In this document: positions 1 through 64,000 of the stretch, in pieces | Layout: each line of letters starts with the position of its first letter | Position numbering within the stretch: the first letter of the stretch is position 1 | Origin: Novosphingobium piscinae | GTDB lineage: Bacteria; Pseudomonadota; Alphaproteobacteria; Sphingomonadales; Sphingomonadaceae | Length of the DNA: 64,000 nucleotides | Direction of reading: 5' to 3' | Assembly (NCBI RefSeq): GCF_014230355.1 | Contig: NZ_JACLAX010000001.1 | Location: 1 to 64,000, forward strand | The notes under the pieces: model-generated | What the model was told of the DNA's origin: nothing | The model's input: the letters and a program-made list of their open reading frames with translations, nothing else | Database searches by the model: none | Made by a program: the position numbers and the translations under genes

Positions 1-161
1 GCCGCGCGGGCCAGCGCCACCCCGCCCGGACCGAGCGCCGGCGTGATTCCGCCGGTGTGCAACAGGCGGGCACCGGCCCGTGCCGCCGCGAAGTCGATCG
101 TTTCGGGCCGGGCGAGGGCGAAGGCGCTGCCGGCGCGGTCATAGGTGATCTGCGCCGCGCG
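1..161 (-). repeat. Partial duplicate of kdgK (codons about 97-150)
   Basis: This stretch matches 21845-22005 base for base except at position 79 (c here, a at 21923), that is 160 of 161 identical, in the same orientation. On the minus strand it encodes an internal piece of the 2-keto-3-deoxygluconate kinase; the one difference would change Leu124 to Arg. The match stops at 161. After a 15-base gap in the kdgK copy (22006-22020), seven more bases (ctcgagg, 162-168) agree, then similarity ends and a LuxR-type gene begins. The left boundary lies outside the window. It is either a real rearrangement or an assembly chimera. Confidence 0.9.
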
Positions 162-566
162 CTCGAGGCCGCCTGCGCCGCGCTGGCCACGGCCCCGCCC
201 GAGGCGCGCGAGCTGGTGCTGCTCGATCCGGCCGCGGCGCAGTGGCTGCTGCTGACCCGCGCCGCCCTGCCGCTGACCGCGCCCGCTGCCGCGCCGGTGG
301 CGATCGGCACCCTGCGCGAGGCCCGGCGCGAGAATCCGCGCGCGGCGGTCCGCACGATCGCGCGGCTCCACGGCCTGTCCGAGCGCGAGGCGGCGCTGGC
401 GCATGGCTTGACCCTTGGCGAATCGATCCTCGAGGCCGGCGCGCGGCTGCGCCTGACCCCCGAGACCGCACGCAACTATTCGAAGCGGATCTATGCCAAG
501 ACCGGCACGCGCGGGCAGGCCGATCTGGTCCGCCTGCTGCTCACCGGCCTCGCCCCGCTGGGCTGA
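162..566 (+). pseudogene. LuxR-type HTH regulator, N-terminus missing
   Basis: The frame ending at 566 carries a C-terminal LuxR/GerE-type helix-turn-helix in its last ~65 residues (LSEREAALAHGL, then TPETARNYSKRIYAKTG and QADLVRLLL), the form often seen in sphingomonad regulators. The same frame is open from a GTG at 57, but its first ~35 codons lie in the duplicated kdgK fragment and are read from the non-coding strand, so they are not a natural N-terminus. The native sensory or linker domain is therefore absent. About 134 codons of genuine regulator remain. Whether any product is made is unknown. Confidence 0.65.
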
Positions 567-586
567 GCGTGCCTCGGCGTGCCGGC

Positions 587-1408
587 TCAGTCGGCCGGGC
601 GGGTGGCCGAGGCGCCCGAGCGGTAGCCCGGCTCGGCGGGTTCACCGAAGGCGGCGAGGATCGCGGCATGGCGGGCCTCCAGGGCCGCGCGGTATTCCGG
701 GTGGGTGACGATATAGGGCGCGCCCTCGGCAATCGCGCGGACCACCGCGCGCCCGACCCACAGCGGATCCATCATGTTGGCGCGGACCCGCTGCATGTGC
801 GCGGGATCGTTGGCCACGGCGCGCGCCGCGTCGCGTTCGGCCATGCGGCTGCGGGTCAGCCCCGGGAACAGGGTGGAGACGCCCACCCCGGCCGGAGCCA
901 GCTCCTCGCGCAGCGCGTCGGACAGGCCGAGCACCGCGAACTTGCTGGCCGAATAGGCGGCGAAGCTCCCGAACGGACTGAGCGCGTTGACCGAGGCGGT
1001 GTTGACGATGTGCCCGCTGCCACGCGCGACCATGCCCGGAGCGAAGGTGGCGATGCCGTGGTAGACCCCGGTGACGTTGACCGCCATCAGCCGCTCGAAC
1101 TCCTCCGGTGGCACCGCGAGCAGCGGCTTGAAGCCGTTCGACACTCCGGCATTGTTGCACAGCACGTCGGGCACCTCGCCGATCGCGGCGCGCAGCGCGT
1201 GCCAGCTCGCCAGCGAGCGGACATCGAGCGTGAAGGCCCGCGCCCTGGCTGCGGCGGGCAGGCCGGCGGCGACCTCGGCGGCGAGGTCGCCCTCGAGGTC
1301 GGCGAGGATCAGCGAGGCTCCGGCCTCGGCGCAGGCCGCGGCGATCCCGGCCCCGATCCCGCCGCCCGCCCCGGTGACCAGCACGGTCCGCCCGGCGAGC
1401 GTGCTCAT
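587..1408 (-). CDS. SDR family oxidoreductase
   Basis: A 273-aa short-chain dehydrogenase/reductase. The N-terminal Rossmann motif TGAGGGIG (about residues 13-20) binds NAD(P), an NNAG motif follows near residue 90, and the catalytic Ser plus YxxxK (YSASK) lie near residues 140-160. The length is typical. Its ATG overlaps the stop of the 118-aa gene upstream by four bases (ATGA), and that gene overlaps the Rieske oxygenase in the same way, so the three are translationally coupled. The context suggests oxidation of an alcohol or diol made by the oxygenase; the substrate cannot be read from the sequence. Confidence 0.88.
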   Translation of the reverse strand: MSTLAGRTVLVTGAGGGIGAGIAAACAEAGASLILADLEGDLAAEVAAGLPAAARARAFTLDVRSLASWHALRAAIGEVPDVLCNNAGVSNGFKPLLAVPPEEFERLMAVNVTGVYHGIATFAPGMVARGSGHIVNTASVNALSPFGSFAAYSASKFAVLGLSDALREELAPAGVGVSTLFPGLTRSRMAERDAARAVANDPAHMQRVRANMMDPLWVGRAVVRAIAEGAPYIVTHPEYRAALEARHAAILAAFGEPAEPGYRSGASATRPAD

Positions 1409-1761
1409 GCCCCGGGCTCCGCGTCGGCGACCGCGCGGGTGATCTGCATCCGCGCCCGGCCGAGCGCATGGCGCGCTTCAGCGGGGCCCTGCATCTCCAC
1501 GGCCAGCCCGACGTGGGCCAGCGCCAGCAGCAGGTTGAGCAGGCGCTGCTCGGCCGGGTCGAGCGCGTGAAGCGGGCGCGCGTCGAGATGGGCGAGTGCC
1601 GAGGCGACCAGCGGGCTGGCCGCGGCAAAGAACTGTTCGCGCTCATCGCTCGTCGCTTCGCCGCGCCGTGCGGCGCGCGCCGCCGTGGTCGGCAAGGCCC
1701 AGCCGGCAACGAAGGGTTCGAGCGCGGCAAAGCCCGGGGGCAGGGCGGTCTCCCCGCTCAT
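1405..1761 (-). CDS. Conserved-looking 118-aa protein between Rieske oxygenase and SDR
   Basis: I do not recognise this family. The start is the ATG at 1761, which overlaps the Rieske stop (ATGA). The protein is Ala/Leu-rich, predicted helical, with no signal peptide, membrane segment or cysteine. It contains EREQFF and a leucine-rich stretch LLNLLLALAHVGLAVEM (about residues 74-90). Four-base overlaps on both sides indicate a real gene co-translated with both enzymes. It could be a small partner of the oxygenase, but it does not resemble a ferredoxin (no Cys) or an obvious cone-shaped ring-hydroxylase beta subunit. Confidence 0.7.
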   Translation of the reverse strand: MSGETALPPGFAALEPFVAGWALPTTAARAARRGEATSDEREQFFAAASPLVASALAHLDARPLHALDPAEQRLLNLLLALAHVGLAVEMQGPAEARHALGRARMQITRAVADAEPGA

Positions 1762-2951
1762 CCCCGCTGCTCCGGACCGGCTGCTCCCGCCTGGACGCGG
1801 CGGTCGACTTCGAGGAACAGGTGGCGGCAGAGCGCCTCCATCGACTGGAAGTGGATGTGCGAGAGCGCTCCGCTGGCCAGCCCGGCCTGTCCGCGCTCGA
1901 TGATGCCGACATCCTCCGAATGGATGTCGCGCAGCTGGGCAAGGGCATATTCGCGTGCCAGCCGTTGGCTCGCGCTGGCGTCCTCGCCCACCCAGTAGAC
2001 CCGCACCACGCCGCGCGACCGGTCTGCCGCCAGCGGATAGACCGTGTGCGAGAACGGCTGGGTCGGGGTGCCGATCACGAACAGGTTGGGGAACAGGGCC
2101 AGGTAGTCGCGCCCATGCGGCAGCGTCAGCAGCCCCTGTTCGGCCAGTGCGGGAATTCCGCAGAACGAGGCGGCCCGCTGGAACGGCTTGAGCGCGGGGT
2201 CGGGGTTCGACCAGATCCGCTGGGTGCGGTGCGGGCCGTGGAAGCCGATCTCGACCGGATAGCCGAACGGGTTGTCGCCGCCGACCCCGGCCCCGCCCGA
2301 GCGCGGATGGACGAAGCGCAGGTGGTAGTTCTCCTGGAAGTTGTCGTAGGTCAGCTTCCAGTTGGCGGCGATCTCGTAGGTGTACTCGCTGAAGGTCGTG
2401 GCCCGCGCGACCGGCATCTGCTCGAGCCGCCCGGCATAGTCGCCCAGCCAGTCGCGCAGCGGTTGGGCCTGCGGGTCGAAGTTGACGAACAGCAGCCCGG
2501 CGCACTCCTGCAGCGCCACCGGCTTCAGCCCGCAGTCCTCCTTGCGCAGGTGGAAGGCGCCGAAATCGGGGGCCGAAAGCAGATCGCCCTCCGGGCCGAA
2601 GGTCCACATGTGATAGGGACAGCTGAACCGGCTCTGCCGCCCCGCCGCCGCCTCGACCAGCTGGGTGCCGCGGTGCGGGCAGACATTGTGGAAGGCCCGC
2701 ACGATCCCGTCGTTGCCCCGCACGATCAGCAGCGAGGCGCGCGCGAATTCGAGGTCGCGGCGCACGAAGGCGCCGGGCTCGGGCAGCTCGCAGGCGTGGC
2801 CGACATGGATCCAGCTGGTCAGGAACACGGCGCGCCGCTCGCGCTCGAAATAGGCGGGGTCGTAGTAGGGCGCGGCGGGGATGGGGTTGGTCCCCAGCCA
2901 GGCGACGGCGTCCGCGGGGATGGGGCTGAAGCTCGTTCCGGGGTGCGTCAT
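1758..2951 (-). CDS. Rieske non-heme iron oxygenase, alpha subunit
   Basis: A 397-aa aromatic ring-hydroxylating-type oxygenase. The Rieske [2Fe-2S] motif is CPHRG (C91, H93) followed by CPYH (C111, H114). The catalytic domain shows the usual bridging Asp and mononuclear-iron histidines in DNFQENYHLRFVHP (about residues 200-213). Such enzymes insert O2 into aromatics or demethylate N/O-methyl groups, using electrons from a reductase or ferredoxin that is not encoded next to it. A TetR regulator lies immediately upstream on the same strand. A 14-bp inverted repeat (3006-3019) lies in the 71-bp gap and probably controls this gene. Confidence 0.92.
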   Translation of the reverse strand: MTHPGTSFSPIPADAVAWLGTNPIPAAPYYDPAYFERERRAVFLTSWIHVGHACELPEPGAFVRRDLEFARASLLIVRGNDGIVRAFHNVCPHRGTQLVEAAAGRQSRFSCPYHMWTFGPEGDLLSAPDFGAFHLRKEDCGLKPVALQECAGLLFVNFDPQAQPLRDWLGDYAGRLEQMPVARATTFSEYTYEIAANWKLTYDNFQENYHLRFVHPRSGGAGVGGDNPFGYPVEIGFHGPHRTQRIWSNPDPALKPFQRAASFCGIPALAEQGLLTLPHGRDYLALFPNLFVIGTPTQPFSHTVYPLAADRSRGVVRVYWVGEDASASQRLAREYALAQLRDIHSEDVGIIERGQAGLASGALSHIHFQSMEALCRHLFLEVDRRVQAGAAGPEQRG

Positions 2952-3005
2952 GGGACCAGTCCTGTTGAGCGGGACCCCGAGGCTAAACTGCCCTGATCAA
3001 ACTTT

Positions 3006-3019
3006 CAACACCAGTGTTG
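3006..3019. promoter_or_regulatory. Candidate TetR operator (caacac-ca-gtgttg)
   Basis: A perfect 6-bp inverted repeat with a 2-bp centre, lying 55-68 bp upstream of the Rieske oxygenase start and just after the tetR stop codon. Position and symmetry fit a dimeric TetR-type repressor site. Assignment to the adjacent regulator is inference. Confidence 0.5.
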
Positions 3020-3022
3020 GAA

Positions 3023-3619
3023 TTATTCGCGGAGCAGTCCGTCGCGGCGCAGCATGCGCTGCTGTTCGGCGCGGAACCGGGCGACCACCTCCTCCGCGCT
3101 GGCCTCGGGCCGGATGCTGTGGCGGAACACCCGCGGGCCGATGATCGCCCCGGCCAGCAGGAAGGCGCAGTAGACCTCGACGTCGACCGGCTCGGCCGGC
3201 GCGCGTGCGGCCTGGACCTGGGCCGTTGCCGTCACCAGGTCGTCCCAGCGGGGATAGCGTTCGCGGATGTCACCAGGGGCGATGAACTGCTCGATCCACA
3301 GCTTGATCAGGTCGGGATTGGCCAGCACGAACCGGGCGACAAAGTCGATCCGGTCGCTCTGGCTGGCAGGCGCCTCGAAGCCTTTCACCAGTTGTGCCGA
3401 TGACCAGGCCTGGACGGCCTCGAGCAGCGCTTCGCGGCTGGTGAAGTGGTAATAGACCGTCGCGCGGTTCATCTTCACCGCGCGGGCCAGTGCGGCCACG
3501 GACAGGGCCTCCACGCCCTTTTCGGAGATGAGTCGGACAGCGGCCTCGATCAGGGCCTGGTGCGTGGCATCGAACGACTTGTTGCGGCGTTGGCGAGCGG
3601 GTGGGGCAGGGTCATCCAT
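3023..3619 (-). CDS. TetR/AcrR family transcriptional regulator
   Basis: 198 aa from the ATG at 3619 (MDDPAPP); the frame is open further upstream to 3685, but that extension lacks family similarity. Residues about 15-60 form the TetR helix-turn-helix (LIEAAVRLISEKG, then ALARAVKMNRATVYYHF). The C-terminal part is the variable ligand-binding and dimerisation domain. It lies directly upstream of the Rieske gene on the same strand with a palindrome in between, so it probably senses the substrate or product of that pathway and controls it. Confidence 0.88.
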   Translation of the reverse strand: MDDPAPPARQRRNKSFDATHQALIEAAVRLISEKGVEALSVAALARAVKMNRATVYYHFTSREALLEAVQAWSSAQLVKGFEAPASQSDRIDFVARFVLANPDLIKLWIEQFIAPGDIRERYPRWDDLVTATAQVQAARAPAEPVDVEVYCAFLLAGAIIGPRVFRHSIRPEASAEEVVARFRAEQQRMLRRDGLLRE

Positions 3620-3717
3620 CGCCTGACTATGGACGAGCGTTCCGGCCAGGCCAACGGGCTCGCGCCACGGGGGCAGGCGCCGCAATATCTGATGGTAATG
3701 TGAATCATCTCTTGCTC

Positions 3718-3735
3718 ATCACATCATAATGTGAT
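3718..3735. promoter_or_regulatory. 18-bp palindrome in front of ribB
   Basis: atcacat-cata-atgtgat, a perfect 7-bp inverted repeat with a 4-bp centre, ends 11 bp before the ribB ATG. Another ATGTGA half-site starts at 3698. A -10-like CATAAT (3725-3730) lies in the centre. It could be an operator; the HTH domain of RibB itself is one candidate binder. Confidence 0.45.
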
Positions 3736-3746
3736 CAAGCGTCGTC

Positions 3747-5006
3747 ATGTCTAGTGAACTGATCGAACGAATCCGCCGCCTCGTCGTCGATGGCGGCATG
3801 TCGCGCTCCGGCCTGGCCCGCGCCGCCGGGCTCCACGCCAACACCCTGCGCGACCTCACGGAGCCAAGCTGGAATCCCACGGCCGAGACCCTCGCCAAGC
3901 TTGAACGCTTCCTGTCGGACAGCGACGACAGCCCGGCGCTGGTTCCGATCGAGGAGATCATCGAGGAGGCCCGCAACGGCCGCATGTTCATCCTCGTCGA
4001 CGACGAGGACCGCGAGAACGAGGGCGATCTGGTGATCCCGGCGCAGATGGCCACGCCCGATGCGATCAACTTCATGGCCACCCACGGGCGCGGGCTGATC
4101 TGCCTGACCCTCACCCGCCAGCGCTGCGAGCAGCTCGGGCTCGAGCTGATGAGCCGCAACAACGGGACGCGCCACGAAACCGCCTTCACCGTCTCGATCG
4201 AGGCGCGCGAAGGGGTGACCACCGGCATCTCCGCCGGCGACCGCGCGCGCACCGTGGCCGTGGCGATTGATGCGGCCAAGACCCGCGACGACATCGTCAC
4301 TCCGGGCCACGTCTTCCCGTTGATCGCGCGCGATGGCGGGGTGCTGGTCCGCACCGGCCATACCGAGGCCGCGGTCGACATCTCGCGCCTCGCCGGGCTC
4401 AACCCCTCGGGCGTGATCTGCGAGATCATGAAGGACGACGGGACCATGGCGCGGATGGACGACCTGATCCCCTTCGCGCGCAAGCACGGGCTCAAGATGG
4501 GCACGATCCGCGACCTGATCGAGTACCGCCGCCGCCACGACCACCTGGTCGAGCAGGTCGCCGAAACGCGCATGACCTCGGACTACGGCGGCGACTGGAA
4601 GCTGCTGACGTACCGCAACAAGATCGACGGCACGAACAGCTTCGTGCTGCAGAAGGGCCAGGTCGTACCCGGCCAGCCGACGCTGACGCGGGTCCATGCC
4701 ATGTCGCTCTTCGACGATATCCTCGGCCGGCCCGGACCGAAGAAGCGGACCCTCCAGCGGGCCATGGACGCGATCGGCGCGGCCGGGGCGGGGGTGATCG
4801 TGCTGCTGGTGCCGCCGCCCGGAACCCAGCCCATGCCCGAGGGCGAGATGGACCTGCGCACCTATGGGGTCGGCGCCCAGATCCTGGCCGATCTCGGCGT
4901 GCACGACATGGTCCTGCTGACCAATGCCCACCGCAACCTCGTGGCCCTTGACGGCTATGGCCTCAACGTGGTGGGCGAACAGGCCATTCCCCCGGAGAAC
5001 GCATAA
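3747..5006 (+). CDS. ribB: 3,4-dihydroxy-2-butanone-4-phosphate synthase with N-terminal HTH and degenerate RibA domain
   Basis: A 419-aa cytosolic riboflavin-synthesis enzyme converting ribulose 5-phosphate to 3,4-dihydroxy-2-butanone 4-phosphate plus formate. Residues 1-60 look like a Cro/XRE-type helix-turn-helix ([20 protein letters not shown]). The RibB domain (about 65-270) has the acidic metal motif [10 protein letters not shown], then THGRGLIC and [10 protein letters not shown]. Residues about 278-419 resemble GTP cyclohydrolase II, but where RibA carries its three zinc-binding cysteines this protein has Ser320 and a Gly-Pro-Lys stretch, so that half is probably inactive. ribH follows after one base. 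The palindrome at 3718-3735 may be its control site. Confidence 0.92.
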
Positions 5007-5007
5007 G

Positions 5008-5427
5008 ATGTCCCGTTTCCTCATTGTCGAAGCCCGTTTCTACGATCACCTCAACGACATGCTGGTCGCCGGGGCCAAGGCGGCGCTGACCGCGGCGGGG
5101 CATGAGGTGGAGGTCGTCACCGTGCCCGGCGCGCTCGAGATCCCGGGGGCGATCGCACTGGCCGACCAGGCCGACCGCTACGATGGCTATGTCGCGATCG
5201 GCGTGGTGATCCGCGGCGAGACCTACCATTTCGAGATCGTGGCGGGGGAAAGCGCGCGCGGGATCATGGCGCTGACCATGGACGGGCTGGCCATCGGCAA
5301 TGGCATCCTCACGGTCGAGAACGAGGCCCAGGCGATCGTCCGGGCCGATCCGGCACAGAAGGACAAGGGCGGCGAGGCGGCCAAGGCCGCGCTGGCGCTG
5401 CTCAAGCTGCGCGAACGCTGGGCCTGA
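5008..5427 (+). CDS. ribH: 6,7-dimethyl-8-ribityllumazine synthase
   Basis: 139 aa, starting at the ATG one base after the ribB stop. It joins the RibB product with 5-amino-6-ribitylaminouracil to give the riboflavin precursor. Typical family segments are visible: [11 protein letters not shown] near the N-terminus, [11 protein letters not shown] in the middle, [17 protein letters not shown] and the C-terminal [12 protein letters not shown]. The length fits the family (~140-155 aa). Its frame is open further upstream, but that part overlaps ribB and is not family-like. It is co-transcribed with ribB; ribA, ribD and ribE are not in this window. Confidence 0.95.
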
Positions 5428-5448
5428 TCCGGCGCGGCAGGGGCCGGG

Positions 5449-6351
5449 ATGAACCTCCAGCACCTGCGCTTCTTCACCGCGCTGGCGCGGGAGCGCCACT
5501 TCGCCGCCGCAGCCGAGGCCTGCGGGGTGACCCAGCCGACGCTCTCGGCCGGGCTGCGCGCGCTCGAGCAGGAGCTGGGCAAGCGGCTGGTCGAGCGCGA
5601 CCGGCGCTTCATCGGGCTGACCGAGCACGGTCAGGCGATCCTGCCCTGGGCGCAGCAGGTGCTGGGCAGCCTGCGCGGTCTGACCCAGGCGGCCGGGGCC
5701 CTGTCGGCCCCGCTGCAGGGCGAATTCCGGCTCGCCGCGATCCCGGCGGCGCTGCCGCTGATCGGTCCGTTCGGCGCCGCCCTGATGGCGCAGCATCCCG
5801 GCCTGACCCTGGCGGTCCATTCCGCCACCGCGCGCGAGATCGCGCGCGGGCTGGCCGCCAGTGCCTTCGATGCCGGGGTGACCTATCTCGATCACGAACC
5901 GCCCGCCGACGTGCTGGCCGTGCCGCTCCACGCCGAGCGCCACCTGTTCGTCGCGCGGCGCGGCGGCGCTTTTGACCGCCACCGCGCGGCGACCTGGGCC
6001 GAGGTCGCCGCCGAGCGGCTCTGCCTGCTCCACCAGGGCATGCAGTTCCGCCGCATCCTTGACCGCGAGTTCGCCGCGCGGGGGCTGGCGGTCAGCCCGG
6101 CCGCGGTCGCCGACAGCTATGTCTCGCTGCTCGCGCTGGTCCGCACCGGTGGGTTCGGCACGGTGATCCCCGATGCCTATGCCGATCTGGTCGCCGGGCA
6201 GGACTGGGCTGTGCTGCTCCCCTTTTCGGCCCCCGCGCCCGATCGGCGGATGGGGCTGGTGGTGGTCAACCGCGATCCGTTGGGGCCGCTGGCGCGGGCC
6301 GGGCTGCAGGCCGCACAGGCTGCTGGCGCCGGGCCAGACAGCGCCCTCTGA
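5449..6351 (+). CDS. LysR-type regulator, probable activator of the formate dehydrogenase operon
   Basis: 300 aa with an N-terminal winged helix (MNLQHLRFFTALARERHF, then AAEACGVTQPTLSAGLRALE) and a periplasmic-binding-like effector domain from about residue 90. It lies directly upstream of fdsG on the same strand, the usual place of FdsR-type regulators. Its stop codon overlaps an inverted repeat of the form ATAG-N7-CTAT, a LysR-family binding pattern. The effector is unknown; formate or redox state are guesses. Confidence 0.85.
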   Translation: MNLQHLRFFTALARERHFAAAAEACGVTQPTLSAGLRALEQELGKRLVERDRRFIGLTEHGQAILPWAQQVLGSLRGLTQAAGALSAPLQGEFRLAAIPAALPLIGPFGAALMAQHPGLTLAVHSATAREIARGLAASAFDAGVTYLDHEPPADVLAVPLHAERHLFVARRGGAFDRHRAATWAEVAAERLCLLHQGMQFRRILDREFAARGLAVSPAAVADSYVSLLALVRTGGFGTVIPDAYADLVAGQDWAVLLPFSAPAPDRRMGLVVVNRDPLGPLARAGLQAAQAAGAGPDSAL

Positions 6352-6367
6352 TAGATTTTTTCTATCA
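6349..6367. promoter_or_regulatory. LysR-type binding site (tgatag-N7-ctatca)
   Basis: A perfect 6-bp inverted repeat with a 7-bp T-rich centre, in the 69-bp gap between the LysR gene and fdsG. The core ATAG-N7-CTAT is the spacing known for OxyR-class LysR proteins and contains the general T-N11-A signature. It ends 53 bp before the fdsG start. Confidence 0.6.
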
Positions 6368-6420
6368 CTGGTCGGCGGTTTTGATTTGACCACGCCGGCT
6401 GATCGCGCGCACCTGCGGGC

Positions 6421-6840
6421 ATGGCCGCGATCACCATCGAGGATATTCTGGCCCGGCACGATGGGCGCGAAGGCGCGCTGCTGCCGATCCTGCACGATGT
6501 GCAGGCCGCGTTAGGCTACGTCCCGGAAGCCGCCATCCGCGCGATCGCCAAGGCGCTCAACCTCAGCCGCGCCGAGGTCCACGGCGTGGTCTCGTTCTAT
6601 CACGACTTCCGCCCCGAGCCGGGGCCGCGCGCGGTGATCAAGTTGTGCCGGGCCGAAGCCTGCCAGGCGCGCGGCAGCGAGGCACTGGCCGCGGCGGTCC
6701 GCGGGTCGGACCGCGTGGCGATCGAGCCGGTCTATTGCCTCGGGCTGTGCAGCGTCGGGCCCAACGCACTGATTGGCGAGGCGGTTCACGCCCGGCTCGA
6801 TGTCGCCCGGCTGACCGCGCTGGTGGAGGCGCTGGCGTGA
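6421..6840 (+). CDS. fdsG: NAD-dependent formate dehydrogenase, gamma subunit
   Basis: 139 aa, homologous to NuoE. It carries a thioredoxin-like [2Fe-2S] site with four cysteines in two pairs: CRAEAC (about residues 79-84) and CLGLC (about 106-110). It belongs to the diaphorase arm that passes electrons from the molybdenum subunit to NAD+. The N-terminal helical part (ILARHDGREGALLPILHDVQ) is typical. fdsB starts at a GTG overlapping its stop codon by four bases. Confidence 0.93.
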   Translation: MAAITIEDILARHDGREGALLPILHDVQAALGYVPEAAIRAIAKALNLSRAEVHGVVSFYHDFRPEPGPRAVIKLCRAEACQARGSEALAAAVRGSDRVAIEPVYCLGLCSVGPNALIGEAVHARLDVARLTALVEALA

Positions 6841-8369
6841 CCGCCGCGGCGCCGATCGTGCGGATCAGCGACGATGCCCTGGCCCTGGCCTGCGGGGCCG
6901 ATGCCGTCGCCGCCGCCTTCGCCGCGCAAGGCTGCGAGGTGCGCCGGGTGTCGAGCCGGGGCATGCATCGGCTCGAGCCGCTCGCCGAGATCGACGGGCA
7001 GGGCTTCGGTCCACTGGCGCCGGGAGACGTCGCCGCGGTGCTGGCCGGCACCAGCGGCCGGGCGATCGGCCGAGTCGAGGCGCACCCCTTCCTGGCCCGC
7101 CAGCAGCGCCTGATCTTCGCGCGGGCCGGGATCACCCGGCCGCTCAGTCTGGCCGACTATGCCGCGACGGGCGGCTGGGCCGGGCTGGAGCAGGCCCGTG
7201 CCATCGGTCCGGCGGCAACGCTCGACGCGGTCGAGGCCTCGGGCCTGCGCGGGCGCGGCGGGGCGGGGTTCCCGGCAGGCACCAAGTGGCGCACGGTCGC
7301 CGGGGCGCCGGGCGCGACGAAGTACGTGGTCTGCAACGCCGACGAGGGCGACAGCGGCACCTTCGCCGACCGCATGGTAATGGAGGGCGATCCGTTCCTC
7401 CTGCTCGAAGGCATGGCCATCGCCGCCCATGCGGTGGGGGCAGGCCGGGGCTACATCTACGTCCGCAGCGAATATCCCCATGCGATCCGCAAGCTGGAAG
7501 CTGCGATCGCGCTGGCCGCGCCGCAGCTCGCGCCGTTCACGGTCGAGGTGCGCGTGGGTGCCGGGGCCTATGTTTGCGGCGAGGAGACCTCGCTGCTCAA
7601 TTCGCTGGAGGGCAAGCGCGGCGAGGTGCGGGCCAAGCCGCCCCTGCCCGCGCTGGCCGGGCTGTTCGGGCGGCCGACCGTGGTCAACAACGTGCTCACG
7701 CTCGCCTCGGTGCCGTGGATCCTCGCCAACGGGGCCGAGGCCTATCAGGCGATCGGCTTCGGCCGCTCGCGCGGGACCATGCCGATCCAGCTGGCCGGCA
7801 ACGTGAAGCATGGCGGTCTGTTCGAGGTGGGCTTCGGCATCACCCTGGGCGAGCTGGTGAACGAGATCGGCGGCGGCACCGCCAGCGGGCGGCCGGTCAA
7901 GGCGGTGCAGGTCGGCGGGCCGCTCGGGGCCTACCACCCGCCCGCCGATTTCCACCTGCCGTTCGACTATGAGAGCTTCGCCGCGGCCGATGGCTTGATC
8001 GGCCATGCCGGGCTGGTGGTGTTTGATGACAGCGCCGACATGCGGGCCCAGGCCCGCTTCGCCATGGCCTTCTGCGCGGCCGAGAGCTGCGGCAAGTGCA
8101 CGCCGTGCCGGATCGGCTCGACCCGCGGGGTGGAGCTGCTCGACCGGCTCGGAGCGTCGGACCGGCAACCGCGCGGGCCCGATGCGGTCGAGGCCCTGCC
8201 GCAGATGCGCAATGCGGCCAAGGCGCCGCGTGGGTCCGCCGCCGAAATCGCCCTGCTCGAAGACCTGTGCGAGACGATGAAGTTCGGCTCGCTCTGCGCG
8301 CTGGGCGGGTTCACCCCCTATCCGGTGCTCAGCGCCCTGCGCCACTGGCCCGAGGAGTTCGGGGCGTGA
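6837..8369 (+). CDS. fdsB: NAD-dependent formate dehydrogenase, beta subunit (diaphorase)
   Basis: 510 aa from the GTG at 6837 (GTGA overlap with fdsG). It corresponds to NuoF: a short N-terminal thioredoxin-like part, the FMN/NADH-binding domain with GLRGRGGAGFPAGTKW and CNADEGDSGTF near the middle, and a C-terminal [4Fe-4S] site CGKCTPCRIG, whose fourth Cys lies in GSLCALGG near the end. It transfers electrons to NAD+. The GTG of fdhD again overlaps its stop, so the operon is translationally coupled. Confidence 0.94.
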   Translation: MTAAAPIVRISDDALALACGADAVAAAFAAQGCEVRRVSSRGMHRLEPLAEIDGQGFGPLAPGDVAAVLAGTSGRAIGRVEAHPFLARQQRLIFARAGITRPLSLADYAATGGWAGLEQARAIGPAATLDAVEASGLRGRGGAGFPAGTKWRTVAGAPGATKYVVCNADEGDSGTFADRMVMEGDPFLLLEGMAIAAHAVGAGRGYIYVRSEYPHAIRKLEAAIALAAPQLAPFTVEVRVGAGAYVCGEETSLLNSLEGKRGEVRAKPPLPALAGLFGRPTVVNNVLTLASVPWILANGAEAYQAIGFGRSRGTMPIQLAGNVKHGGLFEVGFGITLGELVNEIGGGTASGRPVKAVQVGGPLGAYHPPADFHLPFDYESFAAADGLIGHAGLVVFDDSADMRAQARFAMAFCAAESCGKCTPCRIGSTRGVELLDRLGASDRQPRGPDAVEALPQMRNAAKAPRGSAAEIALLEDLCETMKFGSLCALGGFTPYPVLSALRHWPEEFGA

Positions 8370-9178
8370 CCGCCGGCGCGGTGACCATCCCGGTGCGGAC
8401 CACGGCCTATGCCGTCGCGGGCACCCCGGGCGAGCGTGTGGTCCCGGTCGAGGCGCCCATCGGAATCGAGATCAACGGCCTGGCCTATGCGGTGATGATG
8501 GCGACCCCCTGCGATCTGGAGGACTTCGTCACCGGCTTCGTCCTGGCCGAAGGACTGGCCACGGTGGCCGAACTGGGCCCGGTGCAGCTCCATCCGGTTG
8601 CGGCGGGTGAGGGCACGGTTGCCCGGATCACCCTGCCGGCCGAGCGGCTCGGCCCGGTCATGGCGCGGGCCCGGCTGCGCTCCGGTGACAGCTCCTGCGG
8701 GATCTGCGGGATCGACAGCGTCGAGGCGGCGCTGCGGCCGTTGCCGCCCCTCGCCGCGCGCGCGGCGATTGCGCCCGAGGCGATCCGCCGCGCGCTGCAG
8801 GCCATGCGCGATCAGCAGGTGCTCGGGCGCGCGACTGCCGCGACCCATGCCGCCGCCTTCGCCGGGGCCGACGGCGCGGTGACCGTGCTGCGCGAGGACG
8901 TCGGCCGGCACAATGCGCTCGACAAGGTGATCGGCGCGCTCGCCCGCGCTGGTGTCGATCCCGCCAGTGGCTTCCTGGTAGTCACCTCACGCTGCTCCTA
9001 TGAGCTGGTCGAGAAGACCGTGCGCGCCGGCTGCCCGCTGCTGGTGGCGATTTCCGCCCCGACCGACCTCGCCGTGCGCCGCGCGGCCGCCGCCGGGCTG
9101 GCGCTGGCGGTGATCGCGCGCGACGACACGATGACCTGGGCCACTGAACCCGCGATGGAGATCGCTCATGTCCTATGA
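8366..9178 (+). CDS. fdhD: Formate dehydrogenase accessory sulfurtransferase FdhD
   Basis: 270 aa, GTG start overlapping the fdsB stop. FdhD moves sulfur from a cysteine desulfurase to the molybdenum cofactor before it enters formate dehydrogenase. The two catalytic cysteines appear in SSCGICG (about residues 111-117). EDVGRHNALDKVIG in the second half is the other family signature. The gene sits between fdsB and fdsA, whereas the common order has it after fdsA. Its end overlaps fdsA by 11 bases. Confidence 0.94.
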   Translation: MTAGAVTIPVRTTAYAVAGTPGERVVPVEAPIGIEINGLAYAVMMATPCDLEDFVTGFVLAEGLATVAELGPVQLHPVAAGEGTVARITLPAERLGPVMARARLRSGDSSCGICGIDSVEAALRPLPPLAARAAIAPEAIRRALQAMRDQQVLGRATAATHAAAFAGADGAVTVLREDVGRHNALDKVIGALARAGVDPASGFLVVTSRCSYELVEKTVRAGCPLLVAISAPTDLAVRRAAAAGLALAVIARDDTMTWATEPAMEIAHVL

Positions 9179-12005
9179 GCCGCAGCCCGATTTCGGCACT
9201 CCGGCCGTGCGCGAGGGTGCGCCGGTCACCCTGACGATCGACGGCCGCCAGGTCACCGTGCCCGAGGGCACCAGCGTGATGCGCGCCGCCGCCGAGATCG
9301 GCGGGGCGATCCCCAAGCTCTGCGCGACCGACACCGTCGCCGCCTATGGTTCGTGCCGCATGTGCCTGGTCGAGATCGAGGGCCAGCGCGGCACCCCGGC
9401 CTCCTGCACCACCCCGGTACGCCCCGGCATGGTCGTGCAGACCCAGACCCCGCGCCTCGAAAAGCTGCGCCGCGGGGTGATGGAGCTCTACATCTCCGAC
9501 CACCCGCTCGATTGCCTGACCTGCTCGGCCAACAACGATTGCGAGCTGCAGGACACCGCCGCGCAGGTGGGCCTGCGCGACGTGCGCTATGGCTATGCCG
9601 GGGCGAACCATCTCGACGCACCGGTCGACGCCTCGAACCCCTATTTCGATTTCGATCCGGCCAAGTGCATCGTCTGCTCGCGCTGCGTGCGCGCCTGCGA
9701 GGAGGTCCAGGGCACCTTTGCCCTGACCATCGAGGGGCGGGGTTTCGACGCCAAGGTTTCGGCCGGGCTCGCCTCGGACACCTTCCTCGGCTCCGAGTGC
9801 GTCTCGTGCGGGGCCTGCGTTGCCGCCTGTCCGACCGCGACCCTCAACGAGAAGGCGGTCAAGGACATCGGCAAGCCCGAGCGCGCGGTGATCACCACCT
9901 GCGCCTATTGCGGCGTGGGCTGCACCTTCCGCGCCGAGCTGCGCGGGCAGCAGCTGGTGCGGATGGTGCCGTGGAAGGACGGCAAGGCCAACCGCGGCCA
10001 CTCCTGCGTCAAGGGCCGCTTCGCCTGGGGCTATGCCCACCACGCCGACCGCATCACCAGGCCGATGATCCGCGAGCAGATCACGGACCCGTGGCGCGAG
10101 GTGAGCTGGGACGAGGCGATCAGCTTCACCGCCGCGCGCCTTGCCGCGATCAAGGCGCAGCACGGCGCGCGGGCGCTGGGCGGGATCACCTCGAGCCGCT
10201 GCACCAACGAGGAGGCCTTCCTTGTCCAGAAGCTGGTGCGCGGCGGGTTCGGCAGCAACAATGTCGATACCTGCGCGCGGGTCTGCCATTCCCCCACCGG
10301 CTATGGCCTGGCCAAGACCTTCGGGACCAGCGCGGGTACGCAGGACTTCGATTCGGTCGAGGACAGCGACGTTGTCCTGATCATCGGCGCCAACCCGACC
10401 GACGGCCACCCGGTCTTCGCCAGCCGCCTGAAGAAGCGGCTGCGCCAGGGCGCCCGGCTGATCGTGATCGACCCGCGGCGGATCGACATGGTCCGCTCGC
10501 CGCATGTGCAGGCGGACTACCACCTGCCGCTCCAGCCCGGCACCAATGTGGCGATCCTGACCGCCATGGCGCACGTGATCGTCACCGAGGGCCTGGCCGA
10601 CGAGGTCTTCGTGCGCGAGCGCTGCGACTGGGACGAGTACCAGGACTGGGCCCGCTTCGTCAGCGATCCGCGGCATTCACCCGAAACGCTCGAGCCGGTC
10701 ACCCGGGTTCCCGCCGCCGATCTGCGCGGTGCTGCGCGGCTGTTCGCGACCGGCGGAAACGGGGCCATCTATTACGGCCTTGGCGTCACCGAGCACTCGC
10801 AGGGCTCCTCGACCGTGCTGGCGATCGCCAATCTGGCCATGGCCACCGGCAACATCGGCCGGCGCGGGGTGGGGGTGAACCCCTTGCGCGGGCAGAACAA
10901 CGTGCAGGGCGCCTGCGACATGGGCTCCTTCCCGCACGAGCTGGCCGGCTACCGCCACATCTCCGACGCTGCCACCCGCGCGCAGTTCGAGGCCGAGTGG
11001 GGCACCGCGCTCGATCCCGAGCCGGGGCTGCGCATCCCCAACATGCTCGACGCGGCGGTCGATGGGACGTTCAAGGCGCTCTACATCCAGGGCGAGGACA
11101 TCCTGCAATCGGACCCCAACACGCACCACGTGGCGGCCGGGCTGGCGGCGATGGACTGCGTGATCGTCCACGACCTGTTCCTCAACGAGACCGCCAACTA
11201 CGCCCACGTCTTTCTCCCCGGTTCGACCTTCCTGGAAAAGACCGGCACCTTCACCAATGCCGAGCGGCGGGTGCAGATGGTGCGGCGGGTGATGGACCCG
11301 GCGAATGGCTATGAAGACTGGGAGGTGACCCAGCTCCTCGCCAAGGCCATGGGCCTCGGCTGGTCCTATACCCACGCCAGCCAGATCATGGACGAGATCG
11401 CCCGGCTGACCCCCAGCTTTGCTGGGATCAGCCATGCCCGGCTCGAGGCGGAGGGCGGGCTGCAGTGGCCAGTCAACGATGCTGCACCGCAGGGCAGTCC
11501 GATCATGCACGTGGACGGCTTCGTGCGGGGCAAGGGCAAGTTCGTGGTGACAGAGTACATCCCCACCGACGAGCGCACCGGACCGCGCTATCCGCTGCTG
11601 CTCACCACCGGGCGGATCCTCAGCCAGTACAACGTCGGCGCGCAGACCCGCCGCACCGCCAATTCGGTGTGGCACGAGGAGGATCTGCTGGAGATCCATC
11701 CGCTCGATGCCGAGAACCGCGGGCTGCAATCGGGTGACTGGGTGCGCCTGGCCTCGCGCGCGGGGGAGACGACGCTGCGCGCGCTGGTGACCGACCGGGT
11801 CGCCCCGGGGGTGGTCTATACCACGTTCCACCACCCCGACACCCAGGCCAACGTGGTCACCACCGACAACAGCGACTGGGCCACCAACTGTCCCGAATAC
11901 AAGGTCACCGCGGTGCAGGTCTCGGCCTCGAACGGGCCGAGCGAGTGGCAGCAGGGCTATGCCGCACAGAGCCGCCTGGCGCGGCGGGTCGAGGCCGCCG
12001 AATGA
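9168..12005 (+). CDS. fdsA: NAD-dependent formate dehydrogenase, alpha (molybdenum) subunit
   Basis: 945 aa. The N-terminus binds [2Fe-2S] (YGSCRMCLVEIEG), then a His-Cys [4Fe-4S] site (DHPLDCLTC), two ferredoxin-type clusters (CIVCSRCVRAC and CVSCGACVAACP), and a further [4Fe-4S] site at the start of the molybdopterin domain (CAYCGVGC). The Mo ligand should be Cys373 in CARVCHSP, at the place of selenocysteine in E. coli FdhF. It oxidises formate to CO2 in the cytosol. All expected cluster ligands are visible and the length is normal. Confidence 0.96.
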   Translation: MSYEPQPDFGTPAVREGAPVTLTIDGRQVTVPEGTSVMRAAAEIGGAIPKLCATDTVAAYGSCRMCLVEIEGQRGTPASCTTPVRPGMVVQTQTPRLEKLRRGVMELYISDHPLDCLTCSANNDCELQDTAAQVGLRDVRYGYAGANHLDAPVDASNPYFDFDPAKCIVCSRCVRACEEVQGTFALTIEGRGFDAKVSAGLASDTFLGSECVSCGACVAACPTATLNEKAVKDIGKPERAVITTCAYCGVGCTFRAELRGQQLVRMVPWKDGKANRGHSCVKGRFAWGYAHHADRITRPMIREQITDPWREVSWDEAISFTAARLAAIKAQHGARALGGITSSRCTNEEAFLVQKLVRGGFGSNNVDTCARVCHSPTGYGLAKTFGTSAGTQDFDSVEDSDVVLIIGANPTDGHPVFASRLKKRLRQGARLIVIDPRRIDMVRSPHVQADYHLPLQPGTNVAILTAMAHVIVTEGLADEVFVRERCDWDEYQDWARFVSDPRHSPETLEPVTRVPAADLRGAARLFATGGNGAIYYGLGVTEHSQGSSTVLAIANLAMATGNIGRRGVGVNPLRGQNNVQGACDMGSFPHELAGYRHISDAATRAQFEAEWGTALDPEPGLRIPNMLDAAVDGTFKALYIQGEDILQSDPNTHHVAAGLAAMDCVIVHDLFLNETANYAHVFLPGSTFLEKTGTFTNAERRVQMVRRVMDPANGYEDWEVTQLLAKAMGLGWSYTHASQIMDEIARLTPSFAGISHARLEAEGGLQWPVNDAAPQGSPIMHVDGFVRGKGKFVVTEYIPTDERTGPRYPLLLTTGRILSQYNVGAQTRRTANSVWHEEDLLEIHPLDAENRGLQSGDWVRLASRAGETTLRALVTDRVAPGVVYTTFHHPDTQANVVTTDNSDWATNCPEYKVTAVQVSASNGPSEWQQGYAAQSRLARRVEAAE

Positions 12006-12211
12006 GCAGCGGGGTCGAAGCCAACCTGATCCGCATGGCCAACCAGATCGCCGCCAATCTCGCCGCGCAGGGCGAGGCGGCGGCCGTGGCCGAGACTGCC
12101 GCGCACATCACGCGCTACTGGGACCCGCGGATGCGCGCGGCGATCCTCGCGGCCGATGCCGCCGGGCTCTCGCCGATCGCGCGTGCCGCCATCGCCAGCC
12201 TGCCGCGCTGA
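12002..12211 (+). CDS. fdsD: Formate dehydrogenase delta subunit
   Basis: 69 aa, ATG overlapping the fdsA stop by four bases. The short protein shows the family pattern LIRMANQIAANL at the N-terminus and AAHITRYWDPRMRAAI in the middle. FdsD is a small stabilising or maturation subunit of NAD-dependent formate dehydrogenases. It is the last gene of the operon; a 20-bp palindrome follows directly. Confidence 0.92.
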   Translation: MSSGVEANLIRMANQIAANLAAQGEAAAVAETAAHITRYWDPRMRAAILAADAAGLSPIARAAIASLPR

Positions 12212-12213
12212 AC

Positions 12214-12233
12214 AAGTTTCCTCGAGGAAACTT
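12214..12233. terminator. Palindrome between convergent genes, probable bidirectional terminator
   Basis: A perfect 20-bp inverted repeat (aagtttcctcgaggaaactt) followed by two more T residues, two bases after the fdsD stop and 30 bp before the end of the convergent GH43 gene. As RNA it would form a stem with a tight loop and a short U run in either direction. The U run is short, so a protein-binding role is possible. Confidence 0.55.
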
Positions 12234-12263
12234 TTGCCGCGCGGATAGCCCGCTGTCCCCCGA

Positions 12264-13850
12264 TCAGTCAGCCAGGGCGGCGTAGCGGAAATCGCTGAAG
12301 CGGGCGCTGCCCGTGCCTGCGGCATAGAGCCCCGGCTTGAGCGAGAGGAAGCCGCCGCGCACGTTGTGGTGATAGCCCGAGACCTCCATGCCGCGGTCGA
12401 AGCGCTGCCAGGTCCGCCCGTCATCCCCGCTGGTGTGGATCGCCACGATGTGGCGGCGGTTGGTGATCCGCAGCCGCATCCGGGCGCCATGCGGGTTGGC
12501 CGGCCGGCCCCGCTCGATCCCGTACTGGTGGGTGACGAAGCGTGCGGTGTCGAACCCGAGCCCGCAATAGAGCTTGTCGTCGTAGAACAGCACCAGCCCG
12601 GCGGTGCAGCCGGGATCGATCGCGATCGTGCACTCGAAGCGGTAGCTGGTGTCGCCGGCGTTGAGCAGCAGCGGCGATCCGCTCGACGGTGCCAGCCCGC
12701 GCGCTGCCAGATGGAGCTGCCCCTCCGCCACTCGCACGCGCGCGGCTTCGTCCGGGGCCGGGCGGAAGAAGGTCCACTTGGCGCCCAGCGCGAGTGGCCC
12801 GCCGAACGCGTCCGACAGCGCCATCCCGTGCGGCACGGCCTGTCCTCCGCGCGGCTTGGCCAGCGGGCGCGACAGATCGCCTCCGGTCATGCGGAACCAG
12901 CCGTCGGCGGTCCATTCCACCGGATCGAGCAGGCATTGCCGGCCGAGCGTCCAGAAGTCCTTGCGATAGCCGTGATACAGCGACCACCAGGTGCCGTCGG
13001 GAGCCTCGACCAGCGAGGCGTGTCCACGCGACCACCAGGCCTCATCCAGCGAGCGGGTGCGGACCAGCGGGTTGCCTGGATGCTGTTCCCACGGTCCGTG
13101 AAGCGAGCGCGATCGCGCCGCGATCACCATGTGCCCGGTCGGCGGGCCGGCGGTGCCGCCCACCGCGGTGAGCATGTAGAACCAGCCGCCATGGCGGTGG
13201 ATCTTGGGTCCCTCGGGCGAGAAGCCCTCGACGTCCCAGTCATCCGGATAGCGCCACGGATCGTAGACATGCTCGACCGGACCGGCGAGGCGCAGCCCGT
13301 CATCGCTCAGCCGCACGCGGTCGCCGCCCGACAGGAACAGCCAGCGCGATCCGTCCTCGGCCACGGCATGGCAGGGATCGATGTGCCGGTTGAGCCCCAG
13401 CGGAACCGGATCGCTCCACGGCCCGTCGATGTGATCGGCCCAGATCACGAAGATGTCGTTGGGACTGGCCTTGACCGGAATGTAGAGGAAATAGCGCCCT
13501 GCGTGCTTTTCCAGGCTCACAGCCCACACTGAGCCGATGTTGCGGGTCAGCGCCGGGCGGCGCGGCTGCCAGTTCACCAGATCGCGGCTGTGCCAGATGG
13601 TGAGGCCGGGATAGGCATCGAAGCTGGAGAAGGTCAGGTAATAGTCCGCGCCGTCCTTGAGGATCGCCGGATCAGGGCGGTCACCGCTGAGCACCGGGTT
13701 GAGGAAGCGGCCATTGCCAAGGTCTGGCGCGAGCTGTCCCTCGATTCCCCGGCCCGTTCGCGTCGCGGTCCGGCCCGCGGCAGGCGCCGCGCTGACCGCG
13801 GCGCCGCCGAGCAGCGCGAAACCCAGCGCGGCGCGGCGATCGACCAGCAT
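12264..13850 (-). CDS. Glycoside hydrolase family 43-like, exported
   Basis: 528 aa from the ATG at 13850, which touches the esterase stop (TGATG). Residues 1-26 look like a Tat-type signal (VDRRAALGFALLGGAAVSAA). The five-bladed propeller of GH43 is suggested by DRPDP (Asp60, likely general base), RHIDPCH (Asp modulating pKa) and FSPEGPKI (Glu, likely acid). The C-terminal ~200 residues look like a beta-sandwich module. Such enzymes remove arabinose or xylose side chains; in this pectin cluster, arabinan or xylogalacturonan decorations are plausible substrates. Confidence 0.85.
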   Translation of the reverse strand: MLVDRRAALGFALLGGAAVSAAPAAGRTATRTGRGIEGQLAPDLGNGRFLNPVLSGDRPDPAILKDGADYYLTFSSFDAYPGLTIWHSRDLVNWQPRRPALTRNIGSVWAVSLEKHAGRYFLYIPVKASPNDIFVIWADHIDGPWSDPVPLGLNRHIDPCHAVAEDGSRWLFLSGGDRVRLSDDGLRLAGPVEHVYDPWRYPDDWDVEGFSPEGPKIHRHGGWFYMLTAVGGTAGPPTGHMVIAARSRSLHGPWEQHPGNPLVRTRSLDEAWWSRGHASLVEAPDGTWWSLYHGYRKDFWTLGRQCLLDPVEWTADGWFRMTGGDLSRPLAKPRGGQAVPHGMALSDAFGGPLALGAKWTFFRPAPDEAARVRVAEGQLHLAARGLAPSSGSPLLLNAGDTSYRFECTIAIDPGCTAGLVLFYDDKLYCGLGFDTARFVTHQYGIERGRPANPHGARMRLRITNRRHIVAIHTSGDDGRTWQRFDRGMEVSGYHHNVRGGFLSLKPGLYAAGTGSARFSDFRYAALAD

Positions 13851-14845
13851 CAGCCCAGCCCCACGGTGCGCACCCAGGCGCGCCACAGCTCGGGCCAGGC
13901 TTCGACCGGCTTGCCGACCGTCTGGCGCAGCCCGAAACCGTGTCCGCCGTGGGTGAACAGGTGGGTCTCGACCGGCACTCCGGCGGCGCGCAGGGCGGCG
14001 CGCAGGCGCAGCGTGTTCTCCACCGGCACCGTGGGATCGTCCTCGGCATGAAGCAGGAAATGCGGCGGGGCGGCGGCAGTCAGCGTGCGGTCGGGCGAAT
14101 GGGCGGCCTCGGCCTCGGCGGTGGGTGCCGGGCCGAGCAGCTTGAGGCGCGAGCCGGCGTGGGCGACCGCCGGGTCCATCGAGACCACCGGATAGATCGG
14201 CGCGGCGCAGAGCGGCCGGGCCGAGAGCCGGTCGGCGGCGTCGACCGGGTCATAGACCCGCGCGGCAAAGCGTGCGGCAAGGTCGGCACAGACGTGCCCT
14301 CCGGCAGAGAAGCCCATCGTCGCGACGCGCTCGGGATCGATCGCGAAGTCGCGCGCGCGGTGGCGGATCAGGCGCAGCGCGCGCTGGGCGTCGGCCAGCG
14401 GCACGTCGGCGGGGCGGGCCCAGCCCTCGCCGGGCAGGCGGTAGAACAGGACGAAGGCGGTGAAGCCGCGCGCGGCCAGCCAGCGGCCCAGCTCGTAGCC
14501 CTCCTTGTCGATCACCACCAGGCGGTAGCCGCCCCCCGGGGTGATCAGCACGGCGGCGCCGTTGGGACGGTCGGGACGGAACACGACCATGCGGGGGCGC
14601 GCGATGCCGGTCACCGAGCGGTCGGTCATCACCGCGTCGGGCGCGCGCTCCTCGACTTGCTCGACCGGGGCAGGGCTGGGCATGCCCGGCGCGCCGCCCG
14701 GCCAGAGGTCGATCGTCTCGACTGGCTGGGGCAACCCGGCCGGCACCCCGCGCGATGACACGGGCGGGGGCGTCTGGGCCCCCGCCCGCGTCGCAACCAT
14801 CCCCCCGGCCAGGCTCGCGGCCAGAACCGATCGTCGATCAGGCAC
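13850..14845 (-). CDS. Alpha/beta hydrolase, acetylesterase-like, exported
   Basis: 331 aa. The N-terminal twin-arginine stretch (DRRSVLAASLAGGMVATRAGA) suggests export. The nucleophile elbow is GFSAGGH (Ser180). An Asp in HAEDDPTVP and a His in HGGHGFG complete the likely triad, and PGGGY forms the oxyanion region. This matches the BD-FAE/Axe-type carbohydrate esterases that often neighbour glycosidases. It lies between a TonB receptor and the GH43 gene on one strand, so removal of acetyl groups from pectin or xylan is the likely job. Confidence 0.83.
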   Translation of the reverse strand: MPDRRSVLAASLAGGMVATRAGAQTPPPVSSRGVPAGLPQPVETIDLWPGGAPGMPSPAPVEQVEERAPDAVMTDRSVTGIARPRMVVFRPDRPNGAAVLITPGGGYRLVVIDKEGYELGRWLAARGFTAFVLFYRLPGEGWARPADVPLADAQRALRLIRHRARDFAIDPERVATMGFSAGGHVCADLAARFAARVYDPVDAADRLSARPLCAAPIYPVVSMDPAVAHAGSRLKLLGPAPTAEAEAAHSPDRTLTAAAPPHFLLHAEDDPTVPVENTLRLRAALRAAGVPVETHLFTHGGHGFGLRQTVGKPVEAWPELWRAWVRTVGLG

Positions 14846-14895
14846 CGTGCCGCTCCTCTGTCCTCATGTCCCGGGGGTGTGGAAGGCTGGTCGGG

Positions 14896-17868
14896 TCAGT
14901 AACGGAAGCGTGCCCCCGCCATGATGATCCGGCCGAAGTGGTTGTTCTCGTAGTTGCGGTCAGCGTCCCAGTCGGTGAAGCGGTAGCGGTAGGTGTCGAG
15001 CAGGTTGTTGCCTTCCAGCGAGATCTCGATGTTGTCGGTCAGCTTGTAGCGGATCGAGGCATCGAGGTTGGTGGTGGCGCCAAAGCCTTCCAGCAGGTTG
15101 CCGGTGCCCGAGGCACCCTCGTGGAAGCGGCCGCGGTAGCTGACCATCGCGCGGGCCGAGAACTTGCCGTCATCGTAGTAGATCGTGCCGTTCCAGGCGG
15201 TCCGCGAGACGTTGGCCAGGGTGTTGACCACGGTCACGTTGCTGAGCGGGCCAAGTGCGCCGGTGGTCGGCACGAAGGCACTGGTGATCGGCCCTTGCAG
15301 GTTGAAGGTCGCGCTCGAGTCGATGAAGGTCGCGTTGGCGATCACGCCGAAGTGCTGCAGCAGGCCGCTGTCGGTGAAGACATTGAAGGGCAGCTGCAGG
15401 GCCAGTTCCACGCCTTTCAGGGCTGCACCCGAGCCGTTGATCGTGGTCTGGAGCGTCCAGATCGGCTGGATCAGCTGGTCGTTGACCGTACCGATCGACT
15501 GGGCCGCCGGCGACGAGGGGTTGAGCGCCGAAACCGGCGCGCCGGTCTGGGCATAGGTCAGCCCGGTAATCGAACCGGCCTGGGTGAAGGTCTTCACGTC
15601 CTTCTTGAACAGGGCGACCGAGGCGATCGCGCCCGGTGCGAAGTACCATTCGAACGAGAGGTCGTAGTTGGTCGCGCGGAACGGGTCGAGGTTGGGGTTG
15701 CCGGTGTTGACGCGCTGGTTGAACCCGTCGGCCGAGCCGCCCGGGGTCAGTGCGCCAAGCGAGGGCCGCGTGATGACGTCGGCCACCGCGCCGCGGATGA
15801 TCACCGACTGGGTCGGATAGAGCGCCACGTTGATCGCCGGGAGCCAGTTGTCGTAGCTGCGCTTGACAGTGTTGTTGACCGTCCCGACCAGGCCGTACGA
15901 GCTCTGCAGCGTCTTCACGTAGCGGACGCCGAAGTTCAGCGCATAGTCCAGCCCGAGCAGGTTGCCCTTGGCGTCGGCCTGGAGATAGCCGCCGCGGGTT
16001 TCCTCGGTCACGCCGCGGATGTTGCCGGCATCGGCGACCAGCGGCCGGCTGTAGAGCTGGGTGAAGGCCGCGGCGGCAGGCAGGTTGGCGACCAGCCACT
16101 GGTTGGTGTTGCCGGCCGGCTGGCCCGAGGGCCGCAGAGTGAACAGCTCGGACAGGGCCGGGGTCACCTGGAAGCCGTAGATCGCGGTCGGCCCGAATAC
16201 CGAGGTGAGCGAGCAGGCGATCGTGCCCGAGGTGCTGGTGACCACGCTGGTGCCGCCGTTGCCGCAGACCGAGGCGTCACGGGTATAGGCCGCCACGTCG
16301 AAGTTGAAGCGCCGCCACACGCCGCCCAGCTTGATCTGGAAGTCCTCGGTGACGTCCCACTCGGTGCGCAACTGCACGGTCTTGAAGCGGTTGGTGGTGT
16401 TCGACGGGCGGTCGCGGATCTCGGCGAGCTGGAAATTCGCCGGATCGGTCACGCTGGTGCCGAAGGTGAGCTTCGGACGGCGCATGTCGGTGTAGTCGTA
16501 GCTGTAGCCCTGCGCGTCGCGATCGTCGAACATGATCGTCGTCTCGACCGGGATGTCGGCATCCGACTTCGAGACGCCGCCGACCAGGGTGAAGCGCAGC
16601 TTGTCGCTGACGTCCTGGTCCCAGGTCAGGCCGACCTGGTAGAACTCGGTCGAGCTCTGACGCAGGTAGTTCTCGGTGCGGACCCAGGCGTCGTTGAGCG
16701 TCGCCTTGATCATGTTGTTGTTGGCGTCATAGACCGGGTTGACCACGTCGACCGAGCGCTCGTTCGAACGCAGCAGGACCTCGCCCCACTTCTCGCCGCG
16801 GTTTTCCTTGAAGCGCGAGAACAGCGCGTCGAGCGAGAACTTGGTCTTCTCGGTCGGCTCGAACTGGACCGAGCCGGTAACGCCAAGGCGCTCGCGCATG
16901 TGGTTGATCTCGCCATAGCGCGGGATGCGCGGGTGGAACGACAGGGTCGCCCGGTCGCAGGCCGCGCTGGGCCGGTAGGTGCCGCCGCTGTTCGGGCGCG
17001 CCGTGGTATAGGCGAGGGTGCCGGCGGCGATGCTGCCGGTGGTGTTGGCGAAGCAGGGCGTCCCGTCGACCGAGTCGAACCGGGCCTGGGCCCAGCGCAC
17101 GGTGTTGTTGCCCATCTGCAGCGTGTAGATCTTCGAATAGGCGGCCGAGATCGAGGCGCCGAAGGTCCCGGCATCGTTGCGCCAGCTGAGCAGGCCGGCG
17201 AGGCGCGGACCGGTCTTCTTGGCCAGGTCGTTGTAGGAGGCCACGGCCGAGAACGCGCCGTGGAGCCCGGCCTTGCCGGCCAGCGGGTTGCCGGTGTTCA
17301 GATCGACCACCGCGCCCAGCGACCCTTCGTCGAGGCTGGCCTCGGCGGTCTTGTGGACGACCAGGCTGCTGAACAGTTCCGAGGCGAAAATGTTGAAATC
17401 GAAGGCGCGGTCGCGGTTGGCGCTGGCGCCGTCGGTCGAGGTCGCGATGGTCTCCAGCCCGTTCAGGCGGACGCGGGTGAACTGCGAGCCGAGGCCGCGC
17501 ACGGTGATCGCGCGGCCTTCGCCAGCGTCACGCACGATCGAGATGCCGGGAATGCGCTGCAGCGATTCGGCCAGGTTCTGGTCGGGGAACTTGGCGATGT
17601 CCTCGGCCACGATCGCGTCGACCGCGGCGACCGAGATGCGCTTCACATTGAGCGCCTTCTCGAGCGACTGGCGGAAGCCGGTGACGACGATGTCCGACGC
17701 GCTGGCCTCCTCGGCCGCCGCCTCGGCGGCGGGTGCCGGCGCGGCCGGGGTGGGCGCCGCGTCCTGCGCGCGCAGCGCGGTCGGCCCTGCCAGCGCCGTG
17801 CCTGCGATCAGCGCCAGCTTGAGCAGCGAAAGCCCCGAAACCGACCGCCCTGCAATGTCCTTGCCCAT
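14896..17868 (-). CDS. TonB-dependent receptor (pectin island)
   Basis: About 990 aa. I chose the ATG at 17868 because AGGGG lies seven bases upstream; an ATG at 17874 is too close to that site. A signal peptide covers about the first 35 residues (cut after LRA, before QDA), then an Ala/Pro-rich linker, a TonB-box-like DIVVTG, the plug domain (ESLQRIPGISIVRD, VRGLGSQFTRVRLNG) and the long barrel ending in GARFRY. It imports oligosaccharides across the outer membrane. The LacI-type operator at 17905-17918 lies 37 bp upstream. The esterase and GH43 genes follow in the same direction. Confidence 0.93.
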   Translation of the reverse strand: MGKDIAGRSVSGLSLLKLALIAGTALAGPTALRAQDAAPTPAAPAPAAEAAAEEASASDIVVTGFRQSLEKALNVKRISVAAVDAIVAEDIAKFPDQNLAESLQRIPGISIVRDAGEGRAITVRGLGSQFTRVRLNGLETIATSTDGASANRDRAFDFNIFASELFSSLVVHKTAEASLDEGSLGAVVDLNTGNPLAGKAGLHGAFSAVASYNDLAKKTGPRLAGLLSWRNDAGTFGASISAAYSKIYTLQMGNNTVRWAQARFDSVDGTPCFANTTGSIAAGTLAYTTARPNSGGTYRPSAACDRATLSFHPRIPRYGEINHMRERLGVTGSVQFEPTEKTKFSLDALFSRFKENRGEKWGEVLLRSNERSVDVVNPVYDANNNMIKATLNDAWVRTENYLRQSSTEFYQVGLTWDQDVSDKLRFTLVGGVSKSDADIPVETTIMFDDRDAQGYSYDYTDMRRPKLTFGTSVTDPANFQLAEIRDRPSNTTNRFKTVQLRTEWDVTEDFQIKLGGVWRRFNFDVAAYTRDASVCGNGGTSVVTSTSGTIACSLTSVFGPTAIYGFQVTPALSELFTLRPSGQPAGNTNQWLVANLPAAAAFTQLYSRPLVADAGNIRGVTEETRGGYLQADAKGNLLGLDYALNFGVRYVKTLQSSYGLVGTVNNTVKRSYDNWLPAINVALYPTQSVIIRGAVADVITRPSLGALTPGGSADGFNQRVNTGNPNLDPFRATNYDLSFEWYFAPGAIASVALFKKDVKTFTQAGSITGLTYAQTGAPVSALNPSSPAAQSIGTVNDQLIQPIWTLQTTINGSGAALKGVELALQLPFNVFTDSGLLQHFGVIANATFIDSSATFNLQGPITSAFVPTTGALGPLSNVTVVNTLANVSRTAWNGTIYYDDGKFSARAMVSYRGRFHEGASGTGNLLEGFGATTNLDASIRYKLTDNIEISLEGNNLLDTYRYRFTDWDADRNYENNHFGRIIMAGARFRY

Positions 17869-17904
17869 TCCCATTCCCCTCGACGCCTTTGCGGCGATTA
17901 GCAT

Positions 17905-17918
17905 TGATACCGGTGTCA
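17905..17918. promoter_or_regulatory. LacI-type operator 1 (TGATACCGGTGTCA)
   Basis: A near-palindrome (12 of 14 symmetric) with core ACCGGT, upstream of the TonB receptor. It shares its half-site ACCGGTGTCA with the four other copies in this window (18003, 23941, 28100, 29651). Confidence 0.75.
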
Positions 17919-18002
17919 GGAACGGATGGACCAAAAGGGATCCTGCCCCGACACCCACAACTCCCCGTTGCGCCGCTGTGGCGCCAACCTGTCCCGGCTC
18001 TA

Positions 18003-18016
18003 GGTAACCGGTGTCA
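18003..18016. promoter_or_regulatory. LacI-type operator 2 (GGTAACCGGTGTCA)
   Basis: It is identical to the copy at 23941-23954 and is the exact reverse complement of the copy at 28100-28113. It lies 58 bp upstream of the pectate lyase start, in the divergent region shared with the TonB receptor. Confidence 0.8.
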
Positions 18017-18074
18017 TTTTTAATTGCCCTGTCCTGCGGGCTCTGTCAAGAAGTGTGGCATGGGAGATTGGACA

Positions 18075-19427
18075 ATGCGTGACTGGCGCCTCGCAATTGC
18101 AGCTATCCTGTTGGTTCTGCAGGCTCTTGTCGGGTCTAGCGGGGCCCTTGCCGCGCCCCCTGAGGTCACCCGTGGCGGGGCCGGGGGTCGAATCATCCGG
18201 GTCACCACCCTAGCCAAGGATGGCCCCGGCTCGCTCAAGGAGGCGGTCGAGGCCAAGGGCCCGCGGATCGTGGTGTTCGAGGTCGCCGGAGCCATCGATC
18301 TGGGCCGCGAGACCCTGACCATCACCGAGCCCTACCTGACCATCGCCGGGCAGACCGCGCCCTCGCCCGGGGTCACGATCATCCGCGGCGGGATCGATCT
18401 GAAGGGCCACGATGTGATCATCAGCCACCTGCGGGTGATGACCGGCGCCGATGGCCAGCCACACTATTCCGGGTGGGAGGCGGACGCCTTCTCCACGGTC
18501 GCCGCGCACCACGTGATCGTCGAGCACTGCAGCTTCCTCTGGGCGCTGGACGAGAACATGTCGGCCTCGGGCCCGCGCTTCAACGGCGCCACGGTTGAGG
18601 AATGGCGGCGGAACACCAGCCACGACATCGTCTTCCGCAACAATCTGGCGGCCGAGGGCCTGGCCTTCGCCAGCCACCCGAAAGGCGAGCATTCGAAGGG
18701 CAGCCTGATCCACGACAATGCCACCGGCATCGTGTTCTACCGCAACGTCTTCGCCCACAACGTCGAGCGCGCGCCGCTGGTCAAGGGCGGGGCCCAGGTG
18801 CTGATGATCAACAACCTGATCTACAATCCCGGCCACCGCGCGGTGCACTACAACCTGATGAATCTCGAATGGACCGGACATGACTATGTCACCGGCGAGA
18901 TCACCGCGGTGGGCAACGTCCTGCGCGGCGGCAACGATACCGATCCCGGTCTGCCTTTCCTGGCGCTCGGCGGCGACGGCGATCTGGCCTACTACGGCCG
19001 CGACAACCGCGCGGTCGACCGCTTCGGCCAGCCGCTGCCGATGTTCGGCCGCTATGGCGAGACCCGCGCGCGGCTGCTCCCGGCCAAGGCCCCGCTCGCC
19101 AGCCTGGCCGGCTACGACATCCTGCCCTCGGGTGCGGTCGAGACCAGTGTGCTGCAGACCGTCGGCGCCCGCCCGTGGGATCGCGCGCCGGACGACATCC
19201 GCGTCCTGTTCTTCGTGGCCGAGGGCCGTGGCGACATCATCGATGACGAGCACGAGGTGGGCCCGGGCTATCCGGTGATCAAGGAAACCCGCGCTGCCTT
19301 CGATCCGGCCGCCTGGGACCTCGCCACGATGACCCCGAAGGCCGGAGCCTATCCCGGCGAGAAGGCCGGGGCGCAGGAGAAGCTCTCGCCGCGTGACCTC
19401 GGCTCGCGGCAGGGCGCGGGGCAGTGA
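18075..19427 (+). CDS. Pectate lyase-like protein, exported (PL1-type)
   Basis: 450 aa from the ATG at 18075, preceded by GGGAGA seven bases upstream; earlier in-frame starts exist (18060, 18024) but give no better signal peptide. Residues 1-26 form a clean signal (LAIAAILLVLQALVGSSGALA). The rest is a right-handed beta-helix pattern: GSLKEAVEAKGPRIVVFEVAG, TIAGQTAPSPG, DVIISHLRVMTG and VIVEHCSFLWALDEN. It would cut polygalacturonate by beta-elimination, giving 4,5-unsaturated products. An operator of the local LacI regulon lies upstream and a cupin gene is coupled downstream. Confidence 0.88.
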   Translation: MRDWRLAIAAILLVLQALVGSSGALAAPPEVTRGGAGGRIIRVTTLAKDGPGSLKEAVEAKGPRIVVFEVAGAIDLGRETLTITEPYLTIAGQTAPSPGVTIIRGGIDLKGHDVIISHLRVMTGADGQPHYSGWEADAFSTVAAHHVIVEHCSFLWALDENMSASGPRFNGATVEEWRRNTSHDIVFRNNLAAEGLAFASHPKGEHSKGSLIHDNATGIVFYRNVFAHNVERAPLVKGGAQVLMINNLIYNPGHRAVHYNLMNLEWTGHDYVTGEITAVGNVLRGGNDTDPGLPFLALGGDGDLAYYGRDNRAVDRFGQPLPMFGRYGETRARLLPAKAPLASLAGYDILPSGAVETSVLQTVGARPWDRAPDDIRVLFFVAEGRGDIIDDEHEVGPGYPVIKETRAAFDPAAWDLATMTPKAGAYPGEKAGAQEKLSPRDLGSRQGAGQ

Positions 19428-19816
19428 GCCTGGCCCTCGCCGCGGCGCTGCTGGCGGCGGCCCCGGCGATGGTGGTGGTCGACGAGGCGGACACCCGGCG
19501 CGAGGAGCCCCCGCCGCACGGCGCGATCGGCCGGTCGACCGCCTACCGCATCTCGGACGCGGTGCCGGCCCCGCGCGCGATGGAGTTCCGCCGGCGCATC
19601 CTGCACCGCGGCGCGGCCATCGGTGCCCATCCGATCGCCCATGACGAGGTCTACTATGTGCTGGCCGGGCAGGGCGAGGTCCTGTCCGACGGAGTGCGCC
19701 GTGCGCTGCGGCCGGGCATGGCGGCCTATCTTTACCGGGGCGCGGTGGTGGGGATCTGGCAGCGCGGGCGGCAGCCGCTGTCGCTGATCATCGCCTATCC
19801 CAACCCGGCGCCCTGA
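19424..19816 (+). CDS. Small cupin protein with N-terminal signal, downstream of pectate lyase
   Basis: 130 aa, GTG start overlapping the lyase stop (GTGA). The first ~16 residues are hydrophobic (LALAAALLAAAPA) and may be a signal. The cupin core has motif 1 HPIAHDEVYYVLAGQGE, with two His and a Glu as likely metal ligands. Motif 2 (RPGMAAYLYRGA) lacks the usual His. Position next to a pectate lyase and near kduI/kduD suggests a KdgF-like role in opening unsaturated galacturonate, but export would be unusual for KdgF. Function is unproven. Confidence 0.75.
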   Translation: MSLALAAALLAAAPAMVVVDEADTRREEPPPHGAIGRSTAYRISDAVPAPRAMEFRRRILHRGAAIGAHPIAHDEVYYVLAGQGEVLSDGVRRALRPGMAAYLYRGAVVGIWQRGRQPLSLIIAYPNPAP

Positions 19817-19853
19817 TCATCCCGCACCATCCCGGCCCGGCCTGCATGGTCGG

Positions 19854-21302
19854 CTAGCTGCCCGGCTGGATATAGGGCACCCGCGCGAACAGCTCGCGCT
19901 CCCACTGGCGCGGATCGTTGACCACCCGGCTGACCGTGTCGAACACCATGGTTTCGCGCCGGGGCAGGGTATAGGGCGCCCAGCCCGGATCGCCCCGGCG
20001 GGCAAAGCGCACGAAGGCGGCCATCAGCCGCGCGCTCATCGCCGCGCGCGCCGGGCCTTCGGTAGCAGTGGTGCCGAAGGCGAGGCCGATGTCGTCGGTG
20101 TGCTTGGCCTGCGCGAAATCAAGTTGATAGACCCACGTCCGGCGCAGCCCGGCGCGGGCCCGGGCATCGGCCTCCTCCACCTGGCCACGCCATGACCGCG
20201 CGGCGGTGACCACCCGGTGGAACAGGGCCTCGGGCGGATCCGCTGGATAGCGCGCCCGGAACTGGGCGACAGTCCAGGCCGGATCGATATCGACCTTCAT
20301 CTCCGGCCCGACCCGCATGGCTAGATTGTCCCAGTCCAGCCCCTGCAACCTGGGATGACCGGGGGGGAAGAAGGCGCGGGTCTCGGCCACGGTATTGCCA
20401 AGCAGCATCGGGATGGTGCGTCCCTCGGGCGCCGGTTCGGGCCAGAACGGGTGGCGCGACAGGTGCCGCATGTCGAGGACCGGCCCCATGTAGACACCGC
20501 CGCCAAGGATCGGATCGGGCACGGCCAGCGCGGCGATCAGCGCCGCGGCCGGCACCGTCGCCGGATCGCCGCCAAGCCGTCCGAGCACGGCCTCGGCGCG
20601 CTGGCGGGCATGGAGCGGGCCGCTGGCCGTAACCTGCTGGCCGCTCATCGTGATCGCCTTGTGGAACAGGCCGCGCGCTGCCGGCATGGCCATCAGCGTG
20701 GCGATCTTCGCTCCGCCGCCGGACTGGCCGAACAGGGTGACGTTGCCCGGATCGCCGCCGAAGTCGGCGATCCGGGCCTGGATCCAGCGCAGCGCGCAGA
20801 CCAGGTCGAGCTGGCCAGCATTGCCGCTGTCGGGGAAACGGTCGGGCAGATAGAGATAGCCCAGCGCGTTGAGCCGGTGGTTGATCGTCACCACCACCAC
20901 ACCCGCGGCAGCCAGCCGCGCCCCGTCGTTGAGCGGATCGGTGACCGAGCCGTTCGAATAGGCTCCGCCGTGGATGTAGGCCAGGACCGGCAGCCCGCCG
21001 CGCGGTGCATCGGCCGGGGCCCAGACGTTGAGGTACTGGCAGGCCTCGTCCTGCGGCTGGTAGGCGCCGCCGCCTTGCGGGCAGGCCGGGCCGAAGCGGC
21101 CGAGCGGGGCGCGGTCGGCGACCAGGCGCGGGGCGGCAAAGCGCTCCGCCTCGGCATAGCGGATGCCCAGGAAGCGCCGCACCGGTAGGGCGCGATCGGA
21201 CGGGGCCGCGCCGACCCGGTCCGCGGCCACGGTGGCAAGGCCTGTGGCCAGCATGGCCCGGCGGGTCAGCCCACCCGCCGCCGCCGGCTTAGCGGCGGAC
21301 AT
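19854..21302 (-). CDS. Type B carboxylesterase, exported
   Basis: 482 aa from the ATG at 21302, which overlaps the 3' end of kdgK by 14 bases. The N-terminus has a Tat-like stretch (TRRAMLATGLATVAADRVGA). The carboxylesterase fold is shown by the oxyanion motif HGGAYSNG (about 111-118) and the nucleophile FGQSGGGAK (Ser194), and the length fits the COesterase family. It is last in the kduI-kduD-kdgK operon, so removal of methyl, acetyl or feruloyl esters from pectic oligomers is likely. It could also be a general esterase. Confidence 0.85.
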   Translation of the reverse strand: MSAAKPAAAGGLTRRAMLATGLATVAADRVGAAPSDRALPVRRFLGIRYAEAERFAAPRLVADRAPLGRFGPACPQGGGAYQPQDEACQYLNVWAPADAPRGGLPVLAYIHGGAYSNGSVTDPLNDGARLAAAGVVVVTINHRLNALGYLYLPDRFPDSGNAGQLDLVCALRWIQARIADFGGDPGNVTLFGQSGGGAKIATLMAMPAARGLFHKAITMSGQQVTASGPLHARQRAEAVLGRLGGDPATVPAAALIAALAVPDPILGGGVYMGPVLDMRHLSRHPFWPEPAPEGRTIPMLLGNTVAETRAFFPPGHPRLQGLDWDNLAMRVGPEMKVDIDPAWTVAQFRARYPADPPEALFHRVVTAARSWRGQVEEADARARAGLRRTWVYQLDFAQAKHTDDIGLAFGTTATEGPARAAMSARLMAAFVRFARRGDPGWAPYTLPRRETMVFDTVSRVVNDPRQWERELFARVPYIQPGS

Positions 21303-22293
21303 CGCCGCCAGAGGGGGAGAAGCCCGCGAGCATCCCGCGCGAGACCAGGGCCATGTCCCCGGGCAGGGCGTGCTTGAGCGCGGCCAAGGCCAGCCCGCTT
21401 TCCGCCATGGCGCGGCAATCGCCCTGCTCGAGCCACTGGTGGAGGACACCGGCGGCGAAGGCGTCGCCGGTGCCGATGCGGTCGACGATGCCGGTCACGT
21501 CGAGTTCGTCGGTCTGGTGCCAGCTGTCGCGCCGGTCGACCCGCGCGGCGATGCGGTGGTGGTCGCTGGTGATGATGTGGCGCGCCGTCGAGGCGATCAG
21601 CTCGAGCCGCGGGAAGGCCGCGAAGGCGGCCTGCGCGGCCTCGCGCCGGCGATCGGCGCCGTCGCCCGAGAAGCTGGTGCCGAGCAGCAGCGAGATGTCG
21701 CGGTGGTTGCCGATCAGGATCGTTGCATCGGCGACCAGCTCGCGCAGGATCGCGGCGGGATCGCTGTCCCAGGCGGACCACAGCTGGGCGCGGTAGTTGC
21801 CGTCGAAGCAGATCGGCACCCCGGCGTTCCGCGCCGCGGCCTGCGCCGCGCGGGCCAGCGCCACCCCGCCCGGACCGAGCGCCGGCGTGATTCCGCCGGT
21901 GTGCAACAGGCGGGCACCGGCCAGTGCCGCCGCGAAGTCGATCGTTTCGGGCCGGGCGAGGGCGAAGGCGCTGCCGGCGCGGTCATAGGTGATCTGCGCC
22001 GCGCGGGCGCCCGCTCCGGCCTCGAGGAAATAGAGCCCCATGCGCCCGGCGCCGCGCGCCAGCTGGCTGGTATCGATCCCCGCGGCGCGCAGCGCGGCCA
22101 GCGCGCGGTCGCCCAGCGGATTGTCGCTGACCAGCCCGGCGAAGCGCACCGGGTGACCCAGCGAGGCGAGCGCCGCCGCGACATTGGCTTCGGCGCCGCC
22201 GACGATCAGGTCGAGGCTGTTGGTCTGGGCCAGTTGCTGCAGGCCCGGCGGGGTGAGGCGCAGCAACAGCTCGCCGAAGCAGGTGACGGTCAT
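21289..22293 (-). CDS. kdgK: 2-keto-3-deoxygluconate kinase (PfkB family)
   Basis: 334 aa sugar kinase. It has the N-terminal GGAEANVAAALASLG segment and the C-terminal catalytic PfkB signature DRIGTGDAFAAGVLH, with the base Asp in GTGD. It phosphorylates 2-keto-3-deoxygluconate to KDPG, the last step before the aldolase. kduD lies 9 bp upstream and kduI before that, which supports the substrate. Codons about 97-150 are repeated at positions 1-161 of the window with one change. The aldolase gene (kdgA/eda) is not nearby. Confidence 0.92.
   Translation of the reverse strand: MTVTCFGELLLRLTPPGLQQLAQTNSLDLIVGGAEANVAAALASLGHPVRFAGLVSDNPLGDRALAALRAAGIDTSQLARGAGRMGLYFLEAGAGARAAQITYDRAGSAFALARPETIDFAAALAGARLLHTGGITPALGPGGVALARAAQAAARNAGVPICFDGNYRAQLWSAWDSDPAAILRELVADATILIGNHRDISLLLGTSFSGDGADRRREAAQAAFAAFPRLELIASTARHIITSDHHRIAARVDRRDSWHQTDELDVTGIVDRIGTGDAFAAGVLHQWLEQGDCRAMAESGLALAALKHALPGDMALVSRGMLAGFSPSGGDVRR
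21845..22005 (-). repeat. Segment of kdgK duplicated at the left end of the window
   Basis: It is the partner of positions 1-161, with 160 of 161 bases identical in the same orientation. This copy is in the intact kdgK reading frame and is the presumed parent. Confidence 0.9.
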
Positions 22294-22302
22294 GCGCGCA
22301 GG

Positions 22303-23058
22303 CTACCGCGCCATCCACCCGCCGTCGACCGCCAGGATCTGGCCGGTGACATAGTCGGCCGCGGGCGAGGCGAGGAACACGGCGGTTCCGGCGATGTCCT
22401 CCGGTCGGCCCCAGCGCCCCGCCGGGATGCGTTCGAGGATCTGCCGGCTGCGGGTCTCGTCGGACTGCAGCGCAGCGGTGTTGTTGGTGGCGATGTAGCC
22501 CGGCGCGATCGCGTTGACCTGCACCCCCTTGGCGGCGAGCTCGTTGGCCATGGCGCGGGTGACCCCGGCCACGCCCGACTTGGCCGCCGCATAGCTGGGC
22601 ACGCGGATGCCGCCCTGGAAGCTGAGCAGCGAGGCGATGTTGACGATCTTGCCCGAGCCGCGCGCGACCATTCCCCGCGCCACGGCCTGGCTCAGGAAGA
22701 ACAGGACCTTGAGGTTGGTGTCGAGCACGGCGTCCCAGTCGGCCTCGCTGAAGTCGAGCAGATCGGCGCGGCGGATGATCCCGGCGTTGTTGACCAGCAC
22801 GTCGATCCGCCCAAAGGCGGCGAGGACCTGCTCGACCAGACCTTCGATCGGAGCGGTCGAGGAGAGGTCGACGCGCAGGTCGAGCGTGCGCCGTCCGGTC
22901 GCGGCCAGCCGGGCGAGGGTCTCGGCCGGTTCGCTGCGACCGGCCAGCGCCACGTCAGCCCCGGCCTCGGCCAGGGCGACCGCGATGGCCTGGCCGATGC
23001 CGGTGTTGGCGCCGGTGACCAGCGCCACCTTGCCGGCGAGATCGAACGAGATCGTCAT
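22303..23058 (-). CDS. kduD: 2-dehydro-3-deoxy-D-gluconate 5-dehydrogenase (SDR)
   Basis: 251 aa from the ATG at 23058. It has the SDR nucleotide motif TGANTGIG (about residues 15-22), NNAGI and the catalytic YAAAK near residue 155, and ends in the family-like GQILAVDGGWMAR. It reduces 2,5-diketo-3-deoxygluconate to 2-keto-3-deoxygluconate. The gene sits between kduI and kdgK, the classic order of consecutive pathway steps, all on one strand with 9-11 bp gaps. Confidence 0.92.
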   Translation of the reverse strand: MTISFDLAGKVALVTGANTGIGQAIAVALAEAGADVALAGRSEPAETLARLAATGRRTLDLRVDLSSTAPIEGLVEQVLAAFGRIDVLVNNAGIIRRADLLDFSEADWDAVLDTNLKVLFFLSQAVARGMVARGSGKIVNIASLLSFQGGIRVPSYAAAKSGVAGVTRAMANELAAKGVQVNAIAPGYIATNNTAALQSDETRSRQILERIPAGRWGRPEDIAGTAVFLASPAADYVTGQILAVDGGWMAR

Positions 23059-23069
23059 CGCTCCGGTCC

Positions 23070-23906
23070 CTAGTTCAGCTGGCAGATGTCGAGCACGTTC
23101 ATGTCGGTATAGTCGAGGTTCTCCCCGCCCATGGCCCAGATGAAAGCGTACTTCTTGGTGCCCGAGCCCATGTGGATCGACCACGGCGGGCTGATCACCG
23201 CTTCCTCGTTGGCGATCACCAGATGGCGCATCTGGTCAGGTTCGCCCATGTAGTGGAACACGCGGTCGGTCGGCTCGGCGAGGTCGAAGTAGAGATAGAT
23301 CTCGCTGCGCCGGTCATGGAGGTGCGGCGGCATGGTGTTCCACACCGAGCCTTCTTCCAGCACGGTCAGCCCGAGCAACAGCTGGGCGCTCTCGCAGACA
23401 CCGGGGATGACCAGCTGGTAGATCGTCCGCTGGTTCGAGTTTGCCAGGTCGCCGCGCGCCAGCGGGTTGGCCTGATCGAGGGTGATGTGCTTGATCGGGC
23501 AGGTTTTGTGTGCCGGTACCGAAGCGATGTAGAAGCGCGCCTCGGCGCCCTCGAACAGGACCTCGGCGCTGCCCATCGGGACGTAGAGGCATTCCTTGTT
23601 GCCCATCTCGAAGCGCTGGCCATCGACCGTGATCGCGCCCGGGCCGCCAATGTTCACGATCCCGGCCTCGCGCCGCTCGAGGAAGGGGTGGCCGGCAGCG
23701 CTGGCCGGGGCGGTCTGGTCGGGCAGCTTGAGCACGGCTCCGGCCGGAACGGCGCCACCGATGACGAAGCGCTCGTTGTGCGAGTAGTTCAGCCGGACCT
23801 GTCCGGTCTCGAACATCCCGGTGACGAGATAGCGGTCGCGCAGCTCGGCGTTCGAGACGCCGGCCATCATGTCGGGATGGGTGGCGTGATAGGTCTTGCA
23901 AAACAC
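23070..23906 (-). CDS. kduI: 5-dehydro-4-deoxy-D-glucuronate isomerase
   Basis: 278 aa, GTG start at 23906 with GGGAG eight bases upstream; the next ATG would cut off the conserved N-terminus. It is a cupin-fold isomerase converting 5-keto-4-deoxyuronate to 2,5-diketo-3-deoxygluconate. The zinc motif is visible as [16 protein letters not shown] (two His and a Glu). The last residues, [11 protein letters not shown], are also typical. It is first in the kduI-kduD-kdgK-esterase operon. A LacI-type operator lies 35 bp upstream (23941-23954). Confidence 0.95.
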
Positions 23907-23940
23907 TGGAAGGTCTCCCGGAGGCTGTCCTGGTGCGCTA

Positions 23941-23954
23941 GGTAACCGGTGTCA
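23941..23954. promoter_or_regulatory. LacI-type operator 3 (GGTAACCGGTGTCA)
   Basis: Identical in 14 of 14 bases to the copy at 18003-18016. It lies 35 bp upstream of kduI and about 340 bp upstream of the divergent TonB receptor. Confidence 0.8.
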
Positions 23955-24000
23955 TGGCTGCGATCAAGTCGCGAGTTGACGAGCGGTCGCCGGCTTGGCC

Positions 24001-24021
24001 TTGTGCTGCAACGCAGCACAA
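24001..24021. promoter_or_regulatory. Perfect inverted repeat (9-bp arms, 3-bp centre) with extra half-sites
   Basis: ttgtgctgc-aac-gcagcacaa. Two further gcagca hexamers follow at 24031 and 24051, spaced 18 and 20 bp from one another, about two DNA turns each. This looks like a multi-site operator for a regulator other than the LacI protein. The regulator is unknown. Confidence 0.5.
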
Positions 24022-24295
24022 ACGAGTACTGCAGCATTTTATGGTGCGAAGCAGCATAAATGGATTATGGACACTTATGACCTCTATAAAAATCCGTTTT
24101 ATCATATGAATGCCTTGAAATGTCTGCATTAAGGCAACGATTTGCATCGAAATTACTCTGCCATAATCTGTATCTATTCAGCAACACATCTGCAGAATCC
24201 GGAAAGACGATCTTGGCAGCGCGCCGCGAGGCGCTAGCTTGGTGCCGTGCGGAGGAGAGCCGCGCCAGCCCAGACCAAGAGCTTAGGAGCCACTG

Positions 24296-26944
24296 ATGGT
24301 TGCCATGACCCGCTTCGCCCTGCTTGCCTCCATTTCGCTCGGCGCTTTCGGTACGCCCGCTCTGGCGCAGGCGCCGCAGGCTGCCGCCGCCAAGGAAGAC
24401 GACAAGGAAATCGTCATCATCGGCACCCGGCGGACCGACCGTTCGGTGACCGACTCCGCCTCGCCCATCGATGTGATCGGCGCGACCGAGCTGCAGCAGG
24501 CCCCGCAGGTCAACATGCTCGACATCGTGCGGACCCTGGTGCCCTCGTTCTACGTGCCGCAGAACACGATCTCGGATGCCTCCACCTTCGTGCGCTCGCC
24601 CTCGCTGCGCGGCCTCGGCGCGGACCAGATCCTGATCATGATCAACGGCAAGCGCTATAACCGTTCGGCGCTGGTTTCGGTCTACACCGGGGCCGACACG
24701 GCGCTGTCGTTCGGGGCGCAGGGCGCCGACATCGCCAACATCCCGGCGATCGCCATCAAGAACCTCCAGGTGCTGCGCGACGGTGCCACGGCCCAGTATG
24801 GCTCGGACGCGATCGGCGGCGTGATCAACTACCAGTTGCGCGACGATGCCGGGATCGAGCTTCAGGGCATCTACGGCCAGACCTACCGCGGCGATGGCGC
24901 GAACAAGCAGGTCTCGGGCAATGTCGGCTTCAAGCTGGGTGGGCGCGGCTTCGTCAACCTGTCGGGCGAATGGTTCGACAATGGCGAGACCAGCCGCGGT
25001 GCCAACCGCCCGATCGCGGTGGTGCTGGCGCAGACCAACCCCGCTGCGGCGGCCAGCATTCCCAATGCTGCGCGCGGCAAGCCGGCACAAATCTGGGGCT
25101 CGTCACCGGCCAACGGCTACAAGCTGTTCCTCAACGCCGCCTACGAGGTCACCGACAGCGCCAAGCTCTACCTGACCTTCAACTATGCCCACAGCGAGGC
25201 CGACCAGAGCTTCAACTACCGCTCGCCGATCTCGGCGCCCACCCCGCTCACCGTCGATATTGGCACCGGCACTCCATCAACCCGGTCCCCCGGTCGCAAC
25301 GGGGCCTTCAACCCGATCTTCCTGACGCCCTGCCCGACCGGCAACGCGACCTGCCCGGCGGGCGGCTTCGTCAACGATACCAACACCTTCAGCTTCGCCT
25401 CGGTCTACCCGGGCGGCTTCACCCCGCGCTTCATTGGCAAGGTCGACCAGGCCTTCGGCAATGCCGGGATCAAGGGCGCGGCCGACAGCGGGCTCACCTA
25501 CGACCTGTCGGCCACGTTCGCGCGCAACTCGCTCGACCTGGCGATGACCGGCTCGCTCAGCGCCTCCTATGGCCCGCAGAGCCAGCGGGATTTCAACTTC
25601 GGCAAGCTCATCCAGAGCGAAACCAACCTCAATGCCGACTTCACCTATCCGCTCGAGGTTGGCTTCGCCAGCCCGGTGACCTTGTCGCTCGGCAGCGAGT
25701 ATCGCCGCGAGCAGTACGAGAAAACCGTGGGTGACCTGCAGTCCTACGGGGCTGGTCCCTATGCGGTGCAGCCGCTCTACAACCTGGTCTCGCCCGGGGT
25801 CTACACGCGGGTCCTCGATGCCCAGAACCGCGGCGTCAATGCCACCCAGTCACCCGCGGCAAGCGGGTATGGCGGCACCAGTCCGACCTTCGCCGGCACG
25901 TCGAGCCAGGTCGGCTACGGCTTCTACGCCGGTGCCGAGGCCGACGTGACCCAGGCGCTCACCGCGGGCATCGCCACCCGCTGGGAGACCTATTCCAGCT
26001 TCGGCAGCGCGTTGGTCGGCAAGTTCAACTTCCTCTACCGCGTCAGCGATGCGGTCTCGCTGCGCGGCACGATCGGCACCGGCTTCCACGCCCCGTCGCC
26101 CGGGCAGAACAACACGCAGATCGTCACGACCAACTTCCTCGGCGGCAACCAGGTCCAGACCGGAACCTACCCGACCACCAGCGCCATCGCGCAGTTCTAC
26201 GGGGCCACGCCGCTGCGGCCCGAGCGTTCGACCAACTTCGGCGCGGGCATCGTGCTGAAGCCGCTTGACGGGCTTTCGCTGACTATCGACGGATACTCGA
26301 TCAAGGTCCGCAACCGGATCGGCATCTCGCAGAACTTCACCGTGACCCAGCAGAACCTGACCGCGCTGCCGGCCCTGTCCGTCGTCGGGGTGGACGGCGT
26401 GGTCAACTACTTCACCAACGGCTTCAACACGAGCACCGACGGTCTCGACGTGGTCGGCAACTATCGCACCTCGCTCGCCGGCGGGCCGCTCGCGCTGACG
26501 CTCGCCTACAACTACAACCAGAGCCGGGTCACTTTCCGCAACCGCAATGTGGTGAGCGATGCCCAGGTCGACCTCATCCGCAACATCGCGCCGAAGCACC
26601 GCCTGAACGTGGCGGCCAACTGGCAGCTCGGCAATTTCACCGTCAATGCCCGCGGCAACTATTTCGGCAGCTGGTCCAATGCGCTGGAATATGCCGGTCA
26701 GCGCTTCGGGGCCAAGTTCCTGACCGATCTGGATGTAAGCTACACCTTCGCCGAGCACTACACCGTGACGGTCGGGGCCAACAACCTGTTCAACACCTTC
26801 CCGGACCGCATCGCGCCCAGCGCGAGCAACCCGATCTATGCCCTGACCGGCAGCCTCGCCGACGGCCAGATCTATCCCCGCTCGGGCGGGCCGTTCGGGA
26901 TGAACGGCGGGTTCTGGTATGCCCGCCTCCGCGTGAAGTACTGA
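24296..26944 (+). CDS. TonB-dependent receptor (second, pectin island)
   Basis: 882 aa; the ATG at 24296 has AGGAG six bases upstream. The signal peptide ends near residue 24 (GTPALA, then QAPQ). A TonB-box-like EIVIIGTRR (about 38-46) is followed by the plug (LDIVRTLVPSF, SLRGLGADQILIMINGKRYN, DGATAQYGSDAIGGVINY) and a 22-strand-type barrel ending in ARLRVKY. It lies between kduI and the LacI gene, so it probably imports pectic oligosaccharides or another plant sugar. It carries no operator of the local type directly at its own start. Confidence 0.92.
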   Translation: MVAMTRFALLASISLGAFGTPALAQAPQAAAAKEDDKEIVIIGTRRTDRSVTDSASPIDVIGATELQQAPQVNMLDIVRTLVPSFYVPQNTISDASTFVRSPSLRGLGADQILIMINGKRYNRSALVSVYTGADTALSFGAQGADIANIPAIAIKNLQVLRDGATAQYGSDAIGGVINYQLRDDAGIELQGIYGQTYRGDGANKQVSGNVGFKLGGRGFVNLSGEWFDNGETSRGANRPIAVVLAQTNPAAAASIPNAARGKPAQIWGSSPANGYKLFLNAAYEVTDSAKLYLTFNYAHSEADQSFNYRSPISAPTPLTVDIGTGTPSTRSPGRNGAFNPIFLTPCPTGNATCPAGGFVNDTNTFSFASVYPGGFTPRFIGKVDQAFGNAGIKGAADSGLTYDLSATFARNSLDLAMTGSLSASYGPQSQRDFNFGKLIQSETNLNADFTYPLEVGFASPVTLSLGSEYRREQYEKTVGDLQSYGAGPYAVQPLYNLVSPGVYTRVLDAQNRGVNATQSPAASGYGGTSPTFAGTSSQVGYGFYAGAEADVTQALTAGIATRWETYSSFGSALVGKFNFLYRVSDAVSLRGTIGTGFHAPSPGQNNTQIVTTNFLGGNQVQTGTYPTTSAIAQFYGATPLRPERSTNFGAGIVLKPLDGLSLTIDGYSIKVRNRIGISQNFTVTQQNLTALPALSVVGVDGVVNYFTNGFNTSTDGLDVVGNYRTSLAGGPLALTLAYNYNQSRVTFRNRNVVSDAQVDLIRNIAPKHRLNVAANWQLGNFTVNARGNYFGSWSNALEYAGQRFGAKFLTDLDVSYTFAEHYTVTVGANNLFNTFPDRIAPSASNPIYALTGSLADGQIYPRSGGPFGMNGGFWYARLRVKY

Positions 26945-26996
26945 ACGCGCGCCGGTCCGGGGTCGGAGGCCGGGTCAGGCGGGGCACACGGGCCGG

Positions 26997-28019
26997 TCAG
27001 CGCCGCGGCGGTGCGGTCGAGGCGCGGGGGACGAATTCGGTCGGGAAGCGCGATTGTTCGCGTCCGGCCGCTTCGGGGTGGATCAGCTTGCGAGCGGCCG
27101 AGCGCGCCATCGTGCGGATCGGCCAGCGGACCGTGGTGAGCGGCGGCCAGATCGTTGCCGCGATCGCAGTGTCGTCGAAGCCCACCACCGAAAGGTCCTG
27201 CGGGACGTCGAGCCCGCGTTCGCGCGCGACATGCACGACCCCGGCGGCCATGACGTCGTTGCTGGCGAAGATCGCGGTGGGCGGGGCGGGCCCGTCGAGC
27301 AGTGCGGCGCCGGCCGCCTTGCCGGTCTCGAAGGTGTAGTTACCGCGCGCGACCAGCGTTTCGTCGCAGGGCAGGCCATGCGCCTCAAGCGCCTCGCGCC
27401 AGCCGGCGCGCCGCTCGACGGCCGAGCGAAAGCCCTCGGGTCCTTCGACCAGGCCGATGCGCCGATGCCCCTCGCCGATCAGGCAGGCGACCGCCTCGCG
27501 CACGCCTTCGCGGTCGTTCGACTGGACGAGGTGGACCGCATCAGCGAGTTCGGCCGAACCCATCCGGACATAGGCGCAGCCCAGTTCGTCGAACAGCGCG
27601 GCGAAGGCGTCGTTCTCGGACAGCGGGGGCAGGATCATCACCCCGGACAGCCGCTGGTGTTCGATGAACCGGCGGATGTCATCGAACAGGGCCGGGCTGT
27701 GGCGGTCGACCGGATGGATGACCAGCGCGTACTCGCTATCGCGGATCGCGTCGAGCACGCCCTCCTGGAAGTTGAGCACCATCTGCGCGTTCGGGTTGTC
27801 GTAGATCATCCCGAGCACGAAGTTGCGCCGCAGCGCGAGCGCGCGCGCCTGGGGATTGGGAACATAGCCAAGCTCGGCGATGACCGCCTCGACCTTCTCG
27901 CGGGTGGCGTCGTTGAGCAGGGGTGAGCGGTTGATCACCCGGCTGACGGTTTTCTTCGACACGCCCGAGAGCCGAGCGACGTCGTTGATCGTCGGCTTCG
28001 CTTCGCGTGTCCGCGGCAT
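26997..28019 (-). CDS. LacI family regulator of the pectin/galacturonate island
   Basis: 340 aa from the ATG at 28019 (MPRTREAK); an in-frame ATG at 28028 is also possible. The N-terminal LacI helix-turn-helix is clear (TINDVARLSGVSKKTVSRVINRS), with the hinge segment GYVPNPQARAL, and a periplasmic-binding-protein-like effector domain from about residue 65. Five operators of the LacI style (central CG, arms ACC/GGT) lie in front of island genes, one of them between this gene and uxaA. It is therefore the likely local repressor, probably released by a galacturonate or KDG-type intermediate. Confidence 0.92.
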   Translation of the reverse strand: MPRTREAKPTINDVARLSGVSKKTVSRVINRSPLLNDATREKVEAVIAELGYVPNPQARALALRRNFVLGMIYDNPNAQMVLNFQEGVLDAIRDSEYALVIHPVDRHSPALFDDIRRFIEHQRLSGVMILPPLSENDAFAALFDELGCAYVRMGSAELADAVHLVQSNDREGVREAVACLIGEGHRRIGLVEGPEGFRSAVERRAGWREALEAHGLPCDETLVARGNYTFETGKAAGAALLDGPAPPTAIFASNDVMAAGVVHVARERGLDVPQDLSVVGFDDTAIAATIWPPLTTVRWPIRTMARSAARKLIHPEAAGREQSRFPTEFVPRASTAPPRR

Positions 28020-28099
28020 GCCCGCCATCCCTTTCGTACCCCCGCCGGCAAGCCCGGTCGCCCGTGACCCTTGCCTTCCCCTGCCCTGCAAGGCAATGT

Positions 28100-28113
28100 T
28101 GACACCGGTTACC
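28100..28113. promoter_or_regulatory. LacI-type operator 4 (TGACACCGGTTACC)
   Basis: Exact reverse complement of operators 2 and 3. It lies in the divergent region between the LacI gene (start 28019) and uxaA (start 28130), 16 bp before the uxaA ATG, so it may serve both genes, including autoregulation. Confidence 0.8.
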
Positions 28114-28129
28114 ATAGTCGGAATCGCCC

Positions 28130-29608
28130 ATGTCGCAAGATCCCCCCGCTGCCCTGCGCATTCATGCTGACGATTCGGTGGCCGTGGCGCTGCGTCCACT
28201 CGGTGCGGGCGAGCACCTGCTCGGGGTGACGCTGCGCGAGCCGGTCGAACGCGGCCACAAGCTGGCGCTGACCGCCCATGCCGTAGGCGATGAGGTGCGC
28301 AAGTACGGGCTGGCGATCGGTCGCGCGACCCGGCCGATTGCGCCAGGTGAGCACGTCCACGTCCACAATTGCGCCACCGCGCTGGCGGGCGAGCGGGCCT
28401 ATGCCCGGGCGCCGGCCGCGGCGGTGCAGGCGCCAGCCACCGCCGCCACCTGGCAAGGCTATCTTCGCGCCGACGGCCGCGCCGCGACGCGCAACGAGAT
28501 CTGGATCCTGCCCACGGTGGGCTGCGTCGGGCTGACCGCCGAGGAAATCGCCCGCGCTGCGCGCGAGCGCCACGCGGGACGGATCGACGGGGTCCATGCC
28601 TTTCCCCATCCGCACGGCTGCTCGCAGCTGGGCGACGATCTGGCCGGGACCCGCGCGCTGCTCGCCGGTCTCGCCGATAACCCCAATGCCGGGGGCGTGC
28701 TGCTGCTCGGCCTGGGCTGCGAATCGAACCAGCTCGATGCCCTGCTCGCCGCCGTGCCCGAGGCGGCGCGCGGCAAGGTAAGGGTGCTCTCGAGCCAGAG
28801 CGCGGGCGACGAGCTGGCCGCCGCGGCACGGCTGATCGACGAGCTGGCCGCGCCGATCGCCGATGCCGCGCGCCGTGCGCTGCCGCTCGCCGCGCTGACG
28901 GTGGGGCTGAAGTGCGGCGGCTCGGACGGGTTTTCCGGGCTGACCGCCAATCCCTTGCTGGGGCGCCTGACCGACCGCCTCTGCGCCGCCGGAGGCCGCG
29001 CCATCCTGACCGAGATCCCCGAGATCTTCGGCGCCGAGCAGGCCCTGCTCGACCGCGCGGTCAGCCCCGAGGTGTTCGCCGCCGGGGCTGACCTGATCAA
29101 CCGCTTCAAGCGCTACTATCTCGACCAGGGGCTGCCGGTGTCGGAGAATCCCTCGCCGGGCAACCTCGCCGGCGGGATCACCACGCTTGAGGAGAAATCG
29201 GCCGGAGCGGTGCAGAAGGCCGGGCAGGCGCCGCTGGCCAGCGTGATCGGCTATGGTGCTCAGGCCACGGCCCCGGGCCTTGCGTTGCTCGAAGCACCGG
29301 GCAACGATGCGGTGTCCTCCACCGCGCTTGCCGCGGCCGGGGCGACCCTGGTGCTCTTCACCACCGGGCGGGGTACGCCGCTGGGCTTCCCCGTGCCGAC
29401 GGTCAAGGTGGCTTCGAATCCCGCTCTGGCCGAGGCCAAGCCACACTGGATCGATTTCGACGCGGGCTGCGTGCTGACTGCCGGAACCGCGGCCGCCGAT
29501 GCGGCCTTCCTCGACCGTCTGCTGGCCGTGGCGAGCGGCGCGCCGACGGCCGCCGAGCGCGCCGGGCAGCGCGCGATCGCGATCTGGAAGCGCGGGGTGA
29601 CGCTCTGA
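28130..29608 (+). CDS. uxaA: Altronate dehydratase family protein
   Basis: 492 aa. It has an N-terminal SAF-like domain (about 1-110) and the C-terminal UxaA domain with NAGGVLLLGLGCESNQ, LKCGGSDGFSGLTANP and EIPEIFGAEQAL. UxaA converts D-altronate to 2-keto-3-deoxygluconate, the KdgK substrate. The cysteines in GLGCE and LKCGGSD fit the metal-dependent family. The LacI operator is directly upstream. The partners UxaC and UxaB, which would make altronate from galacturonate, are not in the window. Confidence 0.9.
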   Translation: MSQDPPAALRIHADDSVAVALRPLGAGEHLLGVTLREPVERGHKLALTAHAVGDEVRKYGLAIGRATRPIAPGEHVHVHNCATALAGERAYARAPAAAVQAPATAATWQGYLRADGRAATRNEIWILPTVGCVGLTAEEIARAARERHAGRIDGVHAFPHPHGCSQLGDDLAGTRALLAGLADNPNAGGVLLLGLGCESNQLDALLAAVPEAARGKVRVLSSQSAGDELAAAARLIDELAAPIADAARRALPLAALTVGLKCGGSDGFSGLTANPLLGRLTDRLCAAGGRAILTEIPEIFGAEQALLDRAVSPEVFAAGADLINRFKRYYLDQGLPVSENPSPGNLAGGITTLEEKSAGAVQKAGQAPLASVIGYGAQATAPGLALLEAPGNDAVSSTALAAAGATLVLFTTGRGTPLGFPVPTVKVASNPALAEAKPHWIDFDAGCVLTAGTAAADAAFLDRLLAVASGAPTAAERAGQRAIAIWKRGVTL

Positions 29609-29650
29609 CCGACCCTGATCGTACCCGCAATGATGGCAGGTTCTTGCCAT

Positions 29651-29664
29651 TGACACCGGTTTCC
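29651..29664. promoter_or_regulatory. LacI-type operator 5 (TGACACCGGTTTCC)
   Basis: Differs from operator 4 at one base (T for A at position 12). It lies 32 bp upstream of the hydratase-like gene and in front of the presumed hydratase-exuT transcription unit. Confidence 0.75.
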
Positions 29665-29696
29665 TATAGGCGCACCTCAACAGCGAAGATACAATC

Positions 29697-30497
29697 ATGG
29701 GATCGAGTTTGACCGACCAGGCTGATCAGATCGCAGCCGCTTTCGTGGCGGCCCGGCACGCGCGGCGCGCCCTCGACGCCTATCCGGGCGAGCGCCCTGG
29801 CGACCTCGCTGGTGCCTATGCCATCCAGGACCGCGCGCTCGCGCTCGACGGCCGGCCCGTCGCCGGCTGGAAGGTCGGGCGGATCAACCCGCCTTACGAG
29901 GCGGCGCTCGGTGCCAACCGCCTGGCCGGTCCGATCTTCGCCGATCTGGTGGTGGATGCCGGGCCCGGGGCCGAACCAGCCATGCCGGTGATCGCGGAGG
30001 GCTTCGCCGCGGCCGAGGCCGAATTTATGCTGCACGTCGCGGCTGGCTGGGATGGCACCGTGCCGACCGACGACGCGGCGACCCGCGCGATCGTCGATGC
30101 GGTGCGGCTGGGCATCGAGATCGCCAGTTCGCCCTATCCGGGGATCAACGCGGATGGCCCCTGTGTCACCGCGTCGGACTTCGGCAACAATCTGGGCGCC
30201 GTGCTCGGCGCGCCGCTGGTGGAGTGGCAGGCGATCGACCTGTGCGCCGTGCCAGTGCGCACCGTCATCAACGGTGAGGTCATCGGCGCGGCCACCGCGG
30301 CGGCGATGCTTGATGGGCCGTACGGCGCGGTGCGGTTCTTGCTGGCCCATCTCGCCGGGCGCGGGATCGACGCCAGCCGCGGCCTCTGGGTTTCGACCGG
30401 GGCGGTCACGGGGGTCCATCCGGTCCGTCCCGGCGATCACGTCGTGGCCGAATTCGGCGATCTCGGCCAGGTGGCCTGCCGCATCACCACCCGCTAG
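29697..30497 (+). CDS. 2-keto-4-pentenoate hydratase-like protein under the LacI operator
   Basis: 266 aa, fumarylacetoacetase/MhpD-type fold. The likely metal ligands Glu107, Glu109 (AAEAEFML) and Glu141 (RLGIEIASS) match the hydratase pattern. Relatives hydrate 2-hydroxypenta-2,4-dienoate in aromatic meta-cleavage, but here the gene sits between uxaA and a hexuronate transporter and has its own pectin-regulon operator. It may therefore act on a deoxy-keto-acid from uronate breakdown. The substrate cannot be determined from sequence. Confidence 0.83.
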   Translation: MGSSLTDQADQIAAAFVAARHARRALDAYPGERPGDLAGAYAIQDRALALDGRPVAGWKVGRINPPYEAALGANRLAGPIFADLVVDAGPGAEPAMPVIAEGFAAAEAEFMLHVAAGWDGTVPTDDAATRAIVDAVRLGIEIASSPYPGINADGPCVTASDFGNNLGAVLGAPLVEWQAIDLCAVPVRTVINGEVIGAATAAAMLDGPYGAVRFLLAHLAGRGIDASRGLWVSTGAVTGVHPVRPGDHVVAEFGDLGQVACRITTR

Positions 30498-30547
30498 CGA
30501 GCACGGACGCACCGCCAGCGGCGGGCGTCCCAGGGGAGAGACTTTCG

Positions 30548-31828
30548 ATGACCGCAACCGCCGCCCCGCTGTCCAAGCCCGCCGGGCGTTATCGCTGGGT
30601 GATCGTCGCGCTGCTCTTCGCGGCCTGCACGATCAACTATATCGACCGCCAGATGATCGCAGTGCTCAAGCCCACGCTGACCAAGGAGCTAGGCTGGAGC
30701 GAGAGCGACTACGGCAATGTCGTGTTCTTCTTCCAGTTGGCCTATGCGGTGTCCTATCTGGCCTTCGGCAAGATCGTCGACGCGCTCGGTGCACGGCTGG
30801 GCTATGCCATCGCGGTGGTGGTCTGGACGATCGGCCACATGGCCCACGGTGCTGCAGGGTCCGCGATCCAGTTCTCACTGGCGCGCGCCGGGCTGGGAAT
30901 CGGCGAGGCGGGCAATTTCCCCGCCGGGGTCAAGGCGGTGACCGAGTGGTTCCCGCAGAAGGAGCGGGCCTATGCCACCGGTCTGTTCAACGCCGGATCG
31001 AACATCGGGGCGATCCTGACGCCGCTGCTGCTGGCGCTGATCATCGACTACTGGGGGCTGAGCTGGCGCGCGGCCTTTTACATCACCGGGATTTTCGGTG
31101 TGGCCTGGCTGATCGCGTGGTGGACGATCTACCGGCCCCCGGCCGAAAAGCCGCAGGTCAGCGCCGAGGAACGCGCGTGGATCGCGCAGGACGGGGTGCC
31201 GAGCGGGCAGCGGATCGGCCTCAAGGCGGTGATCGGTCGGCGCGAGACCTGGGCCTATGCGCTCGGCAAGTTCCTGATCGACCCGATCTGGTGGTTCTTC
31301 CTGTTCTGGCTGCCGGGCTACCTCGGGGACCGGTATGGGCTCGATCTCAAGACCTTCGCCCTGCCGGTCGCGGCGATCTACCTGATCTCGGACGTCGGCA
31401 GCATCGCCGGCGGGTGGATGAGCTCGCGCCTGATCGCGGCGGGACGCAGCGTCAACTTCGCCCGCAAGGTGACGATGCTGCTGTGCGCGCTGCTGATCCT
31501 GCCGATCTGGTTCGCCCAGGACGTCTCCTCGGTGTGGGGGGCGGTCTTGCTGATCGGGCTGGCGACGGCCGGGCACCAGGCCTTCTCGTGCAACCTCTAC
31601 ACCCTGCCCAGCGACCTGTTTCCGCAATCGGCGGTGGGCACGGTGATCGGCTTCGGCGGGACGCTGGGCGCGATTGGCGGCATGTTCATGGCCAAGTTCA
31701 CCGGATACATCCTCGACACCACGCACAGCTACGCGCTGATCTTCGCGATCGCGGCCAGCGCCTATCTGGTCGCCTTGCTGGTGATCCACCTGCTGACGCC
31801 GAAGTTCGAGCCGGTCCGGATCGACTGA
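30548..31828 (+). CDS. MFS transporter, hexuronate (ExuT-like)
   Basis: 426 aa with about 12 hydrophobic segments and the ACS-family pattern of hexuronate carriers: NYIDRQMIAVLKPTL after helix 1, GIGEAGNFPAGVKAVTEWFP and ATGLFNAGSNIGAILTPLL. It sits in the inner membrane and probably imports galacturonate or glucuronate with protons. It follows the hydratase-like gene by 50 bp on the same strand, so both are presumably controlled by operator 5. Confidence 0.88.
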   Translation: MTATAAPLSKPAGRYRWVIVALLFAACTINYIDRQMIAVLKPTLTKELGWSESDYGNVVFFFQLAYAVSYLAFGKIVDALGARLGYAIAVVVWTIGHMAHGAAGSAIQFSLARAGLGIGEAGNFPAGVKAVTEWFPQKERAYATGLFNAGSNIGAILTPLLLALIIDYWGLSWRAAFYITGIFGVAWLIAWWTIYRPPAEKPQVSAEERAWIAQDGVPSGQRIGLKAVIGRRETWAYALGKFLIDPIWWFFLFWLPGYLGDRYGLDLKTFALPVAAIYLISDVGSIAGGWMSSRLIAAGRSVNFARKVTMLLCALLILPIWFAQDVSSVWGAVLLIGLATAGHQAFSCNLYTLPSDLFPQSAVGTVIGFGGTLGAIGGMFMAKFTGYILDTTHSYALIFAIAASAYLVALLVIHLLTPKFEPVRID

Positions 31829-31890
31829 TCCTTCCGGCGGGAGGCGATCGGGAGGGGCGACGCGCCGGTTCATCGTGCTAGGAAGGCGGG

Positions 31891-34800
31891 ATGAGTCGCG
31901 CCGATCCGATCGCATCCCCGCCCTTCGCCACCTTTGCTCCGCCCGTCCGCGAACCGACCCCGCTGCGCCGGGCCATCACCGCGGCCTATCGCCGGGACGA
32001 GCAGGCGGTACTGCAACCGCTGCTGGCCGAGGCCAGCCTGCCCGCGCCGCTTGCCGAGGCGATCCGCGCCACAGCCAGCGCACTCGTGACCGGTCTGCGC
32101 CAGCAGACGCGCGGGGGCGGGGTCGAGGCGCTGGTCCAGGAGTATGCCCTGTCGAGCGAGGAGGGCGTAGCGCTGATGTGCCTCGCCGAGGCGCTGCTGC
32201 GCATTCCCGACGACGCCACGCGCGATGCGCTGATCCGCGACAAGATCGCCGATGGCGACTGGACCGCCCACCTCGGCACCGGGCGCTCGCTGTTCGTCAA
32301 TGCCGCGACCTGGGGGCTGGCAATCACGGGCAAGCTGGTTGGCAGCGTCGACGATCGCGGGCTGGGGGCGGCACTTACCCGCCTGGTCGCGCGTGCCGGC
32401 GAACCGGTGATCCGCCGTGGGGTGGATCTGGCGATGCGCATGATGGGCGAGCAGTTCGTAACCGGCGAGACCATCGAGGAGGCTGTCAGCCGGGCGCGCC
32501 AGCTCGAGGCCAAGGGCTTTCGCTACAGCTATGACATGCTGGGCGAGGCAGCGGCCACGGCGGCAGATGCCGAGCGCTATTACCAGGCCTACACGCATGC
32601 GATCCACGTGATCGGTGCGGCAGCGGAGCGACGCGGGGTGCTGGCCGGTCCGGGGATCTCGATCAAGCTTTCGGCGCTGCACCCCCGCTATGCCCGGTCC
32701 CAGGCCGATCGGGTGATGGCCGAGCTGCTGCCGCGCGTGCAGACCCTGGCTGCCTTGTGCAAAACCTATGCGATCGGGCTCAACATCGATGCCGAGGAGG
32801 CCGACCGGCTCGAGCTGTCGCTCGACCTGCTCGAGAGCCTGGCGCTCGACCCGCAGCTGGCCGGGTGGGACGGGCTCGGTTTCGTGATCCAGGCCTATGG
32901 CCGGCGCTGCCCGCAGGTGATCGACTGGATCGTCGACCTCGCCCGCCGGGCAGGCCGGCGGATCATGGTGCGGCTGGTCAAGGGCGCCTACTGGGATGCC
33001 GAGATCAAGCGCGCCCAGGTCGACGGCTTGGCGGACTTCCCGGTCTATACCCGCAAGGTCCACACCGACGTGGCCTATATCGCCTGCGCCCGCCGGCTGC
33101 TCGCCGCGCCGGACGCGGTGTTCCCGCAGTTCGCCACGCACAATGCCCAGACCCTGGCGACGATCTACCACCTCGCCGGTCCGGACTATGCCCCCGACCA
33201 GTATGAGTTCCAGTGCCTCCACGGCATGGGCGAGCCGCTCTACCAGCAGGTGGTCGGCCCCGACGGGCTCAACCGGCCTTGCCGGATCTATGCCCCGGTG
33301 GGCACCCATGAGACGCTGCTCGCCTATCTGGTTCGTCGATTGCTTGAGAATGGCGCAAATTCAAGCTTCGTGAACCGGATCGGTGATTCGCGGGTGAGCG
33401 TCGCCGAGCTGGTCGCCGATCCTGCCGCCGTGGTCCGGGCCATGCCGCAGCCCGGCGCCCCGCACGACCTGATCGCTGCCCCGCCGCGGCTCTATCCGGA
33501 CCGGCCCAACGCGCCGGGGATCGACCTGAGCAACGAGGACAGCCTGACCCAGCTCGCCGCCGGCCTGCGCGAGAGCGCGGCACAGGCGTGGGAGGCGGCT
33601 CCGCCCGAGGGGACGGGCACGCGCCGGGCTGTGCTTAACCCGGCCGACCGCCGCGATGTGGTCGGGCACGTGGGCGAGTGCGATCCCGCCGCCGCGCGCG
33701 CGGCGGTGGCCCGTGCGGCGGCCTCGCGTTGGCCGGCCGAACCGATCTTCAGCCGGGCCCGGGTGCTCGACAGCGCCGCCGACGCGCTGCAGGCGCGCAT
33801 GCCGGTGCTGCTCGGGCTGATCGCGCGCGAGGCGGGCAAGTCGCTGCCCAACGCGATCGCCGAGGTGCGCGAGGCGATCGACTTCCTGCGCTATTATGCC
33901 CAGCAGGTGCGCACCACCTTCGGCGCGGCGCAGGTCCCGCTCGGCCCGGTGGTCTGCATCAGTCCCTGGAATTTTCCGCTGGCGATCTTCGTCGGGCAGG
34001 TCGCCGCGGCACTGGCGGCGGGCAATCCCGTGCTGGCCAAGCCGGCCGAGGAGACCCCGCTGGTCGCGGCCGAGGCGGTGCGGCTGTTCCATGCTGCCGG
34101 GGTGCCCGCCGATGCCCTCCAGCTGGTCCCCGGGGACGGCGCGATCGGCGCGGCGCTGGTCGGTGCGCCCGCCACTGCCGGGGTGATGTTCACCGGCTCG
34201 ACCGAGGTGGCGCGCCTGATCCAGCGTCAACTCGCCACGCGGCTGGGCGCGGACGGTCGGCCGATCCCGCTGATCGCCGAGACCGGCGGGCAGAATGCCA
34301 TGGTGGTCGACAGCTCGGCCCTGGCCGAACAGGTGGTGGCCGACGTGATCGCCTCGGCTTTCGACAGCGCCGGGCAGCGGTGCTCGGCGCTGCGCGTACT
34401 GTGCCTGCAGGAGGAGGTGGCCGATCGCACGCTCGCCATGCTGCGCGGCGCCCTCCACGAGCTGCGGATCGGTCGCACCGATGCGTTGCAGGTGGACATC
34501 GGCCCGGTGATCAGCGCCGAGGCCCAGGCCAACATTGAACGACACGTCGCCGACATGGTTGCGCGGGGTTGCCCGGTGGAGCGCCTCCCGCTGCCCGAAG
34601 AGACGCGGCACGGCACCTTCGTCGCGCCGACGATCATCGAGATCGCCAGCGTGGCCGATCTGGGCCGCGAGGTGTTCGGCCCGGTCCTGCACGTGGTCCG
34701 CTTCCGGCGCGAAAGGCTGGGCGAGCTGATCGATGCGCTGAACGCCACCGGCTATGGCCTGACCTTCGGCCTCCACACCCGGCTGGACGAGACGGTCGCG

Positions 34801-35514
34801 GCGGTCACCGCGCGGATCAAGGCGGGCAATCTCTACGTCAACCGCAACATGATCGGGGCGGTCGTAGGCGTGCAGCCGTTCGGCGGGCGGGGACTGTCGG
34901 GCACCGGTCCCAAGGCCGGCGGTCCGCTCATCCTGGGCCGACTGGTCACCCGACCGCCGGTCAGCCCGCTGCGCACCGCGCATCTGGCCACCCCGATCCA
35001 TGCCTTTGCCGACTGGCTCGAGAGCGCCGGCAACCGGGCCGGGGCGGAGCTGGCCCGTCGCTATGCCGCCGCCTCCGCGCTGGGCGCAGAGCAGGGGCTG
35101 CCGGGGCCGGTGGGCGAGCGCAACGTCTACAGCCTGCACCCGCGCGGGCAGGTCCTGCTGTATCCGGCCAGCGAGAGCGGCCTGTTCGAGCAGATGGCAG
35201 CCGTGTTGGCGACCGGCAACACCGGGGTGGTGCGCGGCCTGGCACTGCCGCAAGGCCTGCCGGTGGCGGTCGGGGCCGCCTTCGCCACGGCCGGGGAGGG
35301 GCCGTTCAGTGCCGCCCTGGTCGAAGGCGATGCCGCCCGGGTGGCAGCCGTCATCCGCGAGGTGGCCGCGCTGCCCGGACCGGTCGTCCCGGTCCATGCC
35401 GCGGCGCCGGCAGGCGGTCTCGCCTATTGCTGCGACTGGCTGCTGGAAGAGGTGACGCTCTCGGTCAACACCACCGCGGCGGGGGGCAATGCCAGTCTGA
35501 TGATGATCGGTTAG
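31891..35514 (+). CDS. putA: Bifunctional proline dehydrogenase / glutamate semialdehyde dehydrogenase
   Basis: 1207 aa; ATG with AGGAAGG upstream. The FAD-binding proline dehydrogenase half (about 150-470) shows RLVKGAYWDAEIKRAQ and PQFATHNAQT. The aldehyde dehydrogenase half (about 530-1000) shows ISPWNFPLAIFVGQ, the catalytic Glu region IAETGGQNAM and Cys in SAGQRCSALRV (about residue 831). A C-terminal domain of ~200 residues follows. The N-terminal ribbon-helix-helix DNA-binding domain of E. coli PutA is absent, so this form should not regulate its own gene. It oxidises proline to glutamate at the inner face of the membrane. Confidence 0.96.
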   Translation: MSRADPIASPPFATFAPPVREPTPLRRAITAAYRRDEQAVLQPLLAEASLPAPLAEAIRATASALVTGLRQQTRGGGVEALVQEYALSSEEGVALMCLAEALLRIPDDATRDALIRDKIADGDWTAHLGTGRSLFVNAATWGLAITGKLVGSVDDRGLGAALTRLVARAGEPVIRRGVDLAMRMMGEQFVTGETIEEAVSRARQLEAKGFRYSYDMLGEAAATAADAERYYQAYTHAIHVIGAAAERRGVLAGPGISIKLSALHPRYARSQADRVMAELLPRVQTLAALCKTYAIGLNIDAEEADRLELSLDLLESLALDPQLAGWDGLGFVIQAYGRRCPQVIDWIVDLARRAGRRIMVRLVKGAYWDAEIKRAQVDGLADFPVYTRKVHTDVAYIACARRLLAAPDAVFPQFATHNAQTLATIYHLAGPDYAPDQYEFQCLHGMGEPLYQQVVGPDGLNRPCRIYAPVGTHETLLAYLVRRLLENGANSSFVNRIGDSRVSVAELVADPAAVVRAMPQPGAPHDLIAAPPRLYPDRPNAPGIDLSNEDSLTQLAAGLRESAAQAWEAAPPEGTGTRRAVLNPADRRDVVGHVGECDPAAARAAVARAAASRWPAEPIFSRARVLDSAADALQARMPVLLGLIAREAGKSLPNAIAEVREAIDFLRYYAQQVRTTFGAAQVPLGPVVCISPWNFPLAIFVGQVAAALAAGNPVLAKPAEETPLVAAEAVRLFHAAGVPADALQLVPGDGAIGAALVGAPATAGVMFTGSTEVARLIQRQLATRLGADGRPIPLIAETGGQNAMVVDSSALAEQVVADVIASAFDSAGQRCSALRVLCLQEEVADRTLAMLRGALHELRIGRTDALQVDIGPVISAEAQANIERHVADMVARGCPVERLPLPEETRHGTFVAPTIIEIASVADLGREVFGPVLHVVRFRRERLGELIDALNATGYGLTFGLHTRLDETVAAVTARIKAGNLYVNRNMIGAVVGVQPFGGRGLSGTGPKAGGPLILGRLVTRPPVSPLRTAHLATPIHAFADWLESAGNRAGAELARRYAAASALGAEQGLPGPVGERNVYSLHPRGQVLLYPASESGLFEQMAAVLATGNTGVVRGLALPQGLPVAVGAAFATAGEGPFSAALVEGDAARVAAVIREVAALPGPVVPVHAAAPAGGLAYCCDWLLEEVTLSVNTTAAGGNASLMMIG

Positions 35515-35593
35515 ACCTCGCCGCGGGCACAGGCATTGTCTCGGTCCAGCGTGCGGGATAATCGGCAAAGACGCAGGTCAGGAGCCGATCGTT

Positions 35594-35752
35594 ATGCGTA
35601 TCGCGCTGGAATTGGGCGTTGTGGCCGTGAGCATCGCCGTGCTTGCCGCCTGGCACGGAGCGACCGGCTCGAGCCTGTCGCGGATGGCGCTTAACCTGCT
35701 ACCCATAGCGGTGGCGATGCTGGCCGTGTCCCGGGCGGATCGCAGGCCGTGA
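35594..35752 (+). CDS. 52-aa membrane peptide coupled to a lipoprotein hydrolase
   Basis: A short frame from ATG to TGA with two hydrophobic stretches (about residues 5-19 and 32-45), separated by HGATGSSLSR and ending in RADRRP, as expected for a small two-pass inner-membrane protein. AGGAGCC lies ~7 bases before the ATG. The stop overlaps the GTG start of the next gene (GTGA), the pattern seen between real genes here. The family is not recognised. Confidence 0.55.
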   Translation: MRIALELGVVAVSIAVLAAWHGATGSSLSRMALNLLPIAVAMLAVSRADRRP

Positions 35753-36693
35753 TCCGGCGGCGACAAGGGACAGGAGAACGCCAACTGCGGCGCCACTGGC
35801 CAGGTCGACGCCGGGTGGTGCGGGCGAGCGCCCTTTGCGTCGTGCTTGTGGCAACCGGCTGTTCGCGGCTGATCATGTTCAACACGGTGGTGCCGAAGGA
35901 CGAAGGGGCGCGCCGGATCGTCCGCGATGCGGCCTATGCTCCGGGGCCACGGGGCCGGATCGACCTCTACACCCCGACCCGACCCGTGGGTGCCGGTCTG
36001 CGGCCGGTGATCGTGTTCCTCTATGGCGGATCCTGGAACTCGGGGACCAAGGATGGCTACGGCTTCGTGGGCCGAGCGCTGGCGGCCCGGGGTTTCCTGG
36101 TCGCCATTCCCGATTACCGGCTGGTCCCCAAGGTGCGCTACCCCGCCTTCGTCGAGGACGGCGCGGCGGCGGTGCGCTGGGTGCGGGCCCATGCGGCGGA
36201 ATGGGGCGGGGATCCGGCCCGGCTGGTCCTGGTGGGCCACAGCGCCGGAGCCTACAACGCGGCGATGCTTGCCTATGACCCGCGCTGGCTGGGTGCCGAT
36301 CGCGCGGCGATCAAGGGCTTTGCCGGTCTGGCCGGGCCCTATGACTTCGATCCCTTTGACGGACCGATCGCGTCGGCAGCCTTCCAGGGAGCGGGCGAGG
36401 CCAGGGCGACCCAGCCGGTGAGCCACGTGGCGCCCGGGGCGCCGCCCGCGCTGTTGGCCACCGGCGACAAGGACACGACCGTGCGTCCGGCCAATTCGGA
36501 CAGCCTGGCGGCCCGGCTGACCGCCGTGGGCACCCCGGCGACGCTGCGGCGTTATCCAGCGGTCGGCCATGTCGGCATCCTGACCGCGATCGCCCAGCCA
36601 TGGCGCGGACGGGCGCCGGTGCTGGACGATGTCGCCGCGTTCGCTGCCCGGGTCACGGCCGAGCCGGGCAGCCCGCCGGGCATGCGACCCTGA
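35749..36693 (+). CDS. Alpha/beta hydrolase with lipobox-like N-terminus
   Basis: 314 aa from the GTG overlapping the small gene. Residues about 24-38 read VVRASALCVVLVATGC, a lipoprotein-like signal with Cys at about 38, preceded by an arginine-rich stretch. The hydrolase core has FLYGGSWNSG (oxyanion HGG-type variant), the nucleophile GHSAGAYN and DKDTTVRP. It resembles carboxylesterases of the BD-FAE type. The substrate is unknown; it is probably membrane-anchored in the periplasm. Confidence 0.8.
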   Translation: MIRRRQGTGERQLRRHWPGRRRVVRASALCVVLVATGCSRLIMFNTVVPKDEGARRIVRDAAYAPGPRGRIDLYTPTRPVGAGLRPVIVFLYGGSWNSGTKDGYGFVGRALAARGFLVAIPDYRLVPKVRYPAFVEDGAAAVRWVRAHAAEWGGDPARLVLVGHSAGAYNAAMLAYDPRWLGADRAAIKGFAGLAGPYDFDPFDGPIASAAFQGAGEARATQPVSHVAPGAPPALLATGDKDTTVRPANSDSLAARLTAVGTPATLRRYPAVGHVGILTAIAQPWRGRAPVLDDVAAFAARVTAEPGSPPGMRP

Positions 36694-36706
36694 CCGGCCG
36701 ATCCGC

Positions 36707-37354
36707 TCAGCCCCCGGCGTCCGGCTGCCGATCCGGGTGGGCCGCCTGGGCGGCGGGAAGCGCCAGCAACGCGTCGGCCGCCGCGACCAGCCCGGGATAG
36801 GCGTCCAGCGGCACGGCAAAGCGCCGGGCATTGTAGACCTGCGGCACGATCACGCAGTCGGCCAGGGTGGGGTGATCGCCGAAGGCGAAGCGGCCGCCGT
36901 GGCGCGCGATCAGGGTTTCCAGCGCGGCGAACCCGCGATGGGTCCAGTCGGCGATCCAGGCCTGGATCTGGTCCTCGCCCGCGCCGAATTCCTCGCGCAG
37001 GGCCTTGAGCACCCGCAGGTTGTTGAGCGGATGGATATCGCACGCGATCAGCGCGGCCATCGCGCGGACCATGGCAGCCGCGTCAGGATCGCGCGGCAGC
37101 AGCGGCGGGTTCGGCCAGCGGGTCTCGATCCATTCCAAGATGGCCGGGCTCTCGATCAGGACCCCGCCGTCGTGGGCCAGGGCCGGCACCAGTCCGTGCG
37201 GTGCCAGCGCGACATAGTCGGCCGCGGCCTGTTCGCCGTGGCGCAGGTCATGGGTCACCTGGGCGTAGGCCACGCCTTTGAGCGCGAGGGCCAGGCGGAC
37301 GCGGTAGCTGGCGCTTGATCGCCAGTAGCCGTGCAGGGTGAGTTCGCCCGCCAT
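36707..37354 (-). CDS. maiA: Maleylacetoacetate isomerase (zeta-class GST)
   Basis: 215 aa. The glutathione-binding N-terminal motif SSASYRVRLALALKG, with the catalytic serines, and the IESPAILEWIE segment identify the zeta class. It isomerises maleylacetoacetate to fumarylacetoacetate in tyrosine breakdown. fahA lies 7 bp upstream on the same strand, followed further upstream by hppD and phhA, which fixes the pathway. Confidence 0.94.
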   Translation of the reverse strand: MAGELTLHGYWRSSASYRVRLALALKGVAYAQVTHDLRHGEQAAADYVALAPHGLVPALAHDGGVLIESPAILEWIETRWPNPPLLPRDPDAAAMVRAMAALIACDIHPLNNLRVLKALREEFGAGEDQIQAWIADWTHRGFAALETLIARHGGRFAFGDHPTLADCVIVPQVYNARRFAVPLDAYPGLVAAADALLALPAAQAAHPDRQPDAGG

Positions 37355-37361
37355 GGCCCGG

Positions 37362-38648
37362 TCAGCGCGCCGGGAGGATCGTCGCGCGGCACTCGCCGAA
37401 CCCGATCGGGACGAACCCGTCAGCCCGGGCCGTGGCCGCGAGGATCACTTCGTCGCCATCCTCAAGGAAGCTGCGAGTCTCGCCCGAGGGGAGGGTGACC
37501 GGGGTCTTGCCTCCGGTCGAAAGCTCCATCAGGCTGCCGTAGCCGTCCGGGGTCGGGGCCGAGATCGTGCCGGTGCCGAGCAGGTCGCCGGGACGCAGGT
37601 CGCACCCGTTGGATGCGTGATGGGCCACGATCTGCGCCACGGTCCAGTACATGTTGCTCGCCGGCCCACGGCTCAGCCGATGCGGCGGCAGACCGGCCGC
37701 GCGCATCGCCGGCGTGGCGATCAGGACCTCCAGTTCGACCCCCAGCGCGCCCCGGGCCTGGTCGGCTTCGTCCCACAGGTAAGGCAGCGGCGCCGGATCG
37801 CCCTCCGGCCGGGGCGGCTGGGTGACCCGGAACGGCGCCATGGCCTCGGCGGTGATGACCCAGGGCGAAACCGTGGTGTGGAAGTTCTTGGCCAGGAACG
37901 GCCCGAGCGGCTGGTACTCCCAGGCTTGCAGATCGCGCGCCGACCAGTCGTTGAGCAGGCAGTAGCCAGCGACGTGATCCGCTGCCGTGCCCACCGGGAT
38001 CGGATCGCCCGGCGCGTTGCCCTGGGCGATCCACACGCCCAGCTCCAGCTCGTAGTCGAGCCGGACGCAGGGGCCGAAGACCGGTGCGTCGGCCTCGGGC
38101 GGCTTGCCCTGGCCCTTCGGGCGCACCACCGGCACGCCCGAGGGGCGGACCGACGAGGCGCGCCCATGGTAGCCGATGGGCACATGCTTGTAATTCGGCA
38201 GCAGCGGGTTGTCCGGACGGAACAGCTTGCCGATGTTGGTGGCGTGATGGATGCCAACATAGAAGTCGGTGTAGTCACCCACCGCGAAGGGCAGGTGCAG
38301 CGTGCAATCGGCTGCAGGGTGCAGGTGCGGCTCGACCGCGGCGTGGTGGGCGGGGTCGGTGAGCAGTGCGAAGACCGCGTGGCGCAGCTCGCGCCGCTGG
38401 TCCGGGGTGCGATCGACCAGCGCGTTGAGCATTGGCAGCCCCAGCGCCGGATGGGTCCAGGCGGGAAGGTGCCGGGCCAGCGCCGCGAGGTCGAGGATGC
38501 TATCGCCGATCGCTGTGCCGATCCGCGGCGGTGCGCCGGCCGGGGCGAAGACCCCGAGCGGCAGGTTCTGCACCGGGAAGGCGGGATGCCCCGCGGCCGA
38601 GGCGACCCAGCTGGCAGCGGCGGGATCGTGGGTATGGTCCAGCGCCAT
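37362..38648 (-). CDS. fahA: Fumarylacetoacetase
   Basis: 428 aa from the ATG at 38648. The N-terminal SH3-like domain (LPLGVFAPAGAPPRIGTAIGD) precedes the catalytic domain with the metal ligands in RLDYELELGVWI and NDWSARDLQAWEYQPLGPF. It hydrolyses fumarylacetoacetate to fumarate and acetoacetate, the last step of phenylalanine/tyrosine degradation. It is 4 bp from the VOC gene upstream and 7 bp from maiA downstream. Confidence 0.95.
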   Translation of the reverse strand: MALDHTHDPAAASWVASAAGHPAFPVQNLPLGVFAPAGAPPRIGTAIGDSILDLAALARHLPAWTHPALGLPMLNALVDRTPDQRRELRHAVFALLTDPAHHAAVEPHLHPAADCTLHLPFAVGDYTDFYVGIHHATNIGKLFRPDNPLLPNYKHVPIGYHGRASSVRPSGVPVVRPKGQGKPPEADAPVFGPCVRLDYELELGVWIAQGNAPGDPIPVGTAADHVAGYCLLNDWSARDLQAWEYQPLGPFLAKNFHTTVSPWVITAEAMAPFRVTQPPRPEGDPAPLPYLWDEADQARGALGVELEVLIATPAMRAAGLPPHRLSRGPASNMYWTVAQIVAHHASNGCDLRPGDLLGTGTISAPTPDGYGSLMELSTGGKTPVTLPSGETRSFLEDGDEVILAATARADGFVPIGFGECRATILPAR

Positions 38649-38652
38649 CGTT

Positions 38653-39204
38653 TCAGCCCTCGCCCGCCGGGGGCTGGTGCAGCCAGTCGGCATGGCGCGG
38701 GGCCTGCCTGGTCTCGCTCCATTCGGCCAGCATCAGCGGGGCGACCCGGGCCAGCTCGGCGTACTGGTCGGGCGTGCCGATGTCGGTGGCCAGCTCGATG
38801 CGATGCCCGTTGGGATCGAAGAAGTAGATCGAACGGAAGATCCCGTGGTGGGTCGGGCCGAGCACGGCCACCCCCTCGGCCTCGAGATGCGCCTTGGCCG
38901 CCAGCAGTGCCGCCTCGTCCGCCACCCGGAACGCCAGGTGCTGGACCCAGATCGGGGTGTGAGGATCGCGCCCCATCTCGGGCTGGCGCGGCAGCTCGAA
39001 GAAGGCCAGCACGTTGCCGTTCCCGGCGTCGAGGAACACGTGCATGTAGGGATCGTACTCGCCGGTCGAGGGCACGTGGTCCTCGGCGAAGGCGGTGGTG
39101 TAGCGCATGCCGAGCATGCGCTGGTACCATTCGACCGTCTCCTTCGCGTCGCGGCAGCGGTAGGCGGCGTGGTGGATCCCGCCGAGCTGGACCGGGTGGG
39201 TCAT
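38653..39204 (-). CDS. VOC-superfamily protein in the tyrosine degradation operon
   Basis: 183 aa from the ATG at 39204 (a GTG at 39213 is a possible alternative). A two-module glyoxalase/extradiol-type fold with the four expected metal positions: His11 or His12, Glu70 (FFELPR), His89 (VQHLAF) and Glu137 (NGHRIELA). It lies between hppD and fahA, exactly where homogentisate 1,2-dioxygenase would act in the pathway. It is either an accessory glyoxalase or an unrelated ring-cleavage enzyme. Confidence 0.82.
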   Translation of the reverse strand: MTHPVQLGGIHHAAYRCRDAKETVEWYQRMLGMRYTTAFAEDHVPSTGEYDPYMHVFLDAGNGNVLAFFELPRQPEMGRDPHTPIWVQHLAFRVADEAALLAAKAHLEAEGVAVLGPTHHGIFRSIYFFDPNGHRIELATDIGTPDQYAELARVAPLMLAEWSETRQAPRHADWLHQPPAGEG

Positions 39205-39315
39205 GGGCAGCACTTTCCTGTGAGGTCTTGCCGTCTGGTCATCGCAATCGCCTCCAAGGGCCGCTCAGGCCGAGCGGGGTGAGGGCATGCGGAGAGGAGG
39301 GAACGGGGCAAGTGC

Positions 39316-40395
39316 CTAACCCTCGACGGTGAGCGTGCCGCGCCGGATCTGGTCAAGCTCCATCGACTTGAACAGCGCGGTGAAATTGCCCTCGCCGAAG
39401 CCCTCGTCCTTCTTGCGCTGGATGAACTCGAAAAACACCGGGCCGATGCGCGGCTGGCTGAAGATCTGCAGCAGGAGGCGCGGGTCCCCCGCTTCGGTCG
39501 ATCCGTCAAGCAGCAGCCCGCGCGAACGCAGGGCCTCGACCGGCTCGCCGTGGCCGGGCAGCCGCTCGGCGAGCAGCTCGTAATAGGTTGCCGGCGGGGC
39601 CGGGACGAAGGGCGTACCCAGCGCGTTGAGCCGGTCCCACACCGCGTAGAGATCGTCGCAGGCGAAGGCGATGTGCTGGATCCCCTCGCCGTTGTAGGCG
39701 CGCAGATATTCCGCGATCTGGCCGTTGCCGCCGGCGCCTTCCTCGTTCAGCGGGATGCGGATCTTGCCATCGGGCGCGGTCATCGCCCTCGAGGTGAGGC
39801 CGGTGTACTCACCCTTGATGTCGAAGTAGCGGATCTCCCGGAAGTTCGCGATCCGCTCGTAGAAGGCGGCCCAGTGCGCCATGCGCCCGCCGTAGACGTT
39901 GTGGGTCAGGTGATCGATCAGTTGCAGTCCGGCGCCGACCGGGTGCCGCTCGACTCCCGGTTCGTAGATGAAGTCGATGTCGTAAATCGACAGCTGCTCG
40001 TCGTAACGGTCGATCAGGTAGATCAGCGAGCCGCCGATGCCGCGGATCGCCGGCAGGCGCAGCTCCATCGGCCCGGTCGCGACCTCGACCGGCTCGGCCC
40101 CGCGCGCCACCGCCTCGGCATAGGCATGGGCCGCGTCGCGCACGCGCCAGCCCATGCCGCAGGCCGAGGGGCCATGCTCGGCGGCGAAGTAGGCGGCCGG
40201 GCTGCGTGGTTCATAGTTGGCGATCAGGTTGATCCCGCCCTGGCGCCACAGCTGCACGTCCTTGGAGCGGTGCCGCGCGACCCGGGTGAAGCCCATGGCC
40301 GCGAACACCGGCTCGAGCAGCCCGCGTTCGGGCGCGGCGAACTCGATGAACTCAAAGCCGTCGAGCCCGAGTGGATTGGCGCTGGGATCGGTCAC
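39316..40395 (-). CDS. hppD: 4-hydroxyphenylpyruvate dioxygenase
   Basis: 359 aa, GTG start overlapping the phhA stop by four bases. The Fe(II) ligands of the C-terminal half are visible as the His in [11 protein letters not shown], the His in [11 protein letters not shown] and the Glu in VFFEFIQRK. It converts 4-hydroxyphenylpyruvate to homogentisate and CO2. An aromatic aminotransferase linking it to tyrosine is not in the window. Confidence 0.95.
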
Positions 40396-41264
40396 GGGCG
40401 GGCTCCTGATGGGGTGGGGGCGGGACTGTTCGGGCGGCCGCGATGGTACACCCGATCGCTCGGCAGGACGACCGCCGGATCATGGTCCGCACTGCCTGCC
40501 AGGGCGGCGTAGAGCGGGCCGAAATCGGTCTCGAGCGTCTGGCGCAGCAGATCCTCGAAGCTATCGATCACGAAGTAGGTCTGCTGGAAGGCATCGATCC
40601 GGTAAGGGGTGCGCATCACCCGCGCCAGGTCGAAGGCGATCCGGTTGGGCTCCGCAGCGTCGAGCGCAAAGCGCGATTCGCCGAACGAGGAGACAATTCC
40701 CGCGCCATAGATCTGCAGCGCTCCGTCGCGCGCGATGAGCCCGAACTCGACCGTGTACCAGTAGAGTCGCGCCAGCATTGCGGTCACGCCCAGCCCGCCG
40801 GCGCGCAGCCCGCCCGCGCCATAGGCCTGCATGTAATCGGCAAAGACCGGGTCGGCGAGCAGCGGGACATGACCGAACACGTCGTGGAACACGTCGGGTT
40901 CCTGCAGATAGTCGATCTGGTCCGGGCGACGGATGAAGTTCCCGGCGACGAACCGGCGTTCGGCGAGATGGGCGAAGAACACCTCGTCCGGCACAAGGCC
41001 GGGCACCGCGACGACCTGCCAGCCGGTGCGCGCCATAAGCCGTTCAGACAGGTCGGCGAAGTCGGGAATGCCGGGGCGGTCCATCCGGAGCACTTCCAGA
41101 CCGGCGAGAAACTCGGGCGCCGCGCGGCCCTTGAGCATGCTCGCCTGCCGCGCGAACAGGCGATCCCACAGGGCATGCTCGGCCGGGGAGTAGTGCTCCC
41201 AGCCCTGATCGATCGTCCAGTCCGGCGCCGCGCCCTGCGGGCGCGCCTGCAATGCATGGCCCAT
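40392..41264 (-). CDS. phhA: Phenylalanine 4-monooxygenase
   Basis: 290 aa bacterial-type enzyme lacking the regulatory domain of animal forms. The iron ligands are HDVFGH (His127, His132) and the Glu in YWYTVEFGL (Glu173). It hydroxylates phenylalanine to tyrosine with tetrahydropterin. It is the first gene of the leftward phhA-hppD-VOC-fahA-maiA operon. A divergent Lrp/AsnC regulator starts 96 bp away. No pterin carbinolamine dehydratase (phhB) is adjacent. Confidence 0.95.
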
Positions 41265-41296
41265 GTTGGAAGAATGCCACCAATCTGATGCGAAAG

Positions 41297-41336
41297 CGTT
41301 TCATTCAGCCGCAGGAAATGGTACTTCTGTGAAACG
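41297..41336. promoter_or_regulatory. Spaced inverted repeat in the phhA / lrp-type intergenic region
   Basis: cgtttca (41297-41303) and tgaaacg (41330-41336) form inverted 7-bp arms 26 bp apart, between the divergent phhA and AsnC-type genes. Lrp-type octamers often bind several spaced sites, so this is a candidate control region. Symmetry is the only evidence. Confidence 0.35.
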
Positions 41337-41359
41337 TTGCCATCACAAAGTTCGCATGC

Positions 41360-41827
41360 ATGAAACCTGTCTCTCTGGATGGCATTGATCGCCGGATCAT
41401 CGCGCAGCTGCAGGCCGATGCGGCCCTCAGCAATGCCGAGCTTGCTGAACGTGTGGGCAGTTCCCCTGCCTCGGTCTGGCGCCGGGTGCGCAGCCTCGAG
41501 GCGGCCGGTGTGCTGGGGCCAGCGGTGCGGCTGGTCGATCCCGAGGCGGTGGGTTGCAGCGTCAACGTGTTCTGCAACGTCCGTGTCAGCAGCCACGCCC
41601 GCGAAGTGCGCGGCCCCTTCGAGGACTTCGTGCGCAGCCGCCAGGAGATCGTAGAGTGTCATTCGATGTCGGGCGAATGGGACTATCTGCTGCGGATCGT
41701 CGTCGCTGACGTGGCCGATTACGAGCGCTTTCTGATGCGGGTGCTGCTCGATCACCCCGCGGTCGGAGGGGCTGCCTCGCACTTCGCGCTGTCGCAGACC
41801 AAGTACACCACCGCGCTGCCGGTTTAG
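41360..41827 (+). CDS. Lrp/AsnC family regulator
   Basis: 155 aa. N-terminal helix-turn-helix (LDGIDRRIIAQLQADAALSNAELAERV begins the domain; SSPASVWRRVRSLEAAGV is the recognition part) and a C-terminal RAM ligand domain with ECHSMSGEWDYLLRIVV. It is transcribed away from phhA, so it most likely senses phenylalanine, tyrosine or a derivative and activates the degradation operon, as PhhR-replacing AsnC proteins do. Confidence 0.9.
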   Translation: MKPVSLDGIDRRIIAQLQADAALSNAELAERVGSSPASVWRRVRSLEAAGVLGPAVRLVDPEAVGCSVNVFCNVRVSSHAREVRGPFEDFVRSRQEIVECHSMSGEWDYLLRIVVADVADYERFLMRVLLDHPAVGGAASHFALSQTKYTTALPV

Positions 41828-41887
41828 CGGTGCGGCCGGGTTGCCCCCAGAAATCAGCCCCAGATATCAGCCCCGGGAATCCAGCCT

Positions 41888-42973
41888 CTAGAAATCCAGC
41901 AGGGGCCGCACCCGCTTGTCCTCGTCGCACATCCGGGACAGGGCCTGCCACTCAGCCGTGGTGAGTGCTGGACGATAGACGGACCCCGTGCGTGCCGCCG
42001 CGGCATAGGCTGCCGCCCGCGCGGCCGAAGCCGGGTGCGAGGCCAGCATGGCCATCCACGCGCCGCGCGGTTCGGTCTTGGCCACCTTGGTGAAAAAGGC
42101 CGCAGTGGGCAGGGGTGAGACCGCCGCGACGGCCAGCCGCTCGCGCGCGAAGGCATCGGCTTCGTCCTCGGCCCCGCGCGAGTAGCGTAGTCCGGTGATC
42201 TGGGCGATCTGGCCCGGTACTGCGCCGCTGGTCCCGGCCAGCACCACCGACAGCCCGGCCTCCCGGAGCAGCGCCTGCATCACGTGCCGTTTGCGCACGT
42301 GACCAAGCTCGTGGGCGACAACCCCGGCGACCGCATCGGGCGACCTGAGTTCATCAAACAGGCCCGAGAACAGCACGATGCGGTTGCCGGGCAGGGCAGC
42401 GGCGTTGACCATGTCGAACTTGATGACCTGGGCCTCGACCGGTGGCTGCCCTGGCAGATCGACTGCCTGGATCAGCCGGGCGAGCGCGGCATCCCCTGCC
42501 GGGGTGTGGCAGGTTGCCGCCGACAGGTCGCCAACGAGTGCGGCGCCGATGCGCCGTTCGACCGCCAGCGGCACCAGCGGGCCGAGCCATTGTGGCGTGG
42601 TAAGCGCGGCGACGACCAGGCCGACGCTCACGGCGGTACAGGCCAGGACGGCGCGGAGCAGGCCGATCCGGTCGATCCAGCGGCCGTAGCGGGGCGGCGG
42701 CGGCAGCTGCGTGGCGAGCGCTGCAGGCAGGCCCTCCGGCAGGTCCAGCCGCCAGCCGGCATGCGCGGGGCGGACCAGCCGCTCGCCCCATGGTCCGGCC
42801 GCCTCGCGCGCCAGCGCGCTCAGGGCGACGCGCTCTTCGGCCCCGTCCGCGTACTCCAGCACCAGCGTGGCGCCGGCCAGATGCAGCCGAACCGCGTGCC
42901 GTTCGGCCGACCGTCCGTCGAACAGGAAGGCGGGGATCCCGCCCTCCGGTTCCGTTCCGGCCGGATCGCTCAC
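41888..42973 (-). CDS. M48 family metallopeptidase, membrane-anchored
   Basis: 361 aa, GTG start at 42973 overlapping the DUF898 stop. The first ~95 residues are a soluble domain, followed by a hydrophobic segment (about 105-135) and the zinc protease domain with HELGH (221-225). The third ligand Glu is probably in GAEDEADAFARE. The closest recognisable type is the HtpX/BepA-like M48C protease. It forms a two-gene unit with a polytopic DUF898 protein, suggesting membrane or envelope quality control. Confidence 0.87.
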   Translation of the reverse strand: MSDPAGTEPEGGIPAFLFDGRSAERHAVRLHLAGATLVLEYADGAEERVALSALAREAAGPWGERLVRPAHAGWRLDLPEGLPAALATQLPPPPRYGRWIDRIGLLRAVLACTAVSVGLVVAALTTPQWLGPLVPLAVERRIGAALVGDLSAATCHTPAGDAALARLIQAVDLPGQPPVEAQVIKFDMVNAAALPGNRIVLFSGLFDELRSPDAVAGVVAHELGHVRKRHVMQALLREAGLSVVLAGTSGAVPGQIAQITGLRYSRGAEDEADAFARERLAVAAVSPLPTAAFFTKVAKTEPRGAWMAMLASHPASAARAAAYAAAARTGSVYRPALTTAEWQALSRMCDEDKRVRPLLDF

Positions 42974-44049
42974 AGGGCGCCCATGTCGAACGCGTCGAGC
43001 AGGCCCTCGCCCTGACGCGGCGTGGCCGTGGTCGACTGGTTGAGCGCCGCCATGTCGATTTCGCCGAAGGCCTCGAGATGATCGATCAGGAACTTCCAGT
43101 GCCGGTAGTCGAGGAAGATGACGCCGATCCCGAGGGTCACCACCACGAGGGCGAAATCGCCCAGTAGCAGCACCAGCCAGTCCCGGGTGGTGGCGTCGAA
43201 GCGAAAAGTCAGCCGATCCAGCGCCATGCCGTCGACCATCTGGCGGAAGAACTTGGCGTAGAAGGCCATGACCACCAGCCCGAACAGCAGATAGAAGCAA
43301 AGGGCCCCGAGCACCACGAGCGCGAAACTTATCCCGGCACCAGCCAGACCGCCGCCCGCGGAGCGGCCCCAGGCGAGGGCCAGGCCGATCAGGACGAAGC
43401 CTGCGGCCAACCCGATGAGCGGCGCGAGGTAGCACAGCAGGTAACGCCGGATCAGGCCATCGACCGTGCCGTTGGCGCTGAAGCGATGCTGACCGAAGCT
43501 CATGGCGCTCCAGCGTTCGTTCCACAGGCTGACCATCGCCCAGGGCAGCAACAGGCCGAGCGCAAGGTAGCCCACTGCGTTCTTCCAGAGGTAGGACCAG
43601 CCGTAGCCCAGTCCCGGATCGTCGCTGCCGCCACGGATCCCGCGCCAGTAGGTGCGCGACAGGCGGTACCGCAGGCTGCGGAACAGCGCGACGCCGATCA
43701 GCAGCAGGACGAGGACAAGCTGGACCGTGCCGACCAGCCCGCCCAGCAGGGTCTGGCCCTGCAGTACAAGCGACTGGGTCAACATGTTGAGCAGGACCAG
43801 CGGCAGGACGATCAGCAGCAGCGCCATGACCGCGCCCTTGAACAGCTCGAGCCCGGTCCCGGCCCATTCGAGTCGGTCATCGATGAACCGGGTGCGCGAC
43901 CACAGGTAGCGGCGGCTCCGCGCCTTGCCCCAGAACCGGTAGAGGCCCAGCGTCACGATGGTCAGCAGCAGATTGGTGAAGGCGATCGGCGCGTAGTCCT
44001 GCCAGCGCCCGTCGAACTCGAACGCCGTGTCGGTCTGGTCCTCGGTCAT
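42970..44049 (-). CDS. DUF898 (YjgN-like) membrane protein
   Basis: 359 aa from the ATG at 44049. An N-terminal FEFDGRWQDYAPI segment and the conserved TLGLYRFWGKARSRRYLW are followed by about 6-8 hydrophobic helices. The YRFWGKA-type segment occurs more than once in such proteins and marks the YjgN/DUF898 family of unknown function. Overlap with the M48 protease gene suggests joint function in the inner membrane. Confidence 0.87.
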   Translation of the reverse strand: MTEDQTDTAFEFDGRWQDYAPIAFTNLLLTIVTLGLYRFWGKARSRRYLWSRTRFIDDRLEWAGTGLELFKGAVMALLLIVLPLVLLNMLTQSLVLQGQTLLGGLVGTVQLVLVLLLIGVALFRSLRYRLSRTYWRGIRGGSDDPGLGYGWSYLWKNAVGYLALGLLLPWAMVSLWNERWSAMSFGQHRFSANGTVDGLIRRYLLCYLAPLIGLAAGFVLIGLALAWGRSAGGGLAGAGISFALVVLGALCFYLLFGLVVMAFYAKFFRQMVDGMALDRLTFRFDATTRDWLVLLLGDFALVVVTLGIGVIFLDYRHWKFLIDHLEAFGEIDMAALNQSTTATPRQGEGLLDAFDMGAL

Positions 44050-44201
44050 CCGTACTCCCTGCGCGCCCCGGCTCTCGAGTGAAAACGATTTGTTCGGGTC
44101 GTGCAAGTCCGGGCGCGCAGGGATTGACAGTCGCGTTCGCAGCGGGTGGAGCAAGGTCTACGGACGGCACCGGGCCGTCCCGAGCAGCAACAGGCGGACC
44201 G

Positions 44202-45074
44202 ATGCCGATCGATCTCAGCGCCATCAAGGCCATTGACGTCCATGTCCACGCCGAGGTGAGCTGCCACGATCCGGAAGACCCGGTGATGGCACAGTTCTTC
44301 GACGCGGCCAGCGCCTACTTCAAGGCTCCGCGCGAACGTCCCAAGCTGCCCGAGATCGTCGAGATCTATCGCGAACAGCAGATCGCCTTCTGCCTTTTCA
44401 CCGTGGATGCGGAATCTGGTCTCGGGGCGAAGCGGGTGTCCAATTACGAGATCGCCGAATTCGCCGCCCGGCACGACGACATCTGCATTCCCTTCGCGTC
44501 GATTGATCCGCACAAGGGCAAACTCGGCGCGCGCGAGGCGCGCGATCTCGTGGAGAACCACGGGGTGCGAGGCTTCAAGTTCCACGGCATCGCACAGGAC
44601 ATCAGTCCCAATGACCGCGTGGCCTATCCGATCTATGAGGTGATCAACGCCTACCGGCTGCCGGCGATCTTCCACACCGGCCACTCGGGCATGGGCACCG
44701 GAATGCGCGGCGGTGGCGGACTGCGTCTGAAGTACGGGCAGCCGATGCTGGTCGACGACGTGGCGGTCGACTTTCCCGACATGAAGATCATTCTCGCCCA
44801 TCCGAGCTGGCCTTGGGTCGACGAAAGCCTCTCGATGGCGCTGCACAAGACCAACGTGTTCATTGACCTCAGCGGCTGGAGTCCCCGCTACTTTCCATCC
44901 CAGCTGGTGCACTATGCCAATACCCAGCTACGCGGGAAGATGCTGTTCGGTTCGGACTTTCCGCTGATCCATCCGCAGAAATGGCTCGACGCAGCCCGCC
45001 AGGTCGGCTTCCGCGACGAGGTGCTGCCGGCGATCATGAAAGACAATGCCGCAGCGCTGCTCGGCCTGACCTGA
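44202..45074 (+). CDS. Amidohydrolase 2 family protein
   Basis: 290 aa from the ATG at 44202, preceded by AGGCGGA. It has the TIM-barrel metal motif DVHVHAE near the N-terminus, a mid-barrel Lys/His segment GVRGFKFHG, HTGHSG and ILAHPSWPW, and the catalytic Asp in FGSDFPLIHP. This is the ACMSD/gamma-resorcylate-decarboxylase-type group, which decarboxylates or hydrolyses aromatic-derived acids. A flavin monooxygenase follows 109 bp downstream on the same strand. Confidence 0.87.
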   Translation: MPIDLSAIKAIDVHVHAEVSCHDPEDPVMAQFFDAASAYFKAPRERPKLPEIVEIYREQQIAFCLFTVDAESGLGAKRVSNYEIAEFAARHDDICIPFASIDPHKGKLGAREARDLVENHGVRGFKFHGIAQDISPNDRVAYPIYEVINAYRLPAIFHTGHSGMGTGMRGGGGLRLKYGQPMLVDDVAVDFPDMKIILAHPSWPWVDESLSMALHKTNVFIDLSGWSPRYFPSQLVHYANTQLRGKMLFGSDFPLIHPQKWLDAARQVGFRDEVLPAIMKDNAAALLGLT

Positions 45075-45183
45075 GCGCTACGGCTGCCGGGCGTGCGGCG
45101 TTGCCGCGGCGGCCACGAGGCGATAGGGCGCCGCGACGGGACTCGGGACCCGGAAGATCGAACGGGCGAGGCACGTTGCAGCT

Positions 45184-46476
45184 ATGACATCGGACAAGGT
45201 GCTGATCGCCGGAGGCGGATTGGGCGGACTCGCCCTGGCATTGACCCTCCACCAGATCGGGGTCGACTGCATCGTGCTGGAAAGCGTTGGGGAGCTCAAG
45301 CCGCTCGGCGTGGGGATCAACCTTCAGCCCAATGCCGTGCGTGAATTGCACGATCTCGGAATCGGCGAGGACGAACTCGACTCGGTGGGCATCGCCGCGC
45401 GCGAGTGGGCGCTGGTCGGGCGCAACGGACGCGAAATCTACAGTGAGCCGCGTGGCAAGCTGGCTGGTTATCGCTGGCACCAGTACGCGGTCCATCGCGG
45501 CCGCTTCCACCTGCTGCTTTACCGCAAGGTTCTGGAACGGCTTGGCCCCGGTGCGGTGCGCCTCGGCCACAAGGTCACCGGCTACCAAACCGCCGCCGAC
45601 GGCAGCGTGGCCGCGCTGGTCACCGACGGCGCGGGCACCGCCAGCGTCTGGCCCTGCCGCCTGCTGATCGGGGCCGACGGGATCCATTCCGCGGTGCGGG
45701 CGCAGATGCACCCCGACCAGCCGCCGATCAACTGGGGCGGTACGATCATGTGGCGCGGCACGGCGCGCGGCGTGCCGATCCGCACCGGATCTTCTTTCGT
45801 CGGGCTCGGCTCGAGCCGTCACCGCGTGGTCCTCTATCCGATCTCGCAACCCGACGCGGACGGCCTGGCCGATATCAACTGGATCGCCGAACAGACCTAC
45901 GATGCGGACCATGACTGGGCCAAGTCCGGCTGGTTCCGCCCGGTACCGCTGGACGCCTTCGCCCATCTGTTCGACGATTTTGTCTACGATTGGCTTGATC
46001 TGCCGGCCCTGCTCGCCGGCTCGGAGGTTGCCTACGAAAACCCGATGATCGACCGCGATCCGCTGCCGACCTGGGTGGACGGCCGGGTTGGCCTGCTCGG
46101 CGATGCGGCGCATCCGATGTATCCCACCGGATCGAACGGCGCCTCGCAGGCGATCGTCGATGGCCGCGTACTCGGACGGATCATGTTGACGCACGGGGTT
46201 GGACCCGGGGCGCTGGCTGCCTACGACGCCGAGCTGTGCGGGCCGATCGGGCAGGTCGCGCTGCGCAACCGCGGCGCCGGGCCGTTCGGCCTGCTCAACC
46301 TCGTCGACGAACGTTGCGGCGGCGAGTTCAGCGATATCGACGCGGTGATCCCTCCGGCCGAGCGGGCCGCCTTCATGCTGGCCTACCAGCAGGCCGCGGG
46401 CTTCGCCAAGGACCGGCTCAACGCCGCGCCACCGATCATCCCACAGGACGCCGCCGTGGCCCAGGTCACGGCATGA
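45184..46476 (+). CDS. FAD-dependent aromatic monooxygenase (PHBH fold)
   Basis: 430 aa. N-terminal dinucleotide motif AGGGLGGLALALTLHQ, then GVGINLQPNAVREL, the second FAD region LLIGADGIHSAVRAQ and the third, GDAAHPMYPTGSNGASQAI (about residue 305). It resembles salicylate and 3-hydroxybenzoate hydroxylases. It would use NAD(P)H and O2 to hydroxylate an aromatic acid. Its stop overlaps the DUF3237 start, and an amidohydrolase precedes it. Confidence 0.89.
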   Translation: MTSDKVLIAGGGLGGLALALTLHQIGVDCIVLESVGELKPLGVGINLQPNAVRELHDLGIGEDELDSVGIAAREWALVGRNGREIYSEPRGKLAGYRWHQYAVHRGRFHLLLYRKVLERLGPGAVRLGHKVTGYQTAADGSVAALVTDGAGTASVWPCRLLIGADGIHSAVRAQMHPDQPPINWGGTIMWRGTARGVPIRTGSSFVGLGSSRHRVVLYPISQPDADGLADINWIAEQTYDADHDWAKSGWFRPVPLDAFAHLFDDFVYDWLDLPALLAGSEVAYENPMIDRDPLPTWVDGRVGLLGDAAHPMYPTGSNGASQAIVDGRVLGRIMLTHGVGPGALAAYDAELCGPIGQVALRNRGAGPFGLLNLVDERCGGEFSDIDAVIPPAERAAFMLAYQQAAGFAKDRLNAAPPIIPQDAAVAQVTA

Positions 46477-46940
46477 TAGACCTGCCGGTGCCGGCCCTCG
46501 TTCCGGCTTTTGACCTGGTGGTCGAGCTCGCCCAGCCGGTCGAGCTGGGGCAGAGCCCGGCGGGGGTGCGGCGGATCATCCCGATCATCGGCGGCACCGC
46601 GCATGGCCCGCTGCTCGAGGGGCGGATCCTGCCGATCGGGGCGGACTGGCAGACCGGGCAGACCGGGGGCATCGCCGCGCTCGATGCGCGCTATGCGATC
46701 GAGACCACCGACGGCGCGGTGATCGAGGTGGTCAGCCAAGGCATGCGCCACGCCCCGGCCGCTGTGTCCGCGCGGATCGCCGCGGGCGAGGCCGTGCCCC
46801 CCGCCGCTGTCTACATGCGCACGTTGATCCGGCTCGAGACCGGCGCACCAGCCTACGACTGGGTCAACCGCGCGCTGTTCCTGGCCGCCGGGGGCAAGAG
46901 CGGCAACACGGTCCGGCTCGCGGTCTACCGGATCGACTGA
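46473..46940 (+). CDS. DUF3237 family protein
   Basis: 155 aa, ATG overlapping the monooxygenase stop (ATGA). The family features are RRIIPIIGGTAHGPLLEGRI, GADWQTG and DARYAIETTDGAVIEV, with a C-terminal YDWVNRALF. DUF3237 proteins are small barrel-like proteins of unknown function found beside aromatic-degrading enzymes. Coupling to the monooxygenase suggests it handles the hydroxylated product. Confidence 0.86.
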   Translation: MIDLPVPALVPAFDLVVELAQPVELGQSPAGVRRIIPIIGGTAHGPLLEGRILPIGADWQTGQTGGIAALDARYAIETTDGAVIEVVSQGMRHAPAAVSARIAAGEAVPPAAVYMRTLIRLETGAPAYDWVNRALFLAAGGKSGNTVRLAVYRID

Positions 46941-46945
46941 GCCGG

Positions 46946-49105
46946 TCAGGCAGGCTCGTAGGGCAGGGTGCGCAGGCGCTGCCCGGTCAGGCTGCTGATC
47001 GCATTGGCGAGGGCGGCGATCGCCGGCGGCATGGCCGGTTCCCCCAGCCCGGTCGGCGGATTGTCGCTGCGCACCATCGAAATGGCGATCTCGGGCACGA
47101 CATCGATGCGCGGCAGCGCATAGCCATCGAAGTTGGCCACCTGCACCTGGCCCTGGTCGATCGGCACCTTCAGCCCGGACAGGACATGGCCCATGCCCTC
47201 GATCACCGAGCCGCGAATCTGCTGCTCGGCATTGAGCGGGTTGATGATCGTGCTGCCGATGTCGCCGGCCACCCAGACCTTGACCGGGCGGATCCCGCCG
47301 TCCTCGCGGCGGCAGTCGGCCACTGCCGCGAAGTAGCCGCGGTGGCTGAAGTAGAACCCGAAGCCGCGGCCCGGCGTGGCGCCGCGCCACTCAGCCTGGC
47401 GCATCACCTCGCGGATCACGGTCGCGGCCCGGCCGGTGTCGAATGCAGGACTGCGGCTGCCGGCCGGCGGGGCGATCGATCGTGGCGCGCCCAGCAGGTC
47501 CAGCATCAGGTCGGGCAGGGTCTTGCCAGCCGCCGCCGCCACTTCGTCCAGAAATCCCTGGGTTGCGAAGGCCAGCGCATTGGAGCCCGGCGCGCGCAGC
47601 CAGCCGAGCGGCACATTCGTTTCCAGCACGGTCACGCCGAGATCGGCGTGGTCGACCAGCTCCGCCGGCACGGTGGCCTCGAGATCTGCGCCGCGGCCCG
47701 GCTTGCCATTGGCGCCGAAGGTCACGAGATGGTTCCGGAACGCAACGAGCTTGCCTGCCGCATCCAGCCCGGCTTCGAACTTGTGGAAGCCGGCGGCCCG
47801 GAAGAAGTCGAGCTTGAAGTCCTCCTGACGGTCGAACAGCAGCTTGACCGGCCGGCCCGGCAGTTCGCGCGCGATCGCCGCGGTCAGGGCCATGTAGTCG
47901 TTCTGCAGGCGGCGGCCGAAACCCCCGCCGGCGCGGGTCAGGTGGATGGTGATGTCGCCCGGAGCAAGACCCAGGGTCTTGGCGATCAGCGCGGCGCCGC
48001 CGCCCGGCAGCTGGGTGGGAGCCCACAGCTCGATCTTGCCCTCGGCGAAGCGCGCCGTGCAGTTTTGCGGCTCCAGTGTGGCGTGAGCGGCAAAGGGATA
48101 AGTGTAGGTCGCCGTCAGTTGCCGCGCCGAACCGGCCAGCGCCGTGGCTGCATCGCCCCGCGCCAGCACCGGGACCTGCGGCTTGCCGGCATGCGCCGCT
48201 TGCGCCGCTGCGGCAAAGGCCGCATCGGAATGGCGCTCGCGGCCCTCGTTGTCCCAGGTGGCCAGCAGCACCTTGCGCGCCTCGCTCGCCGTCCACCAGC
48301 TTTCGGCCACCACGGCAAGGGCATCGATCGGCGCATCGGCCTCGCCGATCCGGCGCAGCGGGATCACCTTGAGGACACCGGGGAGGGCCAGCGCCGGTGC
48401 GGCATCGAAGCTGCGCAGCACGGCGCCGCGCACCGGCGGGGTGAGCAGCGCGGCATGGACCATCCCGGGCAGCCGGGTGTCGATCCCGAACAGCGGCTCG
48501 CCCCTGACGATCGCCGGGGTATCGACCCCGCGCTGCGGCTGACCGATGATCGAGTAGCGGGCCGGGTCCTTCAGCGTCAGCGTCGCCATGGCGGGAACGG
48601 CCTGGCGGCTGGCGGCGGCGGCGAAGGCAGCATAGGGAGCGCGGCGGCCGCTGGCGGCATGGCTGACCTCGCCCGCAGCGGTGGTCAGCTGCGCCGCGGG
48701 CACACCCCACTGTTCGGCTGCGGCGGCGACGATCATGGCCCGCGCCGCGGCTCCGGCCTGCCGCATCGGCAACCAGTTGGTGGGCGTTGCCGTGCTGCCG
48801 CCGGCGACCTGCGGACCATAGCGCGCCGGATCGACCAGCGCCTGCTCGATCCGCACCGCGCTCCAGGCCACGTCGAGCTCCTCGGCGATCAGCATCGGCA
48901 GCATTGTCTTGACGCCCTGGCCGATCTCCGGGTTCTTGGCGATGATGGTCACGCTGTTATCCGGGTTGAGCCGGACGAAGGCGCCCAGCGCGGGGCCGGC
49001 GGCCGGGCCGGTGGCGGCGGTCGCCAGCTCGATGTCGAAAGCCAGCGCCCCGCCCGCGGCAAGCAGGGCCTTCAGCACAAAGCGGCGGTCGGTCTCAGCC
49101 GGCAT
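46946..49105 (-). CDS. Molybdopterin-binding subunit of a xanthine-dehydrogenase-family oxidoreductase (IorB-like)
   Basis: 719 aa. The start shows a twin-arginine-like [19 protein letters not shown], so periplasmic location is likely. Molybdenum cofactor segments include [21 protein letters not shown] and the catalytic Glu in [10 protein letters not shown] near the C-terminus. It is the one-chain catalytic subunit type of isoquinoline 1-oxidoreductase, hydroxylating N-heterocycles or aldehydes with water. The small iron-sulfur subunit overlaps it by 11 bases upstream. There is no adjacent cytochrome. Confidence 0.9.
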
Positions 49106-49595
49106 GTCCGGTCTCCCCGTCCCGGGCGGCGCGGCGGGTTCCCCCGGCGGCCGCCTGGTGGATCGCGGCGCGGATGCGGTGGTAGGTGCCGCAGCGGCAG
49201 AGGTTGCCGCTCATCGCCGCATCGATCGCGGCATCGTCGGGCCTTGGATTGGCGGCAAGCAACGAGGCCGCGCTCATGATCTGACCGGCCTGGCAATAGC
49301 CGCACTGCGGCACGTCCAGATCGACCCAGGCGGCGCGCAGGCGTTGCCCCACAGCGGTAGCGCCGACTCCCTCGATCGTGGTCACCTTGGCCTTGCCCAC
49401 CGCGCTCAACGGGGTCGAGCAGGAGCGCACCGCCTCGCCGTCGAGCAGCACGGTGCAGGCGCCGCACAGCCCCTGGCCGCAGCCGAACTTCGGCCCGCTG
49501 AGCGCCAGCTCCTCGCGCAGGACCCAGAGCAGCGGCTTGTCGCCGGGCGCCTCGACCGTTCGGGCTTTGCCATTGACCGTGAGTGCGAACTTCAT
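49095..49595 (-). CDS. [2Fe-2S] subunit of the molybdenum hydroxylase (IorA-like)
   Basis: 166 aa from the ATG at 49595. A plant-type [2Fe-2S] site [15 protein letters not shown] (about residues 39-53) and a second helical [2Fe-2S] site CGYCQAGQ with NLCRCGTY (about 98-135). It passes electrons from the molybdenum site to an outside acceptor. It carries no signal peptide, so it would be exported with the Tat-tagged large subunit. Confidence 0.93.
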
Positions 49596-49705
49596 GGGAT
49601 CCTTCCGTCGCGGGCGGGCATCTTGGCGCTCCGCTATCAACATGTTAGCCTGCGGCCTTCGCGGGGTGAACCCGCTTTCGCAGCCCCTGTCCGACAAGGC
49701 ACGGC

Positions 49706-50806
49706 TCAGCCGATCGCCCAGCCCGCCGCGTCATCGGGGGTGAAAGTCCGTGGGGGCAGACCGGCGTCACGCCCGATCCGGGCAAGGTAGTCGACCACAG
49801 CCGCGGCGCGCGGGCCGGCGGGAGTCGGGCGCCCGGGGGGCTCGAACCACAGCGGGATCAGCCCGGCCACCACCGCGCCATCGGCAGCGATCCGCAGGCG
49901 CCCGATCAGGCCGTACCGCGCATCGGGGTGGAACGGCGCCAGCGGATAGTCGGGCAGCGGCTCGAAGCCGAACAGCACCTTGCGACGCGCGGCCCATTCG
50001 GCCCTCGCTGGATGGTCCTGCGCCGGGGTCAGGGCATGGGTGACGACGCAGCCGTTGCCGAGACCGTGGAAGATCGGCTTGCCGCGATAGAGTTCGATCC
50101 CGCGGGCGATGTGGGCATGGTGTCCGGCTACCGCGTCAGCCCCGGCATCGATCGCCGCCTGGGCGATCGGGCGTTCGTAGGGGGCCAGTTCGGCAACGCG
50201 GTGAGTGATGCCCTTGTGCAGGGCAACGATCACGATGTCCGCCCGGGCCCGCGCCGCGGCGATGTCGTCCTGCATCGCCGCGAGCGAATCCGGGTCGATC
50301 ACGCGCAAGCGCGCCTGCGGTCGGCTGGGCCCGCCATCCTCGGCACGCACCGCGACATAGGCACAGCCGGGGCGCGCCGACCCGGCCCAGCACAGCTCCG
50401 GGCCGACGCAGTTGTAGCTGAGCAGCGCGACGCGGCGTCCGGCCCAGTCGAGCAAGGCCGGCGCGCGGGCACTGGCCAGATCGGGCCCGGCCCCGGCATG
50501 GGCAATGCCCTGGGCGGTCAGCCCGGCCATCGTGTCGGCCAGCCCGGTCGCGCCGCAGTCCATCATGTGGTTGCCGGCCAGCGAGACCGCGCCGATCCCG
50601 GCCCTGGCCAGTGTGGCGAGATGCGCCGGATCGGCCCCCGGGGCGGGCACGTCGCCGGCCAGTTCCTCGGTGCTGGTGGTGTGCGGCACCTCGAGATGGC
50701 CGATCACCAGCCCCGCGGCGCGGGTCAGCGGCGCGATCCCGCCCAGCCAGTGATCGGGGTCGGGCACGTCAAGGATCAGGTCGCCCAGCAGCAGCAGGTC
50801 GCTCAT
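49706..50806 (-). CDS. CapA-like metallophosphoesterase, last gene of the CoA/TRAP operon
   Basis: 366 aa from the ATG at 50806, which overlaps the CoA-transferase stop. It has the CapA/YwtB pattern: LLLGDLILD at the N-terminus, [19 protein letters not shown] (Asn-His of the phosphoesterase), VALHKGITH and [24 protein letters not shown]. Relatives take part in poly-gamma-glutamate capsule formation, but no capsule genes are present. There is no signal peptide, unlike many CapA proteins. Its role in a carboxylate/CoA operon is unknown. Confidence 0.85.
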
Positions 50807-51987
50807 GGCGACGGCTCCGCGTCCAGCGCCGCGATCTCTGCGGCCGACAGGCCAAGCTCGGCCAGCACTGACCCGGTATGTTCGCCCAGCGCCGGCACCC
50901 GCAGCGGCTCGGCTGGCGGCGTGGCGGCGAAGCCCGGGCCGAGCACCGTCAACGGATCTTCGTGCCCCGGCAGGTCGGCAGGCTGCACCAGTCCGCGCGC
51001 GGCGACATGGGGATGGCTGAGCGCCTCGCCGATATCGCGGATTCGCGCCGCGGGGACCCCGGCGGCGGTGAGCCGCAGCTCGAGTTCGGCCGCATTGCGG
51101 GTCAGCAGGTGCGTAGTCAGCCAGGCCTTCAGCTCGCCATAATGCGCGACCCGGTCCGCGTGGGTGGCGAAGCGTGGATCGCTGCCCAGCTCGGGGTGGC
51201 CCAGCTCGCGGAACAGGGCCTCGATCTGGTGCTGCATGTTCGCGCCCAGCGCGATCCAGCCATCGGCGGTGGCATAGTACTCGGCGGTGGCCACCAGGCG
51301 GAACCCGCGGTTGCCGGTGCCCTTGGGCGCGACCCCGGTGTAGGACCACATCGCCGCCGCCGTGCCCATGATCTTGAGTGCGGCGTCGAGCATGGCGATG
51401 TCAATGTGCTGGCCGGTCCCGCCCGCGTCGCGTTCGCGCAGGGCCGCCAGCACCCCGATCACCCCGAGATAGCCGGTGAAGCTGTCGACCACGGGCAGTC
51501 CGATCTTGAACGGGCGCTCGTCGAACCCGTTCATCATCGCCATGCCCGAGACGGCCTGGGCGATATGGTCGTAGGCGCCCCAGTCGCGCAGCGGGCCGTG
51601 TTGCCCGAACCCGCTGAGCGATACCATCACCAGCCGCGGATTGACCGCGTGGAGCGCGGACCAGCCCAATCCGAGCCGGTCGATCACCCCGGGGCGGAAG
51701 TTCTCGGCCACGATGTCGGCGCGCGCGGCGAGGCGCAGGGCCACGGCGCGGCCGGCGGCAGTCTTGAGATCGAGCACGACCGAGCGCTTGCCGGCGTTGA
51801 GCGCGGCGAAGGGCACGCTCATCCCCGGGGCGCCGGCGTGCTCGGTATAGTGGCGGAAGGCATCGCCGTTGCCCGGCGGTTCGATCTTGATCACCTCGGC
51901 CCCCAGCTGGAGCAGCATCTGGGTGCAGGTCGATCCGGCGATGGCGTGGGTGAAGTCGAGCACCCGCAGCCCGGCGAGCGGGCTCAT
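50803..51987 (-). CDS. CaiB/BaiF (type III) CoA-transferase 1
   Basis: 394 aa. It has the N-terminal LAGLRVLDFTHAIAGSTC, NAGKRSVVLDL, VAENFRPGVIDRLGLG and the expected catalytic Asp140 in WGAYDHIAQAVSG. It transfers CoA between carboxylic acids through an aspartyl-CoA anhydride. It is closest in pattern to formyl-CoA or succinyl-CoA-type members. It overlaps its neighbours by four bases on both sides. Confidence 0.92.
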   Translation of the reverse strand: MSPLAGLRVLDFTHAIAGSTCTQMLLQLGAEVIKIEPPGNGDAFRHYTEHAGAPGMSVPFAALNAGKRSVVLDLKTAAGRAVALRLAARADIVAENFRPGVIDRLGLGWSALHAVNPRLVMVSLSGFGQHGPLRDWGAYDHIAQAVSGMAMMNGFDERPFKIGLPVVDSFTGYLGVIGVLAALRERDAGGTGQHIDIAMLDAALKIMGTAAAMWSYTGVAPKGTGNRGFRLVATAEYYATADGWIALGANMQHQIEALFRELGHPELGSDPRFATHADRVAHYGELKAWLTTHLLTRNAAELELRLTAAGVPAARIRDIGEALSHPHVAARGLVQPADLPGHEDPLTVLGPGFAATPPAEPLRVPALGEHTGSVLAELGLSAAEIAALDAEPSP

Positions 51988-53174
51988 GCTCCGCGCTCCG
52001 CCGAGAAGGCGCCGCGCGCTTCGAGCTCGGCCGGGTCGAACCCCAGTGCGGCAAGCAGCGCGGCATTGTCCGCCCCCGCCGGCCCGGCCGGGCGCGGCGG
52101 CACCGGCCTGGTCGCGCTGAAGCCGAAGGGCAGGGACAGCTGGCGCACCGGCACCGCATCGTCGGGCAGGGCGACCGCCTCGACCCGGCCGCGCGCGGCG
52201 TGGTGAGGGTGGCTCAGGCCTTCCTCGGGGCTGTAGACCGGCATGGCCTGGCTGCCGGCAGCAGCCAGCAGCTCGGCCCAGGCGTCACGCGGGCGGGTGG
52301 CCAGGATCGCGGCAATCTCGGCCTGGAGCGCCGGGTGTCCGCCCAGATCGTGCTGCCGCGAGGTCAGATCAGGGCGGCCGATCGCGCTGCAGAACCGCGC
52401 CCACGAGGCCGGCTCCATGTCGGTGGTGCACAGATAGCCGCCATCGGCACAGCGCCAGACCCCGCCCTTGGGGTGCCAGGTCCCGAGCGCCGCCAGGTCG
52501 TCGAGATTGTCGTGGCGGCCCAGCGAGACGAGCTGCAGTTGCAGCGCGGCGTCGGACATGGCGACATCGACATGCTCGCCCGTGCCGCGCCGGGTGCGCG
52601 CCTGGAGCGCCAGCAGCAGCGCGATGGTCGCGCTCATTCCGGTCAGGGTGTCAGCCACCTGCAGGCCGGGCAGCGCAGGTTCGGGGTGGCCGCCCAGCCG
52701 TCCCAGCGCGCCGGCGAGAGCGAGGGCGAGGGGATCGTGCCCGGCGCGCTCGGCCAGCGGGCCGGTTTGGCCGGCGAAGCTCACCGAGAGGTAGACCAGC
52801 CGGGGGTTGAGCGCCTGCATCGCGGCATGGCCATAGCCCATCGCGGCCATCACCCCGGGGCGGTAGTCCTCGATCAGCACGTCGGCCCCGGCGATCAGGC
52901 GGTGCAGCACCTCGCGGCCGGCCGCGGTGCCGGGATTGATCCGCAGGCTGCGCTTGTTGCGGGCATAGGTGGGCCGCGCCCGGCGCCGCGCCGCGGCGCG
53001 CGGATCGTCCTCCGCCCCGAACAGGGCTTCCGCCTTGGCCAGTTCGCGCGGGTGCTCGACGCGGATCACCTCCGCGCCCATCTCGGCCGCGACCCAGCCA
53101 GCATAGGCGGCGGGGAGGAACCGCGAGAAGTCCACCACCCGCAGGCCGGACAGGGCAGAAGGATCAGCCGCCAC
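51984..53174 (-). CDS. CaiB/BaiF (type III) CoA-transferase 2
   Basis: 396 aa, GTG start at 53174 inside the end of the dehydratase-like gene (11-base overlap). It has the family pattern LSGLRVVDFSRFLPAAYAG, RNKRSLRINPGTAAGRE, LIEDYRPGVMAAMGYG and the presumed catalytic Asp147 in RAGHDPLALALAG. It is less canonical than its neighbours around the active site (LALALAG for xxQAxSG), so substrate range or partner role may differ. Confidence 0.88.
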   Translation of the reverse strand: MAADPSALSGLRVVDFSRFLPAAYAGWVAAEMGAEVIRVEHPRELAKAEALFGAEDDPRAAARRRARPTYARNKRSLRINPGTAAGREVLHRLIAGADVLIEDYRPGVMAAMGYGHAAMQALNPRLVYLSVSFAGQTGPLAERAGHDPLALALAGALGRLGGHPEPALPGLQVADTLTGMSATIALLLALQARTRRGTGEHVDVAMSDAALQLQLVSLGRHDNLDDLAALGTWHPKGGVWRCADGGYLCTTDMEPASWARFCSAIGRPDLTSRQHDLGGHPALQAEIAAILATRPRDAWAELLAAAGSQAMPVYSPEEGLSHPHHAARGRVEAVALPDDAVPVRQLSLPFGFSATRPVPPRPAGPAGADNAALLAALGFDPAELEARGAFSAERGA

Positions 53175-55521
53175 AGCGCCGCGCCGCCCGCTCCCGCGCC
53201 GGTCCCTCGATAAAGGCGGTGATCGCCGCCTCGATCGCGGCGGCGTCCTCGTCCTCGCGGTTGAAGTTGTCCGCAGTCAGCTCGAGCACCGGAATCCCCG
53301 CCGCGCGCAGGGCGCGGACCACGAACGGATCGGCGTCCTGCAGCGCCACTGCGGCATCGATCTGATGCGTCCTGGCCTCGTGCACGTGCCAGGGACCGGC
53401 CCAGGTCGGCATGCGCAGCTCATCGCCCATGCAGACGATCCGGCTGGCCAGTGCGCGCAGCGGGTCCTGCCCGCGCGACAGGTCGCGGATATAGCCGTCG
53501 GCGGCCAGCGCCAGATACATCGACCAGACGAATACGGCGCCATGGCTGTCCTCCCACTTCTGGTAGAAGCCCATCTCGCTCCACAGCCCGCGGCCGACCC
53601 ACATCAGGCGGATCCGCTCGGCCGGACAGGCGCCCAGCCCGGCCTCGGCGCGGGCGCAGACCTCTTCGTAGAAGGCCTTGGCGGCATCGCGCGCCCAGAC
53701 CGTGCCGCGGTGCCACTGCGGGACCATCGTCGCGGGCATGGAATCGACCACCCCGATCGGCGCCGGGACGGTGCGGGCGACGAGGTCGCGGGTCTTGCGG
53801 TAGTAGTCCTCCTGCTCGTTCACCAGGGCCATGACCTCGGCCAGCCGGGCGGGATCGAAGCGGCGGCCCGTGCGCGATTCGATCCGGGTGATCACCTCGC
53901 GCATCTCGGTCACCAGCAGGTCGATGCGCGCGGACTCGACCGCGGTCTCCCAGTGGTCAGGCAGCTGCTGCCACCAGTCGACGTAGAGGTCGGGGCGGGG
54001 ATCGATCGTGCGCTCGTAGATGAAGCAGTCGGCCCCGCTGGCCTCGCCCCACTCGGTGAACAGCTTGAGCGTCGGGTCGGACGAGGCGACGGCATGGACG
54101 AAGTCGGGCCGCGGCAGGCCACCCCACGGGGCCAGGTCGGCCACGTCGTCGAACAGCGCGGCCAGGCCCTGGGCCGAATAGGCCTCGACATCGGCGGGCA
54201 GGTCATGCGCGCGGAGCAGGTCCTGATAGCGCCGCGACTGCTGCTTGGCGGCGACGATCGAGGCCCACCACTGGTTGACCACGAAGGGCACGTCGAGTGC
54301 GCGCAGGATTTCCTGCGGGGCATTGGCATTGACCACGGCAAAGGGCGCCCCAGCGGCGACGGCCTCGCGCACCGAGGCGAACCAGTCGCGCTGCCACGCG
54401 TTGACGTCGGCGGTCGAGCGCAGGACCTTGCGGCTGCGCGCCGGTGCAGGACGCGGTGAGGCCGGCGGTTTGGGCGCCGGGCTGGCGGCGGCGACAGGCG
54501 CGCCCGGCCCGGGTCCGAGCGCCGCAGCGAGGGCCGCGGCAAAGCCCGCGTCGGGGGCGCTCGCGCAGCGCATTGCGGCGAAGGCGCAGTCGGCCGGCAG
54601 GGCGCGGCGGATCGCGGCGACGTCCCACGGCGCCGCCTCGTCGCCGTCGATCGCCAGGTGCAGGACCAGCGCGGGGCGGAGCTGCGCGGCCGCCACGGCG
54701 ACCTGGGCGGCGGTGGCAGCCGGGGCGGTGACGCGCGCCGGAGCGGCGAGCCGCGTGAGGCCCCACCCGTGCACCTCGCCGACGATGGTGCAGCCCGCCG
54801 CCTCGATCGCGCGGTAAAGCCGGTCATCCTCGTGCGCGGTGCCGCAGACCAGCACGGGGGTGCCGGAGGGGCGCGCGGGCAGGTCGGCGGCGAGCAAGGC
54901 GGTCAGCGCGCCCTCGGCCTCGGCGGCGGGCAGCACCGCGCAGGCCCCGGCGATGACCAGCGCGTCGCACCCGCTGATCCGCCCGGCCCGGCGCAGGCCG
55001 TCGATGCGGCCGAGCAGCGGCGCCAGCGCGGGCGCCGGTCCGGTGTGGTCCGCGCTGGCCGGGCCGCCGAGCCCGGCCAGCCAGGCGTCGAGCTCGTCAA
55101 GCCGCACGGCGGTGTAGGCGCGCGAGGCGGGGCGATCGAGGTGCAGCCGGTCGAGGAAATGGACATGGCGCGGGACGCCTTCGCCCAGCCGGCCCAATTC
55201 GCGCAGGGCGGCAAAGATCTGGGGCTGATCGCCATCGGCCTGGGTGATCAGCACCGGCACATCGGGATGGTCGAGGGTCAGCAGCGTCTCGAGCAGCCGT
55301 CGCCCGCGCGGGCCGAGCTCGGCCGCGCCCATCACGGCATCGGCGCGCGGCGTCGCAGGCAGGGGCGGGGCGACCAGGCGGATCGGCTGGAAGCCTGCGG
55401 CGATCAGCCGCTCGCGCGGGGCATCGACCCCGAGCGTGCGCAGCGGCCGCCGCCCGGCGGCCAGGGCCCGCGCCACCTCGGCCGCCGGATCGGCATAGGC
55501 GCGGCGGAACGGCTCGAGCAT
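53164..55521 (-). CDS. Fused 2-hydroxyacyl-CoA dehydratase-like protein (two HgdA/HgdB-type halves)
   Basis: 785 aa. Residues 1 to ~335 resemble an HgdB/BcrC-type half (RERLIAAGFQPIRLV, then SGCDALVIAGACAVLP). A Pro/Ala-rich linker (336-366) leads to a second half (about 370-785; GAPFAVVNANAPQEILRAL, RPDFVHAVASSDPTLKLF). Known enzymes of this group use a [4Fe-4S] cluster held by cysteines and need an ATP-driven activator. Here the expected CD motif reads ASSD (479-482), the other expected Cys of the second half sits at YSAQGLAAL without Cys, and the first half shows TQADGDQ. No activator gene is near. Radical dehydration is therefore doubtful; another CoA-ester or carboxylate-binding role is possible. 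Confidence 0.75.
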   Translation of the reverse strand: MLEPFRRAYADPAAEVARALAAGRRPLRTLGVDAPRERLIAAGFQPIRLVAPPLPATPRADAVMGAAELGPRGRRLLETLLTLDHPDVPVLITQADGDQPQIFAALRELGRLGEGVPRHVHFLDRLHLDRPASRAYTAVRLDELDAWLAGLGGPASADHTGPAPALAPLLGRIDGLRRAGRISGCDALVIAGACAVLPAAEAEGALTALLAADLPARPSGTPVLVCGTAHEDDRLYRAIEAAGCTIVGEVHGWGLTRLAAPARVTAPAATAAQVAVAAAQLRPALVLHLAIDGDEAAPWDVAAIRRALPADCAFAAMRCASAPDAGFAAALAAALGPGPGAPVAAASPAPKPPASPRPAPARSRKVLRSTADVNAWQRDWFASVREAVAAGAPFAVVNANAPQEILRALDVPFVVNQWWASIVAAKQQSRRYQDLLRAHDLPADVEAYSAQGLAALFDDVADLAPWGGLPRPDFVHAVASSDPTLKLFTEWGEASGADCFIYERTIDPRPDLYVDWWQQLPDHWETAVESARIDLLVTEMREVITRIESRTGRRFDPARLAEVMALVNEQEDYYRKTRDLVARTVPAPIGVVDSMPATMVPQWHRGTVWARDAAKAFYEEVCARAEAGLGACPAERIRLMWVGRGLWSEMGFYQKWEDSHGAVFVWSMYLALAADGYIRDLSRGQDPLRALASRIVCMGDELRMPTWAGPWHVHEARTHQIDAAVALQDADPFVVRALRAAGIPVLELTADNFNREDEDAAAIEAAITAFIEGPARERAARRCGG

Positions 55522-56771
55522 CAGATCGCCCCGGCGGCCTTCAGCGCGGCGATCTGGTCCTCGTCATAGCCAAGGTAGTCGCGCAGGATCGGCTGGTTGT
55601 GCTCACCGATCCGCACCGGCAGGGCATCGTCGAAGCCGGTGGTCGCGCCGGAAAACTGGATCGGCACCCCGGCGGTCCGCAGATCGATGTTCGAGCGGTA
55701 GCTGGGGTGCTTGACCGCCATGGTCTCCTGCCGCGCCACCACCCGTGGGTCGACCAGCGCGTCTTCCGGGTGGCGCACAGGTGCGGCGGGCACCCCCTGC
55801 GCCTCGAGCGCGCGCAGCACTTCGACCATTGGCAGGGCGCTCGACCAGGCGTTGATCCGCGCCTCGAGCTCGGTGGCATTCGCCACGCGCATGTCGCGGC
55901 TGCAGAAGCGCGGGTCCTCGGCCAGCTCGGGTTGGCCCATGGCTGCGAACAGCCCGCGTGCCAGCGGCTCGTGCACGGCGACCACCGCGACATAGCCGTC
56001 GGCGCAGGCGAACACCCCGAACGGCGAGAGCCGCTGCACGGTCAGCCCGGTGCGGGCCGGCATGCCCGCCGCGGCCATGGCCGACCAGTTCTCGATCGCC
56101 ACGAACGAGGTGAGGGCGCCGAGCATCGAAACGTCGACATGCTGGCCAACCCCGGTGCTGTGGCGTTGCTCGATGGCGGCGAGGATACCGATGACGGTGA
56201 ACACCGGGGCCAGCATGTCGGCGATCGGGATGCCGATGCGGACCGGGGGCTGGCCGGGTTCGCCGCTGGTGAACATGGCGCCGGACAGGGCCTGGATGAT
56301 CACGTCCATCGCCTTGCCGTCGCGGTCGGTCGCGCCGAACCCGGAGAGCGAGGCGAAGACCAGGCGCGGATTGACCGCACGGCATGCGTGGTAACCGATA
56401 CCCAACCGGTCGGCGGTACCCGCGGTGAAGTTCTCGACCACGACATCGGCCTTGCGGACGAGGTCGAAGTATACCCCCTTGCCCGCATCGCTCTTGAGGT
56501 CGAGCGAGATGCCGTACTTGCCGCGCGCGCGGGTGAGGTGCGAAATCGAGATGTCGTCCTCGTGGCGGCGCTCGACGATCACCCCCTCGCGTCCGACATA
56601 GGGGCTGTTCTCGCGCGCGAGATCCCCGCCCTTCGGTTCCTCGACCTTGATCACCTTGGCGCCAAGGCCGGCGAGCAGCATCGTCGCATAGGGCCCGGCC
56701 AGCGCGCGGGTCAAGTCGATCACGGTCAGGCCTTCGAGCGGGCGGTGGGTGAGGTCGCTGCCGTTGCTCAT
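55521..56771 (-). CDS. CaiB/BaiF (type III) CoA-transferase 3
   Basis: 416 aa. A canonical member: LEGLTVIDLTRALAGPYATMLLAGLGAKVIKVE opens the protein (shown here as family pattern), then RGKYGISLDLKS, VVENFTAGTADRLGIGY and the catalytic Asp156 in GKAMDVIIQALSG. The stop touches the start of the fused dehydratase-like gene (TGATG) and its start overlaps dctP. It probably activates the acid brought in by the TRAP transporter. Confidence 0.93.
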   Translation of the reverse strand: MSNGSDLTHRPLEGLTVIDLTRALAGPYATMLLAGLGAKVIKVEEPKGGDLARENSPYVGREGVIVERRHEDDISISHLTRARGKYGISLDLKSDAGKGVYFDLVRKADVVVENFTAGTADRLGIGYHACRAVNPRLVFASLSGFGATDRDGKAMDVIIQALSGAMFTSGEPGQPPVRIGIPIADMLAPVFTVIGILAAIEQRHSTGVGQHVDVSMLGALTSFVAIENWSAMAAAGMPARTGLTVQRLSPFGVFACADGYVAVVAVHEPLARGLFAAMGQPELAEDPRFCSRDMRVANATELEARINAWSSALPMVEVLRALEAQGVPAAPVRHPEDALVDPRVVARQETMAVKHPSYRSNIDLRTAGVPIQFSGATTGFDDALPVRIGEHNQPILRDYLGYDEDQIAALKAAGAI

Positions 56772-57850
56772 CGGGGGGTGCTCATCGGGTTAACTCCGGA
56801 AGATGGGCGCGCGCAGGCGATCGCGCCGGCGGCGATGAGGCGCTGGGCCTCGCGGAACACGGGCAGGCCATCCAGTCCGACATCGGCAAGGCGGCGTGCC
56901 TGGTCGATCGCGAACCGGTTGTAGAGCGCGTCGAGCTTGGCCTGTTCCGGCGCGGGGAAGGGGATCATCTCGACGCCGTGGCCGGCGGCATAGGCGATCC
57001 CGGCATGTTCGGCCTTGAGCACCTCGTCGGCAAGGGCGGCCTCCCAGATCCGGCGCGAATCCCGCAGCAGCGTCTGGAGATCGGGGGGCAGCCGCCGCCA
57101 CGCCTGGTCCGACATGGCCCGCGCCGGATAGGCCCCGCGGCTGAAGCGCAGGCTGGTGAAATGGTGCGCCACCTCGGCGAAATGCAGGCTCTTGATCGTA
57201 TCGGCCGGCGCGACCACGCCATCGATCACGCCCTTGGCCAGGGCCGAATAGACCTCGCCCATTGGCATGTTGACCGGATCCGCGCCCAGTGCGCGCAGCA
57301 CGTCGATCGCATCGCTCTGCGCGCGCAGGCGCAGGCCCTTGAGGTCGGCCAGGCTGTGCACCGGCCGGTTGCGCGTCAACACACCAGGGAAATTGCCGCC
57401 CTGCGCGGCCAGCACGTGCAGGCCCTTGAGTTCGTCGCCGAAGGCGGGGAAGCGCTGGTCAAGGCAGTCATAGACCGCGACCTGATCCTCGATCGTCCGG
57501 ATTCCGCCGTAGAAGCCCGACTGCGCGCGCAGCATGTGCGCGCCGCCGCGGGTGTAGATCGGGGTGATCAGGCCGATGTCGGCGAGGCCGTGGCGGATCT
57601 CCATCATCGACATGTCCGACGAGAGCAGCGCGCCCGACCAGTAGGGCTTGATCCGGATGCGCCCGCCGCTGGCCCGCTCGACGTGTTTCATCCACGTGAT
57701 GTCGGCCTTGGAGAAGGGGTGGGTCGGCGGATAGGGGCTGGCGTAGGTCAGGAGGTGCGGGGCGTCGGGGGCAGGGCGACTGCAGGCGGACAGGACCAGG
57801 CCCAGCAGCAGGGCGAGCAGCAGCGAAGGGAGGATGCGCATCGGGGTCAT
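56768..57850 (-). CDS. TRAP transporter solute-binding protein (DctP family), lipoprotein
   Basis: 360 aa from the ATG at 57850 (ATGA overlap with dctM; an ATG at 57841 is possible). The lipobox LVLSACS places it on the outer face of the inner membrane. DctP features include YASPYPPTHPFSKADITWM near the start, the carboxylate-binding Arg region GLRLRAQSDAIDVLRALGADPVNMPMGEVYSAL (conserved residues cited as a region) and GVIDGVVAPADTI. It captures a carboxylic acid and delivers it to DctQM. Confidence 0.9.
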   Translation of the reverse strand: MTPMRILPSLLLALLLGLVLSACSRPAPDAPHLLTYASPYPPTHPFSKADITWMKHVERASGGRIRIKPYWSGALLSSDMSMMEIRHGLADIGLITPIYTRGGAHMLRAQSGFYGGIRTIEDQVAVYDCLDQRFPAFGDELKGLHVLAAQGGNFPGVLTRNRPVHSLADLKGLRLRAQSDAIDVLRALGADPVNMPMGEVYSALAKGVIDGVVAPADTIKSLHFAEVAHHFTSLRFSRGAYPARAMSDQAWRRLPPDLQTLLRDSRRIWEAALADEVLKAEHAGIAYAAGHGVEMIPFPAPEQAKLDALYNRFAIDQARRLADVGLDGLPVFREAQRLIAAGAIACARPSSGVNPMSTPR

Positions 57851-59151
57851 CCCGCCACCAGCCCGGGCAGCCACAGCGCCAGCGCGGGGACCGCGATGAT
57901 CGCGGCGAGGTGAAGGAAGTCGGCGACGAGGAACGGGATCACCCCGCGGAAGATCGTGCCGAGCGACAGGTCCCGGGCGAGGCCCTGGATCACGTAGATA
58001 TTGAGCCCGAGGGGCGGGTGGACGAAGCCGATCTCCATCGTGCGGACCAGGAAGATGCCGAACCAGATCGGGCTGTAGCCGAGCTGCTCGGCGATCGGCA
58101 GGAAGATCGGGGTGGTCAGCAGCATCAGCGCCACGCCGTCCAGGAACGAGCCCAGCAGCAGCAGGATCAGCGTCATCGCGATGATCGCCACCACCGGGCT
58201 GGCGTGCAGATCGCTGACTGCGCCGGACAGGGCCTCGGTGATCTCGCTGGCCGAGATGAAGTTGGCGAACAGCAGCGCGCCGATGATCACCACGTAGATC
58301 ATCCCCGCGGTGCGCAGCGTGGCACGCAGGGCTCCGGCTACCGCGGCGCGGGTGAAGCCGCCGCGCACCGCGAGCAGGAGCAGTGCTCCGACCACGCCGA
58401 CCGAGGCGGCCTCGGTGGGGGTGAACCAGCCGATCATCAGGCCGCCGATCACGAACAGCATCAGCGCGAAGATATCGGCCACCTGGCGCAGCGCGGGCAG
58501 GCGGTCGCGCCACGGCACGCGGACCGTGGCCGGACCCAGCTCGGGCCGCCACAGGCACAGCAGGGCGATCGTGGCCATGTAGGAGAGAGCCTGGGTCGCC
58601 CCCGGGACGATCGCGGCGGCGAACAGCTTGCCGATCGACTGTTCGGCGATGATCCCGAAGACGATCAGCGCCCCCGAGGGCGGGATCAGCGAGCCCAGGG
58701 TGCCGCCGGCGGCAAGAGCGCCCGCGGCGAAGCCCGGATGATAGCCGGCGCGGCGCATTTCGGGCAGGGCAACCGAGCTGATCGTCGAGACCGTGGCGAG
58801 GCTCGAGCCGCTGATCGCGCCGAACCCGGCGCATCCGCCGATCGAGGCGAGCGCCAGCCCGCCGCGGCGGTGGCCGAGGAACTTGGCAGCCACATCGAAG
58901 AAATCGCGGCTGGCACCGGCGGCGAAGCACAGATGGGCCATCAGCAGGAACAGCGGCAGGACTCCCAGCTCGTACTTGGAGATCACCTCGAACGAGACCA
59001 CCCCGGCCTTGATCACGGCAGCCTCGGGCGCGATCATCACGGCCAGGCCGCCGATCCCGACGAGCATCAGCCCGACCCCGATCGGCACTCCGCTGGCCAG
59101 GAGCAGCAGCAGCATGGCGATGCCCAGCGCGCCGATGAGTTCGGGCGCCAT
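57847..59151 (-). CDS. TRAP transporter large permease (DctM)
   Basis: 434 aa from the ATG at 59151. About 12 hydrophobic helices with the DctM signatures ISGSSLATVSTI, PEMRRAGYHPGFAAGALAAGGTLGSLIPPS (region about 150-180) and WFTPTEAASVGVVGALL. It drives Na+- or H+-coupled uptake of a carboxylate together with DctQ and DctP. Its stop overlaps dctP and its start touches the dctQ stop. Confidence 0.93.
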   Translation of the reverse strand: MAPELIGALGIAMLLLLLASGVPIGVGLMLVGIGGLAVMIAPEAAVIKAGVVSFEVISKYELGVLPLFLLMAHLCFAAGASRDFFDVAAKFLGHRRGGLALASIGGCAGFGAISGSSLATVSTISSVALPEMRRAGYHPGFAAGALAAGGTLGSLIPPSGALIVFGIIAEQSIGKLFAAAIVPGATQALSYMATIALLCLWRPELGPATVRVPWRDRLPALRQVADIFALMLFVIGGLMIGWFTPTEAASVGVVGALLLLAVRGGFTRAAVAGALRATLRTAGMIYVVIIGALLFANFISASEITEALSGAVSDLHASPVVAIIAMTLILLLLGSFLDGVALMLLTTPIFLPIAEQLGYSPIWFGIFLVRTMEIGFVHPPLGLNIYVIQGLARDLSLGTIFRGVIPFLVADFLHLAAIIAVPALALWLPGLVAG

Positions 59152-59678
59152 CAGCGGGTCTCGCCAGTCGGTCGGGCCAGCGCCCGTCGCAGGAAGGTCA
59201 GCGCGATCAGCCCGGCAAAGCCGATCCACAGCACGCGCAGCCAGCGAATCGGCAGGTGGAGCAATTCGGTCCGTTCGAACCCTGACCACAGCTCGGCCGT
59301 GACCCAGGCCGCGCCGACCGCGACGACCAGGAACACTGCGGCGCTGAGCAGCGCAGCTATCCGTGCCAGCCGGGCCGCCACCCGGCGGGGCAGGCGCTCG
59401 GTGACCATGTGGACCGAGGCATGCTCGCCCTGCAGCGTGGCGATCAGCATGGCCGATCCGGCCAGCAGAACCGCCGCGGCCTGGACCAGCTCGATCGAGC
59501 CGAGCAGGTGGAAGCCGGCGTGCCGCCCGGCGACGGCGATCGCATCGGCCGCGGTCGCGCCCAGCAGGCCACAGCCGCCGAGGGCATAGACCAGCCGCAG
59601 CGCCGGGCCCGCCTCGCGTGCCGCGGCGCCGGGCCCGCGTTCCGCGGACGGCGCGTGATCGGGTTCGGTCCGTTCCAT
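59151..59678 (-). CDS. TRAP transporter small permease (DctQ)
   Basis: 175 aa with four hydrophobic segments (about residues 28-50, 58-83, 103-130 and 142-162) after a charged N-terminal tail, the normal DctQ topology. The segment QGEHASVHMVTERLP between helices 2 and 3 is typical. GGAGAGG lies just upstream of the ATG. It is the first gene of the eight-gene leftward operon, with a MarR gene diverging 122 bp away. Confidence 0.88.
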   Translation of the reverse strand: MERTEPDHAPSAERGPGAAAREAGPALRLVYALGGCGLLGATAADAIAVAGRHAGFHLLGSIELVQAAAVLLAGSAMLIATLQGEHASVHMVTERLPRRVAARLARIAALLSAAVFLVVAVGAAWVTAELWSGFERTELLHLPIRWLRVLWIGFAGLIALTFLRRALARPTGETR

Positions 59679-59800
59679 GCCTCTCCTGCTCCGCGGTCGT
59701 CCCAGTTGACAGCCCCCAGGGCCGCGCCTCTAATGGGGCACCATCTGCGACAGTAGATTATTTCAACTATTTTTCTTGTCAATCATCTGCAGGCATCGAC

Positions 59801-60292
59801 ATGGCGAGCACTTCCACCCCCCAGCCGCGTGGCCCCGAGCCTGAGCGCTCCGAGGTTGCGCTGGGCCGCCTCGGCGACTTCGTCGGGTTCCGCCTGCGGC
59901 GTGTCCAGAACCAGCTGTCGCGCAAGTTCGCGGCGGCCAACGCCGATCTCGGCCTGCGTTCCGGCCTGTTTTCCTCTCTCGCCATCGTGGCGGCCAATCC
60001 CGGCATATCGCAGAGCGAACTCTCCGGTGCAGTCGGTCTGGACAAGTCGGTGACAGTCACGATCATCGACGAGCTCGAGAAGTATGGCTGGGCCGAGCGG
60101 CGACGTTCGGCCGAGGACCGGCGGCGGCACGCGCTCTATGTCACGCCCGAAGGCGATCGCCAGCTTGATCGGCTGTTCGCCCGCATGGAGGAGGTGGAGG
60201 GCGCCGTGCTCCACCAGCTCAGCGATGCCGAGCACCAGATGCTGAATGACGTGCTCGACCGGATGTACGATGCGGTGGTGCGCGAACTTTGA
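59801..60292 (+). CDS. MarR family regulator
   Basis: 163 aa from the ATG at 59801. A winged-helix MarR core: FRLRRVQNQLSRKF, ISQSELSGAVGLDKSVTVTIIDELEKYGW and the wing RRRSAEDRRRHALYVTPEG. It diverges from the TRAP/CoA operon and precedes a TonB receptor, so it may repress one or both. AGTTGA elements occur on both sides of the gene (59704, 59763-59769 on the other strand, 60318-60336). Confidence 0.9.
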   Translation: MASTSTPQPRGPEPERSEVALGRLGDFVGFRLRRVQNQLSRKFAAANADLGLRSGLFSSLAIVAANPGISQSELSGAVGLDKSVTVTIIDELEKYGWAERRRSAEDRRRHALYVTPEGDRQLDRLFARMEEVEGAVLHQLSDAEHQMLNDVLDRMYDAVVREL

Positions 60293-60317
60293 GGCTACCA
60301 ACAGTGCCGAAAAACGA

Positions 60318-60336
60318 TAGTTGACTTTGTCCACTA
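60318..60336. promoter_or_regulatory. Imperfect inverted repeat (tagttgac-ttt-gtccacta), candidate MarR site
   Basis: Arms match at 7 of 8 positions. It lies 26 bp after the marR stop and about 150 bp before the TonB receptor start. The half-site AGTTGA recurs near the marR start. Link to MarR is inference. Confidence 0.4.
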
Positions 60337-60489
60337 ATCTCCGATTAATGAGCAAGAACCGGCGGTAAACCGTCGGCAGGCGCGAATCCGGCAAACGGAC
60401 AGGCCTTGGAGAGGATAGGTTCGGCGCCGCGGCGCATGGCCCGCTGAGGATCCAGGATCCTGTCCCTTGCCGGAGTGAGGGAGGACATG

Positions 60490-63183
60490 ATGGGACAATC
60501 CGCTAAGCTCGTTTCGCACGGGTCCAGTCTGGCGCTGGCACTCGCCTTGCTGGCACCGGCTGCCGCCGCGGGCCAGATCGCCACGTCGCCCGATGCCACC
60601 CCTGCTGCGGCGGACGATGCCCAGCCGGAGATCGTCGTCACCGGCACGTCGATCCGCGGCCAGGCGCCGGTCGGCTCGTCGGTGATCTCGCTTGGCCGCG
60701 CCCAGATCGAATCCTCCACGGCTGTGACGGTCGACCGCATGATCAAGGAGATCCCCCAGAACTTCGACCTCGGCGTGTCGGAGAACTCGCGCGGGCAGTC
60801 GGGCGGCTCGGGCAACATCACCTACGGCAACTCGGTCAACCTGCGCGGCATCGGGCCCTATGCCACATTGGTACTGATCGACGGCCACCGGGTGACCTAC
60901 AACAGCCGCTCGATCGATCCCTCGGTCCTGCCGACGCTTGGCGTCGAGCGGGTCGAGGTGGTCGCGGACGGCGCCTCGGCGATCTATGGCTCGGACGCCG
61001 TGGCAGGCGTGGTCAATCTCATCCCGAGGCGCAGCCTCGATGGCGGCGAGGTCTTCGCCCGCACCGGCATCGCCCAGCAAGGTGACCTGCGCGAGATCAC
61101 GCTCGGCGCAGCGCTGGGCAAGGTGTTCGACCGCGGCCAGGTGATGGTGGCCTTCGAGCACGTCGAACGCTCCAACCTGTCGGGCGACGACCGCGCCTTC
61201 TTCACTTCGAACTTTACCCCATTCGGCGGACCCGACGGGCGCACCACCCGCTGCTTTCCGGGCACGATCCGCGCCGGCGGGGTGACCTATGCTATCCCTC
61301 AAGGCGGGGTGACCCAGGCGACCGCCGGAAGCCTGGTGGCCGGCACCAGCAACCGCTGCGAACTGCTCGCCAATCAGGACCTGATGCCCCGGCAGCACTA
61401 CAATTCGGTCAACGGCACGGCCACCTTCGAGGTCAGCGACTCGATCAAACTGTCGCTCGACGGGTTCTTCTCAAGGCGCGAATTCTACCGCAAATCGGCC
61501 TGGAGCTCGGCCACGATCACCGTGCCCCAGACCAATGCCTTCTTCGTGCGGCCAGCCGGTTTCACCGGAACAAGCTACACGGTCGACTACATGTTCCGCG
61601 AACTGCCGGCCAACGATTCCTATGGCTATGCCCAGAGCTGGCAGATCACGCCGAAGCTGACGATCAAGCTGCCCCACGACTTCCAGTTCGAGGCACTCGC
61701 CGGCTATGGCAAGACCAACGACAATTCGACCTCGCTGTATGGGATCAACAATGCGGCCCTCAACGCCGCCCTGGCGAGCAACGATCCCAATGCGGCCTTC
61801 GATCCCTATGGCCTCGGCCGCACCAATCGCGCGCTCTACGCCACCCTCGCCAACCAGATCTTCCTGGCGCCGACCAACGGCCGGCTGAAGACCTATGAGG
61901 CCCGGCTGAACGGCAGCCTGTTCGAGCTGCCGGGCGGGTCGGTCAAACTGGCCACCGGCTATGCCCGCCAGGACTTCACCGTGGCGCTCGGCTCGGCTCG
62001 TGGCGGACCGACCACGCCGTTGGTGTTCCGCAATTTCGGGCGCAAGATCGATTCAGTGTATGGCGAGCTCTACGTCCCGCTGTTCGGGCCAGACAACGCC
62101 GTGCCCGGCTTCCAGAAGCTCGAGGTCAATGCCGCGGTCCGGCACGACAAGTACAGCGATGTCGGCGGGACCACGAATCCCAAGTTCGGGGTCAACTGGA
62201 TGCCGGTCGACGGACTCAAGCTCCGCGGCAGCTACGGCACGTCGTTCCGCGCGCCGACCATCCCCGAGATCTACGGCAATTCCAACAACCTGTTCGTGCA
62301 GAACTACTCGGTACCCGCGGGCGGCACCCTGATCGGCGTTGCGCTGTCGGGCCAGAACCTGGGACTCAAGCCCGAAACCGCCACGACCTGGTCGGTCGGC
62401 GCCGATTTCACCCCGGTGAGCGGCCTCAACCTCGGGCTCACCTACTGGGACGTGAACTACAGGAACCAGGTCATCGCCAACCTCTCGAACCTGGCGATCC
62501 TCGGCGACCTGCCGTTCTATGCCGGCACCAACGTGGTGTTCCAGGGTGCTGCGGCGGCCACCCAGGTGCAGAACTACATCAACGCCGGGATCGGCGTGGT
62601 CGGCGCCCTGCCAGGGGGCAGTGCGGCCAATGTCACGCTGTTTGTCGACGGCCGTGGCCAGAACCTCGGGGCTTCGCGCACCCGCGGCTTCGACTTCACC
62701 GCCGATTATGCGCTGACGCTCGGCAACGGTGACCGGCTTGGCGTGCTGGTCGGCGGGACCTATCTGACCAGCTATCGGATCTCGGTCGCGCCCAGTGCGC
62801 CGCTGGTCGACCGGCTCAACACGATCTTCAACCCGCTGCGCTTCAAGGTGCGCAGCGTTGTGACCTGGGATCATGGTCCGGTCAGCGCGCGGCTGCAGTG
62901 GATCCACGTCAACGGCTATCGCAACATCGCAGCCAGCCCGGTGCAGCAGGTGCGCGCCTACAATCCGGTCGATTTCTCGGTCAACTGGCGGATCGGCGAT
63001 CGCAGTGCCGCAGGCTTCTTCGAAAAGGGCATCACCCTTGGCCTGGAAGTGCGCAACCTGTTGAACGAGCGGCCGCCTTACGTGAACATCTCGCCCAGCG
63101 GGAACGGCAGCGGCGGTTACGATGCCACCGCGGCCGACCCGACCGGCCGGCTGTTCGCCGCCACGGTGCGCAAGGCGTTCTGA
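60490..63183 (+). CDS. TonB-dependent receptor (third)
   Basis: 897 aa from the ATG at 60490, five bases after GGAGG; an ATG at 60487 and a GTG at 60475 are less well spaced. The signal peptide ends near AAAAG (about residue 28). A TonB-box-like EIVVTGTSI is followed by the plug (DRMIKEIPQNFDL, VNLRGIGPYATLVLIDGHR, DGASAIYGSDAVAGVVNL) and a barrel ending in ATVRKAF. The CocE-like hydrolase gene starts at its stop codon. Cargo is unknown; MarR control and the nearby CoA operon hint at an aromatic or carboxylate-type compound. Confidence 0.92.
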   Translation: MGQSAKLVSHGSSLALALALLAPAAAAGQIATSPDATPAAADDAQPEIVVTGTSIRGQAPVGSSVISLGRAQIESSTAVTVDRMIKEIPQNFDLGVSENSRGQSGGSGNITYGNSVNLRGIGPYATLVLIDGHRVTYNSRSIDPSVLPTLGVERVEVVADGASAIYGSDAVAGVVNLIPRRSLDGGEVFARTGIAQQGDLREITLGAALGKVFDRGQVMVAFEHVERSNLSGDDRAFFTSNFTPFGGPDGRTTRCFPGTIRAGGVTYAIPQGGVTQATAGSLVAGTSNRCELLANQDLMPRQHYNSVNGTATFEVSDSIKLSLDGFFSRREFYRKSAWSSATITVPQTNAFFVRPAGFTGTSYTVDYMFRELPANDSYGYAQSWQITPKLTIKLPHDFQFEALAGYGKTNDNSTSLYGINNAALNAALASNDPNAAFDPYGLGRTNRALYATLANQIFLAPTNGRLKTYEARLNGSLFELPGGSVKLATGYARQDFTVALGSARGGPTTPLVFRNFGRKIDSVYGELYVPLFGPDNAVPGFQKLEVNAAVRHDKYSDVGGTTNPKFGVNWMPVDGLKLRGSYGTSFRAPTIPEIYGNSNNLFVQNYSVPAGGTLIGVALSGQNLGLKPETATTWSVGADFTPVSGLNLGLTYWDVNYRNQVIANLSNLAILGDLPFYAGTNVVFQGAAAATQVQNYINAGIGVVGALPGGSAANVTLFVDGRGQNLGASRTRGFDFTADYALTLGNGDRLGVLVGGTYLTSYRISVAPSAPLVDRLNTIFNPLRFKVRSVVTWDHGPVSARLQWIHVNGYRNIAASPVQQVRAYNPVDFSVNWRIGDRSAAGFFEKGITLGLEVRNLLNERPPYVNISPSGNGSGGYDATAADPTGRLFAATVRKAF

Positions 63184-64000
63184 TGCGCTGGCTGGCCGCC
63201 GGGCTGGCCGCCGCGTTGGCCGTGGCGGGAACCGGGGTGGCGGGTCAGGCCGTCCCGGTGCCGCCGCCGACCCTGACCCCGGCCGAGGTCCCCGCCTCGT
63301 TCGGGCACTACCAGCCGCCTCGGCGCTACCATGAACAGGTCACCCACTCGTTCTATGTGACGTTGCGCGACGGCACCCGGGTCGCCATGCTGGTCGCCCG
63401 CCCGGCGCAGGGCGGGCAGCCGGTCGAAGATCGGTTTCCGGTCATCTGGCATCACTCGCTGAGCGCCACCCAGCAGCCTGCCGACGGTGTCGGCTCGCGG
63501 GCGGCCGGCTTCGTGACCATGCCCAACCTGACCGACCACGGCTATGTCGTGGTCCAGGTGGCGCGGCGCGGCAACGGCCAGTCGTTCGGCACGATGCGCG
63601 GCTACCATGACCGCAACGAGGCGCACGATGCCTATGAGCTGATCGAGTGGCTGGCGCGTCAGCCCTGGTCCAACGGCAACGTCGGCCAGTATGGCTGCTC
63701 GAACACGGGCGATGCCGCGGCCCATGCCATGTCGGTCAACGCCCCGCATCTCAAGGCCGTGTTCGCCGGGTGCTTCTCCTGGAACAAGTACGACGCGATG
63801 CGGCGCGGCGGGATTTTTGCGCAATGGGGCACAGGACCTACCCGCACGATCGCGCAGGACATGGCGGTCCGCCCGGTCGACAGCGATCCCGACAAGGTTC
63901 TGCTGCGCCTGGCGGCCGAGCAGCACCAGCGTGCGGTCCCGCTGTTCGAGGTGTGGAAGGCCCTGCCCTATCGCGACAGTTTCTCACCCCAGCTCCAGAG
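63183..64000 (+). CDS. CocE/NonD-type hydrolase, exported, cut by the window end
   Basis: ATG at 63183 overlapping the TonB receptor stop by one base (TGATG); the frame is open to the last base (272 complete codons). Residues 1-22 form a signal peptide (LAAGLAAALAVAGTGVAG). The Xaa-Pro-peptidase/CocE pattern is seen in LRDGTRVAMLVARP, GYVVVQVARRGNGQS and the elbow region GQYGCSNTGDAAAH, where the expected GxSxxG nucleophile reads GCSNTG. It probably cleaves an ester or acyl bond of the compound imported by the receptor. The C-terminal jelly-roll domain is outside the window. Confidence 0.8.
   Translation, partial: MRWLAAGLAAALAVAGTGVAGQAVPVPPPTLTPAEVPASFGHYQPPRRYHEQVTHSFYVTLRDGTRVAMLVARPAQGGQPVEDRFPVIWHHSLSATQQPADGVGSRAAGFVTMPNLTDHGYVVVQVARRGNGQSFGTMRGYHDRNEAHDAYELIEWLARQPWSNGNVGQYGCSNTGDAAAHAMSVNAPHLKAVFAGCFSWNKYDAMRRGGIFAQWGTGPTRTIAQDMAVRPVDSDPDKVLLRLAAEQHQRAVPLFEVWKALPYRDSFSPQLQ

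Follow-up and report, generated by a model that had tools for sequence, protein, structure and literature searches.

The fused HGD-D-like protein P0001 (785 aa; 53164..55521, reverse strand) of Novosphingobium piscinae has lost the cysteine columns that hold the iron-sulfur clusters of its relatives. With the cluster cysteines missing and no activator match in its genome, a different, non-radical reaction on CoA compounds is likely. An earlier note on the window, which is the whole analysed stretch of 64,000 nucleotides, had described a fused HgdA/HgdB-type pair without cluster cysteines in a probable aerobe, and these claims held. The C-half matches PF06050 with 139 bits, both halves are BzdN/BzdO-like in the predicted model, the ligand columns are occupied by E446, S481, and a deletion, the N-half has no conserved cysteine, and the host genome carries O2 respiration genes.

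Fold and relatives of the fused protein

The N-half (residues 1-341; 54499..55521) is BzdN/HadC-like and has lost the canonical β-subunit cysteine columns. It is followed by a Pro/Ala linker (residues about 342-363; 54433..54498), recognized from the sequence and from low pLDDT values of 61-77, and by the C-half (residues 364-785; 53167..54432), which by profile match and predicted fold is the BzdO/HadB-like active-site half; all three lie on the reverse strand. The PF06050 score of the C-half exceeds the curated cut-off of 28.4 bits, and the N-half alone falls under it at 21.3 bits. In the predicted model the halves appear to adopt the BzdN and then the BzdO fold, which are those of structurally similar subunits, and this fold comparison ruled out another superfamily. 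A chance reading frame was ruled out by the family match, the database relatives, and a dN/dS well below 1 in the N-half and C-half alike. The N-half is poorly conserved. The fused gene is intact in records from Novosphingobium, Sphingomonas, Caulobacter, and Phenylobacterium, and proteins of the family are publicly annotated as '2-hydroxyacyl-CoA dehydratase'.

The fused protein shares with class I benzoyl-CoA reductase (BzdNO, BcrBC/BadDE) the predicted N-like then O-like fold and the thioester-binding tyrosine pair. It differs in being a single chain with no cluster cysteine in either half, Gln in place of Glu65, no activase match, and a host with O2 respiration genes, and it scores 39.3 bits against the class I equivalog TIGR03191, which has a cut-off of 448.6. 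The 2-hydroxyacyl-CoA dehydratases HadBC, HgdAB, and FldBC have the same fold and PF06050 match, and the gene of FldA, a type III CoA-transferase, lies beside FldBC as such genes lie beside the fused gene. However, the fused protein lacks their [4Fe-4S] ligands and its genome lacks an HgdC-type activase, so that the ketyl route is taken as closed; its score against the HadB model is 61.3 bits (cut-off 750). Compared to the double-cubane cluster protein (NF040772; 23.6 bits against a cut-off of 350), the conserved double-cubane cysteines are missing from the protein and a PF01869 protein is missing from the genome. The unfused sister family, represented by P0218 of L027, P0260 of Phenylobacterium soli, and L054 of Novosphingobium sp. 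ES2-1 plasmid p1, is 38-42% identical to the C-half and shares its NQWW and PQW.RG motifs and Q417, and the plasmid copy sits in a similar cassette. In contrast to the fused protein, these sisters have a C-subunit with three or four cysteines and, where found, an N-subunit encoded by a separate gene.

The cysteine state changes three times on the tree, which was built quickly and contains several long branches; that the changes are losses rather than gains is judged from the Cys-bearing outgroup. The AU test argues against a single Cys-free clade (p 0.011), for a group named after the tree was seen. PF06050 is matched in 30 of 246 genomes of the order, most sampled genomes being without the gene, and the sister profile in 5 of 398 genomes of the phylum. 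The protein searches scored about 8,000 candidates and gave at least 120 relatives each, and their hit numbers are lower bounds. None of the open-access PMC papers listed by the literature searches dealt with this branch.

Cluster-ligand and active-site columns

In the alignments of the C-half, E446 (54184..54186) stands in the column of the first cluster cysteine (BzdO Cys95) and S481 (54079..54081) in that of the second (BzdO Cys128), while the loop with the third (BzdO Cys380) is deleted at residues 731-732 (53326..53331). These columns are the three ligand positions of the α-subunit cluster. S449 (54175..54177) occupies the column of a further cysteine that the unfused sisters have and the reductase controls lack; these sites and those below are on the reverse strand. 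The identity of the cluster cysteines in BzdO, and the acid-base role of the Glu beside the cluster water, are taken from PMC11971306. Among the matches listed, unfused relatives have Cys in the E446, S449, and S481 columns in 114 of 119 cases each, and 113 of 119 have it in a fourth column whose position shifts from alignment to alignment. Three of the sister cysteines align directly with BzdO Cys95, BzdO Cys128, and the third Cys of MbdO/HadB, and the cysteines of a control protein align directly with BzdO Cys95 and Cys380. In all nine benzoyl-CoA reductase B-type controls (the L044 row left out of the column and constraint counts), the E446 and S481 columns hold Cys, as does the loop that the fused protein has lost.

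The acid-base residue is changed as well. Q417 (54271..54273) replaces the Glu of the BzdO Glu65 type, the number 65 being read by ungapped extension because the BzdO alignment begins two residues after Q417. The column holds Glu in 9/9 controls and in HadB and MbdO, and Gln in 51/51 Cys-bearing and 40/42 Cys-free branch members (91/93 together). The substrate contacts are kept: Y448 (54178..54180) and Y669 (53515..53517) correspond to BzdO Tyr97 and Tyr298, which bind the thioester oxygen according to PMC11971306, and both columns are Tyr in all 102 rows of branch and controls. Moreover, 76 columns are at least 90% identical in both the Cys-free (39 rows) and the Cys-bearing (51 rows) groups, and 40 of them are absent from all nine controls. 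W418, R605, W647, and Y669 of the C-half are common to Cys-bearing and Cys-free members.

The alignment of fused relatives shows no conserved cysteine in the N-half. In one HHalign alignment, Cys84, Cys111, and Cys341 of the C-type control subunit (10/10 rows), which from related structures we take to be cluster ligands, fall on a gap, F103, and D294. The 118 rows of fused proteins, drawn from the matches listed, hold no conserved Cys column at all; this alignment left out proteins under 700 aa (2/120), and the sister alignment left out those not above 400 aa (1/120). Among the listed fused proteins of more than 700 aa, 153 of 193 have fewer than six cysteines and thus cannot hold two three-Cys clusters, and 55 have at most two, too few for even one; the minimum is zero. 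The columns and counts together rule out conserved Cys ligands elsewhere in the chain, and the ligand-column alignment, set beforehand as a possible refutation, gave no replacement cysteine.

Activase and gene neighbourhood

The earlier note had seen no activator in the operon, and its absence extends to the whole genome: a profile search gave zero matches to TIGR00241 (HgdC-type), which rules out an activase elsewhere in it, and no PF01869 protein. TIGR00241 is also absent from 14 further branch genomes (G014, G175, ten others, G838, and G818). It is present in 14/14 genomes with reductase-type subunit pairs, most of which are defined partly by an activase: only the pair L029 and L041, in one genome, is named by curated models, and the others are two adjacent PF06050 genes with an activase. 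One PF01869 protein above the cut-off is encoded in each of G014 and G175 (frames of 291 and 297 aa, distant from the cassette), along with one weaker match per genome; as neither genome matches TIGR00241, these are taken for another kind of the same ATPase family. Within the order, TIGR00241 was checked in 14 of the 30 PF06050-matching genomes besides the own one, among them every other match in the own family (10 genomes). Neither count includes G013 of the class survey (PF06050 21.2 bits, sub-threshold; no activase), and G699 of the phylum survey, a more distant match with activases, is outside the 14 controls. The non-radical reading proposed in the earlier note is strengthened by the change of Glu to Gln in nearly the whole branch and by the lack of TIGR00241 in the eight tested genomes that hold an unfused, Cys-bearing copy.

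The fused gene lies among three genes for type III CoA-transferases, A (55521..56771), B (51984..53174; 11 bp overlap with the fused gene), and C (50803..51987). The co-encoded trio had been recognized before, and all three match PF02515 and keep the conserved Asp, presumably the catalytic one. The reverse strand also encodes a PGA_cap/CapA-like protein of 366 aa with distant likeness to the MslH epimerase model (49706..50806), and the TRAP components DctP (solute-binding; 56768..57850), DctM (large permease; 57847..59151), and DctQ (small permease; 59151..59678). Gene overlaps inside the operon are 1-11 bp. The forward strand carries a MarR-type regulator (59618..60292; true start probably further in), grouped with the Pfam-MarR-matching L002 regulator, a TonB-dependent receptor (60475..63183), and a CocE/NonD-type (Pfam S15) hydrolase of which only the first part lies in the window (63288..64000); it is 92% identical to the L005 copy by tblastn and owes its family assignment to the L002 copy.

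The cassette recurs at 26 loci besides the window, and these counts are undercounts, since reading frames were picked by codon-position GC and the window's own DctP, CapA, and MarR were missed. CoA-transferase genes are present at 25/27 loci, the exceptions being L024, on a cut contig, and L023, an uncut, complete-looking locus where no recognized CoA-transferase lies within about 10 kb of the fused gene. There are also short CoA-transferase homologues that lack the catalytic Asp (8/8 cluster members). One chain of benzylsuccinate CoA-transferase, BbsE, is likewise without the catalytic Asp. This enzyme (PDB 9fn0) and other two-chain type III CoA-transferases also have several CaiB-type chains per system, whereas three or four chains and an HGD-D-like protein are found here.

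Near the copies (46 loci including the window) are genes for a PETase-like esterase (17), tannase-type enzymes (6), p-hydroxycinnamoyl-CoA hydratase/lyase (3), vanillin-dehydrogenase-like proteins (6), and Rieske-type oxygenases (5); the queries were drawn from the same 46 loci with no background count, and the 'Rieske' and 'vanillin dehydrogenase' labels are our reading, not family cut-offs.

Proposed reaction and alternatives

On balance, we regard the protein as a non-radical acyl-CoA enzyme that works with the CoA-transferases. An ester would be cleaved by the CocE-type hydrolase, and the organic acid would then enter through the TonB receptor and TRAP transporter and be charged with CoA by a CoA-transferase. 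The CoA ester would occupy the original substrate channel, where Y448 and Y669 would hold its carbonyl, and side chains in the former cluster cavity, with D482, E446, and H719 as candidates, may exploit the raised acidity of the thioester α-proton without electron transfer. The Cys-free BzdN-like half may serve as a structural lid that binds the CoA tail. A CoA-transferase would pass CoA from the product to the next substrate, so that substrate and product would both be free acids; this closed CoA loop would rest on genes missing from the cassette, not from the genome. A wider account, in which aerobes repeatedly stripped the clusters from a radical scaffold and obtained an activator-free acyl-CoA enzyme with a reaction novel for the superfamily, run in a closed CoA loop by type III CoA-transferases and degrading the hydroxy-acid part of plant aromatic esters, is tentative and more open to doubt than to assent. 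The resemblance to FldBC probably does not extend to the reaction, because an Fld-type dehydratase that works without a cluster is chemically unlikely according to PMC11574389.

It is unlikely that the protein has no catalytic role and acts as a carrier or scaffold for the CoA ester between CoA-transferases. The invariant C-half motifs (W418, R605, W647, Y669) exceed the apparent needs of a carrier, even though the tyrosine pair of the CoA site is kept while the catalytic groups of the parent family are gone, and CoA-transferase genes are at 25/27 loci; the Asp-less short homologues also suggest that non-catalytic subunits may be normal in the cassette.

Slightly less likely again is a 2-hydroxyacyl-CoA dehydratase in which a mononuclear metal, as Lewis acid on residues such as E446, D482, and H719, replaces the cluster. 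The Cys-free members have E/D at 446 in 38/42, D/E at 482 in 42/42, and H at 719 in 35/42, and the pairing with type III CoA-transferases is like that of FldA with FldBC. However, E446 and H719 do not serve as a substitute throughout: in the two Cys-free lines outside the main Cys-free clade (L057 with L095; L104), position 446 is Pro and position 719 is Phe, Tyr, or Ala, and L096, which belongs to that clade, carries Ala and Asn at these sites. D/E at 482 also occurs in 24/51 Cys-bearing members. No ligand set shared by all Cys-free members emerged, only D/E at 482 being constant among Cys-free rows. Moreover, according to PMC11574389, elimination of an α-hydroxyl from a thioester is considered to require the radical route.

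An iron-sulfur cluster still bound through other cysteines or non-Cys ligands is very improbable; clusters with non-Cys ligands exist, as PMC11574389 states, but no Cys is conserved and 55/193 fused proteins contain at most two. That the gene is a non-functional relic in decay is hardly credible: the N-half is poorly conserved and under the Pfam cut-off, but dN/dS is well below 1 in both halves, long invariant motifs run along the family, and the gene is intact in four genera.

Members of the superfamily are noted for oxygen sensitivity and for radical chemistry at very low potentials. Aerobes such as Novosphingobium and Sphingomonas carry in their genomes a large branch in which both clusters and the acid-base Glu have been lost and no activase is seen, and the contacts to the CoA ester are kept despite these losses, which suggests that the scaffold is capable of another task. 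Public annotation of fused-branch proteins as '2-hydroxyacyl-CoA dehydratase' probably misleads pathway predictions. The natural series of four, three, and no cysteines, and of two genes and one gene, offers a way to probe what the cluster is for.

Cluster ligands and active-site residues

The fused HGD-D-like gene (53164-55521, minus strand) is an intact ORF of 785 aa, with a BzdN/HadC-like N-half and a BzdO/HadB-like C-half. According to PMC11971306, the catalytic [4Fe-4S] cluster of BzdO is held by Cys95, Cys128, and Cys380 together with water or hydroxide, this last ligand is flanked by Glu65 and His131, the thioester oxygen is contacted by Tyr97, Tyr298, and Gln274, and the cluster coordination in HadB is the same. 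Alignments to HadB and MbdO place E446 at the first Cys, Y448 at the Tyr two positions further along, and Q417 at the Glu, whose number 65 was obtained by a 2-residue extension of the BzdO alignment; Y669 aligns with BzdO Tyr298. The Cys of one control reductase fall on BzdO Cys95 and Cys380 by direct alignment, and those of the sister protein from locus L027 fall on BzdO Cys95 and Cys128 and on the third Cys of MbdO and HadB. In contrast to BzdO and HadB, the fused protein has E446 and S481 at two of the cluster-Cys columns of the family alignment and lacks the loop with the third, and the Glu is replaced by Q417. Like BzdO, it keeps the Tyr pair that contacts the thioester oxygen, as Y448 and Y669.

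The N-half lacks Cys at the three columns that are fixed as Cys in 10/10 C-type control subunits. The earlier note had proposed that the iron-sulfur cysteines are absent, to be overturned by conserved Cys elsewhere in the chain; no conserved Cys is present in the fused proteins, the most Cys-rich column being Cys in 58/118, and the proposal holds. Fused proteins longer than 700 aa (n=193) contain 3.9 Cys on average, with fewer than 6 in 153 and at most 2 in 55. Loss of the clusters in the fused protein is close to certain.

Distribution of the activase

The lack of an activator, noted before for the operon, extends to the organism's own genome (99.92% complete), which has no match to TIGR00241 or PF01869. 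Within a class sample of 289 genomes, PF06050 is above cut-off in 13; ten of these show adjacent subunit pairs, each of the ten also with TIGR00241, and the other three (G000, G014, and G175) are branch members with no TIGR00241. G014 and G175 each have one PF01869 protein above cut-off, away from the cassette. In the order survey, TIGR00241 is found in 0/10 further own-family genomes with PF06050 and in 4/4 tested genomes with reductase-type pairs. G838 and G818 have no TIGR00241 match, and it is present in G699, a more distant match. Altogether, TIGR00241 occurs in 0/15 branch genomes, the own one counted, of which 8 have a Cys-bearing unfused copy, versus all 14 tested genomes with reductase-type pairs.

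Unfused relatives and the apparent order of changes

The sister family was gathered by a search from L027, which gave at least 381 matches; 119 of the 120 listed were used. Cys is present at the E446, S449, and S481 columns in 114/119 proteins each and at a fourth position in 113/119; five are Cys-free, including P0325 from Nonomuraea. The fourth Cys is missing in L054 (Novosphingobium sp. ES2-1 plasmid) and nine similar loci (two near-identical), which have an alike cassette of CocE-type hydrolase, TonB receptor, CapA, TRAP, and CoA-transferases. The N-half profile finds a separate N-subunit gene in 5/10 of these loci, and no ligand-like Cys was seen by eye in the N-subunits of L052 and L054. 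The unfused HGD-D-like proteins of L095, L057, L104, and L096 are also Cys-free, their ligand-column residues are quite different, and each locus has an N-type partner ORF. In the metagenomic P0134, a truncated enoyl-CoA hydratase domain is joined to the C-half, either as a real fusion or by assembly error. The unfused Cys-bearing copy of L027, a MAG locus, is followed by proteins resembling, by eye, a glycyl-radical-enzyme activase and a glycyl radical enzyme (7340-10867), so the hosts of this branch may include some with anaerobic metabolism.

The Cys state switches three times in a quick 102-row tree built with the Cys columns excluded, and a single grouping of all Cys-free rows, named after the tree was seen, is rejected (p 0.011). 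The fused-labelled rows form one group in a quick 103-row tree. Of the C-half columns, 76 reach at least 90% identity both in the 39 rows of the main Cys-free clade and in the 51 Cys-bearing rows, and by our own count 40 of these 76 residues are missing from all 9 controls. Gln417 is present in 51/51 Cys-bearing and 40/42 Cys-free rows, with Glu there in 9/9 controls, and Y448 and Y669 are present in 102/102 rows. Because of these shared columns, Gln417 in both groups, and the invariant Tyr pair, the active-site change in the branch seems to have preceded cluster loss, with the branch's own pocket kept afterwards.

Cassette and proposed reaction

The fused gene lies in a minus-strand run of eight genes (59678 down to 49706; neighbour overlaps of 1 to 11 bp) in the order DctQ, DctM, DctP, CoA-transferase A, fused gene, CoA-transferase B, CoA-transferase C, and CapA-like. 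The opposite strand carries a MarR-type regulator, a TonB receptor, and the start of a CocE/NonD-type hydrolase. The CapA-like protein (49706-50806, minus) resembles the lasso-peptide epimerase MslH, with a below-cut-off match to its model NF038314 (7e-29), and also matches PDB 8gq9; an epimerase may act in this pathway. Adjoining the operon, 44079-49697 holds amidohydrolase-like (by eye), FAD monooxygenase, DUF3237-like, and molybdenum oxidoreductase genes, several of which are of types also found near the cassette in L005. Genes for 4-hydroxyphenylpyruvate dioxygenase and phenylalanine 4-monooxygenase, each above its cut-off, lie at 39316-41264 (minus).

Over 26 loci and the window, with three contigs cut, the cassette comprises HGD-like (27), CoA-transferase (25), TonB (24), MarR (24), CocE-type hydrolase (20), DctM (20), CapA (15), DctP (14), and DctQ (12) genes, all of these being undercounts. 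A PETase-like esterase (weak Pfam match) is beside the cassette in 17/46 loci, e.g. L054:16285-17208. In L023 (Phenylobacterium), no gene up to about 10 kb from the fused gene is recognised as encoding a CoA-transferase. The catalytic Asp is retained in 3/3 window CoA-transferases. Short type III homologues of other loci (~330 aa; L012:6596-7588, L053:13569-14576, L027:2726-3769, and others) have Tyr or Trp in its place in 8/8 cluster members and L053, and are, judging by this residue, probably non-catalytic partners. There are 26 gene groups with three or more copies, of which four lay outside the scan and one looks like a transporter by eye. Among the recurrent groups covered by the scan or identified through their member in the window, no CoA-ligase, thioesterase, or beta-oxidation family turned up.

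Elimination of an alpha-hydroxyl from an acid or thioester is described in a review as impossible with ordinary protein bases and as proceeding via a radical route (PMC11574389). That route looks closed for the fused protein, because cluster, activase, and Glu are all missing. The fused protein is a member of the fold, yet it lacks the cofactor features that define the dehydratase and reductase families. Of the non-radical branch with a new reaction suggested by the earlier note, the non-radical part is thus likely, as is a non-redox reading, whereas the reaction itself we only infer: since the radical route looks closed, the protein would exploit the acidity of the thioester alpha-carbon as an isomerase, epimerase, or lyase. 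The several CoA-transferases, and the lack of CoA-ligase, thioesterase, and beta-oxidation families in the scanned groups, fit a closed loop in which they would hand CoA from product to substrate. Several copies have esterase, tannase, and hydroxycinnamate genes nearby, counted with no background control, and these point to plant aromatic esters as a candidate substrate class.
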